Part shown: positions 1-64,000 of the stretch, one piece after another | Layout of the letters: every line of letters begins with the position of its first letter | How positions within the stretch are numbered: the stretch's first letter is position 1 | Origin: Nocardia alba NBRC 108234 | Lineage (GTDB): Bacteria > Actinomycetota > Actinomycetes > Mycobacteriales > Mycobacteriaceae | Reading direction: 5' to 3' | Assembly: GCF_001612665.1 (NCBI RefSeq) | Contig: NZ_BDAX01000002.1 | Span: 186,001 to 250,000, forward strand | Length of the DNA: 64,000 nt | Made by a program: the position numbers and the translations under genes | The notes under the pieces: generated by a model | What the model was told of the DNA's origin: nothing | Databases searched by the model: none | The model's input: the letters and a program-made list of their open reading frames with translations, nothing else

Positions 1-209
1 CGCTGGCGGGCGCGACGGTCGAATTCGGCAGCTTCAACGCCCAGCCCACCGTGCTGGTCCGATCGAAGAACGGCGACCTGGACACGGTGCTGGTGGTCGA
101 GGTGACCGACGATCTCATCACCGGGCTCTACGCGGTCCGCAACCCCGACAAATTGCAGGCCGTCGATGTCACGCGCACCCTCGAGATCGCCGCCGAACGC
201 ACGCCGTGA
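1..209 (+). CDS. C-terminal end of a SigJ-like ECF sigma factor (partial)
   Basis: Only the last 68 codons are in the window, in the frame starting at base 3 and ending with TGA at 207-209. The translated end contains a PTVLVRSKNG segment, a short strand region and the closing motif LYAVRNPDKL, which is typical of the SnoaL-like C-terminal domain of ECF41/SigJ-type sigma factors. In that family this domain follows the sigma2 and sigma4 regions and modulates sigma activity. The sigma regions themselves lie outside the window, so the assignment rests on the tail only. The next gene follows after about 90 bases on the same strand. Confidence 0.7.
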   Translation, partial: LAGATVEFGSFNAQPTVLVRSKNGDLDTVLVVEVTDDLITGLYAVRNPDKLQAVDVTRTLEIAAERTP

Positions 210-302
210 CCGAGGACACGTACCGGCCGTGTCACGCTCGGGCCCCGAGCGGTGTCTCCGAGGGAGAGTCCAGCAACACAGCGCAACGAAAGGACCATCC
301 CC

Positions 303-776
303 ATGAAGGTCATCCTCGTGTGTAAGTCGGTGTCGCACGGCAACACCCAGCGCGTGGCCGAGGCCATCGGCCAGGTGCTCGGCGGCCGAGTGGTCGCCCC
401 CGCCGACATCGATCCGGCCGAACTCGCCGACTACGACCTCGTCGGCTTCGGCTCGGGCATCTACAACATGGCGTTCCACCCCGAACTACGCCGATTCATC
501 GCCGCACTGCCGACCGGTCGCCGGCGCACCGCGTTCGTGTTCCGGACCAGCGGCTTCCCGCAACCGCCGTTTCGCCGCTATGTCACCACCCTGACCCGCG
601 ACATCGAACGCAAAGGCTTCGACGTGGTCGACACCTTCGACTGCCGCGGCTTCGACACCTGGCTACCCCTGCGCCTGGTCGGCGGCATCCGCAAAGGCCA
701 CCCCGACGCCGCCGACCTCACCGCGGCGCGCGCGTTCGCCGAAAACCTGCAGGCCAGGACAACCTCCGCACCCTGA
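303..776 (+). CDS. Flavodoxin family protein
   Basis: 157 residues. The N-terminus is a flavodoxin strand plus phosphate-binding loop (MKVILVCKSVSHGNTQRVAEAI), with a second conserved loop GFGSGIYNM near residues 56-64 that would contact the FMN ring. The protein is expected to be a small soluble FMN electron carrier or an oxidoreductase of the flavodoxin fold. An upstream in-frame ATG at 252 is possible, but the ATG at 303 follows a GAAAGGA ribosome site and begins exactly at the first beta strand, so it is preferred. No partner reductase is adjacent. The electron-transfer role is inferred from the family and the substrate is unknown. Confidence 0.85.
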   Translation: MKVILVCKSVSHGNTQRVAEAIGQVLGGRVVAPADIDPAELADYDLVGFGSGIYNMAFHPELRRFIAALPTGRRRTAFVFRTSGFPQPPFRRYVTTLTRDIERKGFDVVDTFDCRGFDTWLPLRLVGGIRKGHPDAADLTAARAFAENLQARTTSAP

Positions 777-802
777 CGGACTGAACTCGTCGGACCCCGA
801 TG

Positions 803-816
803 CGAACATATGTTCG
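803..816. promoter_or_regulatory. LexA/SOS box overlapping the dinB start codon
   Basis: CGAACATATGTTCG is a perfect 14-bp palindrome. It matches the actinobacterial and Gram-positive SOS consensus CGAAC-N4-GTTCG. The ATG of dinB lies inside it at 810, so LexA bound here would block the promoter or the very start of the transcript. Confidence 0.8.
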
Positions 817-2045
817 TGTCCGATTCCGTCGCCCCGCGCCGCCCGCGTATCCAGTCCCGCGCCGAGGCCTCGATCCTGCACGCCGACCTCGACTCGTTCT
901 ATGCCTCGGTCGAACAGCGTGACCAGCCGTGGTTGCGCGGCAAACCGGTCATCGTGGGCGGCGGGGTGGTGCTGGCCGCCAGCTATGAGGCCAAGGCGTT
1001 CGGCATCCGCACGCCGATGAACGCGGGTCAGGCGCTGCGCCTGTGCCCGCACGCGATCGTGGTGCCGCCACGGATGTCGGCCTACGCCGAGGCGAGCAAG
1101 GCGGTATTCGCGGTTTTCCACGACACCACCCCGGTGGTGGAGGGGATCTCGATCGACGAGGCGTTCCTCGACGTCAGCGGGTTGCGCCGGATCAGCGGCG
1201 AGCCGATCGACATCGGCCACCGGCTGCGCGCACAGGTCGCCGATCAGGTGGGCCTGCCCATCTCCGTGGGCATCGCACGCAACAAATTCCTCGCCAAGGT
1301 CGCCTCCGCCGTCGCCAAACCCGACGGATTACGCCTCGTCGAACCCGGCGGAGAACTCGACTTCCTGCACCCACTGCCGGTGCAACGATTATGGGGCGTC
1401 GGCAAAGTCACCTCGGCGACGCTGCACGCCAACGGCATCACCCGCATCGGCCAACTCGCCGAACTCGGCGAACCCCACCTGCGCGCCATCCTCGGCCCCG
1501 CCGCGGCCCGTCACCTGTTCGCGCTGTCCTGGGCGCGCGACCCACGCCGCGTGGAAACCGGCACCCGGCGGCGCTCGATCGGCGCCCAACGCGCCCTCGG
1601 CCGCCGCCCCCGCGACCCCGAGGAGATCGCCGCCTACCTCGACGGACTCACCGACCGCCTCGGCCGCCGCCTGCGCGCCGCCGACCGCGTCTGCCGAACA
1701 GTGGTGCTGCGCCTACGTTTCGACGACTTCACCCGAGCCACCCGCTCGCACACCCTCGTCGAGGCCACCGACGCCTCCACCGCGATCCGTCACGCCGCGC
1801 GCCAACTCCTGCACACCGCCCAACCGTTGATCGCCGAACGCGGCATCACCCTGATCGGCCTCGCACTGACCAACCTCGACGACGCCGACACCATGCAACT
1901 CACCCTGCCGCTGCAAGCGCGCGCGGACAACACCCTCGACGCCACCCTCGACGACCTGCGCCGCCGCTTCGGTTCTTCGGCCGTCACCCGCGCCGCGCTC
2001 CTACGCAGCGGCGAAGGCATCTCGGTCCCGCTCCTGCCCGACTAG
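810..2045 (+). CDS. dinB: DNA polymerase IV (Y-family translesion polymerase)
   Basis: 411 residues, normal length for DinB. The catalytic motif HADLDSFYASVEQ is near residues 25-37 and the second acidic motif GISIDEAFLDVSG near 112-124. A helix-hairpin-helix segment (LWGVGKVT) and the little-finger domain follow. Near the C-terminus QLTLPL resembles a beta-clamp binding motif. Y-family polymerases bypass lesions at a replication fork with low fidelity. The ATG at 810 sits inside a LexA palindrome. GTG at 816 is an in-frame alternative that would remove two residues. No good ribosome site is visible before either. The SOS box predicts DNA-damage induction. It is convergent with the next gene. 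Confidence 0.93.
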   Translation: MFVSDSVAPRRPRIQSRAEASILHADLDSFYASVEQRDQPWLRGKPVIVGGGVVLAASYEAKAFGIRTPMNAGQALRLCPHAIVVPPRMSAYAEASKAVFAVFHDTTPVVEGISIDEAFLDVSGLRRISGEPIDIGHRLRAQVADQVGLPISVGIARNKFLAKVASAVAKPDGLRLVEPGGELDFLHPLPVQRLWGVGKVTSATLHANGITRIGQLAELGEPHLRAILGPAAARHLFALSWARDPRRVETGTRRRSIGAQRALGRRPRDPEEIAAYLDGLTDRLGRRLRAADRVCRTVVLRLRFDDFTRATRSHTLVEATDASTAIRHAARQLLHTAQPLIAERGITLIGLALTNLDDADTMQLTLPLQARADNTLDATLDDLRRRFGSSAVTRAALLRSGEGISVPLLPD

Positions 2046-2074
2046 CCACGTCGGCGAACCGCGGTGTGCGCGTC

Positions 2075-3010
2075 TCATCGAGATCGGGCTTCGGTAGCGG
2101 ATTGTCGGTGTGCGCGCAGGGCGGTGGCGAGCCAGGCGAAAGCAGGCACGCTCGCCGGAGCCGGTGAGCGATTGTTGATCAGGCTCAGCAGTTCCCAGTA
2201 GCGTTCCACGCGGGGTTGCGCCACCAGTGCCAGCCATTCGAGCAGGGCCTGTGACTCGATGTCGCCGAGATCGGTGGGCACGATGCGGTCGAGGATCGCG
2301 CGCCCGGCATCGGATTCCGGTGCGATTTTCTTCCCGACGGCAGGGGCGGCGTGCTCGAGGACCAGAGGCCGGATGTTCAGTCCGAATTCGATGCGGTTGT
2401 CGGATTCGCCGCGCAGCACCATCTGGCGCATGGTGTGCCCGAAGTCGTTGTCGCGGACGAGTTCGGCCAGCTCTATCCATGCGTCCACCTGCGCGGAAGT
2501 CGGGTCGTCGGGCAGCTGTGGCGGCATCTCCCGCATGAAGTCGGCGATGGCCAGCGCGTCCGCGTCGTCGACGCCCGCGAAGATCGTGTCGACGAAGCCG
2601 TCGATGAGTTGTTGCCGTTGCTGGGCCGACAATCGGGCGAGTTCGTACATCAGGGTCAGTCCTTCGGTCTCGTGCTCTCGGCAGGTGGCGTTGCGCAGGA
2701 CCGCGCGGTTGAGCTGCAAGATCCGGATCTGGGTATCGAGGGCATCGACGTGGATCGCGGCGACCTCGGCCAGCGTGGATTGCCGGTCCAGGACCTCGCG
2801 CACCGCGTCCAAACCGAGGCCGAGTTCCCGAAGTGTCCGGATCAATCGCAGACGGCCGACCGCATCGGCACCGTAGAGGCGGTAGCCGCCCGCGGACCGT
2901 GCCAGTGGTGGGATCACCGCGCTGTCGGACCAGAACCGGATCGTGCGCGCGGACAACCCGGTGCGGCGAGCGAGCTCTCCGATCGTGTAGCGGTCGATTT
3001 CTTCGTCCAT
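2075..3010 (-). CDS. MerR-family transcriptional regulator with long helical effector domain
   Basis: 311 residues from ATG 3010. Residues 1-70 form the MerR winged helix (YTIGELARRTGLSARTIRFW, then GGYRLYGADAV), followed by a coiled-coil dimerisation helix. About 180 more residues are helix-rich and do not resemble the short metal-binding tails of MerR or CueR, so the effector is probably an organic molecule. A GTG at 3025 extends the frame, but it lies inside the operator palindrome. ATG 3010 falls where a transcript from the TTGACC-N19-CAGGTT promoter would begin, pointing to a leaderless mRNA and autoregulation. The ligand is unknown. Confidence 0.85.
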   Translation of the reverse strand: MDEEIDRYTIGELARRTGLSARTIRFWSDSAVIPPLARSAGGYRLYGADAVGRLRLIRTLRELGLGLDAVREVLDRQSTLAEVAAIHVDALDTQIRILQLNRAVLRNATCREHETEGLTLMYELARLSAQQRQQLIDGFVDTIFAGVDDADALAIADFMREMPPQLPDDPTSAQVDAWIELAELVRDNDFGHTMRQMVLRGESDNRIEFGLNIRPLVLEHAAPAVGKKIAPESDAGRAILDRIVPTDLGDIESQALLEWLALVAQPRVERYWELLSLINNRSPAPASVPAFAWLATALRAHRQSATEARSR

Positions 3011-3016
3011 GCCATC

Positions 3017-3047
3017 AACCTGCACCTTCCACCCACTGGAAGGTCAA
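3017..3047 (-). promoter_or_regulatory. MerR-type promoter with 19-bp spacer and perfect dyad
   Basis: Read on the minus strand: -35 TTGACC (3047-3042), a 19-bp spacer, -10 CAGGTT (3022-3017), then six bases and the ATG at 3010. The spacer region holds ACCTTCCA-N5-TGGAAGGT (3024-3044), perfect 8-bp arms. The over-long 19-bp spacer with a central dyad is the hallmark of MerR-activated promoters. Confidence 0.8.
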
Positions 3048-3132
3048 GTCGAATTCGATACCTCGGTCCGGCATCGCGGTTCGGAGGTCGCCTACGGATC
3101 CACGGTGCGCGCCGACGTGGAATAATCACCGA

Positions 3133-3486
3133 ATGCCTTACGCCGTCATCGGCTTTCTGACTCTCGCCCTGTGGGTGTACTGCCTGGTCGACATCATCAC
3201 CAGCCCCGACGCCGGCATCCGGCACCTACCGAAAATGGGCTGGATCATCGTCGTCGTGCTGATCCCGACGATCGGCGCTCTGCTGTGGTTGTTCGCGGGT
3301 CGGCCGATCGGCGAGCCGCGGCCGGCCTCCAATACCCGGTTCGGTGAATACGATCGCCCCGGTCGCCAGGTCGCGTCGAATCCCGACGACGACGAGGCCT
3401 TCCTGCGCGGTCTGCGCGAGCGTGCCGAACAACAGCGTCGCGAGGCGCGCAGACAACAGCAGGAACGCGACCAGGACCCGGTCTGA
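3133..3486 (+). CDS. Small membrane protein with PLD-nuclease N-terminal-like domain
   Basis: 117 residues. Two hydrophobic segments (about residues 3-20 and 35-55) end in LLWLFAGRP, the pattern of the PLDc_N domain that is found alone in many actinobacterial proteins and before cardiolipin synthases in others. The last 60 residues are hydrophilic, rich in Arg, Glu and Gln (AEQQRREARRQQQERDQ), and probably cytoplasmic. ATG 3133 was chosen because the first membrane helix starts directly after it. The gene is divergent from the MerR gene. No HKD catalytic motif is present, so phospholipase activity is not expected. Function is unknown. Confidence 0.75.
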   Translation: MPYAVIGFLTLALWVYCLVDIITSPDAGIRHLPKMGWIIVVVLIPTIGALLWLFAGRPIGEPRPASNTRFGEYDRPGRQVASNPDDDEAFLRGLRERAEQQRREARRQQQERDQDPV

Positions 3487-3517
3487 TCATCCGGCGCGCA
3501 CTACACCGCTCGCGCGC

Positions 3518-4597
3518 CTAGGTGCGCTGATCGTGAATGGCGGTACGGAACAGTGACCGCGTGCCGAACAGCGAACTGTCGAACCGCTTGCCCGCGTCCG
3601 GTTCCCGGTGATATCGCTCGATGCGCAGCACCTCGTTGCGGGAACCGAAGATGAACGGCACCCGCTGATGTACCTGAGCCGGGGGAACTTCCATCACCCG
3701 CTCGTGCCCGGTGGTGGCCGCACCACCTGCCTGCTCGACGATGAACGCGATCGGATTCGCTCCGTACAACAGCGAGACACGGCCCGGCAGTGCGCGATTG
3801 CGGGTATCGCGCGGGTACAGATACAGCCCGCCCCTGGTCAGGATATGAAATGTGTCGGCCACCAGTGACGCCACCCACCGCATGTTGAAATCGCGCCCCC
3901 TCGGCCCCTCCACCCCCTCCAAGCATTCGAGCACGTACCGGCGCACCGGCCGCTCCCAGAACCGCTCATTGGCGGCATTGATCGCGAAACCTGACGTGTC
4001 CTCGGGGATTCGCATCCGCGGATGGGTGAGCACGAACGCGCCGATCTCCCGATCGAGGGTGAACCCGTCGACCCCGCTGCCCGTGGTGAGAACCAACATC
4101 GTCGCAGGCCCGTACAGCGTGAATCCCGCACACACCTGCTCGACACCCGGCCGGAGGAAGTCGCTGTCGGCCGGTTCGGCTTTCCCGTCGACAACCTCCT
4201 GCGGTGCTCGCAGAATACTGAAAATCGAACCGACCGGCAGATTCACGTCGATATTGCTCGACCCGTCCAACGCGTCATAGGCGAGCAGGTATTTCCCTCG
4301 TCGCTGTGTCGCGGGCAGTACTGTCGCATGCTGTTCGGACAGCAACCCCGACAAATGCCCCGACCACTGCGTCTGTCCGACCATGATCTCGTCGGTCAAC
4401 ACATCGAGGCGCCCGCTCACCGACGACTCGTCCTCGGCCCCCGCCCCGATGATCGCGCCCCGCGTCACCTGATTAGCAATGATCTTCGCCGCTGTCGCCA
4501 CCACATTGACCAGCGCGGAGAACTCCCCCGACGAACCGGGATGCCGATGTTCTTCTTCGATCGTGTAGCGCGTGAGCGTTTTCGGTCCGTTCGGCAT
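3518..4597 (-). CDS. fbp: Fructose-1,6-bisphosphatase class I
   Basis: 359 residues. Class I FBPase motifs are clear: YDALDGSSNIDVN (metal and phosphate site, about residues 105-117), the sugar-phosphate region GGLYLYPRDTRN and the C-terminal GSRNEV segment. The enzyme hydrolyses fructose 1,6-bisphosphate to fructose 6-phosphate in gluconeogenesis or the Calvin cycle. ATG 4597 is preferred because AGGGGG precedes it by about six bases. An upstream ATG at 4642 lacks a ribosome site. Many actinobacteria rely on the class II enzyme GlpX, so a class I enzyme here is notable and may be an additional isozyme. No cbb genes are adjacent. Confidence 0.92.
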   Translation of the reverse strand: MPNGPKTLTRYTIEEEHRHPGSSGEFSALVNVVATAAKIIANQVTRGAIIGAGAEDESSVSGRLDVLTDEIMVGQTQWSGHLSGLLSEQHATVLPATQRRGKYLLAYDALDGSSNIDVNLPVGSIFSILRAPQEVVDGKAEPADSDFLRPGVEQVCAGFTLYGPATMLVLTTGSGVDGFTLDREIGAFVLTHPRMRIPEDTSGFAINAANERFWERPVRRYVLECLEGVEGPRGRDFNMRWVASLVADTFHILTRGGLYLYPRDTRNRALPGRVSLLYGANPIAFIVEQAGGAATTGHERVMEVPPAQVHQRVPFIFGSRNEVLRIERYHREPDAGKRFDSSLFGTRSLFRTAIHDQRT

Positions 4598-4679
4598 CCG
4601 GCCCCCTGCGCAATTCGTTGCGTCCCTTGCCCTTTCCAGCATGGCTCACGCCCCGCGCGCAGGCAATGTGAATTCTCAC

Positions 4680-4710
4680 TTGACCTTGCCCCCGGGGACA
4701 GCGTTTACAT
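4680..4710 (+). promoter_or_regulatory. MerR-type promoter of the merR-prx-trx module
   Basis: -35 TTGACC (4680-4685), exactly 19 bp, then -10 TTACAT (4705-4710) and seven bases to the ATG at 4718. The spacer contains an imperfect dyad around TTGCCCC-C-GGGGACA. The architecture equals the promoter of the other MerR gene at 3017-3047 and suggests autoregulation and a leaderless transcript. Confidence 0.65.
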
Positions 4711-4717
4711 TCGCTCC

Positions 4718-5674
4718 ATGAGGATCGGAGAGCTCGCGCGACTGGCTCAGCTCAGCCCCAAGGCCATCAGACGGTACGAGGCTCTGGGACTGGTGGCACC
4801 ACAACGCCACCCCAACGGCTTCCGCGAATACGACGACCACACCGTCCGGCTGGTACGCGAAATCCGATCCCTGAATCGTCTCGGCATCCCGGTAGAGGAG
4901 ACACGCCCTTTCCTGGACTGTTTGGCGACCGGCAGCGAACACATCGACGACTGCCCGGCATCACTGGCCGAATACCAGCGAACCATCGACGCCCTGACCA
5001 CCGAAATCGACGCCCTCACCGCCCGCAGAGACGCCCTAGCCGATCGCCTCCGCGACGCCGCACACCGCCACAGCACCACCCGAGAACTCCCGTGGCCGCG
5101 CTCGACGACCGTGGTGCAACCGCTGCTCGAGCCGACCGATGACGGAGCTGCGACGCATCTTCCCGGGCTGCGCCTGCCTTCGGTGAGTTTTGCCTGCACC
5201 GACGGAGTGCCAACCGATTTGGCGACGTCGACCGGCCGCATCGTTGTCTACATCTATCCGCTGACAGGCCGACCCGACGCCGACCTGCCGACGGGATGGG
5301 CGACGATCCCCGGCGCCCGCGGTTGCACGGCGCAGGCCTGCGATTTCCGCGACCACCATGACGACCTGCTCGCCCTCGGGGTGCGCCGGGTGTTCGGTCT
5401 GTCCAGCCAGGACTCCGACTATCAGCGCGAGGTTGTCGACCGGCTCGGCCTGCCGTTCACCATGATCTCCGATCCGGAACTGCGCCTGGCCGATGAACTG
5501 TCGCTCCCCACCTTCACCGCCGGAGACGACGAGCTGTTCCGGCGCATCACCCTGATCATCCGTGACGGGGTGATCGAGCACGTCTTCTACCCCGTCTTCC
5601 CACCCGGCCGGCATGCCGAGCAAGTACTCGAATGGCTGGGCGCCAACCCCATCGAATCGAAGGAATCCCGATGA
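4718..5674 (+). CDS. MerR regulator fused to a PrxQ/Bcp-like peroxiredoxin
   Basis: 318 residues in two parts. Residues 1-70 are a MerR winged helix (MRIGELARLAQLSPKAIRRY, GFREYDDHTV). Residues 80-125 are a coiled-coil dimerisation helix preceded by two cysteines, C68 and C79. Residues 145-310 are a thioredoxin-fold peroxiredoxin with RGCTAQACDFRD around 201-212: C203 fits the peroxidatic and C208 the resolving cysteine of atypical PrxQ. Inference: oxidation of the Prx domain by a peroxide switches DNA binding, giving a one-component redox sensor. The stop overlaps the thioredoxin start (ATGA), so a dedicated reductant is co-translated. A longer upstream frame reading is antisense to fbp and not credible. 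Confidence 0.85.
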   Translation: MRIGELARLAQLSPKAIRRYEALGLVAPQRHPNGFREYDDHTVRLVREIRSLNRLGIPVEETRPFLDCLATGSEHIDDCPASLAEYQRTIDALTTEIDALTARRDALADRLRDAAHRHSTTRELPWPRSTTVVQPLLEPTDDGAATHLPGLRLPSVSFACTDGVPTDLATSTGRIVVYIYPLTGRPDADLPTGWATIPGARGCTAQACDFRDHHDDLLALGVRRVFGLSSQDSDYQREVVDRLGLPFTMISDPELRLADELSLPTFTAGDDELFRRITLIIRDGVIEHVFYPVFPPGRHAEQVLEWLGANPIESKESR

Positions 5675-6018
5675 CCCTGAGTTCTGCGATCGTCGGCACC
5701 GTCGCGGTGACCGATGAGACGTTCGACCGTGATGTGCTGGCCCTCCCCGGACTCGTCCTCGTGGACGTATGGGCCACCTGGTGCCCGTCGTGCAAGATGA
5801 TCGCCCCCGTGCTGGCCGAGGTCGCTCGCGAGCGCGCGGACACTCTCACTGTTCGCACTCTCAACGCCGACGAGAATCCACTCACCACCCGTGACTACCA
5901 GGTCATGTCAGCTCCGACGCTGCTGCTTTTCCGGGACGGCCAACTCCTTCGCACCCTCGTCGGCGCGCGTGCCAAGACCCGGCTGCTCGCCGAGTTGGAC
6001 GATGCGGTGAGTCGCTGA
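5671..6018 (+). CDS. Thioredoxin with a CPSC active site
   Basis: 115 residues, normal thioredoxin size. The active site is WATWCPSCKMIAP (residues 31-43) instead of the usual WCGPC. The cis-proline loop is SAPTLLLF. ATG 5671 overlaps the TGA of the MerR-Prx gene, so the two are translated in a coupled way. A Pro-Ser dipeptide between the cysteines should change the redox potential relative to CGPC. The obvious inferred job is to reduce the C203-C208 disulfide of the upstream Prx domain and reset the sensor. No thioredoxin reductase gene is adjacent. Confidence 0.88.
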   Translation: MTLSSAIVGTVAVTDETFDRDVLALPGLVLVDVWATWCPSCKMIAPVLAEVARERADTLTVRTLNADENPLTTRDYQVMSAPTLLLFRDGQLLRTLVGARAKTRLLAELDDAVSR

Positions 6019-6113
6019 ACTCGGTGGCACCGCCGTTCGGGTATCCCACTGCGCGACTGGTCGATCCGGCGAACCTGCCACGGTGGCGCCACCCTCGGAC
6101 GTACGATCCGAGC

Positions 6114-6515
6114 GTGGCCGAATCCCAAGGTTCCACCCCTCTGCGTGTGCTGGTCTACAGCAACGATGCCGATACCCGCCAACAGGTGATCCTGGCGCTG
6201 GGCCGTAGGCCGCGCGCCGATCTACCGGAGCTCGACTTCTTCGAGGTCGCTACCGCACCGGTGGTCATCGAGCAGATGGATGCCGGCGGGATCGATCTGG
6301 CGATCCTCGACGGTGAATCCGCGCCGACCGGTGGGCTCGGTATCGCCAAGCAGCTCAAGGACGAGATCGACCAGTGCCCGCCGGTGGTGGTTCTCACCGG
6401 CCGACCCGATGACGCGTGGCTGGCCAACTGGTCGCGCGCCGAGGCCGCCGTCTCGCACCCGATCGATGCCGTGCAGCTCACCAACGCGGTCGCGGGCGTC
6501 CTGCTCGCTCGCTGA
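6114..6515 (+). CDS. Response-regulator receiver-like protein (Rv3143 type)
   Basis: 133 residues from GTG 6114, matching the length I recall for M. tuberculosis Rv3143, which lies just before nuoA there too. The receiver fold shows in LRVLVYSNDADTR, DLAILDGESAPTGG (the phospho-Asp position, about residue 63) and VVVLTGRPDD. There is no output domain and no neighbouring kinase. TACGAT lies six bases before the GTG, the arrangement of a leaderless promoter. An ATG at 6024 is in frame, but its extension is low in similarity and covers that promoter. Position suggests a role linked to complex I, not demonstrated by sequence. Confidence 0.85.
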   Translation: MAESQGSTPLRVLVYSNDADTRQQVILALGRRPRADLPELDFFEVATAPVVIEQMDAGGIDLAILDGESAPTGGLGIAKQLKDEIDQCPPVVVLTGRPDDAWLANWSRAEAAVSHPIDAVQLTNAVAGVLLAR

Positions 6516-6887
6516 ACAGGACCATCCGGGCATCGTCCCGTCCTGTCGGATAGTCCGCTTCGCACCTTTCCATCTATCACCACTGGTAACGCCAGTGGTT
6601 CGCTGCGGCATGCCCGCAGCCGATTACCCCCGTATCGCTCATGAATCGCGATACCGATATCGATCAAACCCCACCCCTGAAACGTGCGGCGGGCCCGTGA
6701 AACGGCGGTATTCTGTGCTCTAGCTCACACGAGCACGGGCTCTTGTATAACGCTCCGCCATCGCTGCACAGCCTTGCGCGAGCCCCGGTTCGGCGGACAA
6801 CGTTGTCGGCCCCGTCTCGCCGAAAGCTGCCGTCCGCGGCCGGGCCACACGGCTCGGCCTGCTCCAGCGAGGAGGGGAAGTGCAGTC
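6516..6887. other. Intergenic leader upstream of the nuo operon
   Basis: About 370 bases without a supported gene. A possible -10 TATAAC is at 6746-6751, preceded by GC-poor sequence, and GGAGGGG at 6871-6877 is the ribosome site of nuoA. This interval must hold the main nuo promoter. An open frame running from 6684 into nuoA shows no family resemblance and is rejected as an N-terminal extension. Confidence 0.5.
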
Positions 6888-7268
6888 GTGAATATCGAGG
6901 TGCCCGCACTCGTACTCGGCGCCATCGCCGCGGCGTTCGCGGTGTTCTCCGTCATCATGGCGTCGCTGATCGGTCCCAAACGCTACAACCGGGCCAAACT
7001 CGAACCGTATGAATGCGGCATCGAGCCGACCCCGCACGCCATCGCCGGCGGCCCGGGAAACGCGGCGGGACAGCGCTTTCCGGTGAAGTACTACCTCACG
7101 GCGATGCTGTTCATCATCTTCGACATCGAGATCGTGTTCCTGTACCCGTGGGCCGTGCATTTCGACACGCTCGGGCTGTTCGGTCTCGCCGCGATGGCGC
7201 TGTTCATCGTCAACGTGTCTGTCGCCTACGCCTACGAGTGGCGTCGCGGCGGCCTCAGCTGGGAATGA
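6888..7268 (+). CDS. nuoA: NADH-quinone oxidoreductase subunit A
   Basis: 126 residues, three predicted membrane helices. The conserved loop [11 protein letters not shown] lies around residues 45-55 and [13 protein letters not shown] around 80-93, the acidic helix characteristic of NuoA/ND3. It is a membrane-arm subunit near the quinone site of complex I. GTG 6888 follows GGAGGGG at good distance. It opens the 13-ORF operon. nuoB starts 10 bases downstream. Confidence 0.96.
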
Positions 7269-7278
7269 GTGGGAAATA

Positions 7279-7833
7279 ATGGGTCTCGAAGAGAAACTGC
7301 CCAGCGGGTTCCTGCTGAGCACGGTCGAGGATTTCGCCGGCTACCTGCGGAAGGGCTCCGTCTGGCCCGCCACGTTCGGGTTGGCGTGCTGCGCGATCGA
7401 GATGATGGCCACCGGCGCCGGACGATTCGACATCGCCCGCTTCGGTATGGAGGCGTTCCGCGCTTCCCCACGCCAAGCCGACCTGATGATCGTGGCGGGC
7501 CGGGTGAGCCAGAAGATGGCGCCGGTGCTGCGCCAGGTCTACGACCAGATGACCGAACCGAAATGGGTGCTGGCCATGGGGGTCTGCGCGTCCTCGGGCG
7601 GCATGTTCAACAACTACGCCATCGTGCAGGGCGTCGACCACATCGTCCCGGTCGACATCTACCTGCCCGGCTGCCCGCCCCGCCCGGAGATGCTGCTCAA
7701 CGCGATCCTGGCGCTGCACGCGAAAATCGCCGAGATGCCGATGGGCGTCAACCGCGAGGAAGCGATCCGCGCCGCCGAACAGGCCGCGTTGGCCAGCACG
7801 CCGACCATCCGGATGGAGGGCCTGCTGCGATGA
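7279..7833 (+). CDS. nuoB: NADH-quinone oxidoreductase subunit B
   Basis: 184 residues. The N2 cluster ligands are visible: the tandem cysteines in [10 protein letters not shown], the cysteine in [11 protein letters not shown] and that of [10 protein letters not shown]. NuoB carries the [4Fe-4S] cluster N2, which passes electrons to quinone. The length equals the mycobacterial subunit. Its last codon overlaps the ATG of nuoC (ATGA), typical of tight stoichiometric coupling. Confidence 0.97.
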
Positions 7834-8579
7834 CGTTCGACTCCCCCGACAACACCGACGGCTCTGCGGGACACGAGGTTCCGGAGGAGTCGCCCGCACC
7901 GGCGCCACCGAAACCCCGCGACGAAGTGATCGGCACCCGGCGCGGCATGTTCGGTGTCAGCGGCACCGGTGACACCTCCGGCTACGGCGGACTGGTCACC
8001 CCGGTCGCCCTGCCCGCGGGCACCCCGCCCCCGTACGGCAGCTGGTTCGACGCCTTCGTCGGCACCTTGCGCGCCACGCTGAAGGGCCGGGTCATCGCCT
8101 TCGACACCGTGATCGAGAGGATCGTGGTGTTCCGCGACGAACTCACCCTGCACGTGCGACGCGAACACCTCGTCGCGGTCGCGAGCACGTTGCGCGATGA
8201 CAGCGCGCTGCGCTTCGAACTGTGTCTCGGCGTCAACGGCGTGCACTACCCCGACGACACCGGCCGCGAACTGCACGCCGTCTATCACCTGAAGTCGATC
8301 ACGCACGGACGGCGTGTGCGGCTGGAAGTGTCCACGCCCGACGCCGATCCGCACATTCCGTCGCTGTTCTCGGTCTATCCGACCACCGACTGGCACGAAC
8401 GCGAAACCTACGACTTCTTCGGCATCATCTTCGACGGACATCCCTCCCTGACCCGCATCACCATGCCCGACGACTGGCGCGGGCATCCGCAGCGCAAGGA
8501 CTACCCGCTCGGCGGGATCCCGGTGGAGTACAAGGGCGCGCGCATACCGCCGCCCGACGAGCGGAGGACCTACAGCTGA
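7830..8579 (+). CDS. nuoC: NADH-quinone oxidoreductase subunit C
   Basis: 249 residues. The 30-kDa subunit motif [17 protein letters not shown] is near residues 180-196, with [11 protein letters not shown] close to the C-terminus. The first 55 residues are a Pro/Glu-rich actinobacterial extension. NuoC is a structural hydrophilic subunit packed against NuoD near the quinone cavity. ATG 7830 overlaps the nuoB stop. The stop overlaps the nuoD ATG by one base (TGATG). Confidence 0.95.
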
Positions 8580-9892
8580 TGACCGACACCGACATCCGCC
8601 GCGACGAACCACCGGTAGTGACCGTCGCAGGCCAGGACTGGGACCAGGTCAGCGACGTGATCGACGGCGGCGCCGAAGAACGCATCGTGGTGAACATGGG
8701 TCCGCAGCATCCGTCCACGCACGGGGTGTTGCGCCTGATCCTCGAGATCGAAGGCGAAACCGTCACCGAGGCCCGTTGCGGCATCGGCTACCTCCACACC
8801 GGCATCGAGAAGAACCTGGAATTCCGTAACTGGACCCAGGGCGTCACCTTTGTGACCCGGATGGACTACCTGTCCCCGTTCTTCAACGAAACCGCCTACT
8901 GCCTCGGCGTGGAGAAGCTCCTCGACATCACCGATCAGATACCCGAACGCGCCACCGTGGTGCGAGTGCTGCTGATGGAACTCAACCGCATCTCCTCGCA
9001 CCTGGTCGCCCTCGCGACCGGCGGGATGGAACTGGGCGCGCTCACCCCGATGCTGTTCGGCTTCCGTGAACGCGAACTCATCCTCGACGTCTTCGAGAAC
9101 ATCACCGGCCTGCGGATGAACCACGCCTACATCCGTCCCGGCGGCTTGGCCCAGGACATCCCCGCCGACGGTGTCACCAAGGTCAGGGAACTGCTCGATC
9201 TGTTGCCCGGTCGGCTGCGCGACATGGAGCACCTGCTCAGCGCGAACCCGATCTGGAAGAAGCGCACCCAGGACATCGGCTACCTCGACCTCACCGGCTG
9301 CATGGCACTCGGCATCACCGGACCCGTCCTCCGGGCCACCGGGCTGCCCCATGATCTGCGCAAATCCGATCCCTACTGCGGGTACGAGAACTACGAATTC
9401 GACATCCCGACAACCACCGGCTGTGACTGCTACGGCCGCTACATCATTCGGGTCGCCGAAATGACCGAGTCGATCAAGATCGTCGAACAGTGCCTCGACA
9501 AGCTGCGTCCGGGGCCGGTGATGATCGACGACAAGAAGATCGCCTGGCCCGCCGACCTGGAACTGGGTCCCGACGGTCTCGGCAACTCGCCCCGCCACAT
9601 CGGCAAGATCATGGGCACCTCCATGGAATCGCTGATCCACCACTTCAAGCTCGTCACCGAGGGCATCAGAGTGCCTGCGGGACAGGTGTATTCGGCGGTG
9701 GAATCCCCCCGCGGGGAACTGGGCGTGCACATGGTCAGCGACGGCAGCACCCAGCCCTACCGGGTGCACTACCGCGACCCCTCGTTCACCAATCTGCAAG
9801 CGGTGGCCGCGATGTGCGAAGGCGGCCTGGTCGCCGACGTGATCGCCTCGGTCGCCAGCATCGACCCGGTCATGGGCGGAGTGGACAGATGA
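8579..9892 (+). CDS. nuoD: NADH-quinone oxidoreductase subunit D
   Basis: 437 residues. The quinone-site motif [12 protein letters not shown] is near residues 37-48 (the conserved His-Pro-Ser-Thr-His loop). The hydrogenase-like fold is supported by [11 protein letters not shown] and the C-terminal signature [19 protein letters not shown]. NuoD and NuoB frame the quinone head-group pocket. The start overlaps nuoC. The end GGVDR-stop overlaps the ATG of a micro-ORF instead of overlapping nuoE directly, because of a 53-bp duplication. Confidence 0.97.
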
Positions 9893-9948
9893 CAAACCGA
9901 CACCGTCCGGGTACTGACCTCTCACCCTGCGGAGTGGACAGATGACAA
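9876..9948 (+). repeat. 53-bp-period duplication at the nuoD/nuoE junction
   Basis: The 20-mer gcggagtggacagatgacaa occurs at 9876-9895 and again at 9929-9948. Each copy contains the GVDR-TGA stop overlapping an ATG. The sequence between copies encodes most of an 18-codon ORF. A tandem duplication of the coupling site, later diverged in its middle, is the simplest origin. Confidence 0.8.
9889..9945 (+). CDS. 18-codon micro-ORF between nuoD and nuoE
   Basis: ATG 9889 overlaps the nuoD stop and TGA 9943-9945 overlaps the nuoE ATG. The peptide begins MTNRHRPG and ends GVDR, the same four residues that end NuoD, showing that it arose by duplication of the junction. It probably acts only as a translational relay that lets ribosomes terminating on nuoD reinitiate twice before nuoE. 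A functional peptide is not indicated. No independent ribosome site is visible. Confidence 0.5.
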
Positions 9949-10658
9949 TCGACAACTCGGCCAGCGCACCGATTCTCCTGAGCCTCAGCACCCGTCCCGA
10001 GCCGTATTCGCCACATGTGCGCGAACGCCTCGAACTCGATGCCAAGCAGATCATCAGCCGCTACCCACACCCCCGCTCCGCCCTGCTCCCCTTGCTGCAC
10101 CTGGTGCAAGCCGAGGAGGGTTACATCACCGGCACCGGCATCGACTTCTGCGCCGACCACCTGAACCTCACCGGCGCCGAGGTGACCGCGGTCGCCACGT
10201 TCTATTCGATGTACCGGCGCACCCCCACCGGTGACTACCACGTCGGAGTGTGCACCAACACGCTCTGCGCGGTCCTCGGCGGCGACGCCATCTACGAGGC
10301 ACTACAACGACATCTCGAGGTCGGGCACGGCGAAACCACACCCGACGGCACCATCACACTCGAACACATCGAATGCAACGCCGCTTGCGACTACGCCCCG
10401 GTCATGATGGTGAACTGGGAGTTCTTCGACAATCAGACGCCCGAATCGGCGGTCGCGATCGCCGACGCCCTGCGGGCGGGCCACCAGGTCCGCCCGACCC
10501 GTGGCGCACCGCTGTGCACGTTCCGCGAGACCGCCCGCATCCTCGCCGGATTCCCCGACGAGCGGCCCGGCGCCCTCGAAGGTTCACCGGGCGCTCCCAC
10601 GTTGGCAGGACTCGAAATCGCTGCCGCGCAAGAGGACTCGGCAGGGGGCCCGCGATGA
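9942..10658 (+). CDS. nuoE: NADH-quinone oxidoreductase subunit E
   Basis: 238 residues. The thioredoxin-like [2Fe-2S] (N1a) domain shows the cysteine pattern GVCTNTLC ... HIECNAAC, that is C-x4-C and C-x3-C, in the middle of the protein. The C-terminal 60 residues (PTRGAPLCTFRETARILAGF) are an actinobacterial tail. NuoE sits with NuoF at the NADH-oxidising tip. ATG 9942 overlaps the micro-ORF stop. The TGA overlaps the nuoF ATG. Confidence 0.95.
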   Translation: MTIDNSASAPILLSLSTRPEPYSPHVRERLELDAKQIISRYPHPRSALLPLLHLVQAEEGYITGTGIDFCADHLNLTGAEVTAVATFYSMYRRTPTGDYHVGVCTNTLCAVLGGDAIYEALQRHLEVGHGETTPDGTITLEHIECNAACDYAPVMMVNWEFFDNQTPESAVAIADALRAGHQVRPTRGAPLCTFRETARILAGFPDERPGALEGSPGAPTLAGLEIAAAQEDSAGGPR

Positions 10659-11977
10659 TGTCGCTCACCCCGGTCCTCAGCGAACACTGGGCCGCCCCGA
10701 GATCCTGGACCCTGGAAAGCTACCGCGCGACCGGTGGCTACGACGGACTACGTGCGGCCTTGCGCAAGACACCCGACGAGGTGATCCACACCGTCAAGGA
10801 CGCGGGCCTGCGTGGTCGTGGCGGCGCCGGCTTTCCCACCGGGATGAAGTGGTCGTTCATCCCGCAGGGGCCCGGCCCCGACGGCACTACGAAACCGCAC
10901 TATCTCGTCGTCAACGCCGACGAATCCGAACCCGGTACCTGCAAAGACATCCCGTTGATGCTGGCCACCCCGCATACCCTCATCGAAGGCATCGTGATCG
11001 CCGCCTACGCGATCCGGGCGGCGACCGCGTTCATCTACGTGCGCGGCGAGGTGGTGCCGGTACTGCGCCGACTGCAAGCCGCCGTCGCCGAGGCCTACGC
11101 GGCGGGCTTGCTCGGGCACAACATCCTCGGCTCGGGTTTCGACCTGGACCTGATCGTGCACGCCGGTGCGGGCGCCTATATCTGCGGTGAGGAAACCGCA
11201 CTGCTCGACTCCCTCGAAGGCAGGCGCGGGCAACCCCGCCTTCGTCCGCCGTTCCCTGCCGTCGCGGGCCTGTACGCGTGCCCGACGGTCGTGAACAACG
11301 TGGAATCCATTGCCAGCGTGCCCGCGATCCTGCGCAACGGCACCGAATGGTTCCGTGCGATGGGCAGCGAGAAGTCACCCGGCTTCACCCTGTACTCCCT
11401 ATCGGGCCATGTCGCCCGTCCCGGTCAGTACGAGGCCCCGCTCGGCATCACGCTGCGCGAGTTGCTCGATTACGCGGGCGGCGTCCGTGCCGGGCACACC
11501 CTCAAGTTCTGGACCCCGGGCGGTTCCTCCACCCCGATGTTCACCGACGAACACCTCGACGTCGCCCTCGACTACGAGGGCGTCGCCGCCGCCGGCTCCA
11601 TGTTGGGCACCAAGGCCTTACAGATCTTCGACGACACCACCTGCGTGGTGCGGGCGGTTCTGCGCTGGACCGAGTTCTACGCCCACGAATCGTGCGGTAA
11701 ATGCACACCGTGCCGTGAAGGCACCTACTGGCTCGTGCAGTTGCTGCGCCGACTCGAGGCGGGTCATGGGACCGAAGCCGACCTGGACAAGCTCGCCGAT
11801 ATCGCCGACAACATCAACGGCAAATCGTTCTGCGCGCTCGGTGACGGCGCGGCCAGCCCGATCTTCTCCTCGCTGAGGTACTTCCGCGAGGAGTACCTCG
11901 CACATCAGCGACTCGGTGGCTGCCCGTTCGACCCGGCCGCCTCGACCGTGTGGGCACCAGCGAAAGAGGACCGATGA
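10655..11977 (+). CDS. nuoF: NADH-quinone oxidoreductase subunit F
   Basis: 440 residues. [13 protein letters not shown] (about 50-62) is the FMN/NADH-binding glycine-rich loop, [12 protein letters not shown] (about 89-100) the nucleotide site and [13 protein letters not shown] (about 347-359) the N3 [4Fe-4S] ligand set. NuoF accepts hydride from NADH onto FMN. The start overlaps nuoE and the stop overlaps nuoG (ATGA in both cases), so E, F and G are coupled. Confidence 0.97.
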
Positions 11978-14433
11978 CAGCCATCGCGCCAGGTAGCAAC
12001 AGTGACGTGGTGCCCGCCGACATGGTGAGTGTCACCATCGACGACACCACGATCGAAGTTCCCGTGGGCACCTTGCTGATCCGTGCCGCCGAACTGATCG
12101 GCGTGCAGATCCCCCGCTTCTGCGATCATCCCCTGCTCGACCCGGTCGGCGCCTGCCGTCAGTGCCTCGTCGAGGTCGAAGGGCAGCGAAAGCCGGTGGC
12201 CTCCTGCACGATCCCGGTCGCCGACGGCATGATCGTGCGCACCCAGATCAGCTCTCCGGTCGCCGAGAAGGCCCAGCGCGGGGTGATGGAGTTGCTGCTC
12301 ATCAACCACCCGCTGGATTGCCCGGTCTGCGACAAGGGCGGCGAGTGCCCGTTGCAGAACCAGGCGATGTCCACCGGCAGCGCCGAATCCCGCTTCGACG
12401 GCGAGAAACGGACCTACCCGAAGCCGATCCCGCTGTCCACGGCGGTGCTGCTGGATCGGGAGCGGTGCGTGCTGTGCGCGCGGTGCACCCGATTCTCCCA
12501 GCAGGTCGCCGGTGACCCGTTCATCGAACTGATGGATCGTGGCGCGCTGCAACAGGTCGGCATCGCCCAGGCCGAACCCCTCGACTCCTATTTCTCCGGC
12601 AACACCGTCCAGATCTGTCCCGTCGGCGCGCTCACGGGTAGCTCCTATCGTTTCCGGGCCCGCCCGTTCGACCTGGTCTCCACCCCGAGCGTGTGCGAGC
12701 ACTGCGCCTCGGGGTGCGCGCAACGCACCGATCACCGTCGCGGAAAAGTGTTGCGCCGCTTGGCCGGTGACGACCCCCAGGTCAACGAGGAATGGAACTG
12801 TGACAAGGGCCGCTGGGCTTTCGCCTACGCCACCGAACGCGACCGCCTCACCACGCCGATGGTGCGTGGCTGGGACGGCGTGCTCACCCCGGTCTCCTGG
12901 CCCGAGGCTCTCACCGCCGCCGCCGCGGGCCTGAGCGCCGCGATCGGCAATGCCGGAGTGCTCGTCGGCGGCCGCGTCACCGAGGAAGAGGCGTACGCGT
13001 ACAGCAAGTTCGCGCGTATGGTCCTGGCCACCAACGACATCGATTTCCGCGCCCGGGTGCATTCGGAGGAGGAAGAACGCTTCCTCGCCGCCCGCGTCGC
13101 CGGCCGCGGCGTCGGGGTCGACTTCGCCGCGCTCGACCGAGCCCACGTCGTGCTGCTGGTCGGTTTCGAACCGGAAGAGGAATCGCCCATCGTCTACCTG
13201 CGGCTGCGCAAGGCCGTCCGGACCCGCGGCCAACGGGTGGTGTCAATGGCGCCGTTCGCTTCCCGTGGCCTCGAACGCATGTCAGGCGCGCTCATCCGAA
13301 CCCCGCCCTGCGGTGAAGCCGACGTGATCACCTCGATCATGGCCGAGACATCCGCCGACGCGGCCGACCTCATGGCGATGCTGAACACGCCCGGCGCGGT
13401 GATCATGGCGGGTGAACGGCTCGCGGGCAGCCCCGGCGCGTTGTCGGCGGTGACCCGCCTGGCCGATGCCACCGGCGCCGCACTGGCCTGGGTGCCCCGT
13501 CGTGCGGGCGAACGTGGCGCGCTGGAGGCGGGTGCGCTGCCCAGTTTGCTGCCCGGCGGCAGACCGGTCGTGGATCCTGCCGCACGCCAACAGGTTCGAC
13601 ACCGGTGGCAGGCCGCTGAACTGCCCGTCACCGTCGGGCGCGACACCACCGCGATCCTGGCAGGCGCCGCCCATCTGGGTGCGCTGGTGATCGGCGGCGT
13701 CGACCCGGCCGACCTGCCCGACCCGGCCGCCGCACTGGCCGCCATCGACGCCGCCCGGTTCGTCGTCAGCCTCGAAATGCGGCACAGCGCCGTCACCGAA
13801 CGCGCCGACGTCGTCTTCCCGGTGGCGACGGCGATGGAGAAGTCGGGCACCTTCCGCACCTGGGAGGGTCGTGCGCGCCCGTTCACCGCGGCCGCACTCG
13901 ACACCACCCGCCGCGTCGCCGCGCCCCTGTCGGACCTGCGGGTGCTGCACTCACTGGCCGGGCAGATGGGCGTCCCGATCGACCTGCCCGACCCGGCCGC
14001 CGCCCGCGTCGAACTCGACGGGCTCGGCGTCTGGAACGGTGCGCCCATCCCCGCCCCGGAGCTGACCAGCCAAACTCGCCCCGTGCCAGGGCCCGGGATG
14101 GCCGTGCTCGCCGGATGGCGGATGCTGCTCGACGCGGGCCGCATGCAAGACGGTGAACCGAATCTCGCCGGCGTCGCCCGTCCGCCGGTCGCACGGCTCT
14201 CGGCCGCGACCGCCGCCGAGATCGAAGCCGACGAAGCCGATCACGTCATCGTCTACACCGACCGCGGCGAGATCTCGGTGCCGCTGATGATCACGGACCT
14301 GCCCGACCGGGTGGTGTGGCTGCCGCTGCACTCGCCCGGTTCGACGGTCGCCGCCGAACTCGGCGTGACACCCGGCGCCGTCGTGCGCCTGCGTCGCGCC
14401 GACGACAGGATGAAGGAACACCGCCATGAGTGA
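11974..14433 (+). CDS. nuoG: NADH-quinone oxidoreductase subunit G
   Basis: 819 residues. The N-terminal [2Fe-2S] ferredoxin domain has [18 protein letters not shown]. Next come the [14 protein letters not shown] cluster region and [11 protein letters not shown], then a molybdopterin-oxidoreductase-like body with [13 protein letters not shown]. The middle and C-terminal parts are variable, as usual in actinobacterial NuoG. It carries several iron-sulfur clusters in the hydrophilic arm. ATG 11974 overlaps the nuoF stop and was chosen over an upstream in-frame ATG at 11950. The end overlaps nuoHI by eight bases. Confidence 0.96.
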
Positions 14434-16213
14434 TCGAGTGCTTCTCGCGGCCGACGCCGGACCGGTCTTCGGCACCGACCCACTGTGGCTGGTGGTGGTC
14501 AAGGCGCTCGGCGTGTTCATCTATCTGATGTTGGTGCCGTTGATCGCGGTGTACGCCGAACGCAAAGTCGTGGCGTGGATGCAGATGCGAGTCGGGCCCA
14601 ACCGGATCGGCCCCGGCGGCATGCTCCAGTCGGTCGCCGACGGCGTGAAGATGGCGCTCAAAGAAGACATCATCCCGGCGATCGTCGACAAGCCGATTTT
14701 CGTGCTCGCCCCGATCATCTCGGTGATCCCGGCGTTCATGGCCTTCGCGGTGATCCCGATGGGCCCGGAGGTCTCGATCTTCGGGACGCACACCGCGTTG
14801 CAGCTCACCGACATGCCGGTCGCCGTGCTCTACATCCTCGCCATCACCTCCATCGGCGTGTACGGCATCGTGCTCGCCGGCTGGTCGTCGGGTTCGACCT
14901 ATCCGCTGCTCGGCGGCCTGCGCTCGACCGCGCAGGTCATCTCCTACGAGATCGCGATGGCGCTGACCTTCGCCACCGTGTTCCTGCTGTCGGGCACCAT
15001 GGCGACCTCGCAGATCGTGAGCGCACAGGAAGGCACCTGGTATGTGTTCCTGCTGCTGCCCTCGTTCCTGATCTACTGCGTGTCGATGGTCGGCGAGACC
15101 AACCGGGCGCCCTTCGACCTGCCCGAAGCCGAAGGTGAACTGGTCGGTGGTTTCCACACCGAGTACTCGTCGCTGAAGTTCGCGATGTTCATGCTCGCCG
15201 AATACGTGAACATGGCCACGGTGTCCGCGCTGGCGACGACGCTGTTTCTCGGCGGCTGGCGGGCCCCGTTCCCGATCAGCCTGTGGGAGGGCGCGAACTC
15301 CGGTTGGTGGCCGCTGCTGTGGTTCACCCTCAAGGTGTGGACGTTCCTGTTCGTGTTCGTCTGGCTGCGCGGCACCCTGCCCCGACTGCGCTACGACCAG
15401 TTCATGAACCTCGGCTGGAAACTGCTCATCCCCACCTCGCTGGTGTGGGTGATGGTCGTGGCCACCGCACGGGTACTCGACCTCGAAGGCATCCCCGGCC
15501 AGAACTTCATCCTGGTCGGTGTGGGGCTGGTGATCACCGCCGCCATGATCGCGATGTTCCTGCGCGCGGGCCGCAGCAAGGGACTACCGCCGTTGCCGCC
15601 GCAGGAACCGTCGACCTCGTCGGTGTTCCTCGGTTTCCCGGTGCCACCGATGCCGGCCCGCCCCGCGAACGACCAGCCCGAGTTCGGGTTGTTCGACCCG
15701 CTCGCCGGTTTCGCGGTCACCGCGGCCACCATGTTCAAGAAGCCCAATACCGAGTCCTACCCCGAGCAGAAGGTGCCGACCGCGCCGCGCTATCACGGCC
15801 GCCACCAGCTCAACCGCTACGACGACGGACTCGAGAAATGCATCGGCTGCGAACTGTGCGCGTGGGCGTGCCCGGCCGACGCCATCTTCGTCGAAGGCGC
15901 CGACAACACCGAGGAGCAACGCTTCTCCCCTGGTGAAAGGTACGGCCGCGTCTACCAGATCAACTACCTGCGCTGCATCGGCTGCGGCCTGTGCATCGAA
16001 GCCTGCCCCACACGCGCGCTGACGATGACCAACGAATACGAACTGACCGACGACAACCGCGCCGACCTCATCTACGAGAAGGACCAGTTGCTTGCCCCGA
16101 TGCAGCCGGGCATGACTCCCGCGCCGCACCCGATGGCGCCGGGTACCGACGCGGCCGACTACTACCTGGGCCGGGTCGGCCCGGCACCGTCGGATCAGGA
16201 GGTACTGCGATGA
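14426..16213 (+). CDS. nuoHI: Fused NADH-quinone oxidoreductase subunits H and I
   Basis: 595 residues in one uninterrupted frame. Residues 1-408 are NuoH: eight or nine membrane helices, [20 protein letters not shown] near the N-terminus and [20 protein letters not shown] in the quinone-channel loop, ending in a Pro-rich tail with GFPVPPMP. Residues about 409-595 are NuoI: two ferredoxin motifs [12 protein letters not shown] (near 472) and [12 protein letters not shown] (near 517) for clusters N6a and N6b. Normally these are separate genes. No stop lies between them. ATG 15650 (residue 409) could be an internal NuoI start but has no ribosome site. The two subunits touch in complex I, so a fusion is structurally plausible. 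Confidence 0.9.
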
Positions 16214-17031
16214 GCACCGCACACGTGCTGGCCGCCGAAGTCACCAACACCTCCACGGGCGAAGGCGTGTTGTTCTGGGTGCTCGCCCCGATCGCGGTGC
16301 TCGGCGCACTCGGGATGGTGACCGCGGCCAAGGCCGTGCATTCGGCGATGTGCCTGGCCGCCACCATGATCGCGCTCGCCGTGTTCTACATCGCGCAGGG
16401 TGCGCTGTTCCTCGGCGTCGTGCAGATCGTGGTGTACACGGGTGCGGTGATGATGCTGTTCCTGTTCGTCCTGATGCTCGTCGGCGTCGACTCCGCCGAA
16501 TCGCTGCGCGAAACCTTGCGCGGCCAGCGCGTCGCCGCCGCGATCGTCGGGCTCGGCTTCGGATTGCTGTTCATCGGCGGCATCAGCGCAGCCCTGCGCG
16601 ACAACGCAACCAGCTTCCCCGGCCGCGGATTCGGCGACCGTGACGTGATCGGCGAACTCGCCGAGTTGATCTTCCTGCGCTACGTGTGGGCGTTCGAACT
16701 CACCGGCGCACTGCTGATCACCGCCACGATCGGTGCGATGGTGCTGGCCCACCGCGAACAGTTCACCCCGAAGCGGGGCCAGCGGGAAATGTCGCGTGAT
16801 CGTTTCCGCACGGCCGGCGAACGGGCCACGCCCCTTCCCACCCCAGGCGTTTACGCGCGGCACAACGCCGTCGACAGTCCCGCCCAGCTTCCCGACGGTT
16901 CCTTCGCCGAACTCTCGGTAAGCACGATCCTGCGTCACCGCCGCAACCGCGCCCACACCGAAGCCGCAGTGCTCTCGGTCGACACGGTCCGCGACGACAA
17001 CCCGACGGCCGACGAGGAAGGCAAGCGGTGA
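16210..17031 (+). CDS. nuoJ: NADH-quinone oxidoreductase subunit J
   Basis: 273 residues, five membrane helices in the first 190. The pi-bulge helix [15 protein letters not shown] is near residues 78-92. The last 75 residues are hydrophilic and charged, a tail also seen in mycobacterial NuoJ and of unknown role. Membrane-arm subunit next to NuoA and NuoK. ATG 16210 overlaps the nuoHI stop and the stop overlaps the GTG of nuoK. Confidence 0.95.
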
Positions 17032-17327
17032 ACCCCCAGAACTACCTGTTCCTGTCTGCGCTGCTGTTCACCATCGGCGCCGCGGGAGTGTTGTTGCGCC
17101 GCAACGCGATCATCGTGTTCATGTGCGTGGAGTTGATGCTCAACGCGGTGAATCTGGCGTTCGTGACCTTCGCCCGGCTGCACGGCAACCTCGACGGTCA
17201 GGTGATCGCGTTCTTCACCATGGTGGTCGCCGCGGCCGAGGTCGTCGTCGGTCTCGCCATCATCATGACCATCTTCCGTGCCCGCCGCTCGACCTCGGTC
17301 GACGACGCCAGTCTGCTGAAGTTCTGA
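17028..17327 (+). CDS. nuoK: NADH-quinone oxidoreductase subunit K
   Basis: 99 residues, three membrane helices. The two conserved glutamates of the proton path are visible in [12 protein letters not shown] (helix 2) and [12 protein letters not shown] (helix 3). GTG 17028 overlaps the nuoJ stop and nuoL starts two bases after the stop. Membrane-arm subunit of complex I. Confidence 0.96.
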
Positions 17328-17328
17328 C

Positions 17329-19215
17329 ATGGGAACCGCAACGCTGTGGCTGCTGCCCGCCCTCCCGCTCGCGGGCGCGATCGTGCTGCTCCTGTTCGGC
17401 CACCTCACCGACCGCTGGGGCCCGTACCTGGCCACGACGGCGGCGCTGTCGTCATTCGTCGTCGCCGCTGTCGCGTTCTTCGGAATGCTCGGCCGCGCCG
17501 ACGCCGACCGCGCCGTGCACAAGGAACTGTTCAACTGGGTGCCCGTCGGCGACCTACAGGTCGGATTCAGCCTGCAACTGGACCAGCTGTCGATCTGCTT
17601 CGCGCTGCTGATCACCGGTGTCGGATCGCTGATCCACCTCTACTCGATCGGCTACATGAGCCACGATCCGGACAAGCGCCGGTTCTTCGGCTATCTGAAC
17701 CTGTTCCTGGCCGCGATGCTCGTGCTGGTGCTGGCCGACAACTTCCTCGTGCTGTACCTGGGCTGGGAAGGCGTGGGCCTGGCGTCCTACCTGCTGATCG
17801 GCTTCTGGTACCAGAAGCCCTCGGCCGCGACAGCGGCCAAGAAGGCGTTCGTGGTGAACCGGGTCGGCGATATGGGCTTGGCCATCGCGATGATGGTCAT
17901 GTTCACGGCATTCGGTTCCTTCGATTTCCGCACCGTGTTCGCGGCGACCCCGGGCGCGAGCGAAACCACCCTTACCGCGATCGGCCTGCTGCTGTTGCTG
18001 GCCGCCTGCGGCAAATCCGCGCAGGTGCCGCTGCAGTCGTGGCTCGGCGACGCGATGGAGGGCCCCACCCCGGTCTCGGCGCTCATCCACGCCGCCACCA
18101 TGGTCACCGCTGGTGTGTACCTGATCGCCCGCGCCAACCCGATCTACGACCTCGCGCCGAACGCGCGCACGGCGGTGCTCGCCGTCGGCGCGGTGACATT
18201 GCTGTTCGGCGCCATCATCGGCTGTGCCAAGGACGACATCAAGAAGGCCCTCGCGGCCTCGACGATGAGCCAGATCGGCTACATGATCCTGGCCGTCGGC
18301 CTCGGCCCGGCCGGCTACGCGTTCGCGATCATGCACCTGCTCACCCACGGCTTCTTCAAGGCCGGACTGTTCCTCGGCGCCGGCTCGGTGATGCACGCGA
18401 TGAACGACGAAACGGATATGCGCCGCTACGGCGGCCTGCGCACACTCATGCCGATCACGTTCATCACCTTCGGCCTCGGTTATCTCGCCATCATCGGAGT
18501 ACCACCGCTGTCCGGGTTCTTCTCCAAGGACAAGATCATCGAGGCGGCCTTCGATCACGGTGGATCCACCGGAATCCTGCTCGGGGCGGTCACCCTCGTC
18601 GGTGCCGCGCTCACCGCGTTCTACATGACTCGCGTCATGCTGATGACCTTCTTCGGCGAGCGCCGCTGGCAGCCCGACACCCACCCGCACGAGTCACCCG
18701 CGGTGATGACCGGGCCGATGATCCTGCTCGCGTTCGGATCGGTCTTCGCCGGTGGCCTGTTCGTGTGGGGCTCGTCGCTGGTGAACTGGCTCGAACCCGT
18801 CGTCGGATCTCATCACGCGGAGCCCGTGATTCCCGCGGCGGTGGTCACCGGTTTGGCGTTGACCGCGGTCGCCATCGGTGTCGCCGTGGCCTACCGCAAG
18901 TACGCCGAGAGCCCGATCCCCGAGGTCGCGCCGACGCCCGTCAGCGGGCTGACCGGAGCCGCACGTGCCGATCTCTACGGCGACAAGATCAACGAAACCG
19001 TGTTCGAACGCCCCGGTCGCCACCTCACACGGGCGCTGGTGTTCCTCGACGCGAAGGGTGTCGACGGGATCGTCAACGGCACGGCCGCCGGGATCGGTGG
19101 GCTGTCGGCGCGAATCCGCAAGGTGCAGACCGGTTTCGTGCGCTCCTACGCCCTGTCCATGTTCACCGGCGCGGCCCTGGTGGCCGCCGCCCTGCTGGCG
19201 GTGAGGTTCTGGTGA
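17329..19215 (+). CDS. nuoL: NADH-quinone oxidoreductase subunit L
   Basis: 628 residues, an antiporter-like subunit with about 14 helices plus the long lateral helix at the C-terminal end. Conserved channel residues lie in [17 protein letters not shown] (helix 5 Glu) and [20 protein letters not shown] (helix 7-8 region). It is the distal proton-pumping unit of the membrane arm. The stop overlaps the GTG of nuoM. Confidence 0.97.
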
Positions 19216-20834
19216 ACTCGTTTCCCTGGCTGACGACACTCTGGCTCGCCCCCACGATCGGTGCGGGTGTGGTGCTCGCGGTGCCCGCCGCGCGCCGCAC
19301 GGTGGCGCGGGTCATCGCGTTCGCGGTCTCCATCGGCGTGCTCGCCCTGGCCGTTGTCCTCGCGGTGCGGTTCCAGCCCGGCGGGGCCCAGTACCAGTTC
19401 GTCGAATCCCACGAGTGGATTCCGGCGTTCGGCGTCGGGTACACCCTCGGCCTGGACGGCATCGCCACCGCGCTGGTGCTGCTGACCGCGGTGCTGGTGC
19501 CCTTGCTGATCCTGGCGGGCTGGCACGACGACACCGCCACCGGCGACGGCCGCAAGAGCGCCCACATCTACATGGCGCTCATGCTGCTGGTCGAGTCGAT
19601 GGTCCTCATCTCGTTCCTGGCCCTCGACATCCTGCTGTTCTACGTATTCTTCGAAGCGATGCTGATCCCGATGTACTTCCTCATCGGCGGATTCGGCACC
19701 CGCACCACCGACGCCGCGGTCCGCGCCCAACGTTCCCGCGCGGCCGTGAAGTTCTTGCTCTACAACCTCTTCGGTGGGCTGATCATGCTCGTCGCGGTGA
19801 TCGGGCTGTACGTGCTCACCGCGCAGGCGGGCCTCGGCGAAGGATCGGCGGGCACCTTCGACCTGCGTGTCGTGGTCGCCGCGGCCAACAGCGGTGAGCT
19901 CGGGGGCAGCACCGCGGTTCTCAACGCGCTGTTCCTCGGATTCATGTTCGCCTTCGCCGTGAAAGCGCCGCTGTGGCCACTGCACACGTGGCTGCCCGAC
20001 GCCGCGGTCTCGGCCACCCCGTCCAGCGCGGTGCTCATGATGGCGGTGGTCGACAAGGTCGGCACCTTCGGCATGCTGCGCTACTGTCTGCTGCTGTTCC
20101 CGCTGGCATCGGACACCTTCGCGCCCTTGGTGATCACCCTGGCCGTGATCGGCATTCTCTACGGCGCGTTGCTCGCGATCGGCCAAACCGATGTGATGCG
20201 CCTGATCGCCTACACCTCGATCTCGCATTTCGGGTTCATCATCCTCGGCATCTTCGCCATGACCAGCCAGTCCCAATCCGGGGCCACGCTGTATATGGTC
20301 AACCACGGATTGTCCACGGCCGCACTGTTTCTCATCGCCGGATTCCTCGTGTCGCGGCGCGGCACCAGGATGATCGCCGAGTACGGCGGCGTGCAGAAGG
20401 TCGCGCCGGTGCTGGCGGGCACCTTCTTCATCGCGGGCCTGGCCACCCTCTCACTGCCCGGTCTCGCCCCGTTCGTCAGCGAATTCCTCGTCCTCATCGG
20501 TACTTTCCCGAAGTACCAGGTGGCCGCGGTGATCGCGACCGGCGCCCTGGTCTTGGCGGCGATCTATGTGCTGTGGCTGTATCAGCGGTTGATGACCGGA
20601 CCGCTGACGAAAGGCAATGAGCACCTGCGCGACCTGGTGCCGCGTGAGCTGGCCGTGGTGGTGCCCCTGCTGATCGCGCTACTGGTGCTCGGGTTCTATC
20701 CCAAACCGATCCTGGATCTGGTGGATCCCGCGGTGGGGCACACCCTCTCGACGATCGGTAAGCACGATCCCGCTCCGACGGTCCCCGCTCCCGAAGCTGG
20801 TGCGGCCACCCCGCCCGCGGGCGGCCACAAATGA
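19212..20834 (+). CDS. nuoM: NADH-quinone oxidoreductase subunit M
   Basis: 540 residues, antiporter-like, about 14 helices. Conserved segments are [17 protein letters not shown] (helix 5 Glu) and [23 protein letters not shown] 19212 overlaps the nuoL stop and begins directly before the first helix. The same frame is open far upstream through nuoL, but that extension is an out-of-frame reading of nuoL and is not real. The Pro/Ala-rich C-terminus overlaps nuoN by four bases. Confidence 0.96.
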
Positions 20835-22453
20835 GGACGGACTCCGTGACCATCACCGAGCTCGCGGCCATCGCGCCCGCGCCGAGCATCGAATACCACC
20901 TGCTCGCCCCGATGCTGATCGTGTTCGCGGTCGGTGTGGTGGGTGTGCTCGTCGAAGCGTTCGTGCCACGGCTCTACCGGTATCCGACACAGGTGGCGCT
21001 CAGTGTGGCCGGTGTGGCCGGCGCGCTGGTGGCTGTGGTGCTGCTCGCCGGATCCAAGGGCACCGCGGTGATGGGAGCGGTCGCCGTCGACGGGGTCACA
21101 CTGTTCCTGCAGGGCACGATCCTGCTGGTCTCGCTGCTGGGTCTGTTGCTGATCGCCGAGCGCGGTGCGGTGCCACGGGCCCGCAGCGGGCCGGGAACGT
21201 GGAGTCGGGCGGCGGCCGCCCTGGATCGGGGGGTCGACGCGTTCACGCCGCAAGCCTCCGCGGTACCCGGCAGCGCGCACGAACTCGCGGCAGTGCGCTC
21301 GGGTGTCTCGACCACCGAGGTGTTCCCCCTGACGATGATCGCGGTCGGCGGGCTGTTGCTGTTTCCCGCGTCCAACGATCTGCTGACAATGTTCATCGCG
21401 CTCGAAGTGCTGTCGCTGCCGCTGTATCTGCTGTGTGGGCTGGCTCGCCGCAGGCGGTTGCTCTCGCAAGAGGCGGCGATGAAGTACTTCCTGCTCGGTG
21501 CGTTCTCCTCGGCGTTCTTCCTCTACGGTGTCGCGCTGCTCTACGGGCAGACCGGCACGGTGTCGTTGCCGGGAATCGGTGCGGCACTGGACAAACAGCC
21601 GGAGAACGCCACCCTTGCCCTGCTCGGCATCGGGATGCTCGCGGTCGGGTTGCTGTTCAAGATCGGCGCGGTGCCGTTCCAGGCATGGGTGCCCGACGTG
21701 TATCAGGGCGCGCCGACACCGATCACCGCGTTCATGGCGGCCGCCACCAAGATCGCCGCCGTCGGAGCGACGATGCGGGTGTTGATGGTGGGAGTGGGTG
21801 CGCTGGGCCCGGATTGGCGCCCGGTACTCGCCGCGGTCGCGGCGGCGACGATGATCGTCGGCGCGATCATGGCGATCACCCAAACCGACGTCAAGCGCAT
21901 GCTGGCCTACTCCTCGATCGCGCACGCCGGTTTCCTGCTCGTCGGTGTCGTCGCCGCCGACAGCGCCGGGGTGGCCGCCGTACTGTTCTATCTGCTGGCC
22001 TACGGACTCGGCACCGTGGGCGCGTTCGCGGTGGTCGCTCTGGTGCGTGACGCCTCCGGTGACGAAGCGACAGCACTGTCCCAGTGGGCGGGTCTGGGCC
22101 GCCGATCACCGTGGCTCGCTTCGGCTTTCGCCTTCCTGCTGCTGTCGTTCGCCGGCCTGCCGCTCACCAGCGGATTCGTCAGCAAGTTCGCGGTCTTCGC
22201 GGCCGCCTCCGGTGCGGGCTACACCCCCTTGGTCATCATCGGTGTCCTCTGCAGCGCCATCGCCGCCTTCTTCTACGTCCGGGTCATCGTCTTGATGTTC
22301 TTCACCGACCCCCCGACCGAAGCGCCCACGGTGACCGCACCCTTCGCCACCACCTTGGTCGTGGCGTTCAGCACGGGCGCCACCGTGCTGCTCGGCCTGT
22401 TCCCCCAGCCGGTTCTCGACCTCGCTGACCGCTCCAACCTGTTCATCCGCTGA
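20831..22453 (+). CDS. nuoN: NADH-quinone oxidoreductase subunit N
   Basis: 540 residues, antiporter-like with about 14 helices. Typical segments are FIALEVLSLPLYLLCGL and VPFQAWVPDVYQGAPTPITA. A hydrophilic loop near residues 110-160 is an actinobacterial insertion. ATG 20831 overlaps the nuoM stop. Its own stop overlaps the start of a methyltransferase (TGATG), so that gene is probably part of the transcript. Confidence 0.96.
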   Translation: MRTDSVTITELAAIAPAPSIEYHLLAPMLIVFAVGVVGVLVEAFVPRLYRYPTQVALSVAGVAGALVAVVLLAGSKGTAVMGAVAVDGVTLFLQGTILLVSLLGLLLIAERGAVPRARSGPGTWSRAAAALDRGVDAFTPQASAVPGSAHELAAVRSGVSTTEVFPLTMIAVGGLLLFPASNDLLTMFIALEVLSLPLYLLCGLARRRRLLSQEAAMKYFLLGAFSSAFFLYGVALLYGQTGTVSLPGIGAALDKQPENATLALLGIGMLAVGLLFKIGAVPFQAWVPDVYQGAPTPITAFMAAATKIAAVGATMRVLMVGVGALGPDWRPVLAAVAAATMIVGAIMAITQTDVKRMLAYSSIAHAGFLLVGVVAADSAGVAAVLFYLLAYGLGTVGAFAVVALVRDASGDEATALSQWAGLGRRSPWLASAFAFLLLSFAGLPLTSGFVSKFAVFAAASGAGYTPLVIIGVLCSAIAAFFYVRVIVLMFFTDPPTEAPTVTAPFATTLVVAFSTGATVLLGLFPQPVLDLADRSNLFIR

Positions 22454-23091
22454 TGCCACCGATTCCGCGCCCCGACTCCCGCCCACCGACCAGTCACGAA
22501 CGCCAGGCCGGTCAACCGTGGAACGCGTCCTACCTCGACGGTCCCGCGCCCTGGGACATCGGCACCCCGCAGCCCGCCGTGGTGCGGCTGGCCGAAGCGG
22601 GCGGGTTCTGCGGGCCGGTTCTCGATGTCGGCTGCGGTACCGGCGACAATGCCCTGTTCATCGCTGCCCGCGGGCTGCCCGTGCTGGGGGTCGACGTGGC
22701 TGAGGCGGCGCTGGCCACCGCCCGGCAAACAGCCGACGATCACGGGATCGAGGTGGCCTTCACGATCGCGGACGCCCTGCATCTGCAGCGCCTGTATCGC
22801 CGCTTCGAAACAGTCCTCGACTGCGGCCTGTTCCACACCTTCGACGCGTCCGAACGCACCGAGTACGTGGCGAGCCTGGCCTCGGTCACCGACTCCGGCG
22901 GCACCCTGTTCGTGTTGTGCTTCAGCGATCGCGGACCCGACACCGGACCGCACCCGGTCACCAGGCAAGCCCTCACCGAGCCTTTCGCCGGTCACCCCGC
23001 CTGGCGTATCGCCTCCGTTGCCCCCGAGCTCCTGCGAACACGATTCGCCGACAGCACCCCGGCCTGGCTGGCCACAATAGACCGCCGATAG
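22453..23091 (+). CDS. Class I SAM-dependent methyltransferase
   Basis: 212 residues. Motif I is VLDVGCGTGDNALF (about 57-70), followed by the acidic end of strand 2 (VLGVDVAEAAL). The N-terminus carries WNASYLDGPAPWDIGTPQPA, usual in small methyltransferases of the thiopurine or tellurite-resistance-like group. ATG overlaps the nuoN stop, so it is co-transcribed with complex I, but the substrate cannot be read from the sequence. A link to quinone or to complex I assembly would be speculation. Confidence 0.85.
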   Translation: MPPIPRPDSRPPTSHERQAGQPWNASYLDGPAPWDIGTPQPAVVRLAEAGGFCGPVLDVGCGTGDNALFIAARGLPVLGVDVAEAALATARQTADDHGIEVAFTIADALHLQRLYRRFETVLDCGLFHTFDASERTEYVASLASVTDSGGTLFVLCFSDRGPDTGPHPVTRQALTEPFAGHPAWRIASVAPELLRTRFADSTPAWLATIDRR

Positions 23092-23233
23092 CGGGTGTCG
23101 TCGACAGCATGGCGATGGCGGGGCCGTTGATGAAGGGGCGTTGTGGTGTCTCGAACTGTTGCCCGTTGTCCGAGGTGTCGGGTGTGGCTGAGTTCACGGC
23201 GCCCACGTCGCGTGCACGAGTAGGTTCGTGACC

Positions 23234-24121
23234 ATGGAGAACGCGGGACCCAGTCGGACAGCGCTCGCCACCGCTTACGCGCGTGCCTATCATCAGGTTG
23301 GCGACCGGCCACGAATTCTCACCGATCCGCTGGCGGCACGTCTGCTCGGTGTCACCACCGCTGAACTGCTCGAATCCGGTGACCCTACCCAGGATCTTCC
23401 CGGCAGTGGCGCCCACGATCGGCCGCGCGGATTGTTCTTGGATCGGCCGCGCCGACTGTTCTTCGCAGCCCGCGCCCGCTTCGCCGAGGACCGGGTAGCG
23501 GCGGCCGTCGCCACCGGTGTGCGCCAGGTCGTGATCCTCGGCGCGGGCCTCGACACTTTCGCCTACCGCAACCCGCATCCGGGCCTGCGAGTGTTCGAGG
23601 TCGACCATCCCGCTACCCAAGCGTGGAAACACGAACGCCTCGCCGCCGCGGGCATAGACCAACCCGCGAGTCTGACCTTCGTGCCCGTCGACTTCGAAAC
23701 CGACACACTGGCAGCGGGATTGGCGTCCGCCGGATTCACCAGGACCGACCCGGCGGTGTTCGTGTGGCTCGGTGTCGTCTTCTACCTGACTCCGGATACC
23801 GCGCGCACCACTCTCGACTACGTTACCGGTCAAGCCGGGCCGGTCGAGGTGATTCTCGACTATCTACAGCCGGGTGACACCGACGAGGATCGTGCGCAAC
23901 TGCATGAACGCGCACATCGGGTGGCGACGATCGGCGAGCCCTGGTTCAGCTACTTCACACCCGAGGACATCGCCGCGCAGTTGCGCGCGCTCGGCTTCGC
24001 CGACGTCGAGGACTACTCGGCCGCAGATCTCATCGCCGGCTACCTCGACGGTGCTACCGGACTCGAGGACGAACCGCCACAGGCACTGCGCGCCAGCCGC
24101 ATACTCCGGGCCAGCCGCTGA
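23234..24121 (+). CDS. LCMT-family SAM-dependent methyltransferase
   Basis: 295 residues. The family signature is visible: TALATAYARAYH at the N-terminus, VVILGAGLDTFAYR (SAM site, about 97-110), VFEVDHPATQAWKHERL and VWLGVVFYLTPD. These belong to the leucine carboxyl methyltransferase-like group that is strongly expanded in mycobacteria and Nocardia. Substrates there are mostly unknown. An in-frame GTG at 23228 is the alternative start. An eight-residue stretch near position 65 is tandemly duplicated (DRPRGLFL then DRPRRLFF). Confidence 0.88.
   Translation: MENAGPSRTALATAYARAYHQVGDRPRILTDPLAARLLGVTTAELLESGDPTQDLPGSGAHDRPRGLFLDRPRRLFFAARARFAEDRVAAAVATGVRQVVILGAGLDTFAYRNPHPGLRVFEVDHPATQAWKHERLAAAGIDQPASLTFVPVDFETDTLAAGLASAGFTRTDPAVFVWLGVVFYLTPDTARTTLDYVTGQAGPVEVILDYLQPGDTDEDRAQLHERAHRVATIGEPWFSYFTPEDIAAQLRALGFADVEDYSAADLIAGYLDGATGLEDEPPQALRASRILRASR
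23417..23464 (+). repeat. Tandem 24-bp repeat inside the LCMT gene
   Basis: Two adjacent 24-base copies, 23417-23440 and 23441-23464, differ at a few bases and keep frame, duplicating eight codons just before the SAM-binding region. Confidence 0.75.
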
Positions 24122-24170
24122 GACCTTCCGATAAGTTTTCGGGCGGGTGAGAACAGCGTGTCACGCAGGA

Positions 24171-24716
24171 TCAGGCGCGTGACTCAGCAACCGTGATCCA
24201 ATACCGGCGCGCCGGACCGAGTTCGGTGTCCTGGATACTCTCGAGAACCCCACCGCAACGCTCGATCGTCTTCACCGACCCGAGATTCCCGGCCGCGCAG
24301 ACCACCAGGACCCGATCCATCCCGGCCACGCGTGCCTGCGCGATGATCGCCGCCAATGCCCAGGTGGCCACACCGTGTCGGCGTGCGGACGGACGGATCC
24401 CGTACCCGATATGCCCGACCTTGCGCACAAGCTCACCGTCTCCGTGCCGCAAGGCGATCCCGCCGAGCACGCGACCGTCCTCGACTATCCAGCGATACGA
24501 GCAACGCCCGTCCCGACCCTGCGCCGATGTCGCGTTCAACCGCGCAACCCAGAGTCCGAATCCCGCCACCGAACTGACGTCGTCACCGGGCATCAAGCCG
24601 AAACCGTCCTCGTGCACACCGGGACCCCACTCCGCATGCGCGTCGAGCCAGGCTTCGTACAGCTCGACAGCGGGCGCGATCAACCTGCGCCCCGAGTCGA
24701 CAACCAATTTCGGCAC
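24171..24716 (-). CDS. GNAT-family N-acetyltransferase
   Basis: 181 residues from GTG 24716. The acetyl-CoA loop reads IGYGIRPSARRHGVATWAL (about 103-121), the R/Q-x-x-G-x-A type motif of GNAT proteins, followed by VLVVCAAGNLGSVKTIERCG, as in ribosomal-protein and small-molecule acetyltransferases of the Acetyltransf_3 group. The substrate is unknown. It is transcribed toward the LCMT gene, a convergent arrangement with about 50 bases between stops. Confidence 0.85.
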   Translation of the reverse strand: MPKLVVDSGRRLIAPAVELYEAWLDAHAEWGPGVHEDGFGLMPGDDVSSVAGFGLWVARLNATSAQGRDGRCSYRWIVEDGRVLGGIALRHGDGELVRKVGHIGYGIRPSARRHGVATWALAAIIAQARVAGMDRVLVVCAAGNLGSVKTIERCGGVLESIQDTELGPARRYWITVAESRA

Positions 24717-24824
24717 GGGTGTCGACGCTACCGGCCCGACGGCACCGGTGAGCGCACAAATAATCCAGTTCTGTTCTGTGCCAACTGTTTCGCGACCATG
24801 CAGGACCGCGTCTCTCGATGGTCG

Positions 24825-25433
24825 TCAGCGCCGCATTCGCACACCGACGCTGCCGACGATCACATCGGTCAGCGCCGAGATCGCCTCGTCGGTCGTCGTC
24901 GTGCCTAGATTCAGTTCCATGGCCAGTGTTTCGGCCGCGCCGAGCACACCGACGCAGCGCAGACGCAAAGCTGGTGGGGTGTGCGAGGAGAACGGTTGCA
25001 GGGTGGCCGCCATCCAGTCGCGGTAGCTGTCGAGCATGTCGTGCTGGATCGCCTTGACGTCCGGGTTGCCTTTCAGGGCGGCGGAGATCGCCTCGAATTC
25101 GGGCATGTCGGTGGCGCAGGCGAAGTAGGCCGAACTCAGGACGCGGGCGATCTGGTCGATGGTCGGGGTGGCGTCGCGGGCGGCTTGCTCGGCGGCCAGT
25201 CGGTGGCGTTCGTCGAGTTGGCGGTAGAGCGCGAGGAGTAGTTCGGGGCGGGTGCCGAAGTGGTCGTAGACGATCGGCCTGCTCACGCCGGCGGCTTCGG
25301 CAAGGGTGGCCAAGGTCAGGCCATCGGTGCCGTGCTCGCGCACCAGCGTCAAGGCGGTGTCGAGGAGTTGCTCGCGCCTGGCCGGCTTCGCCAATCTGCC
25401 CGATCGTGGGGTCATCGTCCTCCCTTGCGCCAT
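24825..25433 (-). CDS. TetR-family transcriptional regulator
   Basis: 202 residues. The DNA-binding helix-turn-helix lies at residues 30-65 (LTLATLAEAAGVSRPIVYDHF). The C-terminal ligand domain is about 140 residues and shows no assignable ligand. ATG 25433 is given; ATG 25415 (preceded by GGGAGG at short distance) is an equally possible start that removes six residues. It is divergent from a saccharopine dehydrogenase-like gene. Two 14-bp boxes in the 60-base gap are its likely operators, predicting control of both genes. Confidence 0.9.
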   Translation of the reverse strand: MAQGRTMTPRSGRLAKPARREQLLDTALTLVREHGTDGLTLATLAEAAGVSRPIVYDHFGTRPELLLALYRQLDERHRLAAEQAARDATPTIDQIARVLSSAYFACATDMPEFEAISAALKGNPDVKAIQHDMLDSYRDWMAATLQPFSSHTPPALRLRCVGVLGAAETLAMELNLGTTTTDEAISALTDVIVGSVGVRMRR

Positions 25434-25446
25434 GCCCTCAGTTTAG

Positions 25447-25474
25447 CTACAACGAGTAACCTACAACTTGTAAC
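25447..25474. promoter_or_regulatory. Tandem 14-bp operator boxes for the adjacent TetR regulator
   Basis: CTACAACGAGTAAC (25447-25460) and CTACAACTTGTAAC (25461-25474) are directly adjacent and identical except for two central bases. The second contains the symmetric core TACAA-C-TTGTA. They lie between the divergent TetR and oxidoreductase genes, the usual position of TetR operators. Confidence 0.75.
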
Positions 25475-25494
25475 TTAGCGGAGAGGTGCCCACC

Positions 25495-26490
25495 ATGGAA
25501 CAGCCGGTATTGATATTGGGCGGGTCGGGACAGGCAGGGTCGGATACTGCCGCGCTGTTGCGGCGATGGCATCCGACCCTGCCGTTGACCATCGCGGGCC
25601 GCGATCTCGCCCGGGCGCAACGGACCGCGGACGCACTCGGCACCGCCACCGCGGTGACGATCGATCTGTCACGCCGCGACCTCGGTCTCGCAGAAACCGA
25701 CTACTCGGCGGTCGTCGCGACACTGTGGGACGACCGCCTCAACGGTCTGCACTACGCACAGGACCGTGGACTGCCCTACCTCAGCGTCTCCAGCGGCCTC
25801 CTCGACATCGGCCCTGAGGTCGTCGCGGGCGCGCAAAGGTCCAGCGCGGCACCGGTTCTCGTCGCCAGCCACCTTATGGCGGGAATCATCGTCCTCGCCG
25901 TGCTGGATTCCACGCGTGAGTTCGACCGACTCGACACGGTCCGGGTCGGCGTCGCGCTCGACGACACCGATACCGGCGGACCCGCGGGCATCGCCGATCT
26001 GGAACGCTGGTCGGCCGTCACGACGGCGGGTCTCGTGCGTCGCGACGGCGTCTTCACCTGGCTTGCCGAGGCTGACGCGCAAGCAGACGTCCGCACCGTC
26101 GACGGCACCGTCCTGCCCGGCCAGAGTATCCCGGTGCTCGATGTGGCGAGCCTGGCCCTTGCCACCGGCGCACCGAACGTCCGGGTCGACTTCGCGGTCG
26201 GCGCGACCCCGAGCAGGCGTCGCGGTGAAACCGCCTCCGTCGAGGTCCGGATCGATCTCGCCGGAACCGACCGAAGCGGCGAACCGCGCTCCAGCACACA
26301 GCATCTCGTCCACGCACAGGGGCAGCGCCCGCTGACCGCCCTCGGGATCGCGCTCGGCGTCGAACGGCTGCTCGGTCTGCGCGGCGACCGTCCCGCACCG
26401 GGAATCCACACCCCGGAAGCCCTGCTCGACCCTGCCTACGCGGTCGCGCGGTTGAGTGAAATCGGTGCCGTGTGGCATCGAGAAGGATAG
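25495..26490 (+). CDS. Saccharopine dehydrogenase-like NAD(P)-binding protein
   Basis: 331 residues. The N-terminus is a Rossmann nucleotide loop (VLILGGSGQAGSDTAALLRR) with an arginine after strand 2 (TIAGRDLARAQ) suggesting NADP. The fold resembles saccharopine dehydrogenase-like proteins and short homologues of trans-acting enoyl reductases. ATG 25495 is preferred over GTG 25486 because GCGGAGAGG lies eight bases before it. It is probably the main target of the divergent TetR gene. The substrate is not identifiable. Confidence 0.75.
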   Translation: MEQPVLILGGSGQAGSDTAALLRRWHPTLPLTIAGRDLARAQRTADALGTATAVTIDLSRRDLGLAETDYSAVVATLWDDRLNGLHYAQDRGLPYLSVSSGLLDIGPEVVAGAQRSSAAPVLVASHLMAGIIVLAVLDSTREFDRLDTVRVGVALDDTDTGGPAGIADLERWSAVTTAGLVRRDGVFTWLAEADAQADVRTVDGTVLPGQSIPVLDVASLALATGAPNVRVDFAVGATPSRRRGETASVEVRIDLAGTDRSGEPRSSTQHLVHAQGQRPLTALGIALGVERLLGLRGDRPAPGIHTPEALLDPAYAVARLSEIGAVWHREG

Positions 26491-26530
26491 CTCCGATAGC
26501 CGACGGCCCAGCGAGCGATGCGACCCGGTT

Positions 26531-27637
26531 TCAGTCGCACAGCGCGTGGGCGAGCATCCCGCCGAGATCGACAGACGACACTGTGCCGGTGTACGAGATG
26601 GTGACCGCGAGGCCGGACCGGGTGGCGCCCGCTACCGTGGAGAAACCGGCGACGCCACCGATGTGGCCGACATACCGCGCACCGCACGGCAATCGGGTGT
26701 ATCCGAGGCCGAGTCCGTAGGACATGCCGTCACCATTGCCCATGTCGATGCCGTCGAGCATCTGCGTGAGCTGGGGACCGGGCACGACCTGACCGGCCAG
26801 CAGCGCGAGAAAGAACCGATTCACATCGGCACCGGTGCTCACCAGCGCGCCCGATGCCCACGGCACCGACGGCTCCATGCGCGTCGTGTCGGTGAGTGTC
26901 GCGTCGACGGTGGTGTAGCCGGTCGGATGCGGTGGGCGGAGCCCGGTTTCGCCGGTGGCGGGCAGGTAGGTATCCGACAGACCGAGCGGGGTCAGGATGC
27001 GTTCGCGTAGTTCGTCGGTGTAGCGATGCCCGGTCACCGCCTCGATCAGCAGGCCCGCGACGATGTAGTTGGTATTGGTGTACTCGAATCGGCTGCCGGG
27101 CGCGAACTTCGCCGGCTGTGCCAGGGCCAGGGTGATCTCCTGGGCAGGGGTGAAGGTGCGGCCGTTCTTTGCTGCTTCGTGTTCGTCGAGTTCCGGGGAT
27201 CGGGCGGGCTCGGGCAGACCGCTGCGGTGGCCCAGGATCTGGCGGACCGTGATCGCGCGACCGTCCACGTCTATTCCACTGAGGAGTCCGGGCAGGTAGG
27301 TGTCGATGGAGCGGTCGAGGTCGACGCGGTGCTCGGCCACCAGTTGCAGCACGATCGCGGCGGTGAAGGACTTGGTGACGCTGCCGACCCGAACATGGTG
27401 GGCGACATCGGTACGGATCGGGGTCCGCGCGGTCGCGTCGGCGAGGCCGGAGGCGAGAACAGTGCTGGTCTGGCGCTCGGTGAGTGTGGCGAGGGCCCCG
27501 ACAGCGCCCGCGGCGACCATCGCGTCGAGGTCGCCGCGCACACTGTCGACCCGGGCCGGGGAGACGGGCTCGCTCGCGCAGGCGGACAGGATCAGCGCGG
27601 CGGCGACGATCGGCACGGTACGGGTTCTGAAACGCAT
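26531..27637 (-). CDS. Secreted lipoprotein serine hydrolase (beta-lactamase/DD-peptidase fold)
   Basis: 368 residues from ATG 27637. A lipoprotein signal peptide ends in LILSAC with the lipidated cysteine at residue 20. The catalytic SxxK is SVTK (about 86-89), the second motif YTN occurs in FEYTNTNY and the third in GHIGG near the end. Class C-type serine hydrolases include DD-carboxypeptidases, esterases and beta-lactamases. Which reaction applies here cannot be told. It would be anchored on the outer face of the membrane. An upstream in-frame GTG/ATG extension is hydrophilic and unlikely. Confidence 0.88.
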   Translation of the reverse strand: MRFRTRTVPIVAAALILSACASEPVSPARVDSVRGDLDAMVAAGAVGALATLTERQTSTVLASGLADATARTPIRTDVAHHVRVGSVTKSFTAAIVLQLVAEHRVDLDRSIDTYLPGLLSGIDVDGRAITVRQILGHRSGLPEPARSPELDEHEAAKNGRTFTPAQEITLALAQPAKFAPGSRFEYTNTNYIVAGLLIEAVTGHRYTDELRERILTPLGLSDTYLPATGETGLRPPHPTGYTTVDATLTDTTRMEPSVPWASGALVSTGADVNRFFLALLAGQVVPGPQLTQMLDGIDMGNGDGMSYGLGLGYTRLPCGARYVGHIGGVAGFSTVAGATRSGLAVTISYTGTVSSVDLGGMLAHALCD

Positions 27638-27745
27638 GACCGAACGGTAGAAAGCCAGGGCACGCACACGCACGGGACCGGGGTACTACCTTCATCTCGG
27701 TCCGGGGTAGCGGGGCAGAGCGATTCGACCGCCCTGCCCCGGCGA

Positions 27746-28174
27746 TCAGTTTCGACGCAACGCCAGCACCGGGATCGTGCGGATACCTTTTGTCTTCTCC
27801 TCGTATTCGGCGAAACCGGGATAGCGTCGCGCCTGCTCGGCGTAGAGGCGGTCACGTTCGGCGCCGGTCACCTCGGTGACCGTAACCGGAAAGGTCTCGG
27901 TGCCGACCTCGGCATCGCCCACGCCCGCCGCGGTGAGGTTGTAGTACCAGTCCGGATTGGTGGGGGCGCCGGCTTTGGACGCGAAGACGTAGATGAGCTT
28001 CGGGTCGCTCTCGTCGGCCAAGTACATCATCGGCGATACCAGTTGCCGGTCGGTGCGCCGTCCTCGGTGATGCACCAGCACCATCGGCGCACCGTCGAAG
28101 GGGCCACCGACTCGTCCATCGTTGTCGCGGAACTCGGCGATGATCTTGCTGTTCCAGTCCTGTGCTTCGCTCAT
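27746..28174 (-). CDS. Deazaflavin (F420)-dependent nitroreductase-family protein
   Basis: 142 residues. The Ddn-family split-barrel motifs are visible: VGGPFDGAPMVLVHHRGR, then PMMYLADE and GAPTNPDWYYNLTA, ending in YEEKTKGIRTIPVLAL. Ddn proteins use F420H2 to reduce quinones and nitro compounds. F420 use is inferred from the family. ATG 28174 is given. ATG 28183 lies closer to the GGGAG ribosome site and would add three residues. A second family member is at 54763-55245. Confidence 0.88.
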   Translation of the reverse strand: MSEAQDWNSKIIAEFRDNDGRVGGPFDGAPMVLVHHRGRRTDRQLVSPMMYLADESDPKLIYVFASKAGAPTNPDWYYNLTAAGVGDAEVGTETFPVTVTEVTGAERDRLYAEQARRYPGFAEYEEKTKGIRTIPVLALRRN

Positions 28175-28220
28175 ACCCCGCATTTTCTCCCTCGACCGGT
28201 GTGCGCGCGAGTAACCACGC

Positions 28221-29048
28221 TCACGGCTGGTCGAGTACTTCCTGCAGCCGGGCGGCGAAGGTGACGGCATCGTTGACGAAACCGGTGTGATCGCCGGGAA
28301 ACAGGACCGGGTCGACGCCGAGCGCCGACGCCAGTTCCCGCGAGGTGCGATCGCAGAACTGACCGGCGGACTCGGCGCCGATCCCGATGATCACCCGGGT
28401 CGGGACCGAACGCAGCAACGGCGGGTCGGGTACCCAGGACGTGGTCGGGCGCAGTTCATGGGCGAACCAGAAACGTTCGCTGGCGACCTGCCGAGGATCG
28501 CGGTCACCGCCGAAGATCTGTTCGAGAATCGGTTCCGGAACGGGAATCATGTTTTGGGCGAAGAACTTTCGCCAGGCGCCGAGCACATCGCCGGCGGCGT
28601 AGGTGGCGATGATGTCCTCGGAGAGTGGGCGCTGGGCTTCGGCGTCGGGGAGCAGTTCGCGTAGTGGCGGTTCATGGGCGACGGCGGTGGTGACCAGGTC
28701 GGGGTTGGTCTGGGCCAGGGCCAGCGCGGTGACCGCGCCACCGCTGGATCCGAACACCACCGCCGGGCCCGCGTCGAGGTGGGTGATGAGGTGGGCGAGG
28801 TCTGCGGCGCGAGCGAGCACCGTCGAGTCCTGGCTCGGGTCGTCCATGATGCTGGCGAAATGCCCGCGCGGATCGGTGGTCAGGACTGTGTTGGTGGTGG
28901 CGAGTTGTCGCGCGGCCGCGGCGAACGAGGCGGCGTTCATCGGCGCGCCGACGAGGACGAGCAGCGGTCCCGCACCACGGACCTCGTAGTACAGGCGGGC
29001 GTCCGGCACCTCGAGGGTGCCGGTGGTGACGGCGGAACTGGCGGTCAT
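28221..29048 (-). CDS. Alpha/beta hydrolase
   Basis: 275 residues. The nucleophile elbow is VVFGSSGGAVTALAL (about 102-116), the oxyanion region LLVLVGAPMNAAS, and the catalytic His is in PGDHTGFVND near the end. ATG 29048 follows a GGGAG ribosome site, so the upstream extension is rejected. The substrate is unknown. It is followed by the Ddn-like gene on the same strand with a 46-base gap. Confidence 0.88.
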   Translation of the reverse strand: MTASSAVTTGTLEVPDARLYYEVRGAGPLLVLVGAPMNAASFAAAARQLATTNTVLTTDPRGHFASIMDDPSQDSTVLARAADLAHLITHLDAGPAVVFGSSGGAVTALALAQTNPDLVTTAVAHEPPLRELLPDAEAQRPLSEDIIATYAAGDVLGAWRKFFAQNMIPVPEPILEQIFGGDRDPRQVASERFWFAHELRPTTSWVPDPPLLRSVPTRVIIGIGAESAGQFCDRTSRELASALGVDPVLFPGDHTGFVNDAVTFAARLQEVLDQP

Positions 29049-29122
29049 GAGGCTCTCCCGGATCTCGGCTACAGGTAGCACTCATTCAGACGGTGTGCGC
29101 CGACAGAACTCATCGCTCGCCA

Positions 29123-29151
29123 CGAAAATTCTTTTCCAACAGTAATTTTCG
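29123..29151. promoter_or_regulatory. Inverted repeat upstream of the alpha/beta hydrolase
   Basis: CGAAAATT (29123-29130) and AATTTTCG (29144-29151) are perfect 8-bp arms separated by 13 bases in an AT-rich patch about 75 bases upstream of the hydrolase. A regulator-binding site is possible. No adjacent regulator gene exists. Confidence 0.4.
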
Positions 29152-29273
29152 CAGGCCGGCTGCTCAGCGCAGGGGGTCGGACGGCGCCGACATATTTTTA
29201 GTGTACATTCGTGCACTTGAATGGTTGAGCCCTGGCGAGGTCGATCCTGATCCACGGCCAGGCGCGCCCCGCG

Positions 29274-29609
29274 TCAGGGCCGCTCGGTGGGCAACTCCCC
29301 GTACAGCTGACGCGCACGCACGGTCAGCAGCGGCAGCGCGACAGTGCGCCACGTCGGCAGGTCGACAGCTTCGGGCCGCCCATCGACCAGCACGCGGGAC
29401 TCCGCCGTCGCGTCGACATCGTCGATGTCGACGCCGATCACCACGCCGACCTCCTGCCGCAGCAGGGCCACGAACTCCGCGGCGGTCTCCGGTGGCACCC
29501 GACCGCACATCCTGTCGCGCACCGCATCCCACGCCACCGGGTCCGCGGGCGACCCCCAGTGACGCGGACGCCGGTCGAAGAGCCTGGCTACCTCGGAAGA
29601 ATCTGGCAC
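29274..29609 (-). CDS. Conserved hypothetical protein
   Basis: 111 residues from GTG 29609. No family is recognised. The sequence has a VRDRMCGRVPPETAAEFVALLRQEVG helical segment and an acidic stretch GVDIDDVDAT, and ends GELPTERP; no signal peptide or membrane helix. TAAAAT lies exactly six bases before the GTG, as expected for a leaderless transcript. It is a soluble small protein of unknown function, separated by about 50 bases from another small gene on the same strand. Confidence 0.5.
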   Translation of the reverse strand: MPDSSEVARLFDRRPRHWGSPADPVAWDAVRDRMCGRVPPETAAEFVALLRQEVGVVIGVDIDDVDATAESRVLVDGRPEAVDLPTWRTVALPLLTVRARQLYGELPTERP

Positions 29610-29658
29610 CCGCGAATTTTACCGACACCCGCCGCCACGGCGCGGCCGCCGGTGCGCG

Positions 29659-29859
29659 CTAGCGACGACGGCGGAGTTCGTCGGCGCTCGCCCGCAGCGT
29701 TCCGGCGACGAGTTCGCGCCCTTCGTGCGCCAGATCGACGACCTCGCGCGCGCTCTTGCGTCCCGCGTCACCCAGGATTCCGGCGAGTGCGGCACCGGTT
29801 CGGCGTGCCGCGACGGACAGCTCGTGGATCAGTTCTCGGCCGGGTTCGAATTTGTCCAT
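29659..29859 (-). CDS. Small hypothetical helical protein
   Basis: 66 residues from ATG 29859, beginning MDKFEPGRELIHELSVAARR and ending in three arginines. The composition predicts two amphipathic helices (SAREVVDLAHEGRELVAGTL). No family recognised. GGAG occurs about 11 bases before the ATG. GTG 29910 and TTG 29907 are upstream in-frame alternatives; the latter lies six bases after a TACACT element. Stop to next start is 49 bases, so it may be co-transcribed with the 111-residue gene. Confidence 0.45.
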   Translation of the reverse strand: MDKFEPGRELIHELSVAARRTGAALAGILGDAGRKSAREVVDLAHEGRELVAGTLRASADELRRRR

Positions 29860-29913
29860 CTCGGTGGAACTCCATTCGCAGTGCGGGCCAGCTCGGATAC
29901 CTGGCAACACATC

Positions 29914-29928
29914 AGTGTACAGTCGTGC
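29914..29928 (-). promoter_or_regulatory. Promoter-like element shared with 29200-29214
   Basis: On the minus strand GCACGACTGTACACT is found here and GCACGAATGTACACT at 29200-29214, a 14 of 15 match. Each includes a TACACT -10-like hexamer and lies upstream of a minus-strand gene. Shared regulation or a shared alternative promoter type is possible. Confidence 0.45.
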
Positions 29929-30051
29929 GCCGAACCCGTGTCAACCCTGAATCCGACTCGCCGGTTCGAGACCATCTGCCCGCGACGCCTGCCGCTCGAA
30001 CACCAATGCCGCACAGCGATGAGCTGCGCGGCACCCAGGTGGGACGGCAGG

Positions 30052-31476
30052 TCAGTTGTAGGAGTTGGCGACCCCGTCGAGCAGGTGCTCGAGAGTCTCG
30101 TAGGCGGGCACGTCGACCACATCGATCAGATCGGCGGTCACGGGCACCGAACGTTGCGCGGCAACCGAGGCGAACTGGGCGGTGTCACCGGTGCGGAAGC
30201 CGTGTTCGGAGGCCAAACGGCGCAGTTCGGGGTTGTCGGTGAGCAGTTTGCCGATCTTGTCGCCGGCGGCGGTCAACGGGACGAGGGTGTGGCTCGACAG
30301 CACCGTCGGGGTGGGATAGGTCAGTACCATGTCCGGCTTGATCCGGCCCTTTCCCGCGGCTTCGACGAACTGCGCCTCGTAGATGCAGACCAGCGGGGTC
30401 TGGCCCATGCCGTTGGTGAGGTACTGGTTGAACGGTCCGTCGCTGCTGTTGTCGGTGTAGCCCTGGGCGAGGAACAGTTTCGACAACACCGGCAGCACGT
30501 GCTGTTCGGCGGTGGCGCCGCGCACGATGGTGTGGTCGTTGGCGACATAGCTGGCGATCGAGAGATACATCGCCGCGGAATTGGAGCTGCGCGGGTCGGT
30601 GGTCGAGACCAGGATGTTCTTGGCGACCGGGTAGGTGGTGTTGTCCGGTAGGTCGTCCCACTGCACGCCGGTCCCGGCTAGTTCCAGGTACCTGTTCATG
30701 TCGAAGGTCGCGACCGGGCCGGGCTTGATCACCCCGGCCGCCGTGAGCAGATCCGCGATCGGCCGGTAGGTGGCGATGGCGATCGGTGACGAGAACGGTG
30801 TGTACTTGGTGGTGATATTGCGCTGGCGCTGGATGCGTTCGGCAGCCGGAATGCTCGACGGGAACGCGAAATCGACGGCGCCGAGGTCGACGGTGGTCGC
30901 GATCTGGCGCGAACCGGCAGGTTCGGCCTGGACCCGGATGCCGTTGTCGGCGAGCACCTTCGCCACCCGCTCGTCGGCGAAGAACGCCATCTTCTCCGAC
31001 CCCACCACCCCGCGCACCAGCACCGTTGCCGCGGCGGGAGCGGCAGCCGGCGCCTCGGCACCATCGGGCAGGAGCACGGCCCCGGCGACGATACCGGCGA
31101 CGACCACCGCCGCACCGATCGACAACGGAACCACCGCACGCCTGCTCACCGCCCGCTTCGGTGACGGTTGCGCCGGCGTGTTCGACTCACGCGCGATCAG
31201 TTCCGCGGCGCGCACGCTGGCCGTGGGGGCCGGAACCCGCACGGTCGGGTCGGGATCGGCGAGTTCGCGACGCACGATCCGTTCGACCAGAATCGGCACG
31301 AACTCCCGGATCGGTTTGTCGGTGAAACGATGGTGCGCGGCGCCGACCGCCGACGTCACCTGGTCGACGGGGACGTTCTCGGACAGGTCTTCGACCAAAC
31401 TCTCGGTCATCCGCCGCATCGCCAGCTCTTCACGCTGGACGGTATCGGCGGCTACGCCGGGGACTACGCGCGACAC
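30052..31476 (-). CDS. Membrane-anchored solute-binding-like protein with cytoplasmic three-helix domain
   Basis: 474 residues. Residues 20-70 form a short helical bundle (MTESLVEDLSENVPVDQV, FTDKPIREFVPILVERIVRR) like the small domain found before arsenate-reductase-like proteins in actinobacteria. A single transmembrane helix follows near 112-132 (PLSIGAAVVVAGIVAGAVLL). The rest, about 330 residues, is extracellular and resembles type 2 periplasmic binding proteins (GSRQIATTVDLGAVDFAFPSS). Homologues often carry a C-terminal von Willebrand A domain, which is absent here. No ABC permease is adjacent, so sensing or cell-surface roles are as likely as transport. GTG 31476 follows AGGAG by six bases. 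Confidence 0.65.
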   Translation of the reverse strand: MSRVVPGVAADTVQREELAMRRMTESLVEDLSENVPVDQVTSAVGAAHHRFTDKPIREFVPILVERIVRRELADPDPTVRVPAPTASVRAAELIARESNTPAQPSPKRAVSRRAVVPLSIGAAVVVAGIVAGAVLLPDGAEAPAAAPAAATVLVRGVVGSEKMAFFADERVAKVLADNGIRVQAEPAGSRQIATTVDLGAVDFAFPSSIPAAERIQRQRNITTKYTPFSSPIAIATYRPIADLLTAAGVIKPGPVATFDMNRYLELAGTGVQWDDLPDNTTYPVAKNILVSTTDPRSSNSAAMYLSIASYVANDHTIVRGATAEQHVLPVLSKLFLAQGYTDNSSDGPFNQYLTNGMGQTPLVCIYEAQFVEAAGKGRIKPDMVLTYPTPTVLSSHTLVPLTAAGDKIGKLLTDNPELRRLASEHGFRTGDTAQFASVAAQRSVPVTADLIDVVDVPAYETLEHLLDGVANSYN

Positions 31477-31696
31477 CACATTCTCCTGGGCTCACAATCG
31501 GGCTGCGGACGCGGCGCCGAACAGGACCCTCCCCGTGCGCACGCCGCGGGCCACGCTACCGGCGCGCAGCACAGTTACCCCAGCTGTGAGCGAGGGTGCA
31601 CGCAGAGTTCAACGCTCGCTCGACTGCCCGCCACATCGTGTTGTCCGCGAGTTCTCGCAAACCTCGAATAGCCAACTGGCAGTGTGTGATTCGCAA

Positions 31697-32284
31697 CTAC
31701 CGTTCGGTCGCTGCCCGAACGGTCGGCGCGTGCTGCTGTGTCGCGGTCCCGCGTGCCGCCGCCAGCGCCGCCCGCCCGAGCCCACCGGCGAGCAGTTCCA
31801 TCACCCCGATCACCACCAGTCCGGAACCGGCCATCGTGGCCAGCCCGGTCACCGTCTGGAAGGTGATCGCGATGATCGCGATGCCGATCGCCATGGTGGC
31901 GAGCCCGCACAGTTCGTGCGCCCAGCCGTCGTCGACGCTGTCGTCGGACACCGCGACCAGCGCGTGCACGATGCCGCGCACCGACCAGCCGATACCGATC
32001 CACAGGGCCAGCAGTTCGATATTGCCACCCTGGAAGACCAGACCGGCCAAGATCCCCGTAAGGCCGGCGCTGACCAGCACCAGCACCCGCAACACGAACG
32101 CGATCCGCGCCATGAACGTCAGATACAGCTGCACCGCGGTGCTCAGGAGCAGCGAGATCCCGAACAGCACCGCCAACGTGGATTCATCGCGCCCCGGCCA
32201 CAGCAGCAACGCCACACCGAGCACGAACGAACACCCGCCCGCGACGAGCGTCGCGATGTCGGTCCGATCCGCGCCGGTGGTCAT
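31697..32284 (-). CDS. HdeD-like (DUF308) integral membrane protein
   Basis: 195 residues with six hydrophobic helices in three pairs (FVLGVALLLWPG, VLRVLVLVSAGLTGILAGLVF, GIAIIAITFQTVTGLATMAG), the repeat layout of the HdeD/DUF308 family linked to acid or general stress in other bacteria. ATG 32284 overlaps the TGA of the UvrA-like remnant upstream, so both may be on one transcript. Function in actinobacteria is unknown. Confidence 0.8.
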   Translation of the reverse strand: MTTGADRTDIATLVAGGCSFVLGVALLLWPGRDESTLAVLFGISLLLSTAVQLYLTFMARIAFVLRVLVLVSAGLTGILAGLVFQGGNIELLALWIGIGWSVRGIVHALVAVSDDSVDDGWAHELCGLATMAIGIAIIAITFQTVTGLATMAGSGLVVIGVMELLAGGLGRAALAAARGTATQQHAPTVRAATER

Positions 32285-32724
32285 AGCGACCGTTCCGCCG
32301 AGCACGGCGATGTTCGACTCACCGGATTATCCGCTGCCATTTTCGGTGCCCCCTGCGCCACGATCCGGCCTCCCTGCCCGCCACCGCCCGGCCCCCTGTC
32401 GTGTTCGACCACGACCACCCCGGAACCGTTGTCGACGAGCGAATTCAGTTGTGCCATCAGGATATCGGTGTCCGCCGGAAATAGCCCGGTGTCGCAGGCC
32501 CGCACCCGACGCAGCAATCCGGGGGCATACGCCATCACCGGCTCTCGGCGGCGGCGTCGTGATTGCGCACGCGACGGCCCACACACCGACGACGAGCTGC
32601 CACAACCCGCCGTTCCGGCGCGGGCGACCAGCGCGTTCGGTGACATATCCACGTCGCCACCACGCAGGTTGTCGGCCCGGGTGCCGCGCACCCGAACCGA
32701 CGGATCGACCTCGTGCGAATCCAC
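32281..32724 (-). pseudogene. Internally deleted UvrA-like ATPase remnant
   Basis: 147 residues remain open. The start (VRVRGTRADNLRGGDVDMSP) matches the opening of UvrA and its paralogues, and the following GTAGCGSSSS stands where GVSGSGKSS is expected, with the Walker A lysine lost. After a short Arg-rich stretch the sequence jumps to the UvrA C-terminus: TGLFPADTDILMAQLNSLVD, VVVVEHDR, then GGRIVAQGAPKMAAD. Roughly 600 internal codons and the stretch between EHD and GPG are missing. It cannot bind ATP normally. GTG 32724 and the ATGA overlap with the HdeD-like gene are retained. Confidence 0.75.
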
Positions 32725-32785
32725 AGCTACCTACGGTACTCCCGGCAGAGCGAGCTACCAGGCGAACGCGCCCATGGTCGCAGGA

Positions 32786-33991
32786 TCAGAAGGCCCAACC
32801 CAATTGCGGCGCACGGTCGGTGGTGAACGCCGCGTCGAACGCGCGCAGCGCCGCCGGATCCTCGACCGTGATCCGGTGCGCGGCAGCGAAGGTGCTCGCC
32901 CGATGGGCACCGAAGTAGAGGCCGCCGAGAACATTGATATCGAAGGCGAGAATCGGCGACCGCGTCGTCGGCTCGCACTCGGCGATGCCGTCACGGATCC
33001 GCAGCGCGAAGTTCCCGCCCGCCTCGCGGAACGGATCGTGCACCGCCACGACGGTATCGAGGTCGGCGCGGTAGGTGCGGGCGGTCAAGGCCGCGGGGAC
33101 ATCCATGACCCGCGCCCACAGGGTGTCGCCGCGATGAGTCAATCGCACGGTGCGCGGATCGGTGAGCAGGTAGCCGAGCGGATCGTCCTCGGCGATCTCG
33201 GCTTCCACGGTGTCGACGAGGTCCAGGCCGAGCAGTACCCGCCACAGCGCGGCATGCGCGTCGCAGGTGAGCGCACGCAATTCCCGCACCGAGGCGATAT
33301 CGCGGTTCTCGCGCCGCGAACGTCGATACAGGGCATAGCCGTCGGCGTGCAGCAGTACGAACAGCGTTGTCGCGCCCTGTCGGTGACGTTCCACATCGGC
33401 GAACAACAGGTCCCACTCGGCATCCGGACGAACCTGCGCCCCCGCCGTCACCGTCTGCCAGCGCTGATAGATCTCGCGGATACGCGCAACGGAGTCCGCC
33501 AACGTCTCCAACGTGACGCCGCCGGGATCGGGTGTGGTGGAACGGAATTCGACACGTCGCGTGTCGATGGCGATCGAGGTGGCGAGAACGGCCACCTCGT
33601 AGCCGAACCGCCCGTAGATCGTGCCCTCGCTGGCGGTGAAGACCGTCAACGGCAACCCGTCGGCCTCGGTCCGCGCGTGCTGGGCCCGGTAGAGCTCACG
33701 CAGAATCCCCCGCCGTCGATGCGTCGGCGCCACCGCAACCCCCGATACGCCACACGCTCGCACCGTTCGATCCCCCGGGACCGTGATCGTCATCGTCCGA
33801 TCCACCGTGTGCCCGACGATCCGGTCGCCCTCCACCGCGACCAGCGACCGCTCGACCGGAAAGGTCCCGCCCCGGAATTCGCTCTCGTCACTGCCGTACC
33901 GCATCCCGAACCCGGCCTCCTGCAACCCGGTGATCGCAGCCGAGTCCGCGGGAGTACCCGCCCGAACGCACACGCTCTTCGTCGATGCCAT
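32786..33991 (-). CDS. eis: Eis-family N-acetyltransferase
   Basis: 401 residues, the length of mycobacterial Eis. The first GNAT domain shows VSGVAVAPTHRRRGILRELY (acetyl-CoA loop, about 81-100), followed by YGRFGYEVA. The second GNAT-like region and an SCP2-like C-terminal domain end in APQLGWAF with a free terminal carboxylate, which in Eis completes the active site. Family members acetylate amines, including aminoglycosides at several positions, and protein lysines. ATG 33991 is chosen; the ORF extends 12 codons upstream without a ribosome site. Confidence 0.9.
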   Translation of the reverse strand: MASTKSVCVRAGTPADSAAITGLQEAGFGMRYGSDESEFRGGTFPVERSLVAVEGDRIVGHTVDRTMTITVPGDRTVRACGVSGVAVAPTHRRRGILRELYRAQHARTEADGLPLTVFTASEGTIYGRFGYEVAVLATSIAIDTRRVEFRSTTPDPGGVTLETLADSVARIREIYQRWQTVTAGAQVRPDAEWDLLFADVERHRQGATTLFVLLHADGYALYRRSRRENRDIASVRELRALTCDAHAALWRVLLGLDLVDTVEAEIAEDDPLGYLLTDPRTVRLTHRGDTLWARVMDVPAALTARTYRADLDTVVAVHDPFREAGGNFALRIRDGIAECEPTTRSPILAFDINVLGGLYFGAHRASTFAAAHRITVEDPAALRAFDAAFTTDRAPQLGWAF

Positions 33992-34061
33992 CCTCGTACC
34001 CTGCCACGCCACCGGGTCGCGACACATCCGGTTTTCGACCGGGCAGGCCCCGTGCGCGGGG

Positions 34062-34679
34062 CTACGCCCAGTCGGTCAGCACGCTGATCAACTCGACAAC
34101 CGAGCCAAGGGCCGAGGGCGCGGCAACCGAACCGGCCCCGCCGACCCGTAACGACACCGGCACACGATGGAATCGCACCGCAGCCGACCCCCACGCCACA
34201 TCGGTGTGCGCGACGCCGTCCACGGCCTCACCCAGGTCGGCCTCGACCGACCACCGTTCGGCCGGTGTCACGACGACCGTCGGGTCTGTCGAGTCGCTGA
34301 GCCCCTGAGCCTGAGCGGTCGTGCGGCCGGTCAGCAACTCGATGACCGCGCCGATCGCGACCGGATCGCGGGTCCCGTCATAGATCCAGCGACGCCCGAG
34401 CACACCGTGCTCCGCGGTGCCGATCAGCGCTGCCTCGGCTCCCGGCAGCGGTGCCCCACGATAGGTCATCGGCACCTGATACAGCACCTGGTCAGGACCG
34501 CAATCGTCAGCGAACAGGACGAATTCGATCCCGACCTCGCCGGCCGGATCATCGAGGCGGAAGCCACCCGCTTTGGCCAAGCGTGGGGTCGGGCCCAGAT
34601 ACCAGTGCCGACTGGGCAACCAGGCCGCGACGAGATCGAGCTTGGACGGTATGACGGTGGTCTGGTGGATGACAGCCAT
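34062..34679 (-). CDS. Maltokinase N-terminal cap-like domain protein
   Basis: 205 residues. The pattern AVIHQTTVIPSKLDLVAAWL, GGFRLDDPAGEVGIEF and GAEAALIGTAEHGVLGRRWIYDG matches the stand-alone proteins related to the N-terminal cap of mycobacterial maltokinase. Stand-alone forms are common in Nocardia and mycobacteria with unknown role. No kinase domain follows. It lies seven bases after the S8 protease stop on the same strand, so the two are probably co-transcribed. Confidence 0.75.
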   Translation of the reverse strand: MAVIHQTTVIPSKLDLVAAWLPSRHWYLGPTPRLAKAGGFRLDDPAGEVGIEFVLFADDCGPDQVLYQVPMTYRGAPLPGAEAALIGTAEHGVLGRRWIYDGTRDPVAIGAVIELLTGRTTAQAQGLSDSTDPTVVVTPAERWSVEADLGEAVDGVAHTDVAWGSAAVRFHRVPVSLRVGGAGSVAAPSALGSVVELISVLTDWA

Positions 34680-34686
34680 CGGTGTG

Positions 34687-36135
34687 TCAGCCTTTCGTGA
34701 TCATGGCGCGCAGGTCGGGCAGGGCACCGATCCGCTGGGTGCTCGGACGACCAGGGGCTTCGGTTTGCGGCGAGCCGGTGGTGCGCAACAGGGTTCGGAT
34801 CTCGTCGGGGGTCGCGCGGGCGGACCCGGTGGCGCGCACTCCCTGGTAGGCGGCGATCGCGCCGACGACGATCGGGGACGCACTGGAGGTGCCGCTGAAT
34901 TCGTCGGTGTACCAGAGGTCTTCGTCGGGACCGCCCTGCAGGTCGCCGTAGCCGGTCGTCGTGACTTCGCGGCCCCAGCCCTGGGCGTCGAGGCGGGTGC
35001 CGTGATTGGAGAAGTCCAGCCGTGAGCGGGCGGGTCCGTGGTCGCGGCCGTGCAAACCCGGCGGTGGGGCACCCGCGCCGACGAGGATCGCGCCGGAGTC
35101 GGCGGGGCCCGCGCGGAACGGGTTGTGCCAGCTCGCGGGGAAGTCACCGGGGCGCGAGTCGTAGACGGCGTCGTCGAGGTTCTCGCCGCCGTTGCCGCCC
35201 GCCTCGACCACGATGACGCCCCGGCCCACGGCGTATCGAATGGCGGCGAAGTCGTCGGGCCACCATTCGACGGCGATGTAGCCGCGCTGATCGGGGGTGG
35301 CCCGGTAGTCGAATCGCGGCCCGGGACGGTGCAGTTCGATGAGGAGGATGTCGCCGGGGTCCACCGCGTCGGCCGCCGCGCGGATCGCCGCGGCCGACCC
35401 GATCCCGAAGATGGAGATGGCCCTGATGTGGGCCTCGGGCGCGATCCCGGTGATACCGAACGCATTGAGGTCGCCGCTGATCTCGCCGGCGACAGCGGTG
35501 CCGTGATTGCGCCAACCCAGGTCGGCGGAGGTGGTGCCGCCGATCACTCCGCCCTGGTTCTGCCGCAGATCCTCGTGGGTGAACCGCCACGCGCCCTCCA
35601 CGTCGACCACCCGCACGCCGGTGCCGAGCCCGCCGGGCCTGGCATGGGCCCACACGGCGTCGACCCCGTGCGGCGCGGCATCCAGATAGGCCTGTCTGAC
35701 CCGGAAATCGGGCGTCACAGCGGGCGCTCGTGGTGCGACGACGTTCGCCGCGTGGGGCGCCAGCGGCGGTTCGGCTGCGGGTTTCACGTAGGCGGCGGCG
35801 ACGGTGTCGTCTTCACGCAGCCGATGCGCGAGCTCCGCGAGATCGCCCAGTTCGCCGTGCACCGAGTAGTAGCTGAGGTACTCCCCCGCGACCGGCGCCT
35901 GCGGTGTGTCGGCCACGCGGGCCGCGAGCCGGTTGTCCGGACCGAAGATCGGCACCAGACGCGCGCCGGCGGGCAACAGTTCATCGACCCTGGTCCGCGC
36001 GGATCGGTTCGCACGCAGCGCGAGCGGCGTGATCTGCGGGCCGGTCGGGGTGGTGACGACGATCAGTTCGCCCGGCGCGGCAGACGACGCGGGCACCCCT
36101 GGCCGACGCTGTCTGCTGGATCGAGTGGAGGCCAT
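34687..36135 (-). CDS. S8 (subtilisin-like) serine protease
   Basis: 482 residues from ATG 36135. The triad is recognisable: Asp in VRVVDVEGAW (about 178), His in WRNHGTAVAGE (about 211) and Ser in FSGTSSASPIVVG (about 417), with the oxyanion Asn in EAGGNGGE (about 315). An N-terminal 130-residue region carries Ala-rich sequence and no clear signal peptide, so it may stay cytoplasmic or need another route. A GTG at 36183 would add 16 residues; neither start has a ribosome site. It is divergent from an endolysin-like gene. Confidence 0.85.
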   Translation of the reverse strand: MASTRSSRQRRPGVPASSAAPGELIVVTTPTGPQITPLALRANRSARTRVDELLPAGARLVPIFGPDNRLAARVADTPQAPVAGEYLSYYSVHGELGDLAELAHRLREDDTVAAAYVKPAAEPPLAPHAANVVAPRAPAVTPDFRVRQAYLDAAPHGVDAVWAHARPGGLGTGVRVVDVEGAWRFTHEDLRQNQGGVIGGTTSADLGWRNHGTAVAGEISGDLNAFGITGIAPEAHIRAISIFGIGSAAAIRAAADAVDPGDILLIELHRPGPRFDYRATPDQRGYIAVEWWPDDFAAIRYAVGRGVIVVEAGGNGGENLDDAVYDSRPGDFPASWHNPFRAGPADSGAILVGAGAPPPGLHGRDHGPARSRLDFSNHGTRLDAQGWGREVTTTGYGDLQGGPDEDLWYTDEFSGTSSASPIVVGAIAAYQGVRATGSARATPDEIRTLLRTTGSPQTEAPGRPSTQRIGALPDLRAMITKG

Positions 36136-36438
36136 GGCTACCAGTGAACCGTGACCCGCGCCCGCCCGCTGTGGTTCCGCCACACCGGCTTCCGCGACAC
36201 GCCGTTGCGAACACGTCGACGAAAAGGTCAGCGGTCTCGTGGGAGTGAGACTGGTCCCGAATTCGGGTACTACCCTGTTCGTCGGTGAACGACGATGCGG
36301 GAGTAAGCGTTTCGTCTAGAATGATGCAGGGCGAGTTTCTCGCCCCGGTACCGCTCCTCGGGTACCAGCGTAAATCATCGCGATAGTTCCACCATCTCGG
36401 GAATTCCATCGGGTACGCAGTCACACAGGGGGTCAATC
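36136..36438. other. Divergent promoter region with two potential RNA hairpins
   Basis: No gene. TAGAAT at 36317-36322 is a possible -10 for the + strand gene. Downstream, GGGCGAG-TTT-CTCGCCC (36329-36345) is a perfect 7-bp stem, followed by a second pairing of GGTACC at about 36347-36352 with GGTACC at 36361-36366. AGGGGG just before 36439 is the ribosome site. The hairpins would lie in the 5' leader of the endolysin-like mRNA. Confidence 0.5.
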
Positions 36439-38151
36439 ATGTCTACAGCTGTGGATTTCGCCGCCAGGCTCATCGAACCGCGCGCGATCGTCGCGGCCGG
36501 CCATTCGGCGGTACTCGCCTACATCTCGCCGAGTAGGCCGGGCGCGAACTTCGGCGCCAAACCGATCACCGCCGACTACGCTCGCGCGCTCACCGCCGCC
36601 GGGCTCGACATCGTCTCCATCTGGCAATACGGCAAGCCCGGCGACGCGACCCCCTCGGACTGGACGACCGGCTACGACGGCGGACGCCGGATGGCCGAAC
36701 AGGCGTTGGCCACCCACCTGAGCGTGGGCGCGCCTCGACACGCACCGATCTTCTTCGCCGTCGACGAGGATATCTCGCTGTCGCAGTGGAACAGCACGGC
36801 CGTGGAGTTCTTCCGTGGCGTGAACTCGGTGCTGGGCAGCGCCTGGACCGGGATCTACGGGCACGCGCGGGTATGCGCGTGGGCGATCGAGGACGCAGTG
36901 GTCGGCGCGCGAGGACAATTCAGCTGGGCGTGGCAGACCCGGGCCTGGTCGGGAACCGAACGCGAACCACGCGCGGTGCTCTACCAACGCGTGATCGACA
37001 CCCCGAGCAACCCCGGACCGATCATCGACAGCACCCGCGTCGACGTCAACGACATCCTCGCTCCCGACTTCGGTCAGTGGGCGCTCGATCGGTCGGTATC
37101 GGTGCCGCCGTTCACCGAGATCGACCGGCTCGGACCCTCGCATTCCTCGCGCGAAGGCGCCCGCATCACCAATTTCCTGTTGCACACCCAGGAAGGTAAC
37201 GGGACCGCCGAATCCCTTGCCGCCTACCTGAACAACCCCGCCAACGGTGTGTCCTACCACTACACGCTGCGCGACGCGGTGGTGGTGCGGGTGGTACCGG
37301 AGGAACTCGCGTCCTGGTCGGTGCTCTCGGCGAATCCTTTCACGGTGAATCTGTGCTTCGCGGGCAGCCGCATCGCCTGGTCGCGCGCGCAGTGGCTGGC
37401 CATCGACGGTGATCTGCGGATCGCGGCGTATCTGGCTGTGCGCAGCGCGCAGCGGCACGGGTACTCGACCGAGGTGATCGAGCCGGATTACCACGTCGGC
37501 GACGGGATCTCCGACCATCGTTACGTCACGAGAGCACTCGGCATCGGCTCGCATACCGATGTGGGCCCGAACTTCCCGTGGGATGTGTTCGCCGCCCACG
37601 TCGCCTCGTTCGTCGGCGCGACCGAACCGACCGCGATCGATCTGCGCGCCGCCGCATCCCCCTGGCTGGGCGCACGCCGCACCACCGGCGAACTCAGCAC
37701 ACCGGACGGGGTGGGACGGTTCGCCGAGTTCGAGCACGGCCATGTGTATTGGCATCCGAGTACCGATGCCCACGCCGTCCCGACCGCGATCATGGACAAG
37801 TACGCGGAGTTGGAATGGGAGACAGGCCCCCTGGGATATCCGACCGCCGAGCACACCGAACTGCCCGATCCGCAAGGTTCGGGTCCCGGGCTGGCGCAAA
37901 CGTTTCAGGGTGGCGCCGTCTACCGGCGCGCCGCGCAACCCGCGTACTGGGTGCACGGCGCGATCGGCGCGCGATGGGCGGCGGCCGGTCACGAGAACGG
38001 CGAGCTCGGCTGGCCCGCTTCCGATGAGACCGCCCACGATGACGGGGTCTATCAGTCGTTCGAGTTCGGCCGGATCTACTGGGTGCCCGAACAGATCGTC
38101 GCACTGCGTAATTCCGGCGAGCCCGACACCCCGCTGTCCCGGCCCGCCTGA
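36439..38151 (+). CDS. Endolysin-like protein: DUF1906 glycosidase-like, amidase and LGFP repeats
   Basis: 570 residues in three modules. Residues 1-215 are a DUF1906/Rv2525c-type TIM-barrel (VDFAARLIEP, SIWQYG, PIFFAVDEDIS). Residues 235-395 resemble N-acetylmuramoyl-alanine amidase type 2, with possible zinc histidines in FLLHTQEGNG and GSHTDVGPNFPWD. Residues 405-560 hold about three LGFP repeats (GPLGYPTAE, GELGWPASDE, FGRIYW) that bind mycolic-acid cell walls. There is no signal peptide, as in phage endolysins. AGGGGG precedes ATG 36439. It may be a domesticated lysin or a cell-wall remodelling enzyme; no other phage genes adjoin it. Confidence 0.8.
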   Translation: MSTAVDFAARLIEPRAIVAAGHSAVLAYISPSRPGANFGAKPITADYARALTAAGLDIVSIWQYGKPGDATPSDWTTGYDGGRRMAEQALATHLSVGAPRHAPIFFAVDEDISLSQWNSTAVEFFRGVNSVLGSAWTGIYGHARVCAWAIEDAVVGARGQFSWAWQTRAWSGTEREPRAVLYQRVIDTPSNPGPIIDSTRVDVNDILAPDFGQWALDRSVSVPPFTEIDRLGPSHSSREGARITNFLLHTQEGNGTAESLAAYLNNPANGVSYHYTLRDAVVVRVVPEELASWSVLSANPFTVNLCFAGSRIAWSRAQWLAIDGDLRIAAYLAVRSAQRHGYSTEVIEPDYHVGDGISDHRYVTRALGIGSHTDVGPNFPWDVFAAHVASFVGATEPTAIDLRAAASPWLGARRTTGELSTPDGVGRFAEFEHGHVYWHPSTDAHAVPTAIMDKYAELEWETGPLGYPTAEHTELPDPQGSGPGLAQTFQGGAVYRRAAQPAYWVHGAIGARWAAAGHENGELGWPASDETAHDDGVYQSFEFGRIYWVPEQIVALRNSGEPDTPLSRPA

Positions 38152-38155
38152 GCGG

Positions 38156-38341
38156 TCAGGCCAGCAGGATCGCGAGGGTGGTGGCGCCGGCGCTCAGTAG
38201 CAGCGCCACCACCACGCAGATCGCGATCAGTCGCGTCCGTGAGGTGGGTCCGGTGTAGGTTTCGTCGGCGTTCAGCATGGCGTCGATGTCGATGGCGGCG
38301 AACTCACGCGTGGATTCGAGAGGGCCGGGCTGCTCGGTCAT
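38156..38341 (-). CDS. Small single-pass membrane protein
   Basis: 61 residues from ATG 38341. A hydrophilic, acidic N-terminus (AAIDIDAMLNADETY) is followed by one hydrophobic helix (LIAICVVVALLLSAGATTLAILL) at the very C-terminus, a tail-anchored layout. It starts 10 bases after the stop of the coiled-coil gene on the same strand, so the two probably form an operon. No family recognised. The long overlapping minus-strand frame that contains it is a shadow of the coiled-coil gene. Confidence 0.6.
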   Translation of the reverse strand: MTEQPGPLESTREFAAIDIDAMLNADETYTGPTSRTRLIAICVVVALLLSAGATTLAILLA

Positions 38342-38351
38342 GTGCGTGACG

Positions 38352-39509
38352 CTAGTCCAGGTCGCCGCGCACCGTCGCCGATACCCCACTCGTGGTCGCG
38401 GCAGCCGGGGTGCGGGCGGTGGCGAGGAGTTCGTCGAGCTGCGCCTCCGCGCGTTGGGCACGGGCCAGCGTTTGCTTGCGGGCGTCGTCGAGTGCGGCCC
38501 ACCGCTGCTCGGCTTCGGTGCGCAATTGTGCGAGTGCGGCCGCCGCTTCGTCGCGACGCTGCTGGGTTTCGGTGGCGGTGGTGCGGCGCAGCTCGGTGAG
38601 TTCGGTGCGGGTGCGATCGAGTTCGCCGCGCGCGGTGTCCAGGTCGGTGCGGGCCCGTCGCCACTCCTCGCGGGCTTCGGCGGCGGCCTCCACTCGTTCG
38701 GCGGTGGCTTGCTCGGCGCGTTCGGTGGCACGGTCGGCGTCGGCGGCGCGCTGGATCGCGAGGTCGCGTTCGGCGGTCGCGGCCGCGATCCTGGCCTCGG
38801 CATCGCGGCGGTGATGGGTGATCTCGGAGTCGGCGCGCTGCTGGGCACGGGCCACAATGTCGTCGGCTTCTTGTTTCGCCGAGTCGATCTCGTCGGCCGC
38901 GTGTTGTCGGGCGGCCCGCACCTGTGCCTCGGCATCGCTGCGGGCCGCGAACACATCGTCGGAAGCCTGGCGGGTGAGCGCGTCGACCGAGGCCACGACT
39001 TCGTCCCTGGCCGCGAGCGCTTCCCCGACTGCCTGCTCAGCCTGTTCCGCGGCCGCCACCGCCTCTTCGGCCACCGATTCCGCCAGCGCGCGAGCCTCTT
39101 CGGCCTCGCGCCGCGATTGTTCGGCTGCCACTGTCGCCATCTCCGCCTCGGCGATCCGTCGGGCAGCGTCGGCTTGGACCGCCTGGACCTGCGCTTCGGC
39201 CACCGACGGATCGCCGATAGTCTGCAGCTCGGCGACCGCCGCGTTCAACGTGGTCCCCAATTGCTCGGCCAGCCCACGGAACTGCCCGAGCAGCTCGTCG
39301 GCCCGCAACCGCGCCACTGTCACCGGCCCTTGAGTCGTCACAGTGACGGCCGCAGTGGCACCGTCGGACTCCTGTTGCTGCCGTTGCCTTTCCCGCCACG
39401 CCCGCCATCGCGTGTGATCGGGATGATCGCAGTATTCGGAGGGGCGACCCGGCCCACCGGCGCGGGTGATCGGACGGGCACAGCCCGGATAGTTGCATAC
39501 GCTCGACAC
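38352..39509 (-). CDS. KfrA-like coiled-coil protein with N-terminal Cys/His motif
   Basis: 385 residues. The first 35 residues contain CNYPGCARPI and EYCDHPDHTRW, four or five potential zinc ligands. From about residue 95 to 365 the protein is nearly continuous Ala/Glu/Arg/Gln coiled coil (EEARALAESVAEEAVAAAEQ). This resembles KfrA-type plasmid and chromosomal DNA-binding architectural proteins, which have a DNA-binding head and a long alpha-helical tail. GTG 39509 is preceded by TACGAT and six bases, a leaderless layout. Repeated ACGAAAC heptamers upstream may be its own binding sites. Function is inferred. Confidence 0.65.
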   Translation of the reverse strand: MSSVCNYPGCARPITRAGGPGRPSEYCDHPDHTRWRAWRERQRQQQESDGATAAVTVTTQGPVTVARLRADELLGQFRGLAEQLGTTLNAAVAELQTIGDPSVAEAQVQAVQADAARRIAEAEMATVAAEQSRREAEEARALAESVAEEAVAAAEQAEQAVGEALAARDEVVASVDALTRQASDDVFAARSDAEAQVRAARQHAADEIDSAKQEADDIVARAQQRADSEITHHRRDAEARIAAATAERDLAIQRAADADRATERAEQATAERVEAAAEAREEWRRARTDLDTARGELDRTRTELTELRRTTATETQQRRDEAAAALAQLRTEAEQRWAALDDARKQTLARAQRAEAQLDELLATARTPAAATTSGVSATVRGDLD

Positions 39510-39527
39510 CGGAGAATCGTAGCGTTT

Positions 39528-39721
39528 GTTTCGTCACAATCACACGTAATGCACGAAACGAAATGCGTGTCGCCCCTTCGGGAGCCGAATTCGTCCGGCC
39601 GTGGTCTGACCCCCGATAAGTGAACATTATCGGAGGTCAGGCCAGAAGATAGTTTCGAGTGAACGCGGATGATTTACGTTTCCGTTTGGTCGCACTCTAC
39701 GAAACGAAATAGCTACGAAAC
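39528..39721. promoter_or_regulatory. Cluster of ACGAAAC heptamers upstream of the KfrA-like gene
   Basis: ACGAAAC occurs at 39553-39559, 39699-39705 and 39715-39721, and inverted as GTTTCGT at 39528-39534. Two copies are part of the 12-mer ACGAAACGAAAT. A related form ACGTTTCCGTTT is at about 39676-39687. The spacing and mixed orientation resemble iterated binding sites for a DNA-binding or partition-like protein. Confidence 0.55.
39603..39643. repeat. Long inverted repeat (17-bp arms) between divergent genes
   Basis: GGTCTGACCCCCGATAA (39603-39619) and TTATCGGAGGTCAGGCC (39627-39643) pair at 15 of 17 positions around a 7-base loop. No T-run follows and both flanking genes are transcribed away from it, so it is not a terminator. 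It may be an operator, a cruciform or the trace of a mobile element. Confidence 0.65.
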
Positions 39722-39945
39722 TGGGTGAAAACTGTGCACCCCTGCACGGACGTACCGTTTCCGGGCAGTCGCTGCACCACCGTCGGCACCACGCTCGAAT
39801 TCGCCTGATCTTGCGCAGTTCGGCTGCCCGGACTACATCACCGGCCAACTCGCCCTTCGCGCGACTCGGCTCGGTTTCGTCGCCGATTCCTCTGGCGGCC
39901 GACCTCCGCTTCGGGTACGACTGGAGCGGAACAGAGGGGGAAACT

Positions 39946-40737
39946 GTGCGGGAATCCACGAGCGCGACACCGGCGATCGGGCAACGGGCGGGTGAGCGGC
40001 GCGTGCGGTCCACCGAGGAATGGCTGGCCTATTTCCGGCTGAACGCGCGGCGACAGCGCAAGATTCCGTGGCAATCGAGCGGGGTCGCGGCATCACCGGC
40101 CGAGCTGGCACCCCTGCGCCGGTCACTGCAGGCGTGGCAGCTCGGCGAAACATCGGATGGCCGACACCTGGCGGCGTCGGCCGACCGATTCGCCGCGGCC
40201 ACCGGCGATCCCGCGTATCGCGAAGTCATCGACCTGTTCATCCGTGAGGAGCAACGCCATGGCGCGCTGCTGGGTCGCATCCTGGATGACGCGGGAATCC
40301 CACGGCGACAGGCTGATTGGGGCGATACGCTCTTTCGCAGGCTTCGGTACAGCATCACCGACATCGAGGTCTGGACCACCCCGGTCGTCATGGTCGAAGT
40401 CCTGGCGATGATCTATTACAACGCGATCCGTCGGGCTACCGGATCACCGGTCCTGCGCGCGGTCTGCGCCCAGATCCTCGCCGACGAGGTGCCGCATGTG
40501 CAGTTGCAATGCGAGCGGCTCGCGGTCCTTTTCCGGCACCGATCCCGTACCCGCTACCGCGCCACCATGCTCGCCCACCGTGTTCTGTTCCTCGCGGTCA
40601 TGCTCCTGGTGTGGGTCGGCCACCATCGCGCGCTGCGCTCCGGCGGCTACAGCTGGACGCACTACCGCCGGGCCGCCTACGCCAAAATGAACCGCGCGTG
40701 GCAACGCATGGATCCACAACGCTACGTCTGGACCTGA
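39946..40737 (+). CDS. Ferritin-like diiron-type protein
   Basis: 263 residues. Two E-x-x-H motifs stand in separate helices, IREEQRHGALL (about 103-113) and ILADEVPHVQLQ (about 183-194), the usual ligands of a dinuclear iron site in the ferritin-like superfamily. A hydrophobic stretch (VLFLAVMLLVWVGH) is near residue 220. GTG 39946 follows AGAGGGGG by about six bases, so the upstream ORF extension is rejected. The oxidation substrate is unknown. It could be an oxygenase or a fatty-acid-modifying enzyme. Confidence 0.65.
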   Translation: MRESTSATPAIGQRAGERRVRSTEEWLAYFRLNARRQRKIPWQSSGVAASPAELAPLRRSLQAWQLGETSDGRHLAASADRFAAATGDPAYREVIDLFIREEQRHGALLGRILDDAGIPRRQADWGDTLFRRLRYSITDIEVWTTPVVMVEVLAMIYYNAIRRATGSPVLRAVCAQILADEVPHVQLQCERLAVLFRHRSRTRYRATMLAHRVLFLAVMLLVWVGHHRALRSGGYSWTHYRRAAYAKMNRAWQRMDPQRYVWT

Positions 40738-40872
40738 TTCCGCCCGCCGTGTTCTCGACGGGATCGGCCGCGCGCATCGGCCCGCTTTCGGAGGGTGTCG
40801 GCGCGCGGCCGAACACCGCACCGAGTCACCCTCCGCGGCTGTGACCAGTTAGTTCAGGGCCTGCCGGAAGTT

Positions 40873-41547
40873 CTAGGCGGTGTCGAACGGCTTCGAGGAT
40901 TCGGCGGCGGCTTCGAGGTCGTCGATGGTGCCGGACATGATCGCCGGGATGTGCGCGGTGATGCGCTCGGCGGGCCAGTCCCACCACGCGACGGCCAGCA
41001 GGCGGGCGATGTCGCGGTCGTCGAAGCGGGTTCGGATGAGGCGGGCCGGATTCCCGCCGACGATGCCGTAGTCGGCGACATCGCCGGTGACGACGGAACC
41101 GGTGCTGATGATGGCGCCGTGTCCGATCCGCACGCCGGGCATCACTGTCACGCCGTTGCCGAACCAGACGTCGTTGCCCACGACGGTGTCGCCCCGGCCG
41201 GGCAAGCCGACGAGCAGGTCGAAGTGGTCCGACCAGGAGCCGCCCATGGTGGGGAACGGGAAGGTCGAGGGTCCGTCCATCCGGTGGTTGGCCCCGTTCA
41301 TGATGAACCGCGTACCGGTGCCCAGCGCACAGAACTTCCCGATGATCAGTTTCTCGGGACCGTAGTGGTAGAGGACATTGCGGGTTTCGAAGGCGGTCGC
41401 GGCGTCGGGATCGTCGTAGTAGGAGTAGTCACCGACCTCGATGAGCGGCGAGGTGACCAGCGGTGCCAACAGCACCACGCGCGGTTGGCCGGGCATCGGA
41501 TGCAACACCGTGGGGTCGGCGGGAACAGGCGAGCGATCGTGCGACAC
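40873..41547 (-). CDS. CatB/Vat-like hexapeptide-repeat O-acetyltransferase
   Basis: 224 residues from GTG 41547, which has AAGGAG seven bases upstream. Left-handed beta-helix hexapeptide repeats run from about residue 70 to 165. The xenobiotic acetyltransferase pattern appears in YHYGPEKLIIGKFCALGTG, MNGANHRMDGPSTFPF (the catalytic His loop) and VVGGNPARLIRTRF. Family members acetylate chloramphenicol, streptogramins or endogenous sugars. Chromosomal actinobacterial forms are often of unknown substrate, so drug resistance should not be assumed. Confidence 0.88.
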   Translation of the reverse strand: MSHDRSPVPADPTVLHPMPGQPRVVLLAPLVTSPLIEVGDYSYYDDPDAATAFETRNVLYHYGPEKLIIGKFCALGTGTRFIMNGANHRMDGPSTFPFPTMGGSWSDHFDLLVGLPGRGDTVVGNDVWFGNGVTVMPGVRIGHGAIISTGSVVTGDVADYGIVGGNPARLIRTRFDDRDIARLLAVAWWDWPAERITAHIPAIMSGTIDDLEAAAESSKPFDTA

Positions 41548-41852
41548 AGCGGAACTCCTTCTTCGCAGGGGCGTACGCGGGCATCGCGGCCGATGTCGGA
41601 TCGGGTGGCGGCGGACGTCGGGATCATCGTCGAGCGCGGCGAACTGCTCGCCCGCGTCGCCGCACGCGCCCCGTTGATCGTTGCCGCCCCGGTCTATCAC
41701 TATCCGGTCCCGCTTCGCACGCACACCGCGCGGCTGCCGACGCTACCCTTGCCGCAGCCGCACGCGTGTTCACCCGCCAGGCGATCCTTGTCGCGGTGGA
41801 CGAGGTGGTGCGCGCATGGCCTCGGGCGCACCACCTCGCTGTTCGCCGGGCG
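41548..41852. other. Gap without a convincing gene
   Basis: About 305 bases. Plus-strand frames are open (for example from ATG 41594) but show no family resemblance, and switching frames does not give a better protein. A decayed gene is possible but cannot be supported. Confidence 0.4.
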
Positions 41853-42497
41853 CTAAACGAGGGTTGCGTGGCCGATGGTGACGTTGCCGTACAGGTTCCG
41901 TGCGACAACCTGGACGGTCGCGCCGCCCTCGGGCGACCCCTCGATCGGTTCCAGCCGGTTCAGCACACTGCCGCGCAGCGCGTTGGCTTCCAGCCGTGCC
42001 GCGCTGCCCGGCCGGATCCCCACCTCGAGATCGCCCATCGAGGTGTCCAGTCGCAGCACCCCGCGCACCGCGTCGTCGACACGGATGTCGCCCTTGGCGG
42101 TCTTCGCGGTCACCGAGCCACCCGGGCGCTCGATGACGATGTCACCGGCGCTGACCTCCAGGTCGCACCCGCTGAATTCGCCCGCGATCCTCAGCCGTCC
42201 CATCGCGAGGGTCGCGTCGAGAGCGGAACCGATCGGCACCTCGACGGTCACCGAGACCGACGGGTTGCCACCGAACGGGGTGAAGGACTTCCACTTCTTC
42301 GGAGCCTCGACCGTCAGCTTGCCATCGGTGAACTCGGCGCGAATCTGTTCGGCGGCACGAACGTCGGCCTTGCTGGAGGTATCGGCCGGTAGGACCACAA
42401 CTACGGTGTCGGTTCGGTCGGAGGCGACCACGGCCACTTCGCCGCTGGGCACGTTGACGGCGACGGTGATCGGCTGCGGTGTCTGGAAAGTAGGCAT
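41853..42497 (-). CDS. DUF4097 beta-strand-repeat protein
   Basis: 214 residues, almost entirely short beta strands with repeated turns (GDIVIERPGGSVTAKTAKGD, then LRLDTSMGDLEVG), the DUF4097 putative-adhesin-like solenoid. No signal peptide or membrane helix is visible, so it is probably cytoplasmic. AAGGAG precedes ATG 42497. A longer frame continuing upstream merely reads the opposite frame of the oxidase gene. In other genomes DUF4097 genes pair with small DNA-binding regulators. None is adjacent here, although the promoter carries two strong dyads. Confidence 0.8.
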   Translation of the reverse strand: MPTFQTPQPITVAVNVPSGEVAVVASDRTDTVVVVLPADTSSKADVRAAEQIRAEFTDGKLTVEAPKKWKSFTPFGGNPSVSVTVEVPIGSALDATLAMGRLRIAGEFSGCDLEVSAGDIVIERPGGSVTAKTAKGDIRVDDAVRGVLRLDTSMGDLEVGIRPGSAARLEANALRGSVLNRLEPIEGSPEGGATVQVVARNLYGNVTIGHATLV

Positions 42498-42520
42498 CTG
42501 CGCTCCTTGGTTGCGGGTCG

Positions 42521-42578
42521 TGTACGTAGATGTATACGTACATCGTGTGCCATCACTATAAGTACATGTATACGTATA
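42521..42578. promoter_or_regulatory. Two 22-bp dyad operators in the DUF4097 promoter
   Basis: TGTACGTA-GATGTA-TACGTACA (42521-42542) has perfect 8-bp arms. TATAAGTA-CATGTA-TACGTATA (42557-42578) has 7 of 8 paired. They share the ATGTATACGTA core and start 36 bp apart. A minus-strand -10 TATAGT (42560-42555) touches the second box and TTGCGC at 42585-42580 is a possible -35. Confidence 0.75.
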
Positions 42579-42610
42579 GCGCAACCGTGGGTTTTCCCCG
42601 ACGCGACAGA

Positions 42611-43129
42611 TCAGGGCGCGAGCCTGGCGATATCGGGCGCGTAGACGGTCATCCAGTGCGGACGCAGGCGGTAGTAGACGACGTCGTTGTCCCAGTCGAA
42701 GGCGCCGCCGCCGTAGAAGTCCTGGAAGTACGCGAGTAGCTCCGGCCAATCGGCGGCGGGCTCGCCGTCCAACGGGTTGAGAATCTCGACTGTGCCGTGC
42801 GTGAACACGCCCAGGTCCTCGCCGCGCAGGTGCGCGACGCTGGCGGCAGGCCTGACCGCGAGGTGGCGGGCCTTCGCGGCAGCGCGCGCCGTGCCGAAGT
42901 GCCATCGGCCGCGCAGGAAATGCCCGTCCGCCCCGCTGATCCGCGGTTCGCCATTCGCCGTCACCGTCGACAGCGCCAGGGTGCACATCCCGGTGAGGGT
43001 CTGGGTCAGCTGCTCTGCCGTCAGCGTGTTCTCGGCGTCGATGATCGAGCGCAGGTGCGCTGTCGAACCGGTGAGCGAGGCGTCGAGGAGTGCCTGAAGC
43101 TCTGCGAGGTCTTCCGGAGTTTCCCGCAA
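42611..43129 (-). CDS. Pyridoxamine 5'-phosphate oxidase-like flavin-binding protein
   Basis: 172 residues. The split-barrel fold is supported by MCTLALSTVTANGEPRISGA (about 48-67) and FGTARAAAKARHLAVRPAAS, typical of FMN- or F420-binding PNPOx-like proteins. The start is TTG 43129, because no ATG or GTG is in frame before the conserved part and the codon falls just before the helix. The substrate is unknown. It is downstream of the epoxide hydrolase on the same strand with a 70-base gap. Confidence 0.8.
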   Translation of the reverse strand: MRETPEDLAELQALLDASLTGSTAHLRSIIDAENTLTAEQLTQTLTGMCTLALSTVTANGEPRISGADGHFLRGRWHFGTARAAAKARHLAVRPAASVAHLRGEDLGVFTHGTVEILNPLDGEPAADWPELLAYFQDFYGGGAFDWDNDVVYYRLRPHWMTVYAPDIARLAP

Positions 43130-43200
43130 GGAAGTGCCCTGTCTGTCGTGGGGTGTCGATCAGTGGTTCCCATCCTCGTCCGAAACCTTGACACCTTGTG

Positions 43201-44283
43201 TCAGCTTTTCTCTAGGCTGTTCAGGAAGAACTCCCGAATGTCGGCGGCGAGCAGGTCGGGCACCTCCATCGCGGCGAAGTGACCGCCGCGGTCGAACTCC
43301 GACCAGTGCCTGATGTCGTAGAGCTGTTCGGCCAGCGGGCGCACCGACTGGGTGATGTCGTGGGCGAAGACTGCGACGCCGAGGGGTACCGGGCACGGCT
43401 CGGCGCCCCTGGCGGACTCGCGATGCAGACGGGCCGAGGACGCCGCGGTGGCGGTGAGCCAGTACAGGGAGACGTCGGTGAGCATCCGGTCGTCGCTGAT
43501 CGGCGAGCGTGGGTCGGTCCAGTGCGCGAACCGTTCGGCGATCCAGGCCAGTTGGCCGACGGGCGAATCGGTGAGCGCGTAGCCGATGGTCTGTGGGGTG
43601 GTGGCCTGCAGTGCCTGGTAGGGCGGCCGATTCGCCATCAGCTGCTTGACCTTGCCGAGGCGCGCCTCATCGGCTTCGGAGAGTTCGATATCCGGGTTCG
43701 GCCGCGTCGGCAGGTAGTTGACGTGAACGCCGACAACGTTGTCCGGTGCCACCGCCCCGAGCGCCTGGGAGATGCCCGAGCCGAAGTCGCCACCTTGGGC
43801 GCCGTAGCGCTCATAGCCCAGGCGCCGCATCAATTCGGCCCAGGCGCGCGCTACCCGCGTGATATCCCAGCCGCGCTCGCTGGTCGGTCCGGAGAAGCCG
43901 TAGCCCGGGATCGACGGGATCACCAGATGGAAGTCGCGCGACAGCGGTTCGATCACGTCGAGGAATTCGAGGAAGGAGCCGGGCCAGCCGTGGGTGAGGA
44001 TCAGGGCGAGCGCGTCAGGCTTCGGCGAGCGGACATGGACGAAATGGATTCTCTGGCTGTCGATTTCGGTGGTGAAGTGCGCGAGCTCGTTGAGGTTCGC
44101 CTCGTGCGCTCGCCAGTCGTAACCGGTGCGCCAGTATTCGGCGAGTTCTTTGAGCCGCGCCAGCGGGAAACCGTAGTCCCAGCCGGCGTCGGCGAGCTCG
44201 TTGGGCCAGCGGGTCCGGGCGAGGCGGTCGTTGAGGTCGTCGATATCGGCCTGGGGGATGTCGACGCGGAACGGCTCGATCAT
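43201..44283 (-). CDS. Epoxide hydrolase-family alpha/beta hydrolase
   Basis: 360 residues. An N-terminal EHN domain (FRVDIPQADIDDLNDRLART, WRAHEANLNEL) is followed by the alpha/beta core: oxyanion HGWPGSFLEF (about 97-106), nucleophile Asp in GAQGGDFGSGIS (about 167) and His in GGHFAAMEVPDLL. AAGGAG precedes ATG 44283 well. Enzymes of this type hydrate epoxides to diols. The substrate is unknown. Divergent MarR gene and an 18-bp-arm inverted repeat between them suggest induction by the substrate. Confidence 0.92.
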   Translation of the reverse strand: MIEPFRVDIPQADIDDLNDRLARTRWPNELADAGWDYGFPLARLKELAEYWRTGYDWRAHEANLNELAHFTTEIDSQRIHFVHVRSPKPDALALILTHGWPGSFLEFLDVIEPLSRDFHLVIPSIPGYGFSGPTSERGWDITRVARAWAELMRRLGYERYGAQGGDFGSGISQALGAVAPDNVVGVHVNYLPTRPNPDIELSEADEARLGKVKQLMANRPPYQALQATTPQTIGYALTDSPVGQLAWIAERFAHWTDPRSPISDDRMLTDVSLYWLTATAASSARLHRESARGAEPCPVPLGVAVFAHDITQSVRPLAEQLYDIRHWSEFDRGGHFAAMEVPDLLAADIREFFLNSLEKS

Positions 44284-44324
44284 GGTCTCAACTCCTTTGT
44301 CGGCCCAATGTTCGGGCAACTAAT

Positions 44325-44366
44325 GTTTGTGCCACCAACGATATCGCAATCGTTGGTGGCGCAAAC
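44325..44366. promoter_or_regulatory. MarR operator with 18-bp arms
   Basis: GTTTGTGCCACCAACGAT (44325-44342) and ATCGTTGGTGGCGCAAAC (44349-44366) pair at 17 of 18 positions around six bases. It lies between the divergent epoxide hydrolase and MarR genes and is followed by TAGAGT and the marR start. Confidence 0.8.
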
Positions 44367-44385
44367 GATTTGTTAGAGTTGTCAC

Positions 44386-44865
44386 ATGGAGCGCCCACAC
44401 CGACCGACCAGCTGGGAAACCCTGCCCACCTGGCTGCTCACCCACACCGCGAACCACGCCCACCGCCTGGTCAGCGAGGGTTTCGCCGCCGTCGACGCCC
44501 GTGGCTATCATTACCGGCTCCTGGCCGCCCTCGACGAGTTCGGCCCCGCCAGCCAAGCCACCCTCGGCCGGCGCAGCGGAATCCACGTCAGCGACATGGT
44601 CGCCACCATCAACGAACTCGCCGACCATGACCTCGTCGAGCGCACCCCCGACCCCACCGACCGCCGTCGCAACGTCATCACCCTCACCGCCCCGGGCAAA
44701 CGCCAACTCCGTCGCCTGGAAAAGCAACTCGCCCACAGCCAAGAAGAACTCCTCGAACCGCTCTCCCCCACCGAGCGAGACCAGCTGACGCACCTGCTGT
44801 CGACCCTGCTGAACCATCACAACCGGCGAACCGGCATCGACGACGAGCGGGCACCCCGAACCTAG
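44386..44865 (+). CDS. MarR-family transcriptional regulator
   Basis: 159 residues. The winged helix runs from about residue 55 to 105 (GPASQATLGRRSGIHVSDMV, then the wing DPTDRRRNVITLT). MarR dimers usually repress a divergent operon and release DNA on binding a phenolic or lipophilic ligand. TAGAGT lies six bases before ATG 44386 and no ribosome site is present, so a leaderless transcript is likely. The large dyad at 44325-44366 is its probable operator, controlling itself and the epoxide hydrolase. Confidence 0.92.
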   Translation: MERPHRPTSWETLPTWLLTHTANHAHRLVSEGFAAVDARGYHYRLLAALDEFGPASQATLGRRSGIHVSDMVATINELADHDLVERTPDPTDRRRNVITLTAPGKRQLRRLEKQLAHSQEELLEPLSPTERDQLTHLLSTLLNHHNRRTGIDDERAPRT

Positions 44866-44893
44866 GCGGTCGGCGCGAGGCGATCGGATGCCA

Positions 44894-45606
44894 TCACACC
44901 GCCAGCTCGCACACCAGCATCTCGTTCGCGCCCACCTGGAACTCGTACTCCACCCGCACAATCCGGCCCTCGATGCCCGACACCGACAGATCGGCGAGCA
45001 ACATCTCGAGTTGCGGATACCGCTGCGAGGAGCCGATCGGCATCAAGGGAAACAGCCGAATCTCGGAGGTAGCGACACGCGCCAATTCGATGATCGATTC
45101 GCGGTGGAAGGCGTAATCGAGGTCGTCGGCGTAGCTGAACAGCAGGTGGGAGCTCAGGACCAAATCGAAGGTGTTGTCGGCGAACGGCAGTGCGGGCAGC
45201 CTGCCTGGGACGTAGCGGTGCGGGAATGCTCGAGTGTCGGTGGCGAAGTGCTCGGCCGACTCGCGACGGGCGCGATGGTGTTCCCCGGGTCGGCGAAGAA
45301 AGTCCAGCGGTAAGCGTCGGCGTGCTCGCGCACATAGCGGTTGCCACGATCGGCCTCCGCGACCGCCGTCGCGGCGACCCGGTCGATACCACTGTCGAAA
45401 TAGGCTATGTCGCAGGCGGTGACATCACCGCCGCGGCGGCTGACCTCGGCGGCGAATCCGGCCGCACCACCGGGGCAGTCCAGAATCCGGCGCTCGAGAT
45501 CGTGGTCGGTGAGCGCGAACATCGCCTGGTACTCGCGCAGCGAGCGCGAGCTGACGAGAATCTCGCCGAAGCCACCGGTCCCCGGCGAGGTGTCGTTGTC
45601 GATCAT
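44894..45606 (-). pseudogene. SAM-dependent methyltransferase broken by a one-base frameshift
   Basis: From ATG 45606 (GGAAGGAC ribosome site) the frame reads FGEILVSSRSLREYQ, ILDCPGGAAGFAAEV (SAM motif I) and HADAYRWTFFADP, then leaves frame. The other frame supplies ESAEHFATDTRAFPHRYVPG, LPFADNTFDLVLSSHLLFSY and the C-terminus to 44894. Adding one G to the GGGG run at 45286-45283 joins both into a 237-residue methyltransferase of normal layout. The gene is 713 bases, exactly one short of a multiple of three. It may be a true pseudogene, or an error in the sequence. Confidence 0.8.
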
Positions 45607-45914
45607 GGTCGTCCTTCCATTCCGGGACCGCCCGTCAGGCCGGAACAGATGTCGTCACGACAGATCTGGCCGCCCTGGAGGCGGCCGAGCACAACTCGGT
45701 CAGCCGCTAGGTCAGCGGCCACCACAGTTGCGCGAACATCATCACCGGAAGATTGAACCACGCGAGAGTTCGCTCGAGTAGGAGATTTCCGCGCTCTGAC
45801 GGATCATGTGGCGGTGAATCAAGATCGATGGAGAACCCAGGCGACGGAATTCGCCGGCACGCTCGAGATCCGAATGCTGGTCCGGCACCTGGTCGTGATG
45901 ATCGGCGGCCCGAA

Positions 45915-46355
45915 GTGAGCCCGACCGAACTCGCGGCTGACCTGGATGAACGGCAGTTCGCCCGGTACGAATGCCCCTGCTGCGCCGAGCCGATCGAGCG
46001 CACCTGGAACATGATCACCCGCGACGGAATCGCCTACGCGGCGTACTTCGCCAACAGCTACCACCACACCGACCAAGCCCACGACACCTGGATCGACGTC
46101 ATCCTGGGGACCTGGGACTCCGAATCCGATGACGATCACGTAACTTTCGGTTGCCGCGTCGGCCCGGTACAGAGCAACCCGTCCCCCGCGGCGACCCTGG
46201 TCCAAGCATGCCTGGACGGATCCGCCGATGATGTACACGGGACGGTGCTCTCGCGAAGGGACGGCCTGGCCCACCCGCGCCTACCAGAATTCTGGGATGT
46301 CGTCGACTTCGTCCTGGCCAACGACCCGACCGTCACCGCTCACCTGTACGGGTAG
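45915..46355 (+). CDS. Conserved hypothetical protein with CPCC motif
   Basis: 146 residues from GTG 45915. It contains YECPCCAEPIERTWNMI near residues 19-35, then AYFANSYHHTDQAHDTWIDVILGTW and a C-terminal helix WDVVDFVLAND. The single CPCC could be half of a metal site, but no second cysteine pair is visible. The frame is open back to 45753, but that part is low-complexity and Arg-rich, and no ribosome site is evident for any start. No function can be assigned. Confidence 0.55.
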   Translation: MSPTELAADLDERQFARYECPCCAEPIERTWNMITRDGIAYAAYFANSYHHTDQAHDTWIDVILGTWDSESDDDHVTFGCRVGPVQSNPSPAATLVQACLDGSADDVHGTVLSRRDGLAHPRLPEFWDVVDFVLANDPTVTAHLYG

Positions 46356-46391
46356 CCAAGGGGTCATCCGGTGCGGATGACCCCGCGTGTA

Positions 46392-47513
46392 TCAGCCGAC
46401 TGGGCTGTGCCCCAACAGAACTCGCCCACTGAAACGAGTCTGCTTGGCGCGCGGCAACGGGTGGAACTGGCAGCCGTGGATATCGCGGTAGAGCCGTTCG
46501 AGGTCGCAGGCGCGGGAATAGCCCGCGCCGCCGGTGGCCTCGATGGCCAGCCGGACGGTGGTGATGAGCGCGTCGGCCGCGACAGTCTTGCGGCACAGCG
46601 CACGGGCGGCGTAGGTATCGGTGTTGGGGAAGTTCAGGTTCTCCGACGCGATGAACATGGCATCGATGAGGTCCTCGGCGGTGGTGTAGGCGTTGAGCAT
46701 CTCGCCCGCCGACTGCACCGTGTGGGCGTCGGACCGACCCTCCAGCAGACTCGCGGTGAGCTCGACAGCGGCGTCGGCGACCCCGAGGTAGGCGGCCAGA
46801 ACCAGGGGAAGAGCCGCGCCGATCACCACATTCAGCACCGGCGGCCACGGACCGGCCGGGCGGGTCATCGAGATCGCGGCATCCGGTACGAACACCTCGT
46901 CGAGCACGACCGTATGCGAACCGCTCGCCCGCAGACCGAACGAATCCCAGGTCTTGTCGATGCTCACCCCCGCGGCGGCCAACGGTATCGCGAAATGCAG
47001 CACCTCCCCGTCACAGCGAACACTGGTGACGAGCACGTCGCCCACCTCGCATCCACTCGCGGGCGCCTTGCGCGCGCTCACCCGACACCCACCATCCACG
47101 CGCACGGCCTGCCCGTTGGAATCGACCCAATCCGAGGCGCCGGTACTGACCAGAATCGCCCCACCGGCCACCTTCGCGAACACCGCCGAAGCATCCACCC
47201 CGTGGTTGTGCCGCCACACCTGCGCGGCTACCAGGTGCGAGTGCATCGCGAACGCGACCGCCGTCGACGGATCATGCCTGCCGAGTTCGCGCAGAATCTC
47301 CCCCATCTCCCGATGAGAGGCGCCCCCACCGCCGAACTCGACCGGCACGAGCGCCGCGGACAGACCGCTCGCCCGCAATCGATCGAACGCGGCGACCGAG
47401 ATCTCGCCGGTGCGGTCGCGCTCAGCGACCTCGAGTCGCAAGGTTTCACCGATCTCGCGGGCCACCGAAACCCGGTCGGTGCTGGACGTGGTGTCAGAAA
47501 TTGTGGAAGTCAT
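46392..47513 (-). CDS. Acyl-CoA dehydrogenase family flavoprotein
   Basis: 373 residues. N-terminal helices (AAFDRLRASGLSAALVPVEFGG), the middle beta domain (VLVTSVRCDGEVLHFAIPL, DSFGLRASGSHTVVLDEVFV) and the C-terminal helical domain ending GGAGYSRACDLERLYRDIHG are typical for acyl-CoA dehydrogenases using FAD. ATG 47513 is chosen because the upstream extension overlaps operator sequences. The divergent HxlR gene and two matching palindromes between them predict regulated expression. The acyl substrate is unknown. Confidence 0.9.
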   Translation of the reverse strand: MTSTISDTTSSTDRVSVAREIGETLRLEVAERDRTGEISVAAFDRLRASGLSAALVPVEFGGGGASHREMGEILRELGRHDPSTAVAFAMHSHLVAAQVWRHNHGVDASAVFAKVAGGAILVSTGASDWVDSNGQAVRVDGGCRVSARKAPASGCEVGDVLVTSVRCDGEVLHFAIPLAAAGVSIDKTWDSFGLRASGSHTVVLDEVFVPDAAISMTRPAGPWPPVLNVVIGAALPLVLAAYLGVADAAVELTASLLEGRSDAHTVQSAGEMLNAYTTAEDLIDAMFIASENLNFPNTDTYAARALCRKTVAADALITTVRLAIEATGGAGYSRACDLERLYRDIHGCQFHPLPRAKQTRFSGRVLLGHSPVG

Positions 47514-47547
47514 GTTTCGAAGGTAGGAAGCGCCGCGATAACCAGAT

Positions 47548-47585
47548 AGTCCAGAAAGTGGACTCTCCCGGTCCAGAAAGCGGAC
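47548..47585. promoter_or_regulatory. Two HxlR operator boxes
   Basis: AGTCCAGAAAGTGGACT (47548-47564) and GTCCAGAAAGCGGAC (47571-47585) share GTCCAGAAAG-N-GGAC with dyad arms GTCC/GGAC. They start 22 bp apart, two helical turns, between the divergent acyl-CoA dehydrogenase and HxlR genes. Confidence 0.8.
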
Positions 47586-47630
47586 CCCGTCGATACGACG
47601 CAGGAGCAAACGCCGACCACCGAGGTGCCC

Positions 47631-48329
47631 ATGACGATCACGACCGCAGGCTACGGCCAGTACTGCCCCATCTCCCGCGCTCTCGACGTGCTCGGCGAGC
47701 GGTGGTCGTTGCTCATCCTGCGCGACCTGTTCCTCGGCACCACCCGCTTCAACGACCTCGCGCGCGGCCTACCGGGCCTGTCGCGCAGCCTGCTCGCCAA
47801 ACGGCTGCGTCAGTTCGAACGCGCCGGACTCATCGACAAAATCGGCGCCGATCACCTGCTCACCGAAGCGGGCAGCCAACTCGAACCCATCCTGTTCGGC
47901 CTCGGCGAATGGGGCGCGCGCTGGACCTTCGGCGCACCACAGGAGGAAGAACTCGACGCCGCCCTGCTCGTGTGGTGGATGCACACCCGCGTCGACACCT
48001 CGATGCTGCCCGGCAGACGGCAGGTGCTGCACGTCCGGTTCACCGACGACGTTCGCCGCTTCTGGATCGTGATCGAAAGCGCGGTGCCGTCGGTGTGCGA
48101 GACCGATCCCGGCTACCCCGTCGACGTCACGATCAGCGCGGATGTCGCCGGACTCTACGAGGTGTGGTTGGGGCGCATGCCGCTCACACACGCGCAACGC
48201 ACGGGACGGATCACCTTCACCGGCCCGGCCGCGCTGACCCGCCGCATGCCCGCCGTGTTACGGCTGAGTCCGGTGGCCGGCTACGTCGCGACCACGGCCC
48301 ACCCGGAACAACGGACCCGCGCGTCGTGA
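47631..48329 (+). CDS. HxlR-family regulator with C-terminal extension
   Basis: 232 residues, nearly twice the common HxlR length. Residues 8-95 are the winged helix (YCPISRALDVLGERWSLLIL, RSLLAKRLRQFERAGLI), with a cysteine at position 11 that in some HxlR proteins senses electrophiles or disulfide stress. Residues 110-220 form a second domain with an SCP2-like pattern. ATG 47631 is given; GTG 47625 is alternative. Divergent from acyl-CoA dehydrogenase and preceded by two operator boxes. Confidence 0.88.
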   Translation: MTITTAGYGQYCPISRALDVLGERWSLLILRDLFLGTTRFNDLARGLPGLSRSLLAKRLRQFERAGLIDKIGADHLLTEAGSQLEPILFGLGEWGARWTFGAPQEEELDAALLVWWMHTRVDTSMLPGRRQVLHVRFTDDVRRFWIVIESAVPSVCETDPGYPVDVTISADVAGLYEVWLGRMPLTHAQRTGRITFTGPAALTRRMPAVLRLSPVAGYVATTAHPEQRTRAS

Positions 48330-48347
48330 GACGAAAAGTACTGCCGC

Positions 48348-48899
48348 TCAGCTCGATACAGCCCGCCCGGCGATTTCCATCGCCCAGCGGTACAACGCTA
48401 CCGGATCTCCCAGCGTCGCTCGCGCTTCAGGTCGCGTGAGAACGCCGTTCGCCGCGGACAACAGGTCGTAGAGGTTCAAATGCACCCACTCCCACAGCAT
48501 GCTGTCGAAGTTGTAGGACATCATCGCCCGTTCGACGCGACCACGGATCTCGACGATCTCCTGCGCGGCGAGTCCCACCCCGAGCAACCGCGCTTCGGTC
48601 GCCCGCTGGTCCTCGTCATCGAACCAGGTGTCGAGAAACGGTTCGAGCAGATCAGCCCAGACATCGAGGCGCCGTCGCACCGCGATCGTGTTGCGTCGGC
48701 AGAAATCGTCGAGCGCGGGTCGATGCTCGGCGTGCACGAACAGCATTTCACCGGTGACGGTACGCAGGTGTGGGGGTATCGCGCCCGGATCGGCTTCGGT
48801 GATCGCCGATACCTCGATCACCCCGTCGGGGTACACCAACGCGCCCGCGAAAGGGTAGTCGACGAAACGAATCTCCGTGTCGGCGATGTCCACCTGCAT
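48348..48899 (-). CDS. Hypothetical helical protein
   Basis: 183 residues from ATG 48899 (GTG 48902 adjacent). Begins MQVDIADTEIRFVDYPFAGA with short beta strands, then is mainly helical (NFDSMLWEWVHLNLYDLLSA). No signal peptide, no membrane helix and no recognised family. It is convergent with the HxlR gene. The upstream 130 bases are AT-rich and shared with the leaderless small gene at 49029, so both are transcribed outward from one promoter region. Confidence 0.6.
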   Translation of the reverse strand: MQVDIADTEIRFVDYPFAGALVYPDGVIEVSAITEADPGAIPPHLRTVTGEMLFVHAEHRPALDDFCRRNTIAVRRRLDVWADLLEPFLDTWFDDEDQRATEARLLGVGLAAQEIVEIRGRVERAMMSYNFDSMLWEWVHLNLYDLLSAANGVLTRPEARATLGDPVALYRWAMEIAGRAVSS

Positions 48900-49028
48900 C
48901 ACTCCATGATGTCGAGTCGAACACGCTCCGACCGGGCGTCATGAACAATATGGAACAAAACGTGTCGGTCATCACTACTTGTCACGTCATGTTGGCAGCC
49001 GCCGTAATCAAAACGTTAGGATTCGACC

Positions 49029-49268
49029 ATGGTGCGTACCGGAGCAGTAACCTCACAGCCGTACGAGCCGAATGCTTCACTGCCCCAACATCATCCAGCG
49101 CGCCTCGAACTCGTCAGCGAAGCCGCGGGCGCCCCTCCGGCACCAGCCGCGGAGGTCGACGACAACTTCCCGCGCCTCGGCGACACCAGCTTCCTCACCG
49201 GCGCGGCCCGACACCGCCTCGCCGCCTACATCCACACCCAGCTCGCCGAACTCGAAGAGATGCCCTGA
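49029..49268 (+). CDS. Small protein encoded upstream of a recombinase
   Basis: 79 residues, beginning MVRTGAVTSQPYEP and ending in a helix (GAARHRLAAYIHTQLAELEE). TAGGAT lies six bases before ATG 49029, a leaderless layout, with TTGGCA 19 bases farther upstream. It precedes the tyrosine recombinase by 75 bases on the same strand. No family recognised. A partner or regulator of the recombinase is a guess from position only. Confidence 0.5.
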   Translation: MVRTGAVTSQPYEPNASLPQHHPARLELVSEAAGAPPAPAAEVDDNFPRLGDTSFLTGAARHRLAAYIHTQLAELEEMP

Positions 49269-49343
49269 CAGCGCGCCGATGGCATAAGCTGCGACGCCGG
49301 TAACCATCGGCGACAGCGGCGATTCACCCGAGGAGATGCGAGC

Positions 49344-50546
49344 TTGAGCGACGCAGCGGTGGTGCTTCCCGAGCAAGTCCGCACCGAACTGCGGCGCGGA
49401 GTGCGCAGCGTCCTCGTCGACACCGCCGCCCTGCGCCTGGTCCGCGAACGCTTCGACGACACCCAGGCAGGCGCGCTGCGCCGCTACCTCGAAGCGTCCC
49501 AATCGGCGAACACCCTGCGCGCCTACCGCACCGACTGGATCGCCTGGGCAGGCTGGTGCGCGGCCGAACACCGACAGGCACTGCCCGCCGATCCACTCGA
49601 CGTAGCCGTCTACATCGCCGCCTCCGCCGACGCCCGACGAGGAAACGGCACATGGGCATTCAGCCCCGCCACCCTGGACCGCAAGTCCGCCGCCATCGCC
49701 GCGGTCCACGCCGCCAACGGACTTCCCTCCCCGACCCGCTCCGACGTCGTCCGGCTCACCCTGCGTGGCATCCGCCGCACTCGACGCACCCCGCCGACCC
49801 GCAAACGACCGGTCCTGCTGCACACCCTCGACCAGCTGCTCGCCGAACTCCCCGAACCCGGCTGGCCCACCGAACCCGCACGCCGCCGCGACAGGCTGGC
49901 ACTGCTGGTCGGCTTCGCCGGCGCACTGCGCCGCAGCGAACTCGCGGGCCTGCGCATCGGCGACGTGCACGCGCGCACCGACCACACCACCGGCGAACCA
50001 CTGCTCGTCGTCCACCTACCGACCACGAAAACCGACCCGACCGGTGTCGCCGAACAGCGCATCGCCCTGCCCCGTGGCAAACACCCACGCACCTGCCCGA
50101 TCTGCGCGTTCGCCGACTGGGTCCGGCTCCTGGAAATCCGCGCCGACACCGGCGACACCGGCACCCGATCCTGGACAACCGACAACCTCGCCACCGACCC
50201 CACGATCCACCGCTGCCACGGCTTCACCGGAACCCGGCTCAGCACCGACTCGGACCGGCCACTGTTCCCCACCATCAACCGGCACGGCTCGATCGGCGAC
50301 TCCGCACTGTCGGGCCGAGCCGTCGCCGAGCTCGTCAAGCGCTACGCGGCCCGCGCCGGCCTCGACCCCGACCTGTTCTCGGGACACTCCCTGCGCGCCG
50401 GCTTCGCCACCCAGGCCGCCCTCGGCGGCGCCAGCGACCGCGAGATCATGCGCCAGGGCCGCTGGGCCAACCCCCGCACCGTGCACGGCTACATCCGCAC
50501 CGCGAACCCCCTCGAAGACAACGCCGTCACCAAACTCGGCCTCTGA
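49344..50546 (+). CDS. Tyrosine recombinase / integrase
   Basis: 400 residues. The catalytic Arg is in AGALRRSELAGL (about 196), the H-x-x-R in SGHSLRAGFATQAA and the final W/H and Tyr in RWANPRTVHGYIR. The N-terminal SAM-like domain is NTLRAYRTDWIAWAGWC. TTG 49344 follows GAGGAG and starts just before the conserved part. A CPIC motif sits in an insertion near residue 250. Such integrases catalyse site-specific insertion or excision. No att site, tRNA or intact element is visible nearby, so it may be a stranded integrase or a stand-alone recombinase. Confidence 0.92.
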   Translation: MSDAAVVLPEQVRTELRRGVRSVLVDTAALRLVRERFDDTQAGALRRYLEASQSANTLRAYRTDWIAWAGWCAAEHRQALPADPLDVAVYIAASADARRGNGTWAFSPATLDRKSAAIAAVHAANGLPSPTRSDVVRLTLRGIRRTRRTPPTRKRPVLLHTLDQLLAELPEPGWPTEPARRRDRLALLVGFAGALRRSELAGLRIGDVHARTDHTTGEPLLVVHLPTTKTDPTGVAEQRIALPRGKHPRTCPICAFADWVRLLEIRADTGDTGTRSWTTDNLATDPTIHRCHGFTGTRLSTDSDRPLFPTINRHGSIGDSALSGRAVAELVKRYAARAGLDPDLFSGHSLRAGFATQAALGGASDREIMRQGRWANPRTVHGYIRTANPLEDNAVTKLGL

Positions 50547-50733
50547 ATCCGCGCTCAGGATCGGTCCGCGGCGCTTAGCCCTCCCCATCCGGCTAGCGGA
50601 AGACGCCGTCACCGGCGACGCAATCAGCGGCGGACAGCTCGGCCTCGGCGCGGGCGCGGTCCGTGCCCACTGGGGGTCCAAGTAGCATCCGCCGAAAATC
50701 GGGCGGATATGGCGTAGTTGCTGGTCCAGGTCA

Positions 50734-50908
50734 TCAATTCGGGGATGGCGCTGGGCGGTCGAGGTGGCGGTAGATGGTTTTGCGGGAGACGCTGAACGTT
50801 TCGGCTATCTGAGCGACCGTGTAGCGGCATTTGCCGTGTCCGTCGGTTTCGTCATGCATCTGGCGTGCTTTGAACGCCTGCAACTCCGTCAGTGCTCGCC
50901 GGGCGCCG
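50734..50908 (-). pseudogene. C-terminal remnant of a serine recombinase
   Basis: The last 55 codons of a minus-strand frame read GARRALTELQAFKARQM, then YTVAQIAETFSVSRKTIYRH, the helix-turn-helix that ends resolvase/invertase-type serine recombinases. No catalytic domain precedes it; the upstream frame is antisense-like noise. It is a truncated mobile-element relic, 190 bases beyond the end of the tyrosine recombinase. Confidence 0.7.
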
Positions 50909-51046
50909 ACAGACCGGCACGCCCTGCAGTCAATCCGAGTCCTCCCCGTCCGTGTAGGCCCCGGCCTGGACGAACTACTGTCGGGGTCGGGGGCCAACAC
51001 GGCTGCTCGCGGGACGCACTGTTGGTACTGCGCCGTAGCCGCATGG

Positions 51047-51505
51047 TCAGTCCGAGGCGACGTGATCCTGGTACTGATCGACAAGGTGCCGGTAGAAGCC
51101 ATTACTCGGGTCCTGAATCGAGATGGGCCGCAGACCGAGGCTGACGTGCCCTCCAACCGCAGTCGAGTACCCGTCCCTGTCGACTCCGAGATCGGCCACA
51201 ATCGCTTGCGTCAGTTCGTCTAGCTCGGCATCGGTCGCGTAGACGGCCAGGCTGCATTCGACTGGCAAGGTCGACGGGTCGATATTCTCTCCGAACGCCC
51301 TCTGCGCGAATGCCGCGATCTCGATGGATGGACCGTACTCGGTGTAGCAGGGAATGCGGTTCACCCCGCGGACGCGGTGAGCACTCTCCTCGAGAGCTCG
51401 TGCGATCGGGGGGATTTCTTCGCTGTCGACGGAATCGTGCGTCGTCGTTCCTGGCCCCAGGCCGACCACGATCTGCCAGACCGAGCGGTCATCGTCGTCG
51501 TCCAT
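51047..51505 (-). CDS. Hypothetical acidic protein
   Basis: 152 residues from ATG 51505, which has AGAAGGG at good distance; ATG 51523 is upstream in frame. Starts MDDDDDRSVWQIVVGLGPG, has an IARALEESAHRVRGVNRIP helix and ends QYQDHVASD. No signal peptide or membrane helix and no family recognised. Its start overlaps the end of a small possible ORF on the same strand. Confidence 0.55.
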   Translation of the reverse strand: MDDDDDRSVWQIVVGLGPGTTTHDSVDSEEIPPIARALEESAHRVRGVNRIPCYTEYGPSIEIAAFAQRAFGENIDPSTLPVECSLAVYATDAELDELTQAIVADLGVDRDGYSTAVGGHVSLGLRPISIQDPSNGFYRHLVDQYQDHVASD

Positions 51506-51523
51506 GCGCGACCCTTCTGTCAT

Positions 51524-51766
51524 TTACTTCTTCCACGTCTTTTCTGTGTTGCAGTGCTTGACTTTCCATCCGCGCTCTGCGGCGGCTTGGGCTTTGGCCT
51601 TGGCATCCTTCACTGCATCGACCTCGTTCACCCTCGGACTCGAGCTGCTTGACCCGGGCCGCCAGCAGACTGGTTTTCCCGCTACCTTCGAACTTCTGCG
51701 GACCCTTGGCGTGTGGATGATCGCAGCAGCCCCGGACATCTGTGGCCCACAACGATTAGCGGCCAC
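51524..51766 (-). pseudogene. Possible frameshifted small ORF
   Basis: Frame one reads SGKTSLLAARVKQLESE and frame two VDAVKDAKAKAQAAAERGWK to a TAA at 51524. Removing one G from a GGG run near the join would link them into a short coiled-coil-like protein. Neither half matches a family I know, so this is a weak call made from amino-acid texture and adjacency only. Confidence 0.3.
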
Positions 51767-51868
51767 CCAGGAGGTTGCCCGGGCGGCCGCTAACTTCTGT
51801 CTGACGGTCTGGTGTGGTCGGATCGGTGGACGATCACTCGTCGGTGATGCTGGTCGAGCAGGTCACGC

Positions 51869-52255
51869 TCAGGAGCGCTGGGCGTGGTTCTGGCCTGCGC
51901 ACGCACAGTCCCGCTTGATCACGACCCTGGTGACGTTGCCACCGACGCTGTAGTAACGGTTGCTCTGCGCTCCCGCACTCCAGACCAACGCCCCGCCCGA
52001 GTTGTACATCCACACCGAGTACGTGGTCGAGCAGATCGAGCCACCACAGTTGCGGTTCGCCCACAGATTCAGAGTGAAGGCGGGGTGACCGTTCGGCCAG
52101 TTCATGGTGGTGGTCACGTCCGAATCGATCGCACCCCACGCATTGTTATAAGTGCCCGCTGACGCGACGCCGGAACTCGCTACCGAAACCGCGAAAGCAG
52201 CCATACATCCGGCAACGAGCACACGTGCCCTGGTCATCGAGAGAATCCTGGTCAC
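51869..52255 (-). CDS. Small secreted protein with two cysteine pairs
   Basis: 128 residues from GTG 52255, seven bases after a GGGGG ribosome site. A Sec signal peptide (RVLVAGCMAAFAVSVASSGV, then ASA before GTYNN) predicts a mature protein of about 95 residues. It holds NCGGSIC and DCAC, enough for two disulfides, with Trp, Tyr and Asn-rich strands between. No family recognised. An alternative start is the in-frame ATG downstream at about 52237. Extracellular function unknown. Confidence 0.65.
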   Translation of the reverse strand: MTRILSMTRARVLVAGCMAAFAVSVASSGVASAGTYNNAWGAIDSDVTTTMNWPNGHPAFTLNLWANRNCGGSICSTTYSVWMYNSGGALVWSAGAQSNRYYSVGGNVTRVVIKRDCACAGQNHAQRS

Positions 52256-52603
52256 CACACAACCCCCTTGTGGTAGATGAAAATTAGGCTGCATCGAACG
52301 GTACGGGGACCGCGCGCGCCCGGGTATCGGCCGAACGACCGACCTGCCCCGCTCGGCACCGGCTGTACCCTCACCAGCCTTCGAGCTGAGATCGTCGACA
52401 CCACCCCATCGCGGACAGATCGACAGCGGCTACGTGCTAGTGGCCGCCTCCGCCGAGCAGGTACGAAACCCGCGCGGCTGCACGCTGATACGCATCAAGT
52501 GCGGCCGGATCTCGTCGGCGCGCTGATACCCAGGCCGGCCAGTCGTGCTAGCTGGCTGGGCTACTGCTGCTACCAGTCACCAGCTGCGTATTTGTCCTCG
52601 CCG
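52256..52603. other. Gap without a convincing gene
   Basis: About 350 bases. A plus-strand frame of 113 codons is open but shows no family resemblance and its composition looks like out-of-frame reading. It presumably carries the promoter of the secreted-protein gene. Confidence 0.5.
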
Positions 52604-54251
<1,648 letters not shown>

Positions 54252-54282
54252 ACGAACCGACGATCTGGAAATGGAGCACCTC

Positions 54283-54675
54283 ATGGACTTGGCCCTATCG
54301 ACCACCCTGCGCACCAGCTTCGAGGACGCGATCGAGGCCACCCGCACTGCGCTGGCCGAGCAAGGATTCGGCATCCTCACCGAGATCGATATGCGCGCGA
54401 CGCTGCAAGCCAAACTCGGCCACGAGATGGAGGACTACCACATCCTCGGCGCCTGCAACCCGCCCCTGGCCCACCGCGCGATCGACATCGACCGCCAGAT
54501 CGGGCTGCTGCTGCCCTGCAACGTCGTGGTCCGCCGCGACCGAACCGACCCCGAGACAATCGTGATCGAAGCGATGAATCCCGAACTCCTGGTCGAGGCC
54601 ACCGGACAACCTGGCCTCGACCCGATCGCGAACGAGGCCACCACTCGGCTGCGTGCCGCGCTGGCGGCCCTGTAG
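54283..54675 (+). CDS. DUF302 family protein
   Basis: 130 residues. DUF302 features are TSFEDAIEATRTALAEQGFG, ILTEIDMRATLQAKLG, YHILGACNPPLAHRAI and a GLLLPCNVVVR strand. DUF302 proteins are small cytoplasmic alpha/beta proteins of unknown activity that often neighbour CsoR-family regulators or sulfur-metabolism genes. Two cysteines (in GACN and LPCN) could be reactive. ATG 54283 is preferred because GGAG lies seven bases before it. Predicted to be under control of the upstream regulator. Confidence 0.85.
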   Translation: MDLALSTTLRTSFEDAIEATRTALAEQGFGILTEIDMRATLQAKLGHEMEDYHILGACNPPLAHRAIDIDRQIGLLLPCNVVVRRDRTDPETIVIEAMNPELLVEATGQPGLDPIANEATTRLRAALAAL

Positions 54676-54762
54676 CCACGACACTTTGCGGCTATCGCCG
54701 CGAGTGTCCGCCCAGATCGGTTAGAAAAGGGTGCCGTGCACCTGCAACGCCCGGATATCCGG

Positions 54763-55245
54763 TCAGACGATCCGGTCGAGCCGGAAGATGCGGAACTCAC
54801 GGCCGCCCGAGCGCTGGAATTCCATCTCGTATCCCGGCCAGAACTCCACGGTTCGGTCCCACACACGCTTACGCTCGACGCCGGTGATCTCGGTGACCGC
54901 TACCGGGAACGCGGAGCTGCCGTCGAAGCGGGCCGACGCCGTACGGGCGGCGCGGAGGTTCGCCGACCAGGCCGGATGCTCCGGCTTACCCCAGTTCGAG
55001 CCCACCAGATAGAAGCCGTCGCCGTCGGGTACACACAGCAGCGAGGTGGTGCGCGGCTGTCCGGACTTGCGTCCGACCACCGTGATCTCGATCGACGGGA
55101 GACCGGCTAGGTCGAGCACACCCCACCGACCGCCACTCAGTCTGCGGAGCAGCCGCTCGGTCGGCAGTACGACACCGGCACCACGCATCACCCACGGTTG
55201 AGACGCGACAACGCGCGCGAAGTCCGGCACGGGATTCCACACCAT
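54763..55245 (-). CDS. Deazaflavin (F420)-dependent nitroreductase-family protein
   Basis: 160 residues. Ddn-family motifs: EITVVGRKSGQPRTTSLLCV (about 53-72), GFYLVGSNWGKPEHPAWSAN (about 78-97) and the C-terminal helix GYEMEFQRSGGREFRIF. These split-barrel proteins bind F420 and reduce quinones, nitro compounds or coumarins. It differs from the shorter member at 27746 in carrying a longer N-terminus. ATG 55245 was chosen as the only start before the conserved helix. Substrate unknown. Confidence 0.88.
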   Translation of the reverse strand: MVWNPVPDFARVVASQPWVMRGAGVVLPTERLLRRLSGGRWGVLDLAGLPSIEITVVGRKSGQPRTTSLLCVPDGDGFYLVGSNWGKPEHPAWSANLRAARTASARFDGSSAFPVAVTEITGVERKRVWDRTVEFWPGYEMEFQRSGGREFRIFRLDRIV

Positions 55246-55400
55246 CCCCGAATCCTGGCTCGAGCAAGTCCGGATCGCCTACTCACGACGGTCCCCTGAG
55301 AGGCAACTCACTCGGCGTCGCCGCCGAGCAGAGGTCCTCCCCTGTCTGTGCCGGTGAGTTCGATGTTTGGTTAGGACATGTTGTGTGGTGAGTGAAGGCT

Positions 55401-55441
55401 GTAGGACCTGAAGGAACTACATAGTTAGATGCGCATATCTA
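55401..55441. promoter_or_regulatory. Two dyads in the AT-rich promoter region of the GH1 gene
   Basis: GTAGGACCTGAAGGAACTAC (55401-55420) pairs as GTAG-nn-CCT/AGG-nn-CTAC. TAGAT-GCGCAT-ATCTA (55426-55441) is a second dyad. Both precede the secreted glycosidase by more than 100 bases and may bind a sugar-responsive regulator. None is adjacent on this side except the TetR gene downstream. Confidence 0.45.
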
Positions 55442-55553
55442 CGTAAGATGATATATTTTTCTCGAGGTACGCCGTTCCGCCCCAATTCCGGCGCGCAATC
55501 CCCCCGATACCGCACACTGATCTTGCTACCCTCCCCTAGCCGCCAGGAGCACG

Positions 55554-56876
55554 ATGCCCTCCCCCAGTGGCCGACGCCTCGTCGCTACATTCGCTGTGGC
55601 TGCCTCGGCCCTCCTCATGACCGGCCCCTCCCCCGCTCTCGCACGACCACCCGCACCAGCTCAGCTGGCGCCACTCGGGCCCGAATTCCTGTGGGGCGTC
55701 GCGGCTTCCGGCTTTCAGTCCGAAGGTGACGCGCCGGACAGCAACTGGCGCCGCTATGCCGAATCGGGGAGTACGGCCGACCCCTACCTGAACGCGGTGG
55801 ACTTCCACGCCAGGTATCGCTCCGACATCGCCCTGGCCGCGACACTCGGGGTGCGCGTGTACCGCGTCGGCATCGAGTGGGCCAGGGTACAACCGCAACC
55901 CGGTATCTGGGACGAGTCGGCGCTCGCGTTCTACGACGACGTCGTCGCGGCGATCACCGAGGCCGGAATGCGACCGATGTTGACCCTCGATCACTGGGTG
56001 TATCCGGGCTGGGCAGCCGACCGCGGCGGCTGGCGCGATCCGGAGATCGTCGCCAACTGGCTGTCCAATGCTCGCCGCGTCGTCGACCGGTTCGCCGCGG
56101 CCGACCCACTGTGGGTGAGCTTCAACGAACCGACGATGTACCTGGTGAACGAACTGCGCCACGGCGGAATCGGCGCCGCCGACGTGCTGACCATGGGCGA
56201 ACGAATCACGCACGCGCACAACAGCATCTACGACTACATCCACGCCGTGCAGCCCGGCGCCCAGGTGACGAGCAATGTCGCCTACATCCCGACGGTCGAG
56301 GATGCGGTCAGCGGAGCGGTGCTCGACCGCATCTCGGCGCGCCTGGACTACATCGGCATCGACTACTACTACGGCTTCTCCCCCACCGAACTGCAGGTCC
56401 CCGATTTCGACAAGTTGTGGACGATGCCGCTACAGCCCGAAGGCATCTACTACGCCCTCGACCACTACGCACGGAAGTTTCCCGGCCGCCCGCTCTACAT
56501 CGTCGAGAACGGCATACCCACCGAGAACGGACGCCCGCGCGCCGACGGCTACACCCGGGCGGATTCGCTGCGCGATACCGTCTACTGGCTTCAGCGCGCC
56601 GTCGCCGACGGGATCCCGCTGATGGGCTACAACTACTGGAGCCTCACCGACAACTACGAATGGGGCTCCTACACACCGCGTTTCGGCCTCTACATGGTCG
56701 ACGTGCTCACCGATCCCACGCTGACCCGCAGACCGACGGACGCGGTCGAGGCCTACCGCGCGATCACCGCGACCGGTGGCGTCGCCCCCGGATACCGGCC
56801 GACGCGCCCCGTCGCCGCGTGCTCGCTCGTCGACGGACTCGCCAGTTGCACCGATCCGGTGTCGCTCCCCCGGTAG
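55554..56876 (+). CDS. Secreted family 1 glycoside hydrolase
   Basis: 440 residues. A signal peptide (LVATFAVAASALLMTG, cleavage after ALA) is followed by a GH1 barrel. The acid/base Glu is in VSFNEPTMY (about 197) and the nucleophile Glu in YIVENGIP (about 321). Supporting motifs are FLWGVAASGFQSEG near the mature start and YNYWSLTDNYEW near the end. Such enzymes are retaining beta-glycosidases; the aglycone cannot be predicted. AGGAG precedes ATG 55554. Most bacterial GH1 enzymes are cytoplasmic, so secretion is a notable feature. Confidence 0.92.
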   Translation: MPSPSGRRLVATFAVAASALLMTGPSPALARPPAPAQLAPLGPEFLWGVAASGFQSEGDAPDSNWRRYAESGSTADPYLNAVDFHARYRSDIALAATLGVRVYRVGIEWARVQPQPGIWDESALAFYDDVVAAITEAGMRPMLTLDHWVYPGWAADRGGWRDPEIVANWLSNARRVVDRFAAADPLWVSFNEPTMYLVNELRHGGIGAADVLTMGERITHAHNSIYDYIHAVQPGAQVTSNVAYIPTVEDAVSGAVLDRISARLDYIGIDYYYGFSPTELQVPDFDKLWTMPLQPEGIYYALDHYARKFPGRPLYIVENGIPTENGRPRADGYTRADSLRDTVYWLQRAVADGIPLMGYNYWSLTDNYEWGSYTPRFGLYMVDVLTDPTLTRRPTDAVEAYRAITATGGVAPGYRPTRPVAACSLVDGLASCTDPVSLPR

Positions 56877-56914
56877 CGGTCTGAAGCATCAACGGTTGCT
56901 CTACACTCGGGCGG

Positions 56915-57637
56915 GTGTCGAGCACAGCGTCACACCCCGCCGGCGCCGTGAGCGGCAGGCAAGCCCGATGGCAGCCACACAACGACAGCCGCCGGGAGCG
57001 GATCGTGCTGGCCGCTGTCGAACTGATCGAACAGGCGCCCGTCGGTGTCGAGGTGCCGATCATCCAGGTCGCCGAGCACGCCGGGCTCGCGAAGTCGGTG
57101 GTCTACCGGCAGTTCGCCGGGCGCGACGAGCTCGATCGCCGGATCAGGACCGAGATCGCCGACCGCTTCGTCGCCGATATCGAGGACGCGCTCGATATCG
57201 CCGAGGGCTCCATCCACGAAATCCTGGTGCGCACCATCGGCGGGGTCGTGACCTGGATTCAGGATCACCCCCGATTGCACGAGTTCTTGCGAACAGGTCC
57301 GTCGGAGGCCGATCCCGACATCGACGCGATGAGCGCGCTGATCACCACCCTCGCGGCGTCGACCAGAGCTCTGGTCACCGGACTGGCCGGCGTAGTCGGC
57401 GTGACCGACGAGGCCTCGGCCGACACCATGACTTTCGCCATCGTGTCGATGACCGAGGCCACCGTCACCCGCTGGGCCAACGACCCCGAGCCCGCGCTCA
57501 CCAGAGATCAACTCATCGAGGAAGTCGCGTCCTACGCCTGGCACGTGGTCGACGGCGTCGCCCGTCGCCACGGCCTGAACCTCGACCCCGACCAGCAACT
57601 CACCGAGATCATCACCCAGCTGATCGCCGGCAACTGA
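56915..57637 (+). CDS. TetR-family transcriptional regulator
   Basis: 240 residues from GTG 56915. The helix-turn-helix is at about residues 25-72 (RERIVLAAVELIEQAPVGVE, IIQVAEHAGLAKSVVYRQF). The C-terminal domain is about 165 residues with no assignable ligand. TACACT is seven bases before the GTG, so the transcript may be leaderless. It lies 38 bases after the GH1 gene and is convergent with the AurF-like gene. Its target could be the GH1 gene, but no dyad was found near its own start. Confidence 0.88.
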   Translation: MSSTASHPAGAVSGRQARWQPHNDSRRERIVLAAVELIEQAPVGVEVPIIQVAEHAGLAKSVVYRQFAGRDELDRRIRTEIADRFVADIEDALDIAEGSIHEILVRTIGGVVTWIQDHPRLHEFLRTGPSEADPDIDAMSALITTLAASTRALVTGLAGVVGVTDEASADTMTFAIVSMTEATVTRWANDPEPALTRDQLIEEVASYAWHVVDGVARRHGLNLDPDQQLTEIITQLIAGN

Positions 57638-57655
57638 AACGCTGCCGAACCCCGC

Positions 57656-58654
57656 TCACGCGACGCGACGCGCGCTGCGTTCGGGCTCGCTGCGGTAGCG
57701 CGACACAGGCCCATCGATACCGCACTTGCGCCACAGCCACTTGGCGGTCGGATTCATCAGACCGAGGTCGTTGGCCAGTTTGCGCATGTCACCGAAGTAA
57801 CTCGACAGGATCTGCTGGGAGTGCTCGGACTTCCAGAACGCCTGCTCGATGACCTCGCGCGGAATATCGAACTCGCGCTCGAACGAGCGCGGTGGCGCCA
57901 TGATCTCGCCGACCAGCCAGCGCATCGCGATCGGGAACGCCACCGAGCAGACCCCACGATTGAACTTGCCCATCCGGCTGATGTGCGCGGTGAGGAAGTC
58001 TCCGGCAAAGGAGATGTGGCGCGCTTCCTCGGCGATGTGGATCTGCATGGTGCGCAGCACCATCGGCGGCATCGACGCGCCTTCGCGGATCATCGCCTTC
58101 TGGTAGTGATCGATCGGCTCCTCACCGCCGAGGATGCCGATGAACAGAATGGTGTGGGCGTAGCCGCCCGCGACGCCGATCAGCGGCGACAGCGCGCGAA
58201 ACAGCGGCCGCATCCCGGGCACATCGACATCGATGCGGTTGACCAGCTCCTGGAACATCTGGATGTGGTTGCACTCTTCGGTCATCTCGTGCAGGCAGTA
58301 CCGGAATTCGGGCGAGCCGTTCGGCAGCTTCATGATGTATTGCATCATTCCGCGGATCAGGATGCTCTCGAAGGCGGCGCCGACCTTGACCGAATTGGCC
58401 GTACGCCACTTGCCGATCGCGATCTGCCGGTCGAGTGGTTGGTCGCGATACCACTGGGTGGCGCCGAGTGGGTCGACCCGCGGCGAGAGCACCCATCGCA
58501 CATCGTTCGGGTCAAGGGCGAGCTCGGGCGAATCCCAGTCGATATCGAGGTAGGGATCGAAATGACGATCGACAGATCCCTGTGACAGGGTTGCCAGCGC
58601 CTCTCGGTACTCCTCGGTGATAGGTCCGCCGCGGCTCGATTCGGTCAGCGTCAT
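57656..58654 (-). CDS. AurF-type diiron oxygenase
   Basis: 332 residues. The family's iron ligands appear in LHEMTEECNHIQMFQEL (about 121-137) and QIHIAEEARHISFAGD (about 204-219), with an earlier Glu in AAFESILIRGMMQYI. AurF-like (DUF3066-type) proteins are four-helix diiron enzymes; the characterised one oxidises an arylamine to a nitro group. Mycobacterial and Nocardia homologues have unknown substrates. No pathway genes adjoin. It starts at ATG 58654, 117 bases downstream of the LutC-like gene on the same strand. Confidence 0.88.
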   Translation of the reverse strand: MTLTESSRGGPITEEYREALATLSQGSVDRHFDPYLDIDWDSPELALDPNDVRWVLSPRVDPLGATQWYRDQPLDRQIAIGKWRTANSVKVGAAFESILIRGMMQYIMKLPNGSPEFRYCLHEMTEECNHIQMFQELVNRIDVDVPGMRPLFRALSPLIGVAGGYAHTILFIGILGGEEPIDHYQKAMIREGASMPPMVLRTMQIHIAEEARHISFAGDFLTAHISRMGKFNRGVCSVAFPIAMRWLVGEIMAPPRSFEREFDIPREVIEQAFWKSEHSQQILSSYFGDMRKLANDLGLMNPTAKWLWRKCGIDGPVSRYRSEPERSARRVA

Positions 58655-58771
58655 CGGTGCCTCCTCGGTTCACGTCCGGCGCGCGCGCTGTTAGCGCCGT
58701 CACACCACTCTCCGAGAATAACTGAGACCGCCAGTCCCACACAACCCTGCCGCAGTAACGTTTTCTGGCGC

Positions 58772-59365
58772 CTACTCGACCAGCAGCACTACCAATTGGC
58801 GGGCCAGGTCGACGTCGCCGGGGCCGCCGAGCCAGATCAGCGGGCGTCGCTGGTCGAGATGGTCGAGCGCTTCGGGCAGAGATACGAAGACACGATCGGC
58901 ACGCACGACACAGATCTGCGGAACGGACTCGGAAACGGCGGGCCCTCCATCGACATCGAGCGCCAGCGAACCGGTCGATGCGTCACCGGCCACCGCGTCG
59001 CGAACCACCGCCTCGCCGGTCTCGACAGACCCCGGGCCGCTGTGCACAACCCGATGCCCGGGCGCACTGGCCCAGCGATCCAGCCACGCCGGACCCGGCT
59101 CGACAGCGGCGAGCACGGTCTGCACGCTCATCCCGTACAGGACGTCGGCGACCGCGGCGGGCAGGCCCGCGATGTCGACAGTACGCACCAGCGAACCGTG
59201 CTCGCGCAACCGGTCGACGAACCGCTCGATCACCTCGGCTCGCTCGGTCGGATCCACGATCGCGTGCCTGCCCGCGGATCGACGCATGGGCACCCGACGC
59301 TCGTCCTCGGGCAGGTCGAGCAGCCCGTCACGGACTCGGCGCAAGATCTCCTCGCGAGAATTCAC
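58772..59365 (-). CDS. Divergent LutC/YkgG-like (LUD domain) protein
   Basis: 197 residues. The N-terminus NSREEILRRVRDGL and the central VDIAGLPAAVADVL fit LutC, the third protein of the lactate utilisation system, and VPQICVVRADRVFVSLPEAL matches its later strand. The normal closing motif GPSxTxDIE followed by GVHGPR is degenerate (GGPGDVDLARQLVVLLVE), and the ETGT motif is missing. lutA and lutB are absent. It may have a changed role or be decaying. Confidence 0.7.
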   Translation of the reverse strand: MNSREEILRRVRDGLLDLPEDERRVPMRRSAGRHAIVDPTERAEVIERFVDRLREHGSLVRTVDIAGLPAAVADVLYGMSVQTVLAAVEPGPAWLDRWASAPGHRVVHSGPGSVETGEAVVRDAVAGDASTGSLALDVDGGPAVSESVPQICVVRADRVFVSLPEALDHLDQRRPLIWLGGPGDVDLARQLVVLLVE

Positions 59366-59449
59366 TCGGGCACTCTCCTTCGTTGGCGACGCCGATGTCG
59401 CCGTTCACGCATTCCCTCTCCCCGCATACCGCGAGAACACTTCGTTTTG

Positions 59450-60190
59450 CTACCGTACCGACCGGTCCACATGATCTGAGCGCGGCACGACGAAGCCGAG
59501 CAGGAGCATTAGCTGATCGACGATCAGGTCGAAGATCTCCGCGCGATTGCCGAAGGTGTCGCGGCCGTACATGTCGAACACGTCGAAGTTCACGGCGCCG
59601 AACAGTGTGGTCCACGCGGTGAGGGCGGACGCGATCACCGAATCGGGAACGGCCAGACCGAACTGCTCGCGGATCGTCGTGAAGTCGGCTGCCGTTTGCG
59701 CGGAGATCACGGGGTCGATTGCGGGACCGGTGAGCAGGCCGCATCGATACGCGTTGTCGATGATGCCGAGCAGAATCGCGATCACTCGCACGCCCGGCGC
59801 TATGGTGTCGGCCGCCGGTGCGGCGTAGCCGGGGACCGGCGTGCCGAAGAGCAGTCCGTACCAGGCGGGTTCGGCCACGGCCCAGGCCCGCACCGCCCGC
59901 GCGGTGATCCGGAAACGGGTCGCGGGGTCGTCGGGTGCGTCGGTCAGTGCCGCGTCGACCGCGTCGCCCAGCGCGTTGTAGCCGTCGACGACCAGCATCG
60001 TCAGCAACTCGTCACGGCTGCTGACATACCGGTACACCGCCGAGGACACCACGCCCAGATCGCGGGCCACCGCGCGCAACGACAACGCCGCTGCCCCCTG
60101 CGTCGCCAGATGCTCACGGCCGATCCGTTTGATGTCGGCGATCGTCTGGGCGCGGGCCAACGCACGCGGGCCCGGATGGTCGGAGCTCAT
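59450..60190 (-). CDS. TetR-family transcriptional regulator
   Basis: 246 residues from ATG 60190; GTG 60208 would overlap the preceding MerR gene by 11 bases and is an alternative. The helix-turn-helix is AALSLRAVARDLGVVSSAVYRYV (about 33-55 region). The C-terminal domain carries AEPAWYGLLFGTPVPGYAAP, typical of the WHG/TetR_C_13 group. It lies seven bases after the MerR stop on the same strand, so the two regulators form an operon divergent from the GMC oxidoreductase. Confidence 0.9.
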   Translation of the reverse strand: MSSDHPGPRALARAQTIADIKRIGREHLATQGAAALSLRAVARDLGVVSSAVYRYVSSRDELLTMLVVDGYNALGDAVDAALTDAPDDPATRFRITARAVRAWAVAEPAWYGLLFGTPVPGYAAPAADTIAPGVRVIAILLGIIDNAYRCGLLTGPAIDPVISAQTAADFTTIREQFGLAVPDSVIASALTAWTTLFGAVNFDVFDMYGRDTFGNRAEIFDLIVDQLMLLLGFVVPRSDHVDRSVR

Positions 60191-60197
60191 CGTCTGA

Positions 60198-60929
60198 TCA
60201 TCGCCCACCGGCGACGCGGACCGGATCCGGGCGGGTGGCCGTGTCGCTTTCGGTGGCCGTGTCGTCCTCCGCGGCGGCGCGTTCGACCTCGGCGGCGAAG
60301 GTCGCGCCGCCGACCGCCCAGGCCATCGCCAGCAATCGGTCGCGGAAGCGGCTCAGATCGACGCCTACCCCTTCACCGCCGTACCCGGTTTCGGCCGCGT
60401 CGCGAACCGTGCCGACCACCTCGTCGGCGAGCTCGGCGATGCGCGACTGGATCAGCGTTCGCAAGACCCCGCTGAGCGTGACGTCGATACCGACGTCGTA
60501 GAGCACGAGTGCGGCCTTGAGCATGGTGCGGTCCGCGACGAACCACTGTGCGCCGCGTTGTTCCAGGTATCCCGCCGAGGCCAGTTCGGTGAGTACATCG
60601 GTGCCGCGCTCGCCCAGCATCGCGACGAGTTCGGCATCGTCGAGGTAGGACGAGCGTTCGATAGCCTGTCCCGCGCGTGGATCGAACAGCGTGCGCCAGT
60701 CACCTGCCTGTGGCTCGGTGTCGAATACCTCACGGATGGCATCGAGTCGCAGCCCGCGCGCCTGCATGGCGACGATGTCGCGCAACCGGTCCAGGTGCTC
60801 GTCGGTGTAGACGACTTCCTTGCCCGCGCGGCCGGGTCTCGGCAGCACGCCGAGCGAGTGGTAATAGCGGATGGTGCGCGACGCCACGCCGCTGACGTCG
60901 GCGAGTTCCGCTCGGGTGTATCGGTCCAC
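60198..60929 (-). CDS. MerR-family transcriptional regulator
   Basis: 243 residues from GTG 60929. The winged helix is at 1-70 (YTRAELADVSGVASRTIRYY, then VVYTDEHLDRLRDIVA), followed by a helical ligand domain of about 150 residues. TATGCT stands six bases before the GTG, a leaderless layout. It heads an operon with a TetR gene and is divergent from the GMC oxidoreductase, whose promoter spacer holds a dyad. It likely controls that promoter. The inducer is unknown. Confidence 0.88.
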   Translation of the reverse strand: MDRYTRAELADVSGVASRTIRYYHSLGVLPRPGRAGKEVVYTDEHLDRLRDIVAMQARGLRLDAIREVFDTEPQAGDWRTLFDPRAGQAIERSSYLDDAELVAMLGERGTDVLTELASAGYLEQRGAQWFVADRTMLKAALVLYDVGIDVTLSGVLRTLIQSRIAELADEVVGTVRDAAETGYGGEGVGVDLSRFRDRLLAMAWAVGGATFAAEVERAAAEDDTATESDTATRPDPVRVAGGR

Positions 60930-60961
60930 GCGACCAGCATAGGTTGAGGTCGGCGCCTACG

Positions 60962-60990
60962 TTGACAGCTCTGACTGTCGCCGTTAGCGT
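60962..60990 (+). promoter_or_regulatory. Promoter of the GMC oxidoreductase gene with internal dyad
   Basis: -35 TTGACA (60962-60967), 17-bp spacer, -10 TAGCGT (60985-60990). The dyad GACAG-CTCTGA-CTGTC (60964-60979) overlaps the -35 and spacer and is the best candidate site for the divergent MerR regulator. Confidence 0.6.
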
Positions 60991-61029
60991 TACCCGCGTC
61001 ACTGTCGACACCGATCGAGGAGCTCCCCC

Positions 61030-62757
61030 ATGCCCGAGCGCACCACCGACTTCGACGTTCTGATCGTCGGTTCCGGCTTCGGCGGCAGTGTCACCGCACT
61101 GCGGCTGGTGGAGAAGGGCTACCGGGTCGGTGTCATCGAGGCCGGTCGCCGCTTCGCCGATGACGAACTCCCCGAGACCAGCTGGGACCTGCGCAAATTC
61201 GTGTGGGCGCCCAAGCTCGGCTGCTATGGCATCCAGCGCATCCACCCGCTGCGCGACGTGCTGATCCTGGGCGGCGCGGGTGTGGGTGGTGGCTCGCTGA
61301 ACTACGCCAACACCCTCTACGTGCCGCCGGAGCCGTTCTTCCTCGACCCGCAGTGGCGTGAGATCACCGACTGGCGCAGCGAGCTGACCCCCTACTACGA
61401 GCAGGCGAAGAAGATGCTCGGGGTGGTGACCAACCCCCATATGACTCCCGCCGACGAGATCTTCAAAGCCGTCGCCGAGGACATGGGCGTGGGCGAGACC
61501 TTCGTACAAACCCCGGTCGGCGTGTTCTTCGGTACACCCGGCGAAACCGAGGCCGATCCCTACTTCGGTGGCGTCGGTCCCGAGCGCACCGGCTGTGTGG
61601 AATGCGGCGACTGCATGGTCGGGTGCAAGTTCGGGGCCAAGAACACGCTGGTGAAGAACTACCTCTACCTCGCGGAACAGGCAGGCGCTCAGGTCATTCC
61701 GATGACCACGGTCTCGGCGCTGCGGCCGCTGCCCGACGGCACCTGGGACGTGGCCACCGAGCGCACCGGCGCCTGGGTGCGCAAAGCGCCCAAGACGCTG
61801 ACCGCCGCTCACGTCGTGCTCGCGGCCGGAACGCTCGGCACGCAGAAGTTGCTGCACGCGATGCGCGATGAGGGTGCGCTGCCGAACCTGTCGGACAAGC
61901 TCGGGCTGCTCACCCGCACGAACTCCGAGTCGATCGTCGGAGCCGCGACCAAGACACTCGGACCCGATCAGGACTTCACCAAGGGTGTCGCGATCACCTC
62001 GTCGATCCACCCCACCCCCGACACCCACGTCGAGCCGGTGCGCTACGGCAAGGGTTCGAACTCGATGGGCATGCTGCAAACGCTCATGGTCGACGGCGGT
62101 GGGCGGATGCCGCGGTGGCTGCGGTTCCTCGGTCTGGTGCTGTCCAATCCCCTGATCTTCCTGCGTTTCATGAGCGTGAAGAACTGGAGTGAGCGCACGA
62201 TCATCTCCCTCGTCATGCAGCACCTGGACAACTCGGTCACCACCTACACCAAGCGCGGACTGTTCGGTGGGCGCAAGCTCACCTCCAAACAGGGCCACGG
62301 ACAACCGAACCCGACCTGGATCCCAGCGGGCAACGATGTGACCCGCAGGGTCGCGGAGAAGATCGGCGGTGTCGCGGGCGGCACCTGGGGTGATGTGTTC
62401 AATGTGCCGATGACGGCGCACTTCCTCGGCGGGGCGGCCATCGGCGCCGACGGTGAGCACGGCGTGATCGACGCCTACCACCGCGTGTACGGCTACCCCA
62501 CGCTCAGCGTCGTCGACGGTGCCGCCGTGTCGGCCAACCTCGGCGTGAACCCGTCGCTCACCATCACCGCCCAAGCCGAGCGCGCGGCCGCCTACTGGCC
62601 GAACAAGGGCGAACTCGACACCCGCCCCGAACAAAGCGCCGGCTATGCCAAGATCGCCCCGGTCCGCCCGAACCAGCCGATGGTGCCCGAGGGCGCTCCC
62701 GCCGCACTGGTCCTGCCGATCGTCGAGATCCGTACCTCGGAGAAGACCGCGGGCTGA
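61030..62757 (+). CDS. choD: ChoD-like GMC-family FAD oxidoreductase
   Basis: 575 residues. The FAD loop is FDVLIVGSGFGGSVTAL (about 8-24), a second conserved segment is LGGAGVGGGSLNYANTLY and the C-terminal GMC signature is NLGVNPSLTITAQAERAA. It resembles mycobacterial ChoD, annotated as cholesterol oxidase; the true substrate may be another sterol or alcohol. Residues about 195-206 hold CVECGDCMVGCK, four cysteines spaced like a ferredoxin cluster. GAGGAG precedes ATG 61030. Regulated presumably by the divergent MerR gene. Confidence 0.88.
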   Translation: MPERTTDFDVLIVGSGFGGSVTALRLVEKGYRVGVIEAGRRFADDELPETSWDLRKFVWAPKLGCYGIQRIHPLRDVLILGGAGVGGGSLNYANTLYVPPEPFFLDPQWREITDWRSELTPYYEQAKKMLGVVTNPHMTPADEIFKAVAEDMGVGETFVQTPVGVFFGTPGETEADPYFGGVGPERTGCVECGDCMVGCKFGAKNTLVKNYLYLAEQAGAQVIPMTTVSALRPLPDGTWDVATERTGAWVRKAPKTLTAAHVVLAAGTLGTQKLLHAMRDEGALPNLSDKLGLLTRTNSESIVGAATKTLGPDQDFTKGVAITSSIHPTPDTHVEPVRYGKGSNSMGMLQTLMVDGGGRMPRWLRFLGLVLSNPLIFLRFMSVKNWSERTIISLVMQHLDNSVTTYTKRGLFGGRKLTSKQGHGQPNPTWIPAGNDVTRRVAEKIGGVAGGTWGDVFNVPMTAHFLGGAAIGADGEHGVIDAYHRVYGYPTLSVVDGAAVSANLGVNPSLTITAQAERAAAYWPNKGELDTRPEQSAGYAKIAPVRPNQPMVPEGAPAALVLPIVEIRTSEKTAG

Positions 62758-62803
62758 CGAACGCTCGGCGAAACGGGATCTCGCCGGAGCTTCGCGGACA
62801 GGT

Positions 62804-63712
62804 TCAGAGTGCGTTGATCCGGGCCAGGGCTTCGAGAGCCAGATCGGCTGCCTGCCACAGCGCCGTGATCTCGGTGCGGATCGTTGGTGCGAGAGCGGGG
62901 TCCTGTAGGGCGAGGCCGTTGGTGAAGATCACTGTGTTCGCGCCCAGGTCGGCGGCGATGAGCAGTTGTTCGGTGGCGACCCCCGTGCCGAACAATTGGT
63001 CCAATCCCTCACCGACGAAATAGAACCGCCACAGCGGGCCGAGGTCGGCGCCGTAGGCCGCTTTGGTGCGGTCGATGATCACGTCGCCGGCCGCGGCGAT
63101 AGCGGCCACGATCTTGAAATAGTCCGGGGCGTTCTCCGGCCTGCTGTGCACGGCCGCGGTCGAGTAGGCCAGGTCGACGGTGAGGTGCGCGTTGTAACCG
63201 GCCATAGCGGTGCGGGCGCGCGACGCCTCGCAGTCGCGGGCGAGCGAGAAGTAGTGTGCCCAGTGTGGTTCCACGATGCCGCCGGTGAATTCGGCGTGCA
63301 GATTGTCGAGAAATCGGCCGAGCAGTTCCGCGCTGATCGCGTGCGCGTACTCGCTGTCCGCGAACGCTGACGGGTCGCGTTGCATCGGCATCACGGCCGC
63401 GTATTCGACGCCGTCGAGTCCGATCGAGAACAGCCCACGCAGGTCGCGGTGCTCGACGAGGATCTCGGTGATTCGTTGGTGGCGGGCCACGGCGTCCTCG
63501 AGCCGGGCCAGTCCGTCGATGCCGGAGATCGCCGACGTGTCCGACAACCGCACGATCTCGGCGATGTCGGCCTGCGACAGGGTGGACCCGCAGGCGGTGT
63601 CGGCAACCGCGCCCGCGGCATGGCCCGCGGGGATGAGCAGCGCCGCGACAGCGGCGATGGCGGCTATTGCAATCGATACGCGCACAACGCCGATTCCACC
63701 ATCTCTCGGCAT
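62804..63712 (-). CDS. Secreted DUF5995 family protein
   Basis: 302 residues from ATG 63712. A signal peptide (VSIAIAAIAAVAALLIPAGH, cleaved near AAGA) is followed by a helical domain with AVMPMQRDPSAFADSEYAHA, PHWAHYFSLARDCEASRART and NAHLTVDLAYS, the pattern of DUF5995, common in Nocardia and Rhodococcus secretomes and of unknown function. The frame is open upstream but that extension crosses a terminator and is rejected. Convergent with choD. Confidence 0.8.
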   Translation of the reverse strand: MPRDGGIGVVRVSIAIAAIAAVAALLIPAGHAAGAVADTACGSTLSQADIAEIVRLSDTSAISGIDGLARLEDAVARHQRITEILVEHRDLRGLFSIGLDGVEYAAVMPMQRDPSAFADSEYAHAISAELLGRFLDNLHAEFTGGIVEPHWAHYFSLARDCEASRARTAMAGYNAHLTVDLAYSTAAVHSRPENAPDYFKIVAAIAAAGDVIIDRTKAAYGADLGPLWRFYFVGEGLDQLFGTGVATEQLLIAADLGANTVIFTNGLALQDPALAPTIRTEITALWQAADLALEALARINAL

Positions 63713-63806
63713 GATTCGCCCATCGACGCGCGCATCGACACACCCGTTTGGCGTGTCGGCCTTCAGCGCCACGGCGAGACCGACACTGGCGACGATCCAG
63801 ATCCAT

Positions 63807-63832
63807 GACCCCGGCTCCGGCGAGCCGGGGTC
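63807..63832 (-). terminator. Hairpin terminator after the partial gene at the window end
   Basis: GACCCCGGCT and AGCCGGGGTC form a perfect 10-bp stem around a 6-base loop. It begins eight bases downstream of the stop at 63840 on the minus strand and lacks a T-run, the common actinobacterial form. Confidence 0.7.
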
Positions 63833-63839
63833 GATCGGC

Positions 63840-64000
63840 TCACGCGGTTGTAGGCTCGGCCGCGGTGGTCTCCTCGGCAACAGGAGTCGCCGTCGGCAGC
63901 AGCGAGTACGCCAGGCAGACCAGCGCGAAGAACAAGTAGCCCAGTGCCACACCTGGTGCGGCGGCCCACTCGACCGCGTGCGCGTGGATCAGTCCGATCC
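63840..64000 (-). CDS. C-terminal end of a membrane protein (partial)
   Basis: About 53 codons are in the window, ending at 63840-63842. The sequence shows one hydrophobic helix (GVALGYLFFALVCLAYSLLP) and a short Glu/Thr-rich tail (ATPVAEETTAAEPTTA). The rest lies beyond the window, so the family cannot be assigned. A strong hairpin follows the stop. Confidence 0.6.
   Translation of the reverse strand, partial: IGLIHAHAVEWAAAPGVALGYLFFALVCLAYSLLPTATPVAEETTAAEPTTA

Follow-up and report, generated by a model that had tools for sequence, protein, structure and literature searches.

In Nocardia, a gene for a coiled-coil protein, a palindromic DNA site and a gene for a Cre-like tyrosine recombinase form a conserved trio. 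The three parts are linked, are present and lost together across the genus, and lie near the replication terminus, with the site in close to single copy. This linkage, and the placing of the site near the end of replication, suggest a second system for separating copies of the chromosome. We think it probable, with considerable room for doubt, that a recombinase and its site, of plasmid type and served by a KfrA-like accessory protein with a zinc head, were domesticated as a module at the terminus beside XerCD/dif. A sequence-only reading of the same DNA had proposed a coiled-coil protein that binds repeated heptamers with its head, polymerizes through its tail and is anchored to the membrane by a small partner. 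That interpretation was half right, and the larger module is the finding: that reading did not include the palindrome (39606-39640) or draw a link to the recombinase gene (49344-50546).

Components of the module

The window analyzed here is a stretch of 64,000 nucleotides from Nocardia alba NBRC 108234 and belongs to contig C2 of a genome of 7.28 Mb. It contains the following features.

38156-38341, minus strand: membrane ORF, 61 aa, with a C-terminal hydrophobic stretch, 10 bp after the coiled-coil gene
38352-39509, minus strand: coiled-coil coding sequence, GTG start, 385 aa, Cys/His head and long helix
39516-39521, minus strand: TACGAT, resembling a -10 hexamer and invariant in 21 aligned loci; the GTG follows 6 bp later
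39528-39559, no strand assigned: proximal heptamers in a conserved block, GTTTCGT at 39528-39534 and ACGAAAC(GAAA) at 39553-39559
39606-39640, minus strand: palindromic core with 14-bp arms and the 7-bp spacer TGTTCAC (minus strand), proposed to be the target of the recombinase
39674-39740, no strand assigned: distal arm, conserved in alignments, with heptamers at 39699-39705 and 39715-39721
49344-50546, plus strand: Cre-like tyrosine recombinase of 400 aa, 9.7 kb away from the palindrome; listed with a TTG start, the true start being uncertain

The coordinates given earlier for the coiled-coil gene and the membrane ORF were correct, and the build described for the coiled-coil protein, a Cys/His head followed by a long coiled coil, agreed with both sequence and AlphaFold2 model. 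Residues C5, C10, C27 and H32 of the head were invariant in 19 homologues and suggest that it binds zinc. In the model, a small head of short strands and one helix, bearing the Cys/His residues, is joined to a single long helix spanning residues 101-365, much of it at pLDDT >90. The gene looks coding (NG86 dN/dS 0.13-0.27, 5 pairs). Searches with coiled coil and head against Pfam, NCBIfam, PHROGs and PDB sequences gave nothing convincing, with no Pfam family above cut-off. The sole hint was a weak match of the head to PHROG HNH endonucleases (E 0.009), and a fold search with the head model returned a single, meaningless match.

The KfrA proteins of RA3, R751 and RK2 are described as having an N-terminal head, a long helix and a repeated operator at their own promoter, with five 9-nt repeats overlapping the kfrA promoter (PMC7783346). 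The KfrA-like build proposed for the window protein was recovered in all these respects: a head, a long alpha-helical tail (101-365) and iterated repeats at a promoter-like region, which by their sequence could serve as an operator. In contrast to KfrA, the protein is chromosomal and has a Cys/His head with no N-terminal helix-turn-helix, and no sequence match between the two was found. We propose that the 385-aa protein may be both a heptamer-binding accessory protein and an autorepressor.

As had been claimed, four ACGAAAC heptamers lie upstream of the gene in both orientations, at 39528(-), 39553(+), 39699(+) and 39715(+); a fifth is at 39874(-). The heptamer occurs 16 times in the whole window against 5.56 expected from dinucleotide shuffles, none of 100 of which reached 16. 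Three further copies fall within 733 bp at 18407-19139. A named-genome collection yielded 234 coiled-coil relatives, and the best 80 of the 234, all from Nocardia, were retained as named loci. At these loci an average of 2.55 heptamers fell within 330 bp upstream of the gene, compared with 0.030 in 4256 control windows from the same 80 loci; eight of the 80 had none. Upstream alignments showed a conserved block of ~240 bp comprising the distal heptamer arm, the palindrome, the proximal heptamer arm and TACGAT. On the minus strand, ACCAAACGGAAACGTAA and GGTGCACAGTTTTC border the distal-arm heptamers. TACGAT next to the GTG is consistent with a leaderless promoter that the heptamers would overlap. 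This footprinting suggests that the head binds the heptamers.

The recombinase matched the Phage_integrase catalytic domain (PF00589) above cut-off at E 1.7e-11. Among solved structures Cre (1crx) was closest at E 3e-15, and XerD matched weakly at 1e-4. In the alignment with 1crx, the window motifs LRRSE, TKT, SGHSLRAG, GRW and GYIR stood opposite the Cre motifs and reproduced the R, K, HxxR, W, Y pattern, which in Cre is made up of the catalytic residues. Its dN/dS of 0.10-0.15 (six pairs) indicates purifying selection, as for the coiled-coil gene.

Two neighbors complete the local picture. A ferritin-like protein (39811-40737, plus strand) has weak, below-cut-off matches to Ferritin_2 and EncB-type encapsulin cargo, and a single protein beside the module (36439-38151, plus strand) combines an Rv2525c-like glycoside-hydrolase domain with LGFP repeats.

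Distribution in the genus and position relative to dif

The palindrome pattern CCGATAANGTTCACTTATCGG occurred in 54 of 59 genus genomes: 52 had a single copy, and G024 and G033 had two each; a reversed control pattern matched in none of the 59. A coiled-coil orthologue was present in 54/59 at E <= 1e-80, and a match of any kind in 58/59 at E <= 1e-3. The recombinase was detected in 56/59 at E <= 1e-20 and was whole in 54, the same 54 that carry the palindrome (Fisher p 2e-7, kinship ignored). In the other five genomes the three parts were missing, broken into fragments or perhaps truncated by the assembly. G012, G025 and G036 lack all three, so the module is dispensable. In G028 the recombinase is split into three, with a frame change for the central piece; the coiled-coil match is likewise fragmented, and the spacer lacks one base. 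These indel-like defects could be real decay or assembly errors. In G054, an assembly of 1340 contigs, the recombinase is cut at a contig edge. Divergences of the recombinase and of the coiled-coil protein were correlated (Spearman 0.84, 51 genomes, kinship ignored).

The arrangement of the parts varies. Recombinase and coiled-coil gene are divergent across the palindrome in several genomes (e.g. G003, G014, G030, G052). With the pMpar-1 recombinase as query, one clear relative was found in the terminus region of each of 11 palindrome-bearing Nocardia, 0.1-115 kb from the palindrome; five palindrome-negative genomes gave weak matches or pieces only. Linkage, shared presence and the plasmid analogues described below point to the palindrome as the sequence on which the recombinase would act.

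With dnaA as zero, the palindrome lay at 0.456-0.512 of the way round the chromosome in 8 genomes, a position that fits the chromosomal DNA role proposed earlier. We considered whether the palindrome is itself dif, and rejected this identity. The palindrome did not match the actinobacterial dif consensus, and a separate dif-like site (<=1 mismatch) occurred once in each of 12 genomes, 11-908 kb away. The F. alni dif sequence and its use for Nocardia farcinica are given in PMC3025954, which states that no actinobacterial dif had been experimentally confirmed. The 908-kb case is G023, with the palindrome at 0.456 and dif at 0.580. In G038 and G047 the GC skew switched near dif, not at the palindrome. 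Palindrome or gene was oriented towards dif in 12/12 genus genomes and in 9/9 of a second set drawn from the genus and family f14, which may be Pseudonocardiaceae. Orientation was set aside as a sign of selection, since inversions spanning dif preserve it automatically. In G210 the coiled-coil gene, 14 kb from dif, points away from it.

Relatives beyond the genus and alternative readings

Across 298 genomes of the order, the palindrome (<=2 mismatches) was present in 11, namely 7/7 of the genus, 0/48 other members of the family and four of f14. The coiled coil at E <= 1e-12 was found in 24/298: seven of the genus, one other family member, seven of f14, eight of f16 and one of f15. In the seven f14 genomes, gene or palindrome lay 14-43 kb from dif, and in four of them the palindrome was about 80-160 bp upstream of the coiled-coil gene. 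The recombinase followed the palindrome: all four f14 coiled-coil genomes with a palindrome had it (67-72% identity) and none of the three without did (p 0.029). Elsewhere the coiled-coil gene was 793 kb from dif (G344, f16) or on a different contig from it (G196).

In one alternative, the coiled-coil protein is an autoregulated KfrA-like organizer or segregation protein that marks the terminus alone, with recombinase and palindrome an old neighbor doing a separate job. It is favored by three f14 genomes (G330, G275, G287), where the coiled coil lies 14-21 kb from dif with neither palindrome nor recombinase. Five plasmid homologues from the Arthrobacter group point the same way: TTTCGT/ACGAAA arrays stand in front of their start codons and a core palindrome is lacking, as is also true of the G053:C2 copy. 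Near four of the five plasmid homologues, at a few kb or less, an AAA ATPase is annotated, which we read as ParA-like. Because the coiled coil occurs without its partners in these f14 genomes and on plasmids, it has a role of its own. Against the protein acting alone, all three parts are present and lost together in the genus. In addition, heptamer-like sequence adjoins one side of the palindrome where the stretch examined contains no coiled-coil gene, namely 12 kb of a Nocardia sp. NBC_00511 plasmid and 20 kb of G024 contig C19. We regard this alternative as unlikely.

The same relatives divide the earlier claim that the head binds the repeats. Arrays precede even distant plasmid homologues, of which two share 34-35% identity with the window protein, and the hexamers are also present in G231 and G210; this speaks indirectly for the claim. 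The exact hexamer was absent upstream of the homologues in 8/8 f16 and 6/7 f14 genomes, which speaks against it. Related GTTNCGT/TTACGTTA-like words occur upstream there, which points to drift of the site or to a looser link.

Relatives of the recombinase and of the palindrome occur on many plasmids, as would be expected if the palindrome were an attachment site and the recombinase an integrase domesticated from an earlier integrative element or plasmid. A blastn search with the palindrome found plasmid relatives, many at weak E-values. Support for the pairing of recombinase and site in the favored reading came from the three Methylocystis plasmids examined, where the gap between a similar palindrome and a gene for a tyrosine recombinase was 0.13, 0.13 and 0.8 kb (3/3). 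Protein searches gave 13 plasmid relatives of the recombinase, of which one was dropped and 12 scored. GATAA-N6-8-TTATC was found at 5/12 of these loci, at 4/12 of them 70-130 bp upstream of the recombinase, against an expectation of 0.04 in all 84.8 kb from mononucleotide shuffles; two of the five are both Pseudonocardia with the same spacer. The other 7/12 had no such palindrome. Both second copies of the palindrome in the genus are on other contigs. That of G033 is on a 5.5-kb contig (C19) with Rep-like and FtsK-like ORFs (by eye); it has no heptamers, and its spacer is identical to that on the G033 chromosome. Two exact copies on one contig, as the flanks of an insert would be, were seen in 0/59 genomes, and the site stays near the terminus. 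These points leave an attachment site quite unlikely. A phage origin was likewise rejected, with no exact palindrome in a viral collection and one weak match among phages.

The plasmid loci showed further features. On Rhodococcus, Pseudonocardia and Arthrobacter plasmids, a second recombinase-like ORF directly follows the recombinase gene (L203 5036-6064, L206 5092-6108, L205 5197-6249, L207 5053-5958); by eye it seems to lack the HxxR...Y end and is a possible inactive partner. On Methylocystis and Gluconobacter plasmids (L119, L330, L331, L332), condensin-like genes adjoin the recombinase, annotated as ScpB, with ScpA too on the Gluconobacter plasmid. One Frondihabitans strain carries the palindrome with the same spacer on two plasmids (L120 5008, L326 2255). 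One of these has a recombinase; on the other the palindrome is beside a ParA gene, with no recombinase annotated in the 10 kb examined, so that use in trans is possible.

A palindrome in the upstream region of a gene could also be an operator, a terminator or an RNA stem, with the heptamers regulating only the coiled-coil gene. The palindrome lies within 330 bp upstream of this gene at 72 of the 80 named loci. The free arm position was complementary in 40/72 loci compared with 20.9 expected under independence, so the symmetry is partly kept; for this reason a stem may exist. Yet the pair was broken in 32/72, and the spacer was nevertheless (T/G/C)GTTCAC in 70 loci, with TGTTTAC in one and GTGAACA, the exact reverse, in one. 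The reversed spacer, with unchanged flanks, is that of Nocardia sp. CNY236 (L266 659). No Rfam match was found in window positions 37500-51500, and an RNA element was rejected as an explanation. Purely local regulation is also hard to reconcile with the seven genomes (G042, G026, G007, G051, G021, G006, G039) in which the gene is separated from the palindrome by 2-87 kb or sits on another contig. Palindrome and heptamers persist in these genomes, and in 7/7 one or more exact heptamers fall no further than about 80 bp from the palindrome. In G020, where the distance is ~0.5 kb, there are only degenerate heptamers beside the palindrome. Together with the recombinase tracking the palindrome in f14, these observations make a regulatory element or stem highly improbable.

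The membrane ORF downstream of the coiled-coil gene exists as claimed and looks coding within its clade (NG86 dN/dS 0.17-0.33, 4 pairs), but it was found in 4/59 genus genomes and 8/80 named Nocardia loci. When small hydrophobic ORFs of any kind were sought directly downstream, 9/80 loci had one, and in seven of these it was this 61-aa protein. The ORF is clade-restricted and outside the conserved module. The earlier trio of head, polymerizing tail and membrane anchor depended on conservation of the membrane gene beside the coiled coil and was set aside because of these counts; despite the 10-bp spacing of the two genes in the window, a DNA-to-membrane tether is very improbable with the gene missing in 55/59 genomes.

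Proposed mechanism and relation to known systems

In the reading that we favor, the domesticated plasmid-type module, the one palindromic core would be the substrate of the Cre-like recombinase. The coiled-coil protein would bind the heptamer arrays on either side of that core through its zinc-type head and, like KfrA, would repress its own promoter. Once the site is present twice, on sister chromosomes or in a chromosome dimer, the coiled coils would pair or form filaments and join the sites, which would bias the recombinase towards resolution. The module would then be a second resolution system beside XerCD/dif. That resolution is its purpose is suggested by the terminus position, the near-single copy number and plasmid precedent. 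Against this reading, dif with XerCD already serves resolution, and the recombinase can be up to 115 kb from the site. Our confidence is limited by the failure of the heptamer link in f16 and most of f14, and by the chance that G028 is an assembly matter.

The known kinds to which the parts belong are tyrosine-recombinase resolution systems and KfrA-like proteins, and the module is a variant of both. It resembles Cre/loxP in recombinase sequence and palindromic core. The loxP spacer is 8 bp; here the spacer is 7 bp, and the site has accessory heptamers, a coiled-coil protein and a chromosomal, near-terminus position. MatP/matS and Tus/Ter each combine a terminus-located site with its own protein. 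In contrast to these, there is one site here rather than many scattered ones, and the proteins differ. The gene-next-to-site arrangement of the Methylocystis plasmids is that of Cre-like systems, and on rhizobial plasmids a Cre-like gene with a toxin-antitoxin is described beside repABC (PMC10194956). XerS/difSL and XerH/difH are described as using one recombinase and a site at the terminus that adjoins the gene in some genomes (PMC5357621). The module shares these traits, but here a canonical dif is also present and the recombinase is closest to Cre, with Xer weak. Plasmid cer/psi sites with ArgR/PepA combine a core, flanking accessory sequence and accessory proteins (PMC5357621), as the core, flanking sequence and candidate accessory protein do here. 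The differences are the dedicated coiled coil, accessory sequence on both sides and a site that is not the dif of XerCD. Searches of open-licence papers, judged by title and abstract opening, gave nothing on the palindrome, on a second Nocardia terminus recombinase or on the coiled-coil family.

A more far-reaching proposal, which we advance tentatively and as possible rather than probable, is that the terminus of Nocardia, and of some members of another family, is served by two resolution systems, XerCD/dif and one of the Cre/lox type domesticated from a plasmid. Synapsis would depend on a filament of the dedicated zinc-head coiled-coil protein, nucleated on the heptamer arms that surround the core. 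Such a system would perhaps suit filamentous, multi-genome cells, and resident plasmids would borrow the site.

If the module works as proposed, the chromosome would have taken over a plasmid maintenance system, and one near-terminus site would have been kept genus-wide beside XerCD/dif, sharing its inheritance and loss with its recombinase and a KfrA-like protein. An unnamed coiled-coil family would gain a testable role. One site and two proteins would make a small, defined system for coiled-coil control of recombination, and would give a handle on chromosome separation in filamentous actinobacteria.
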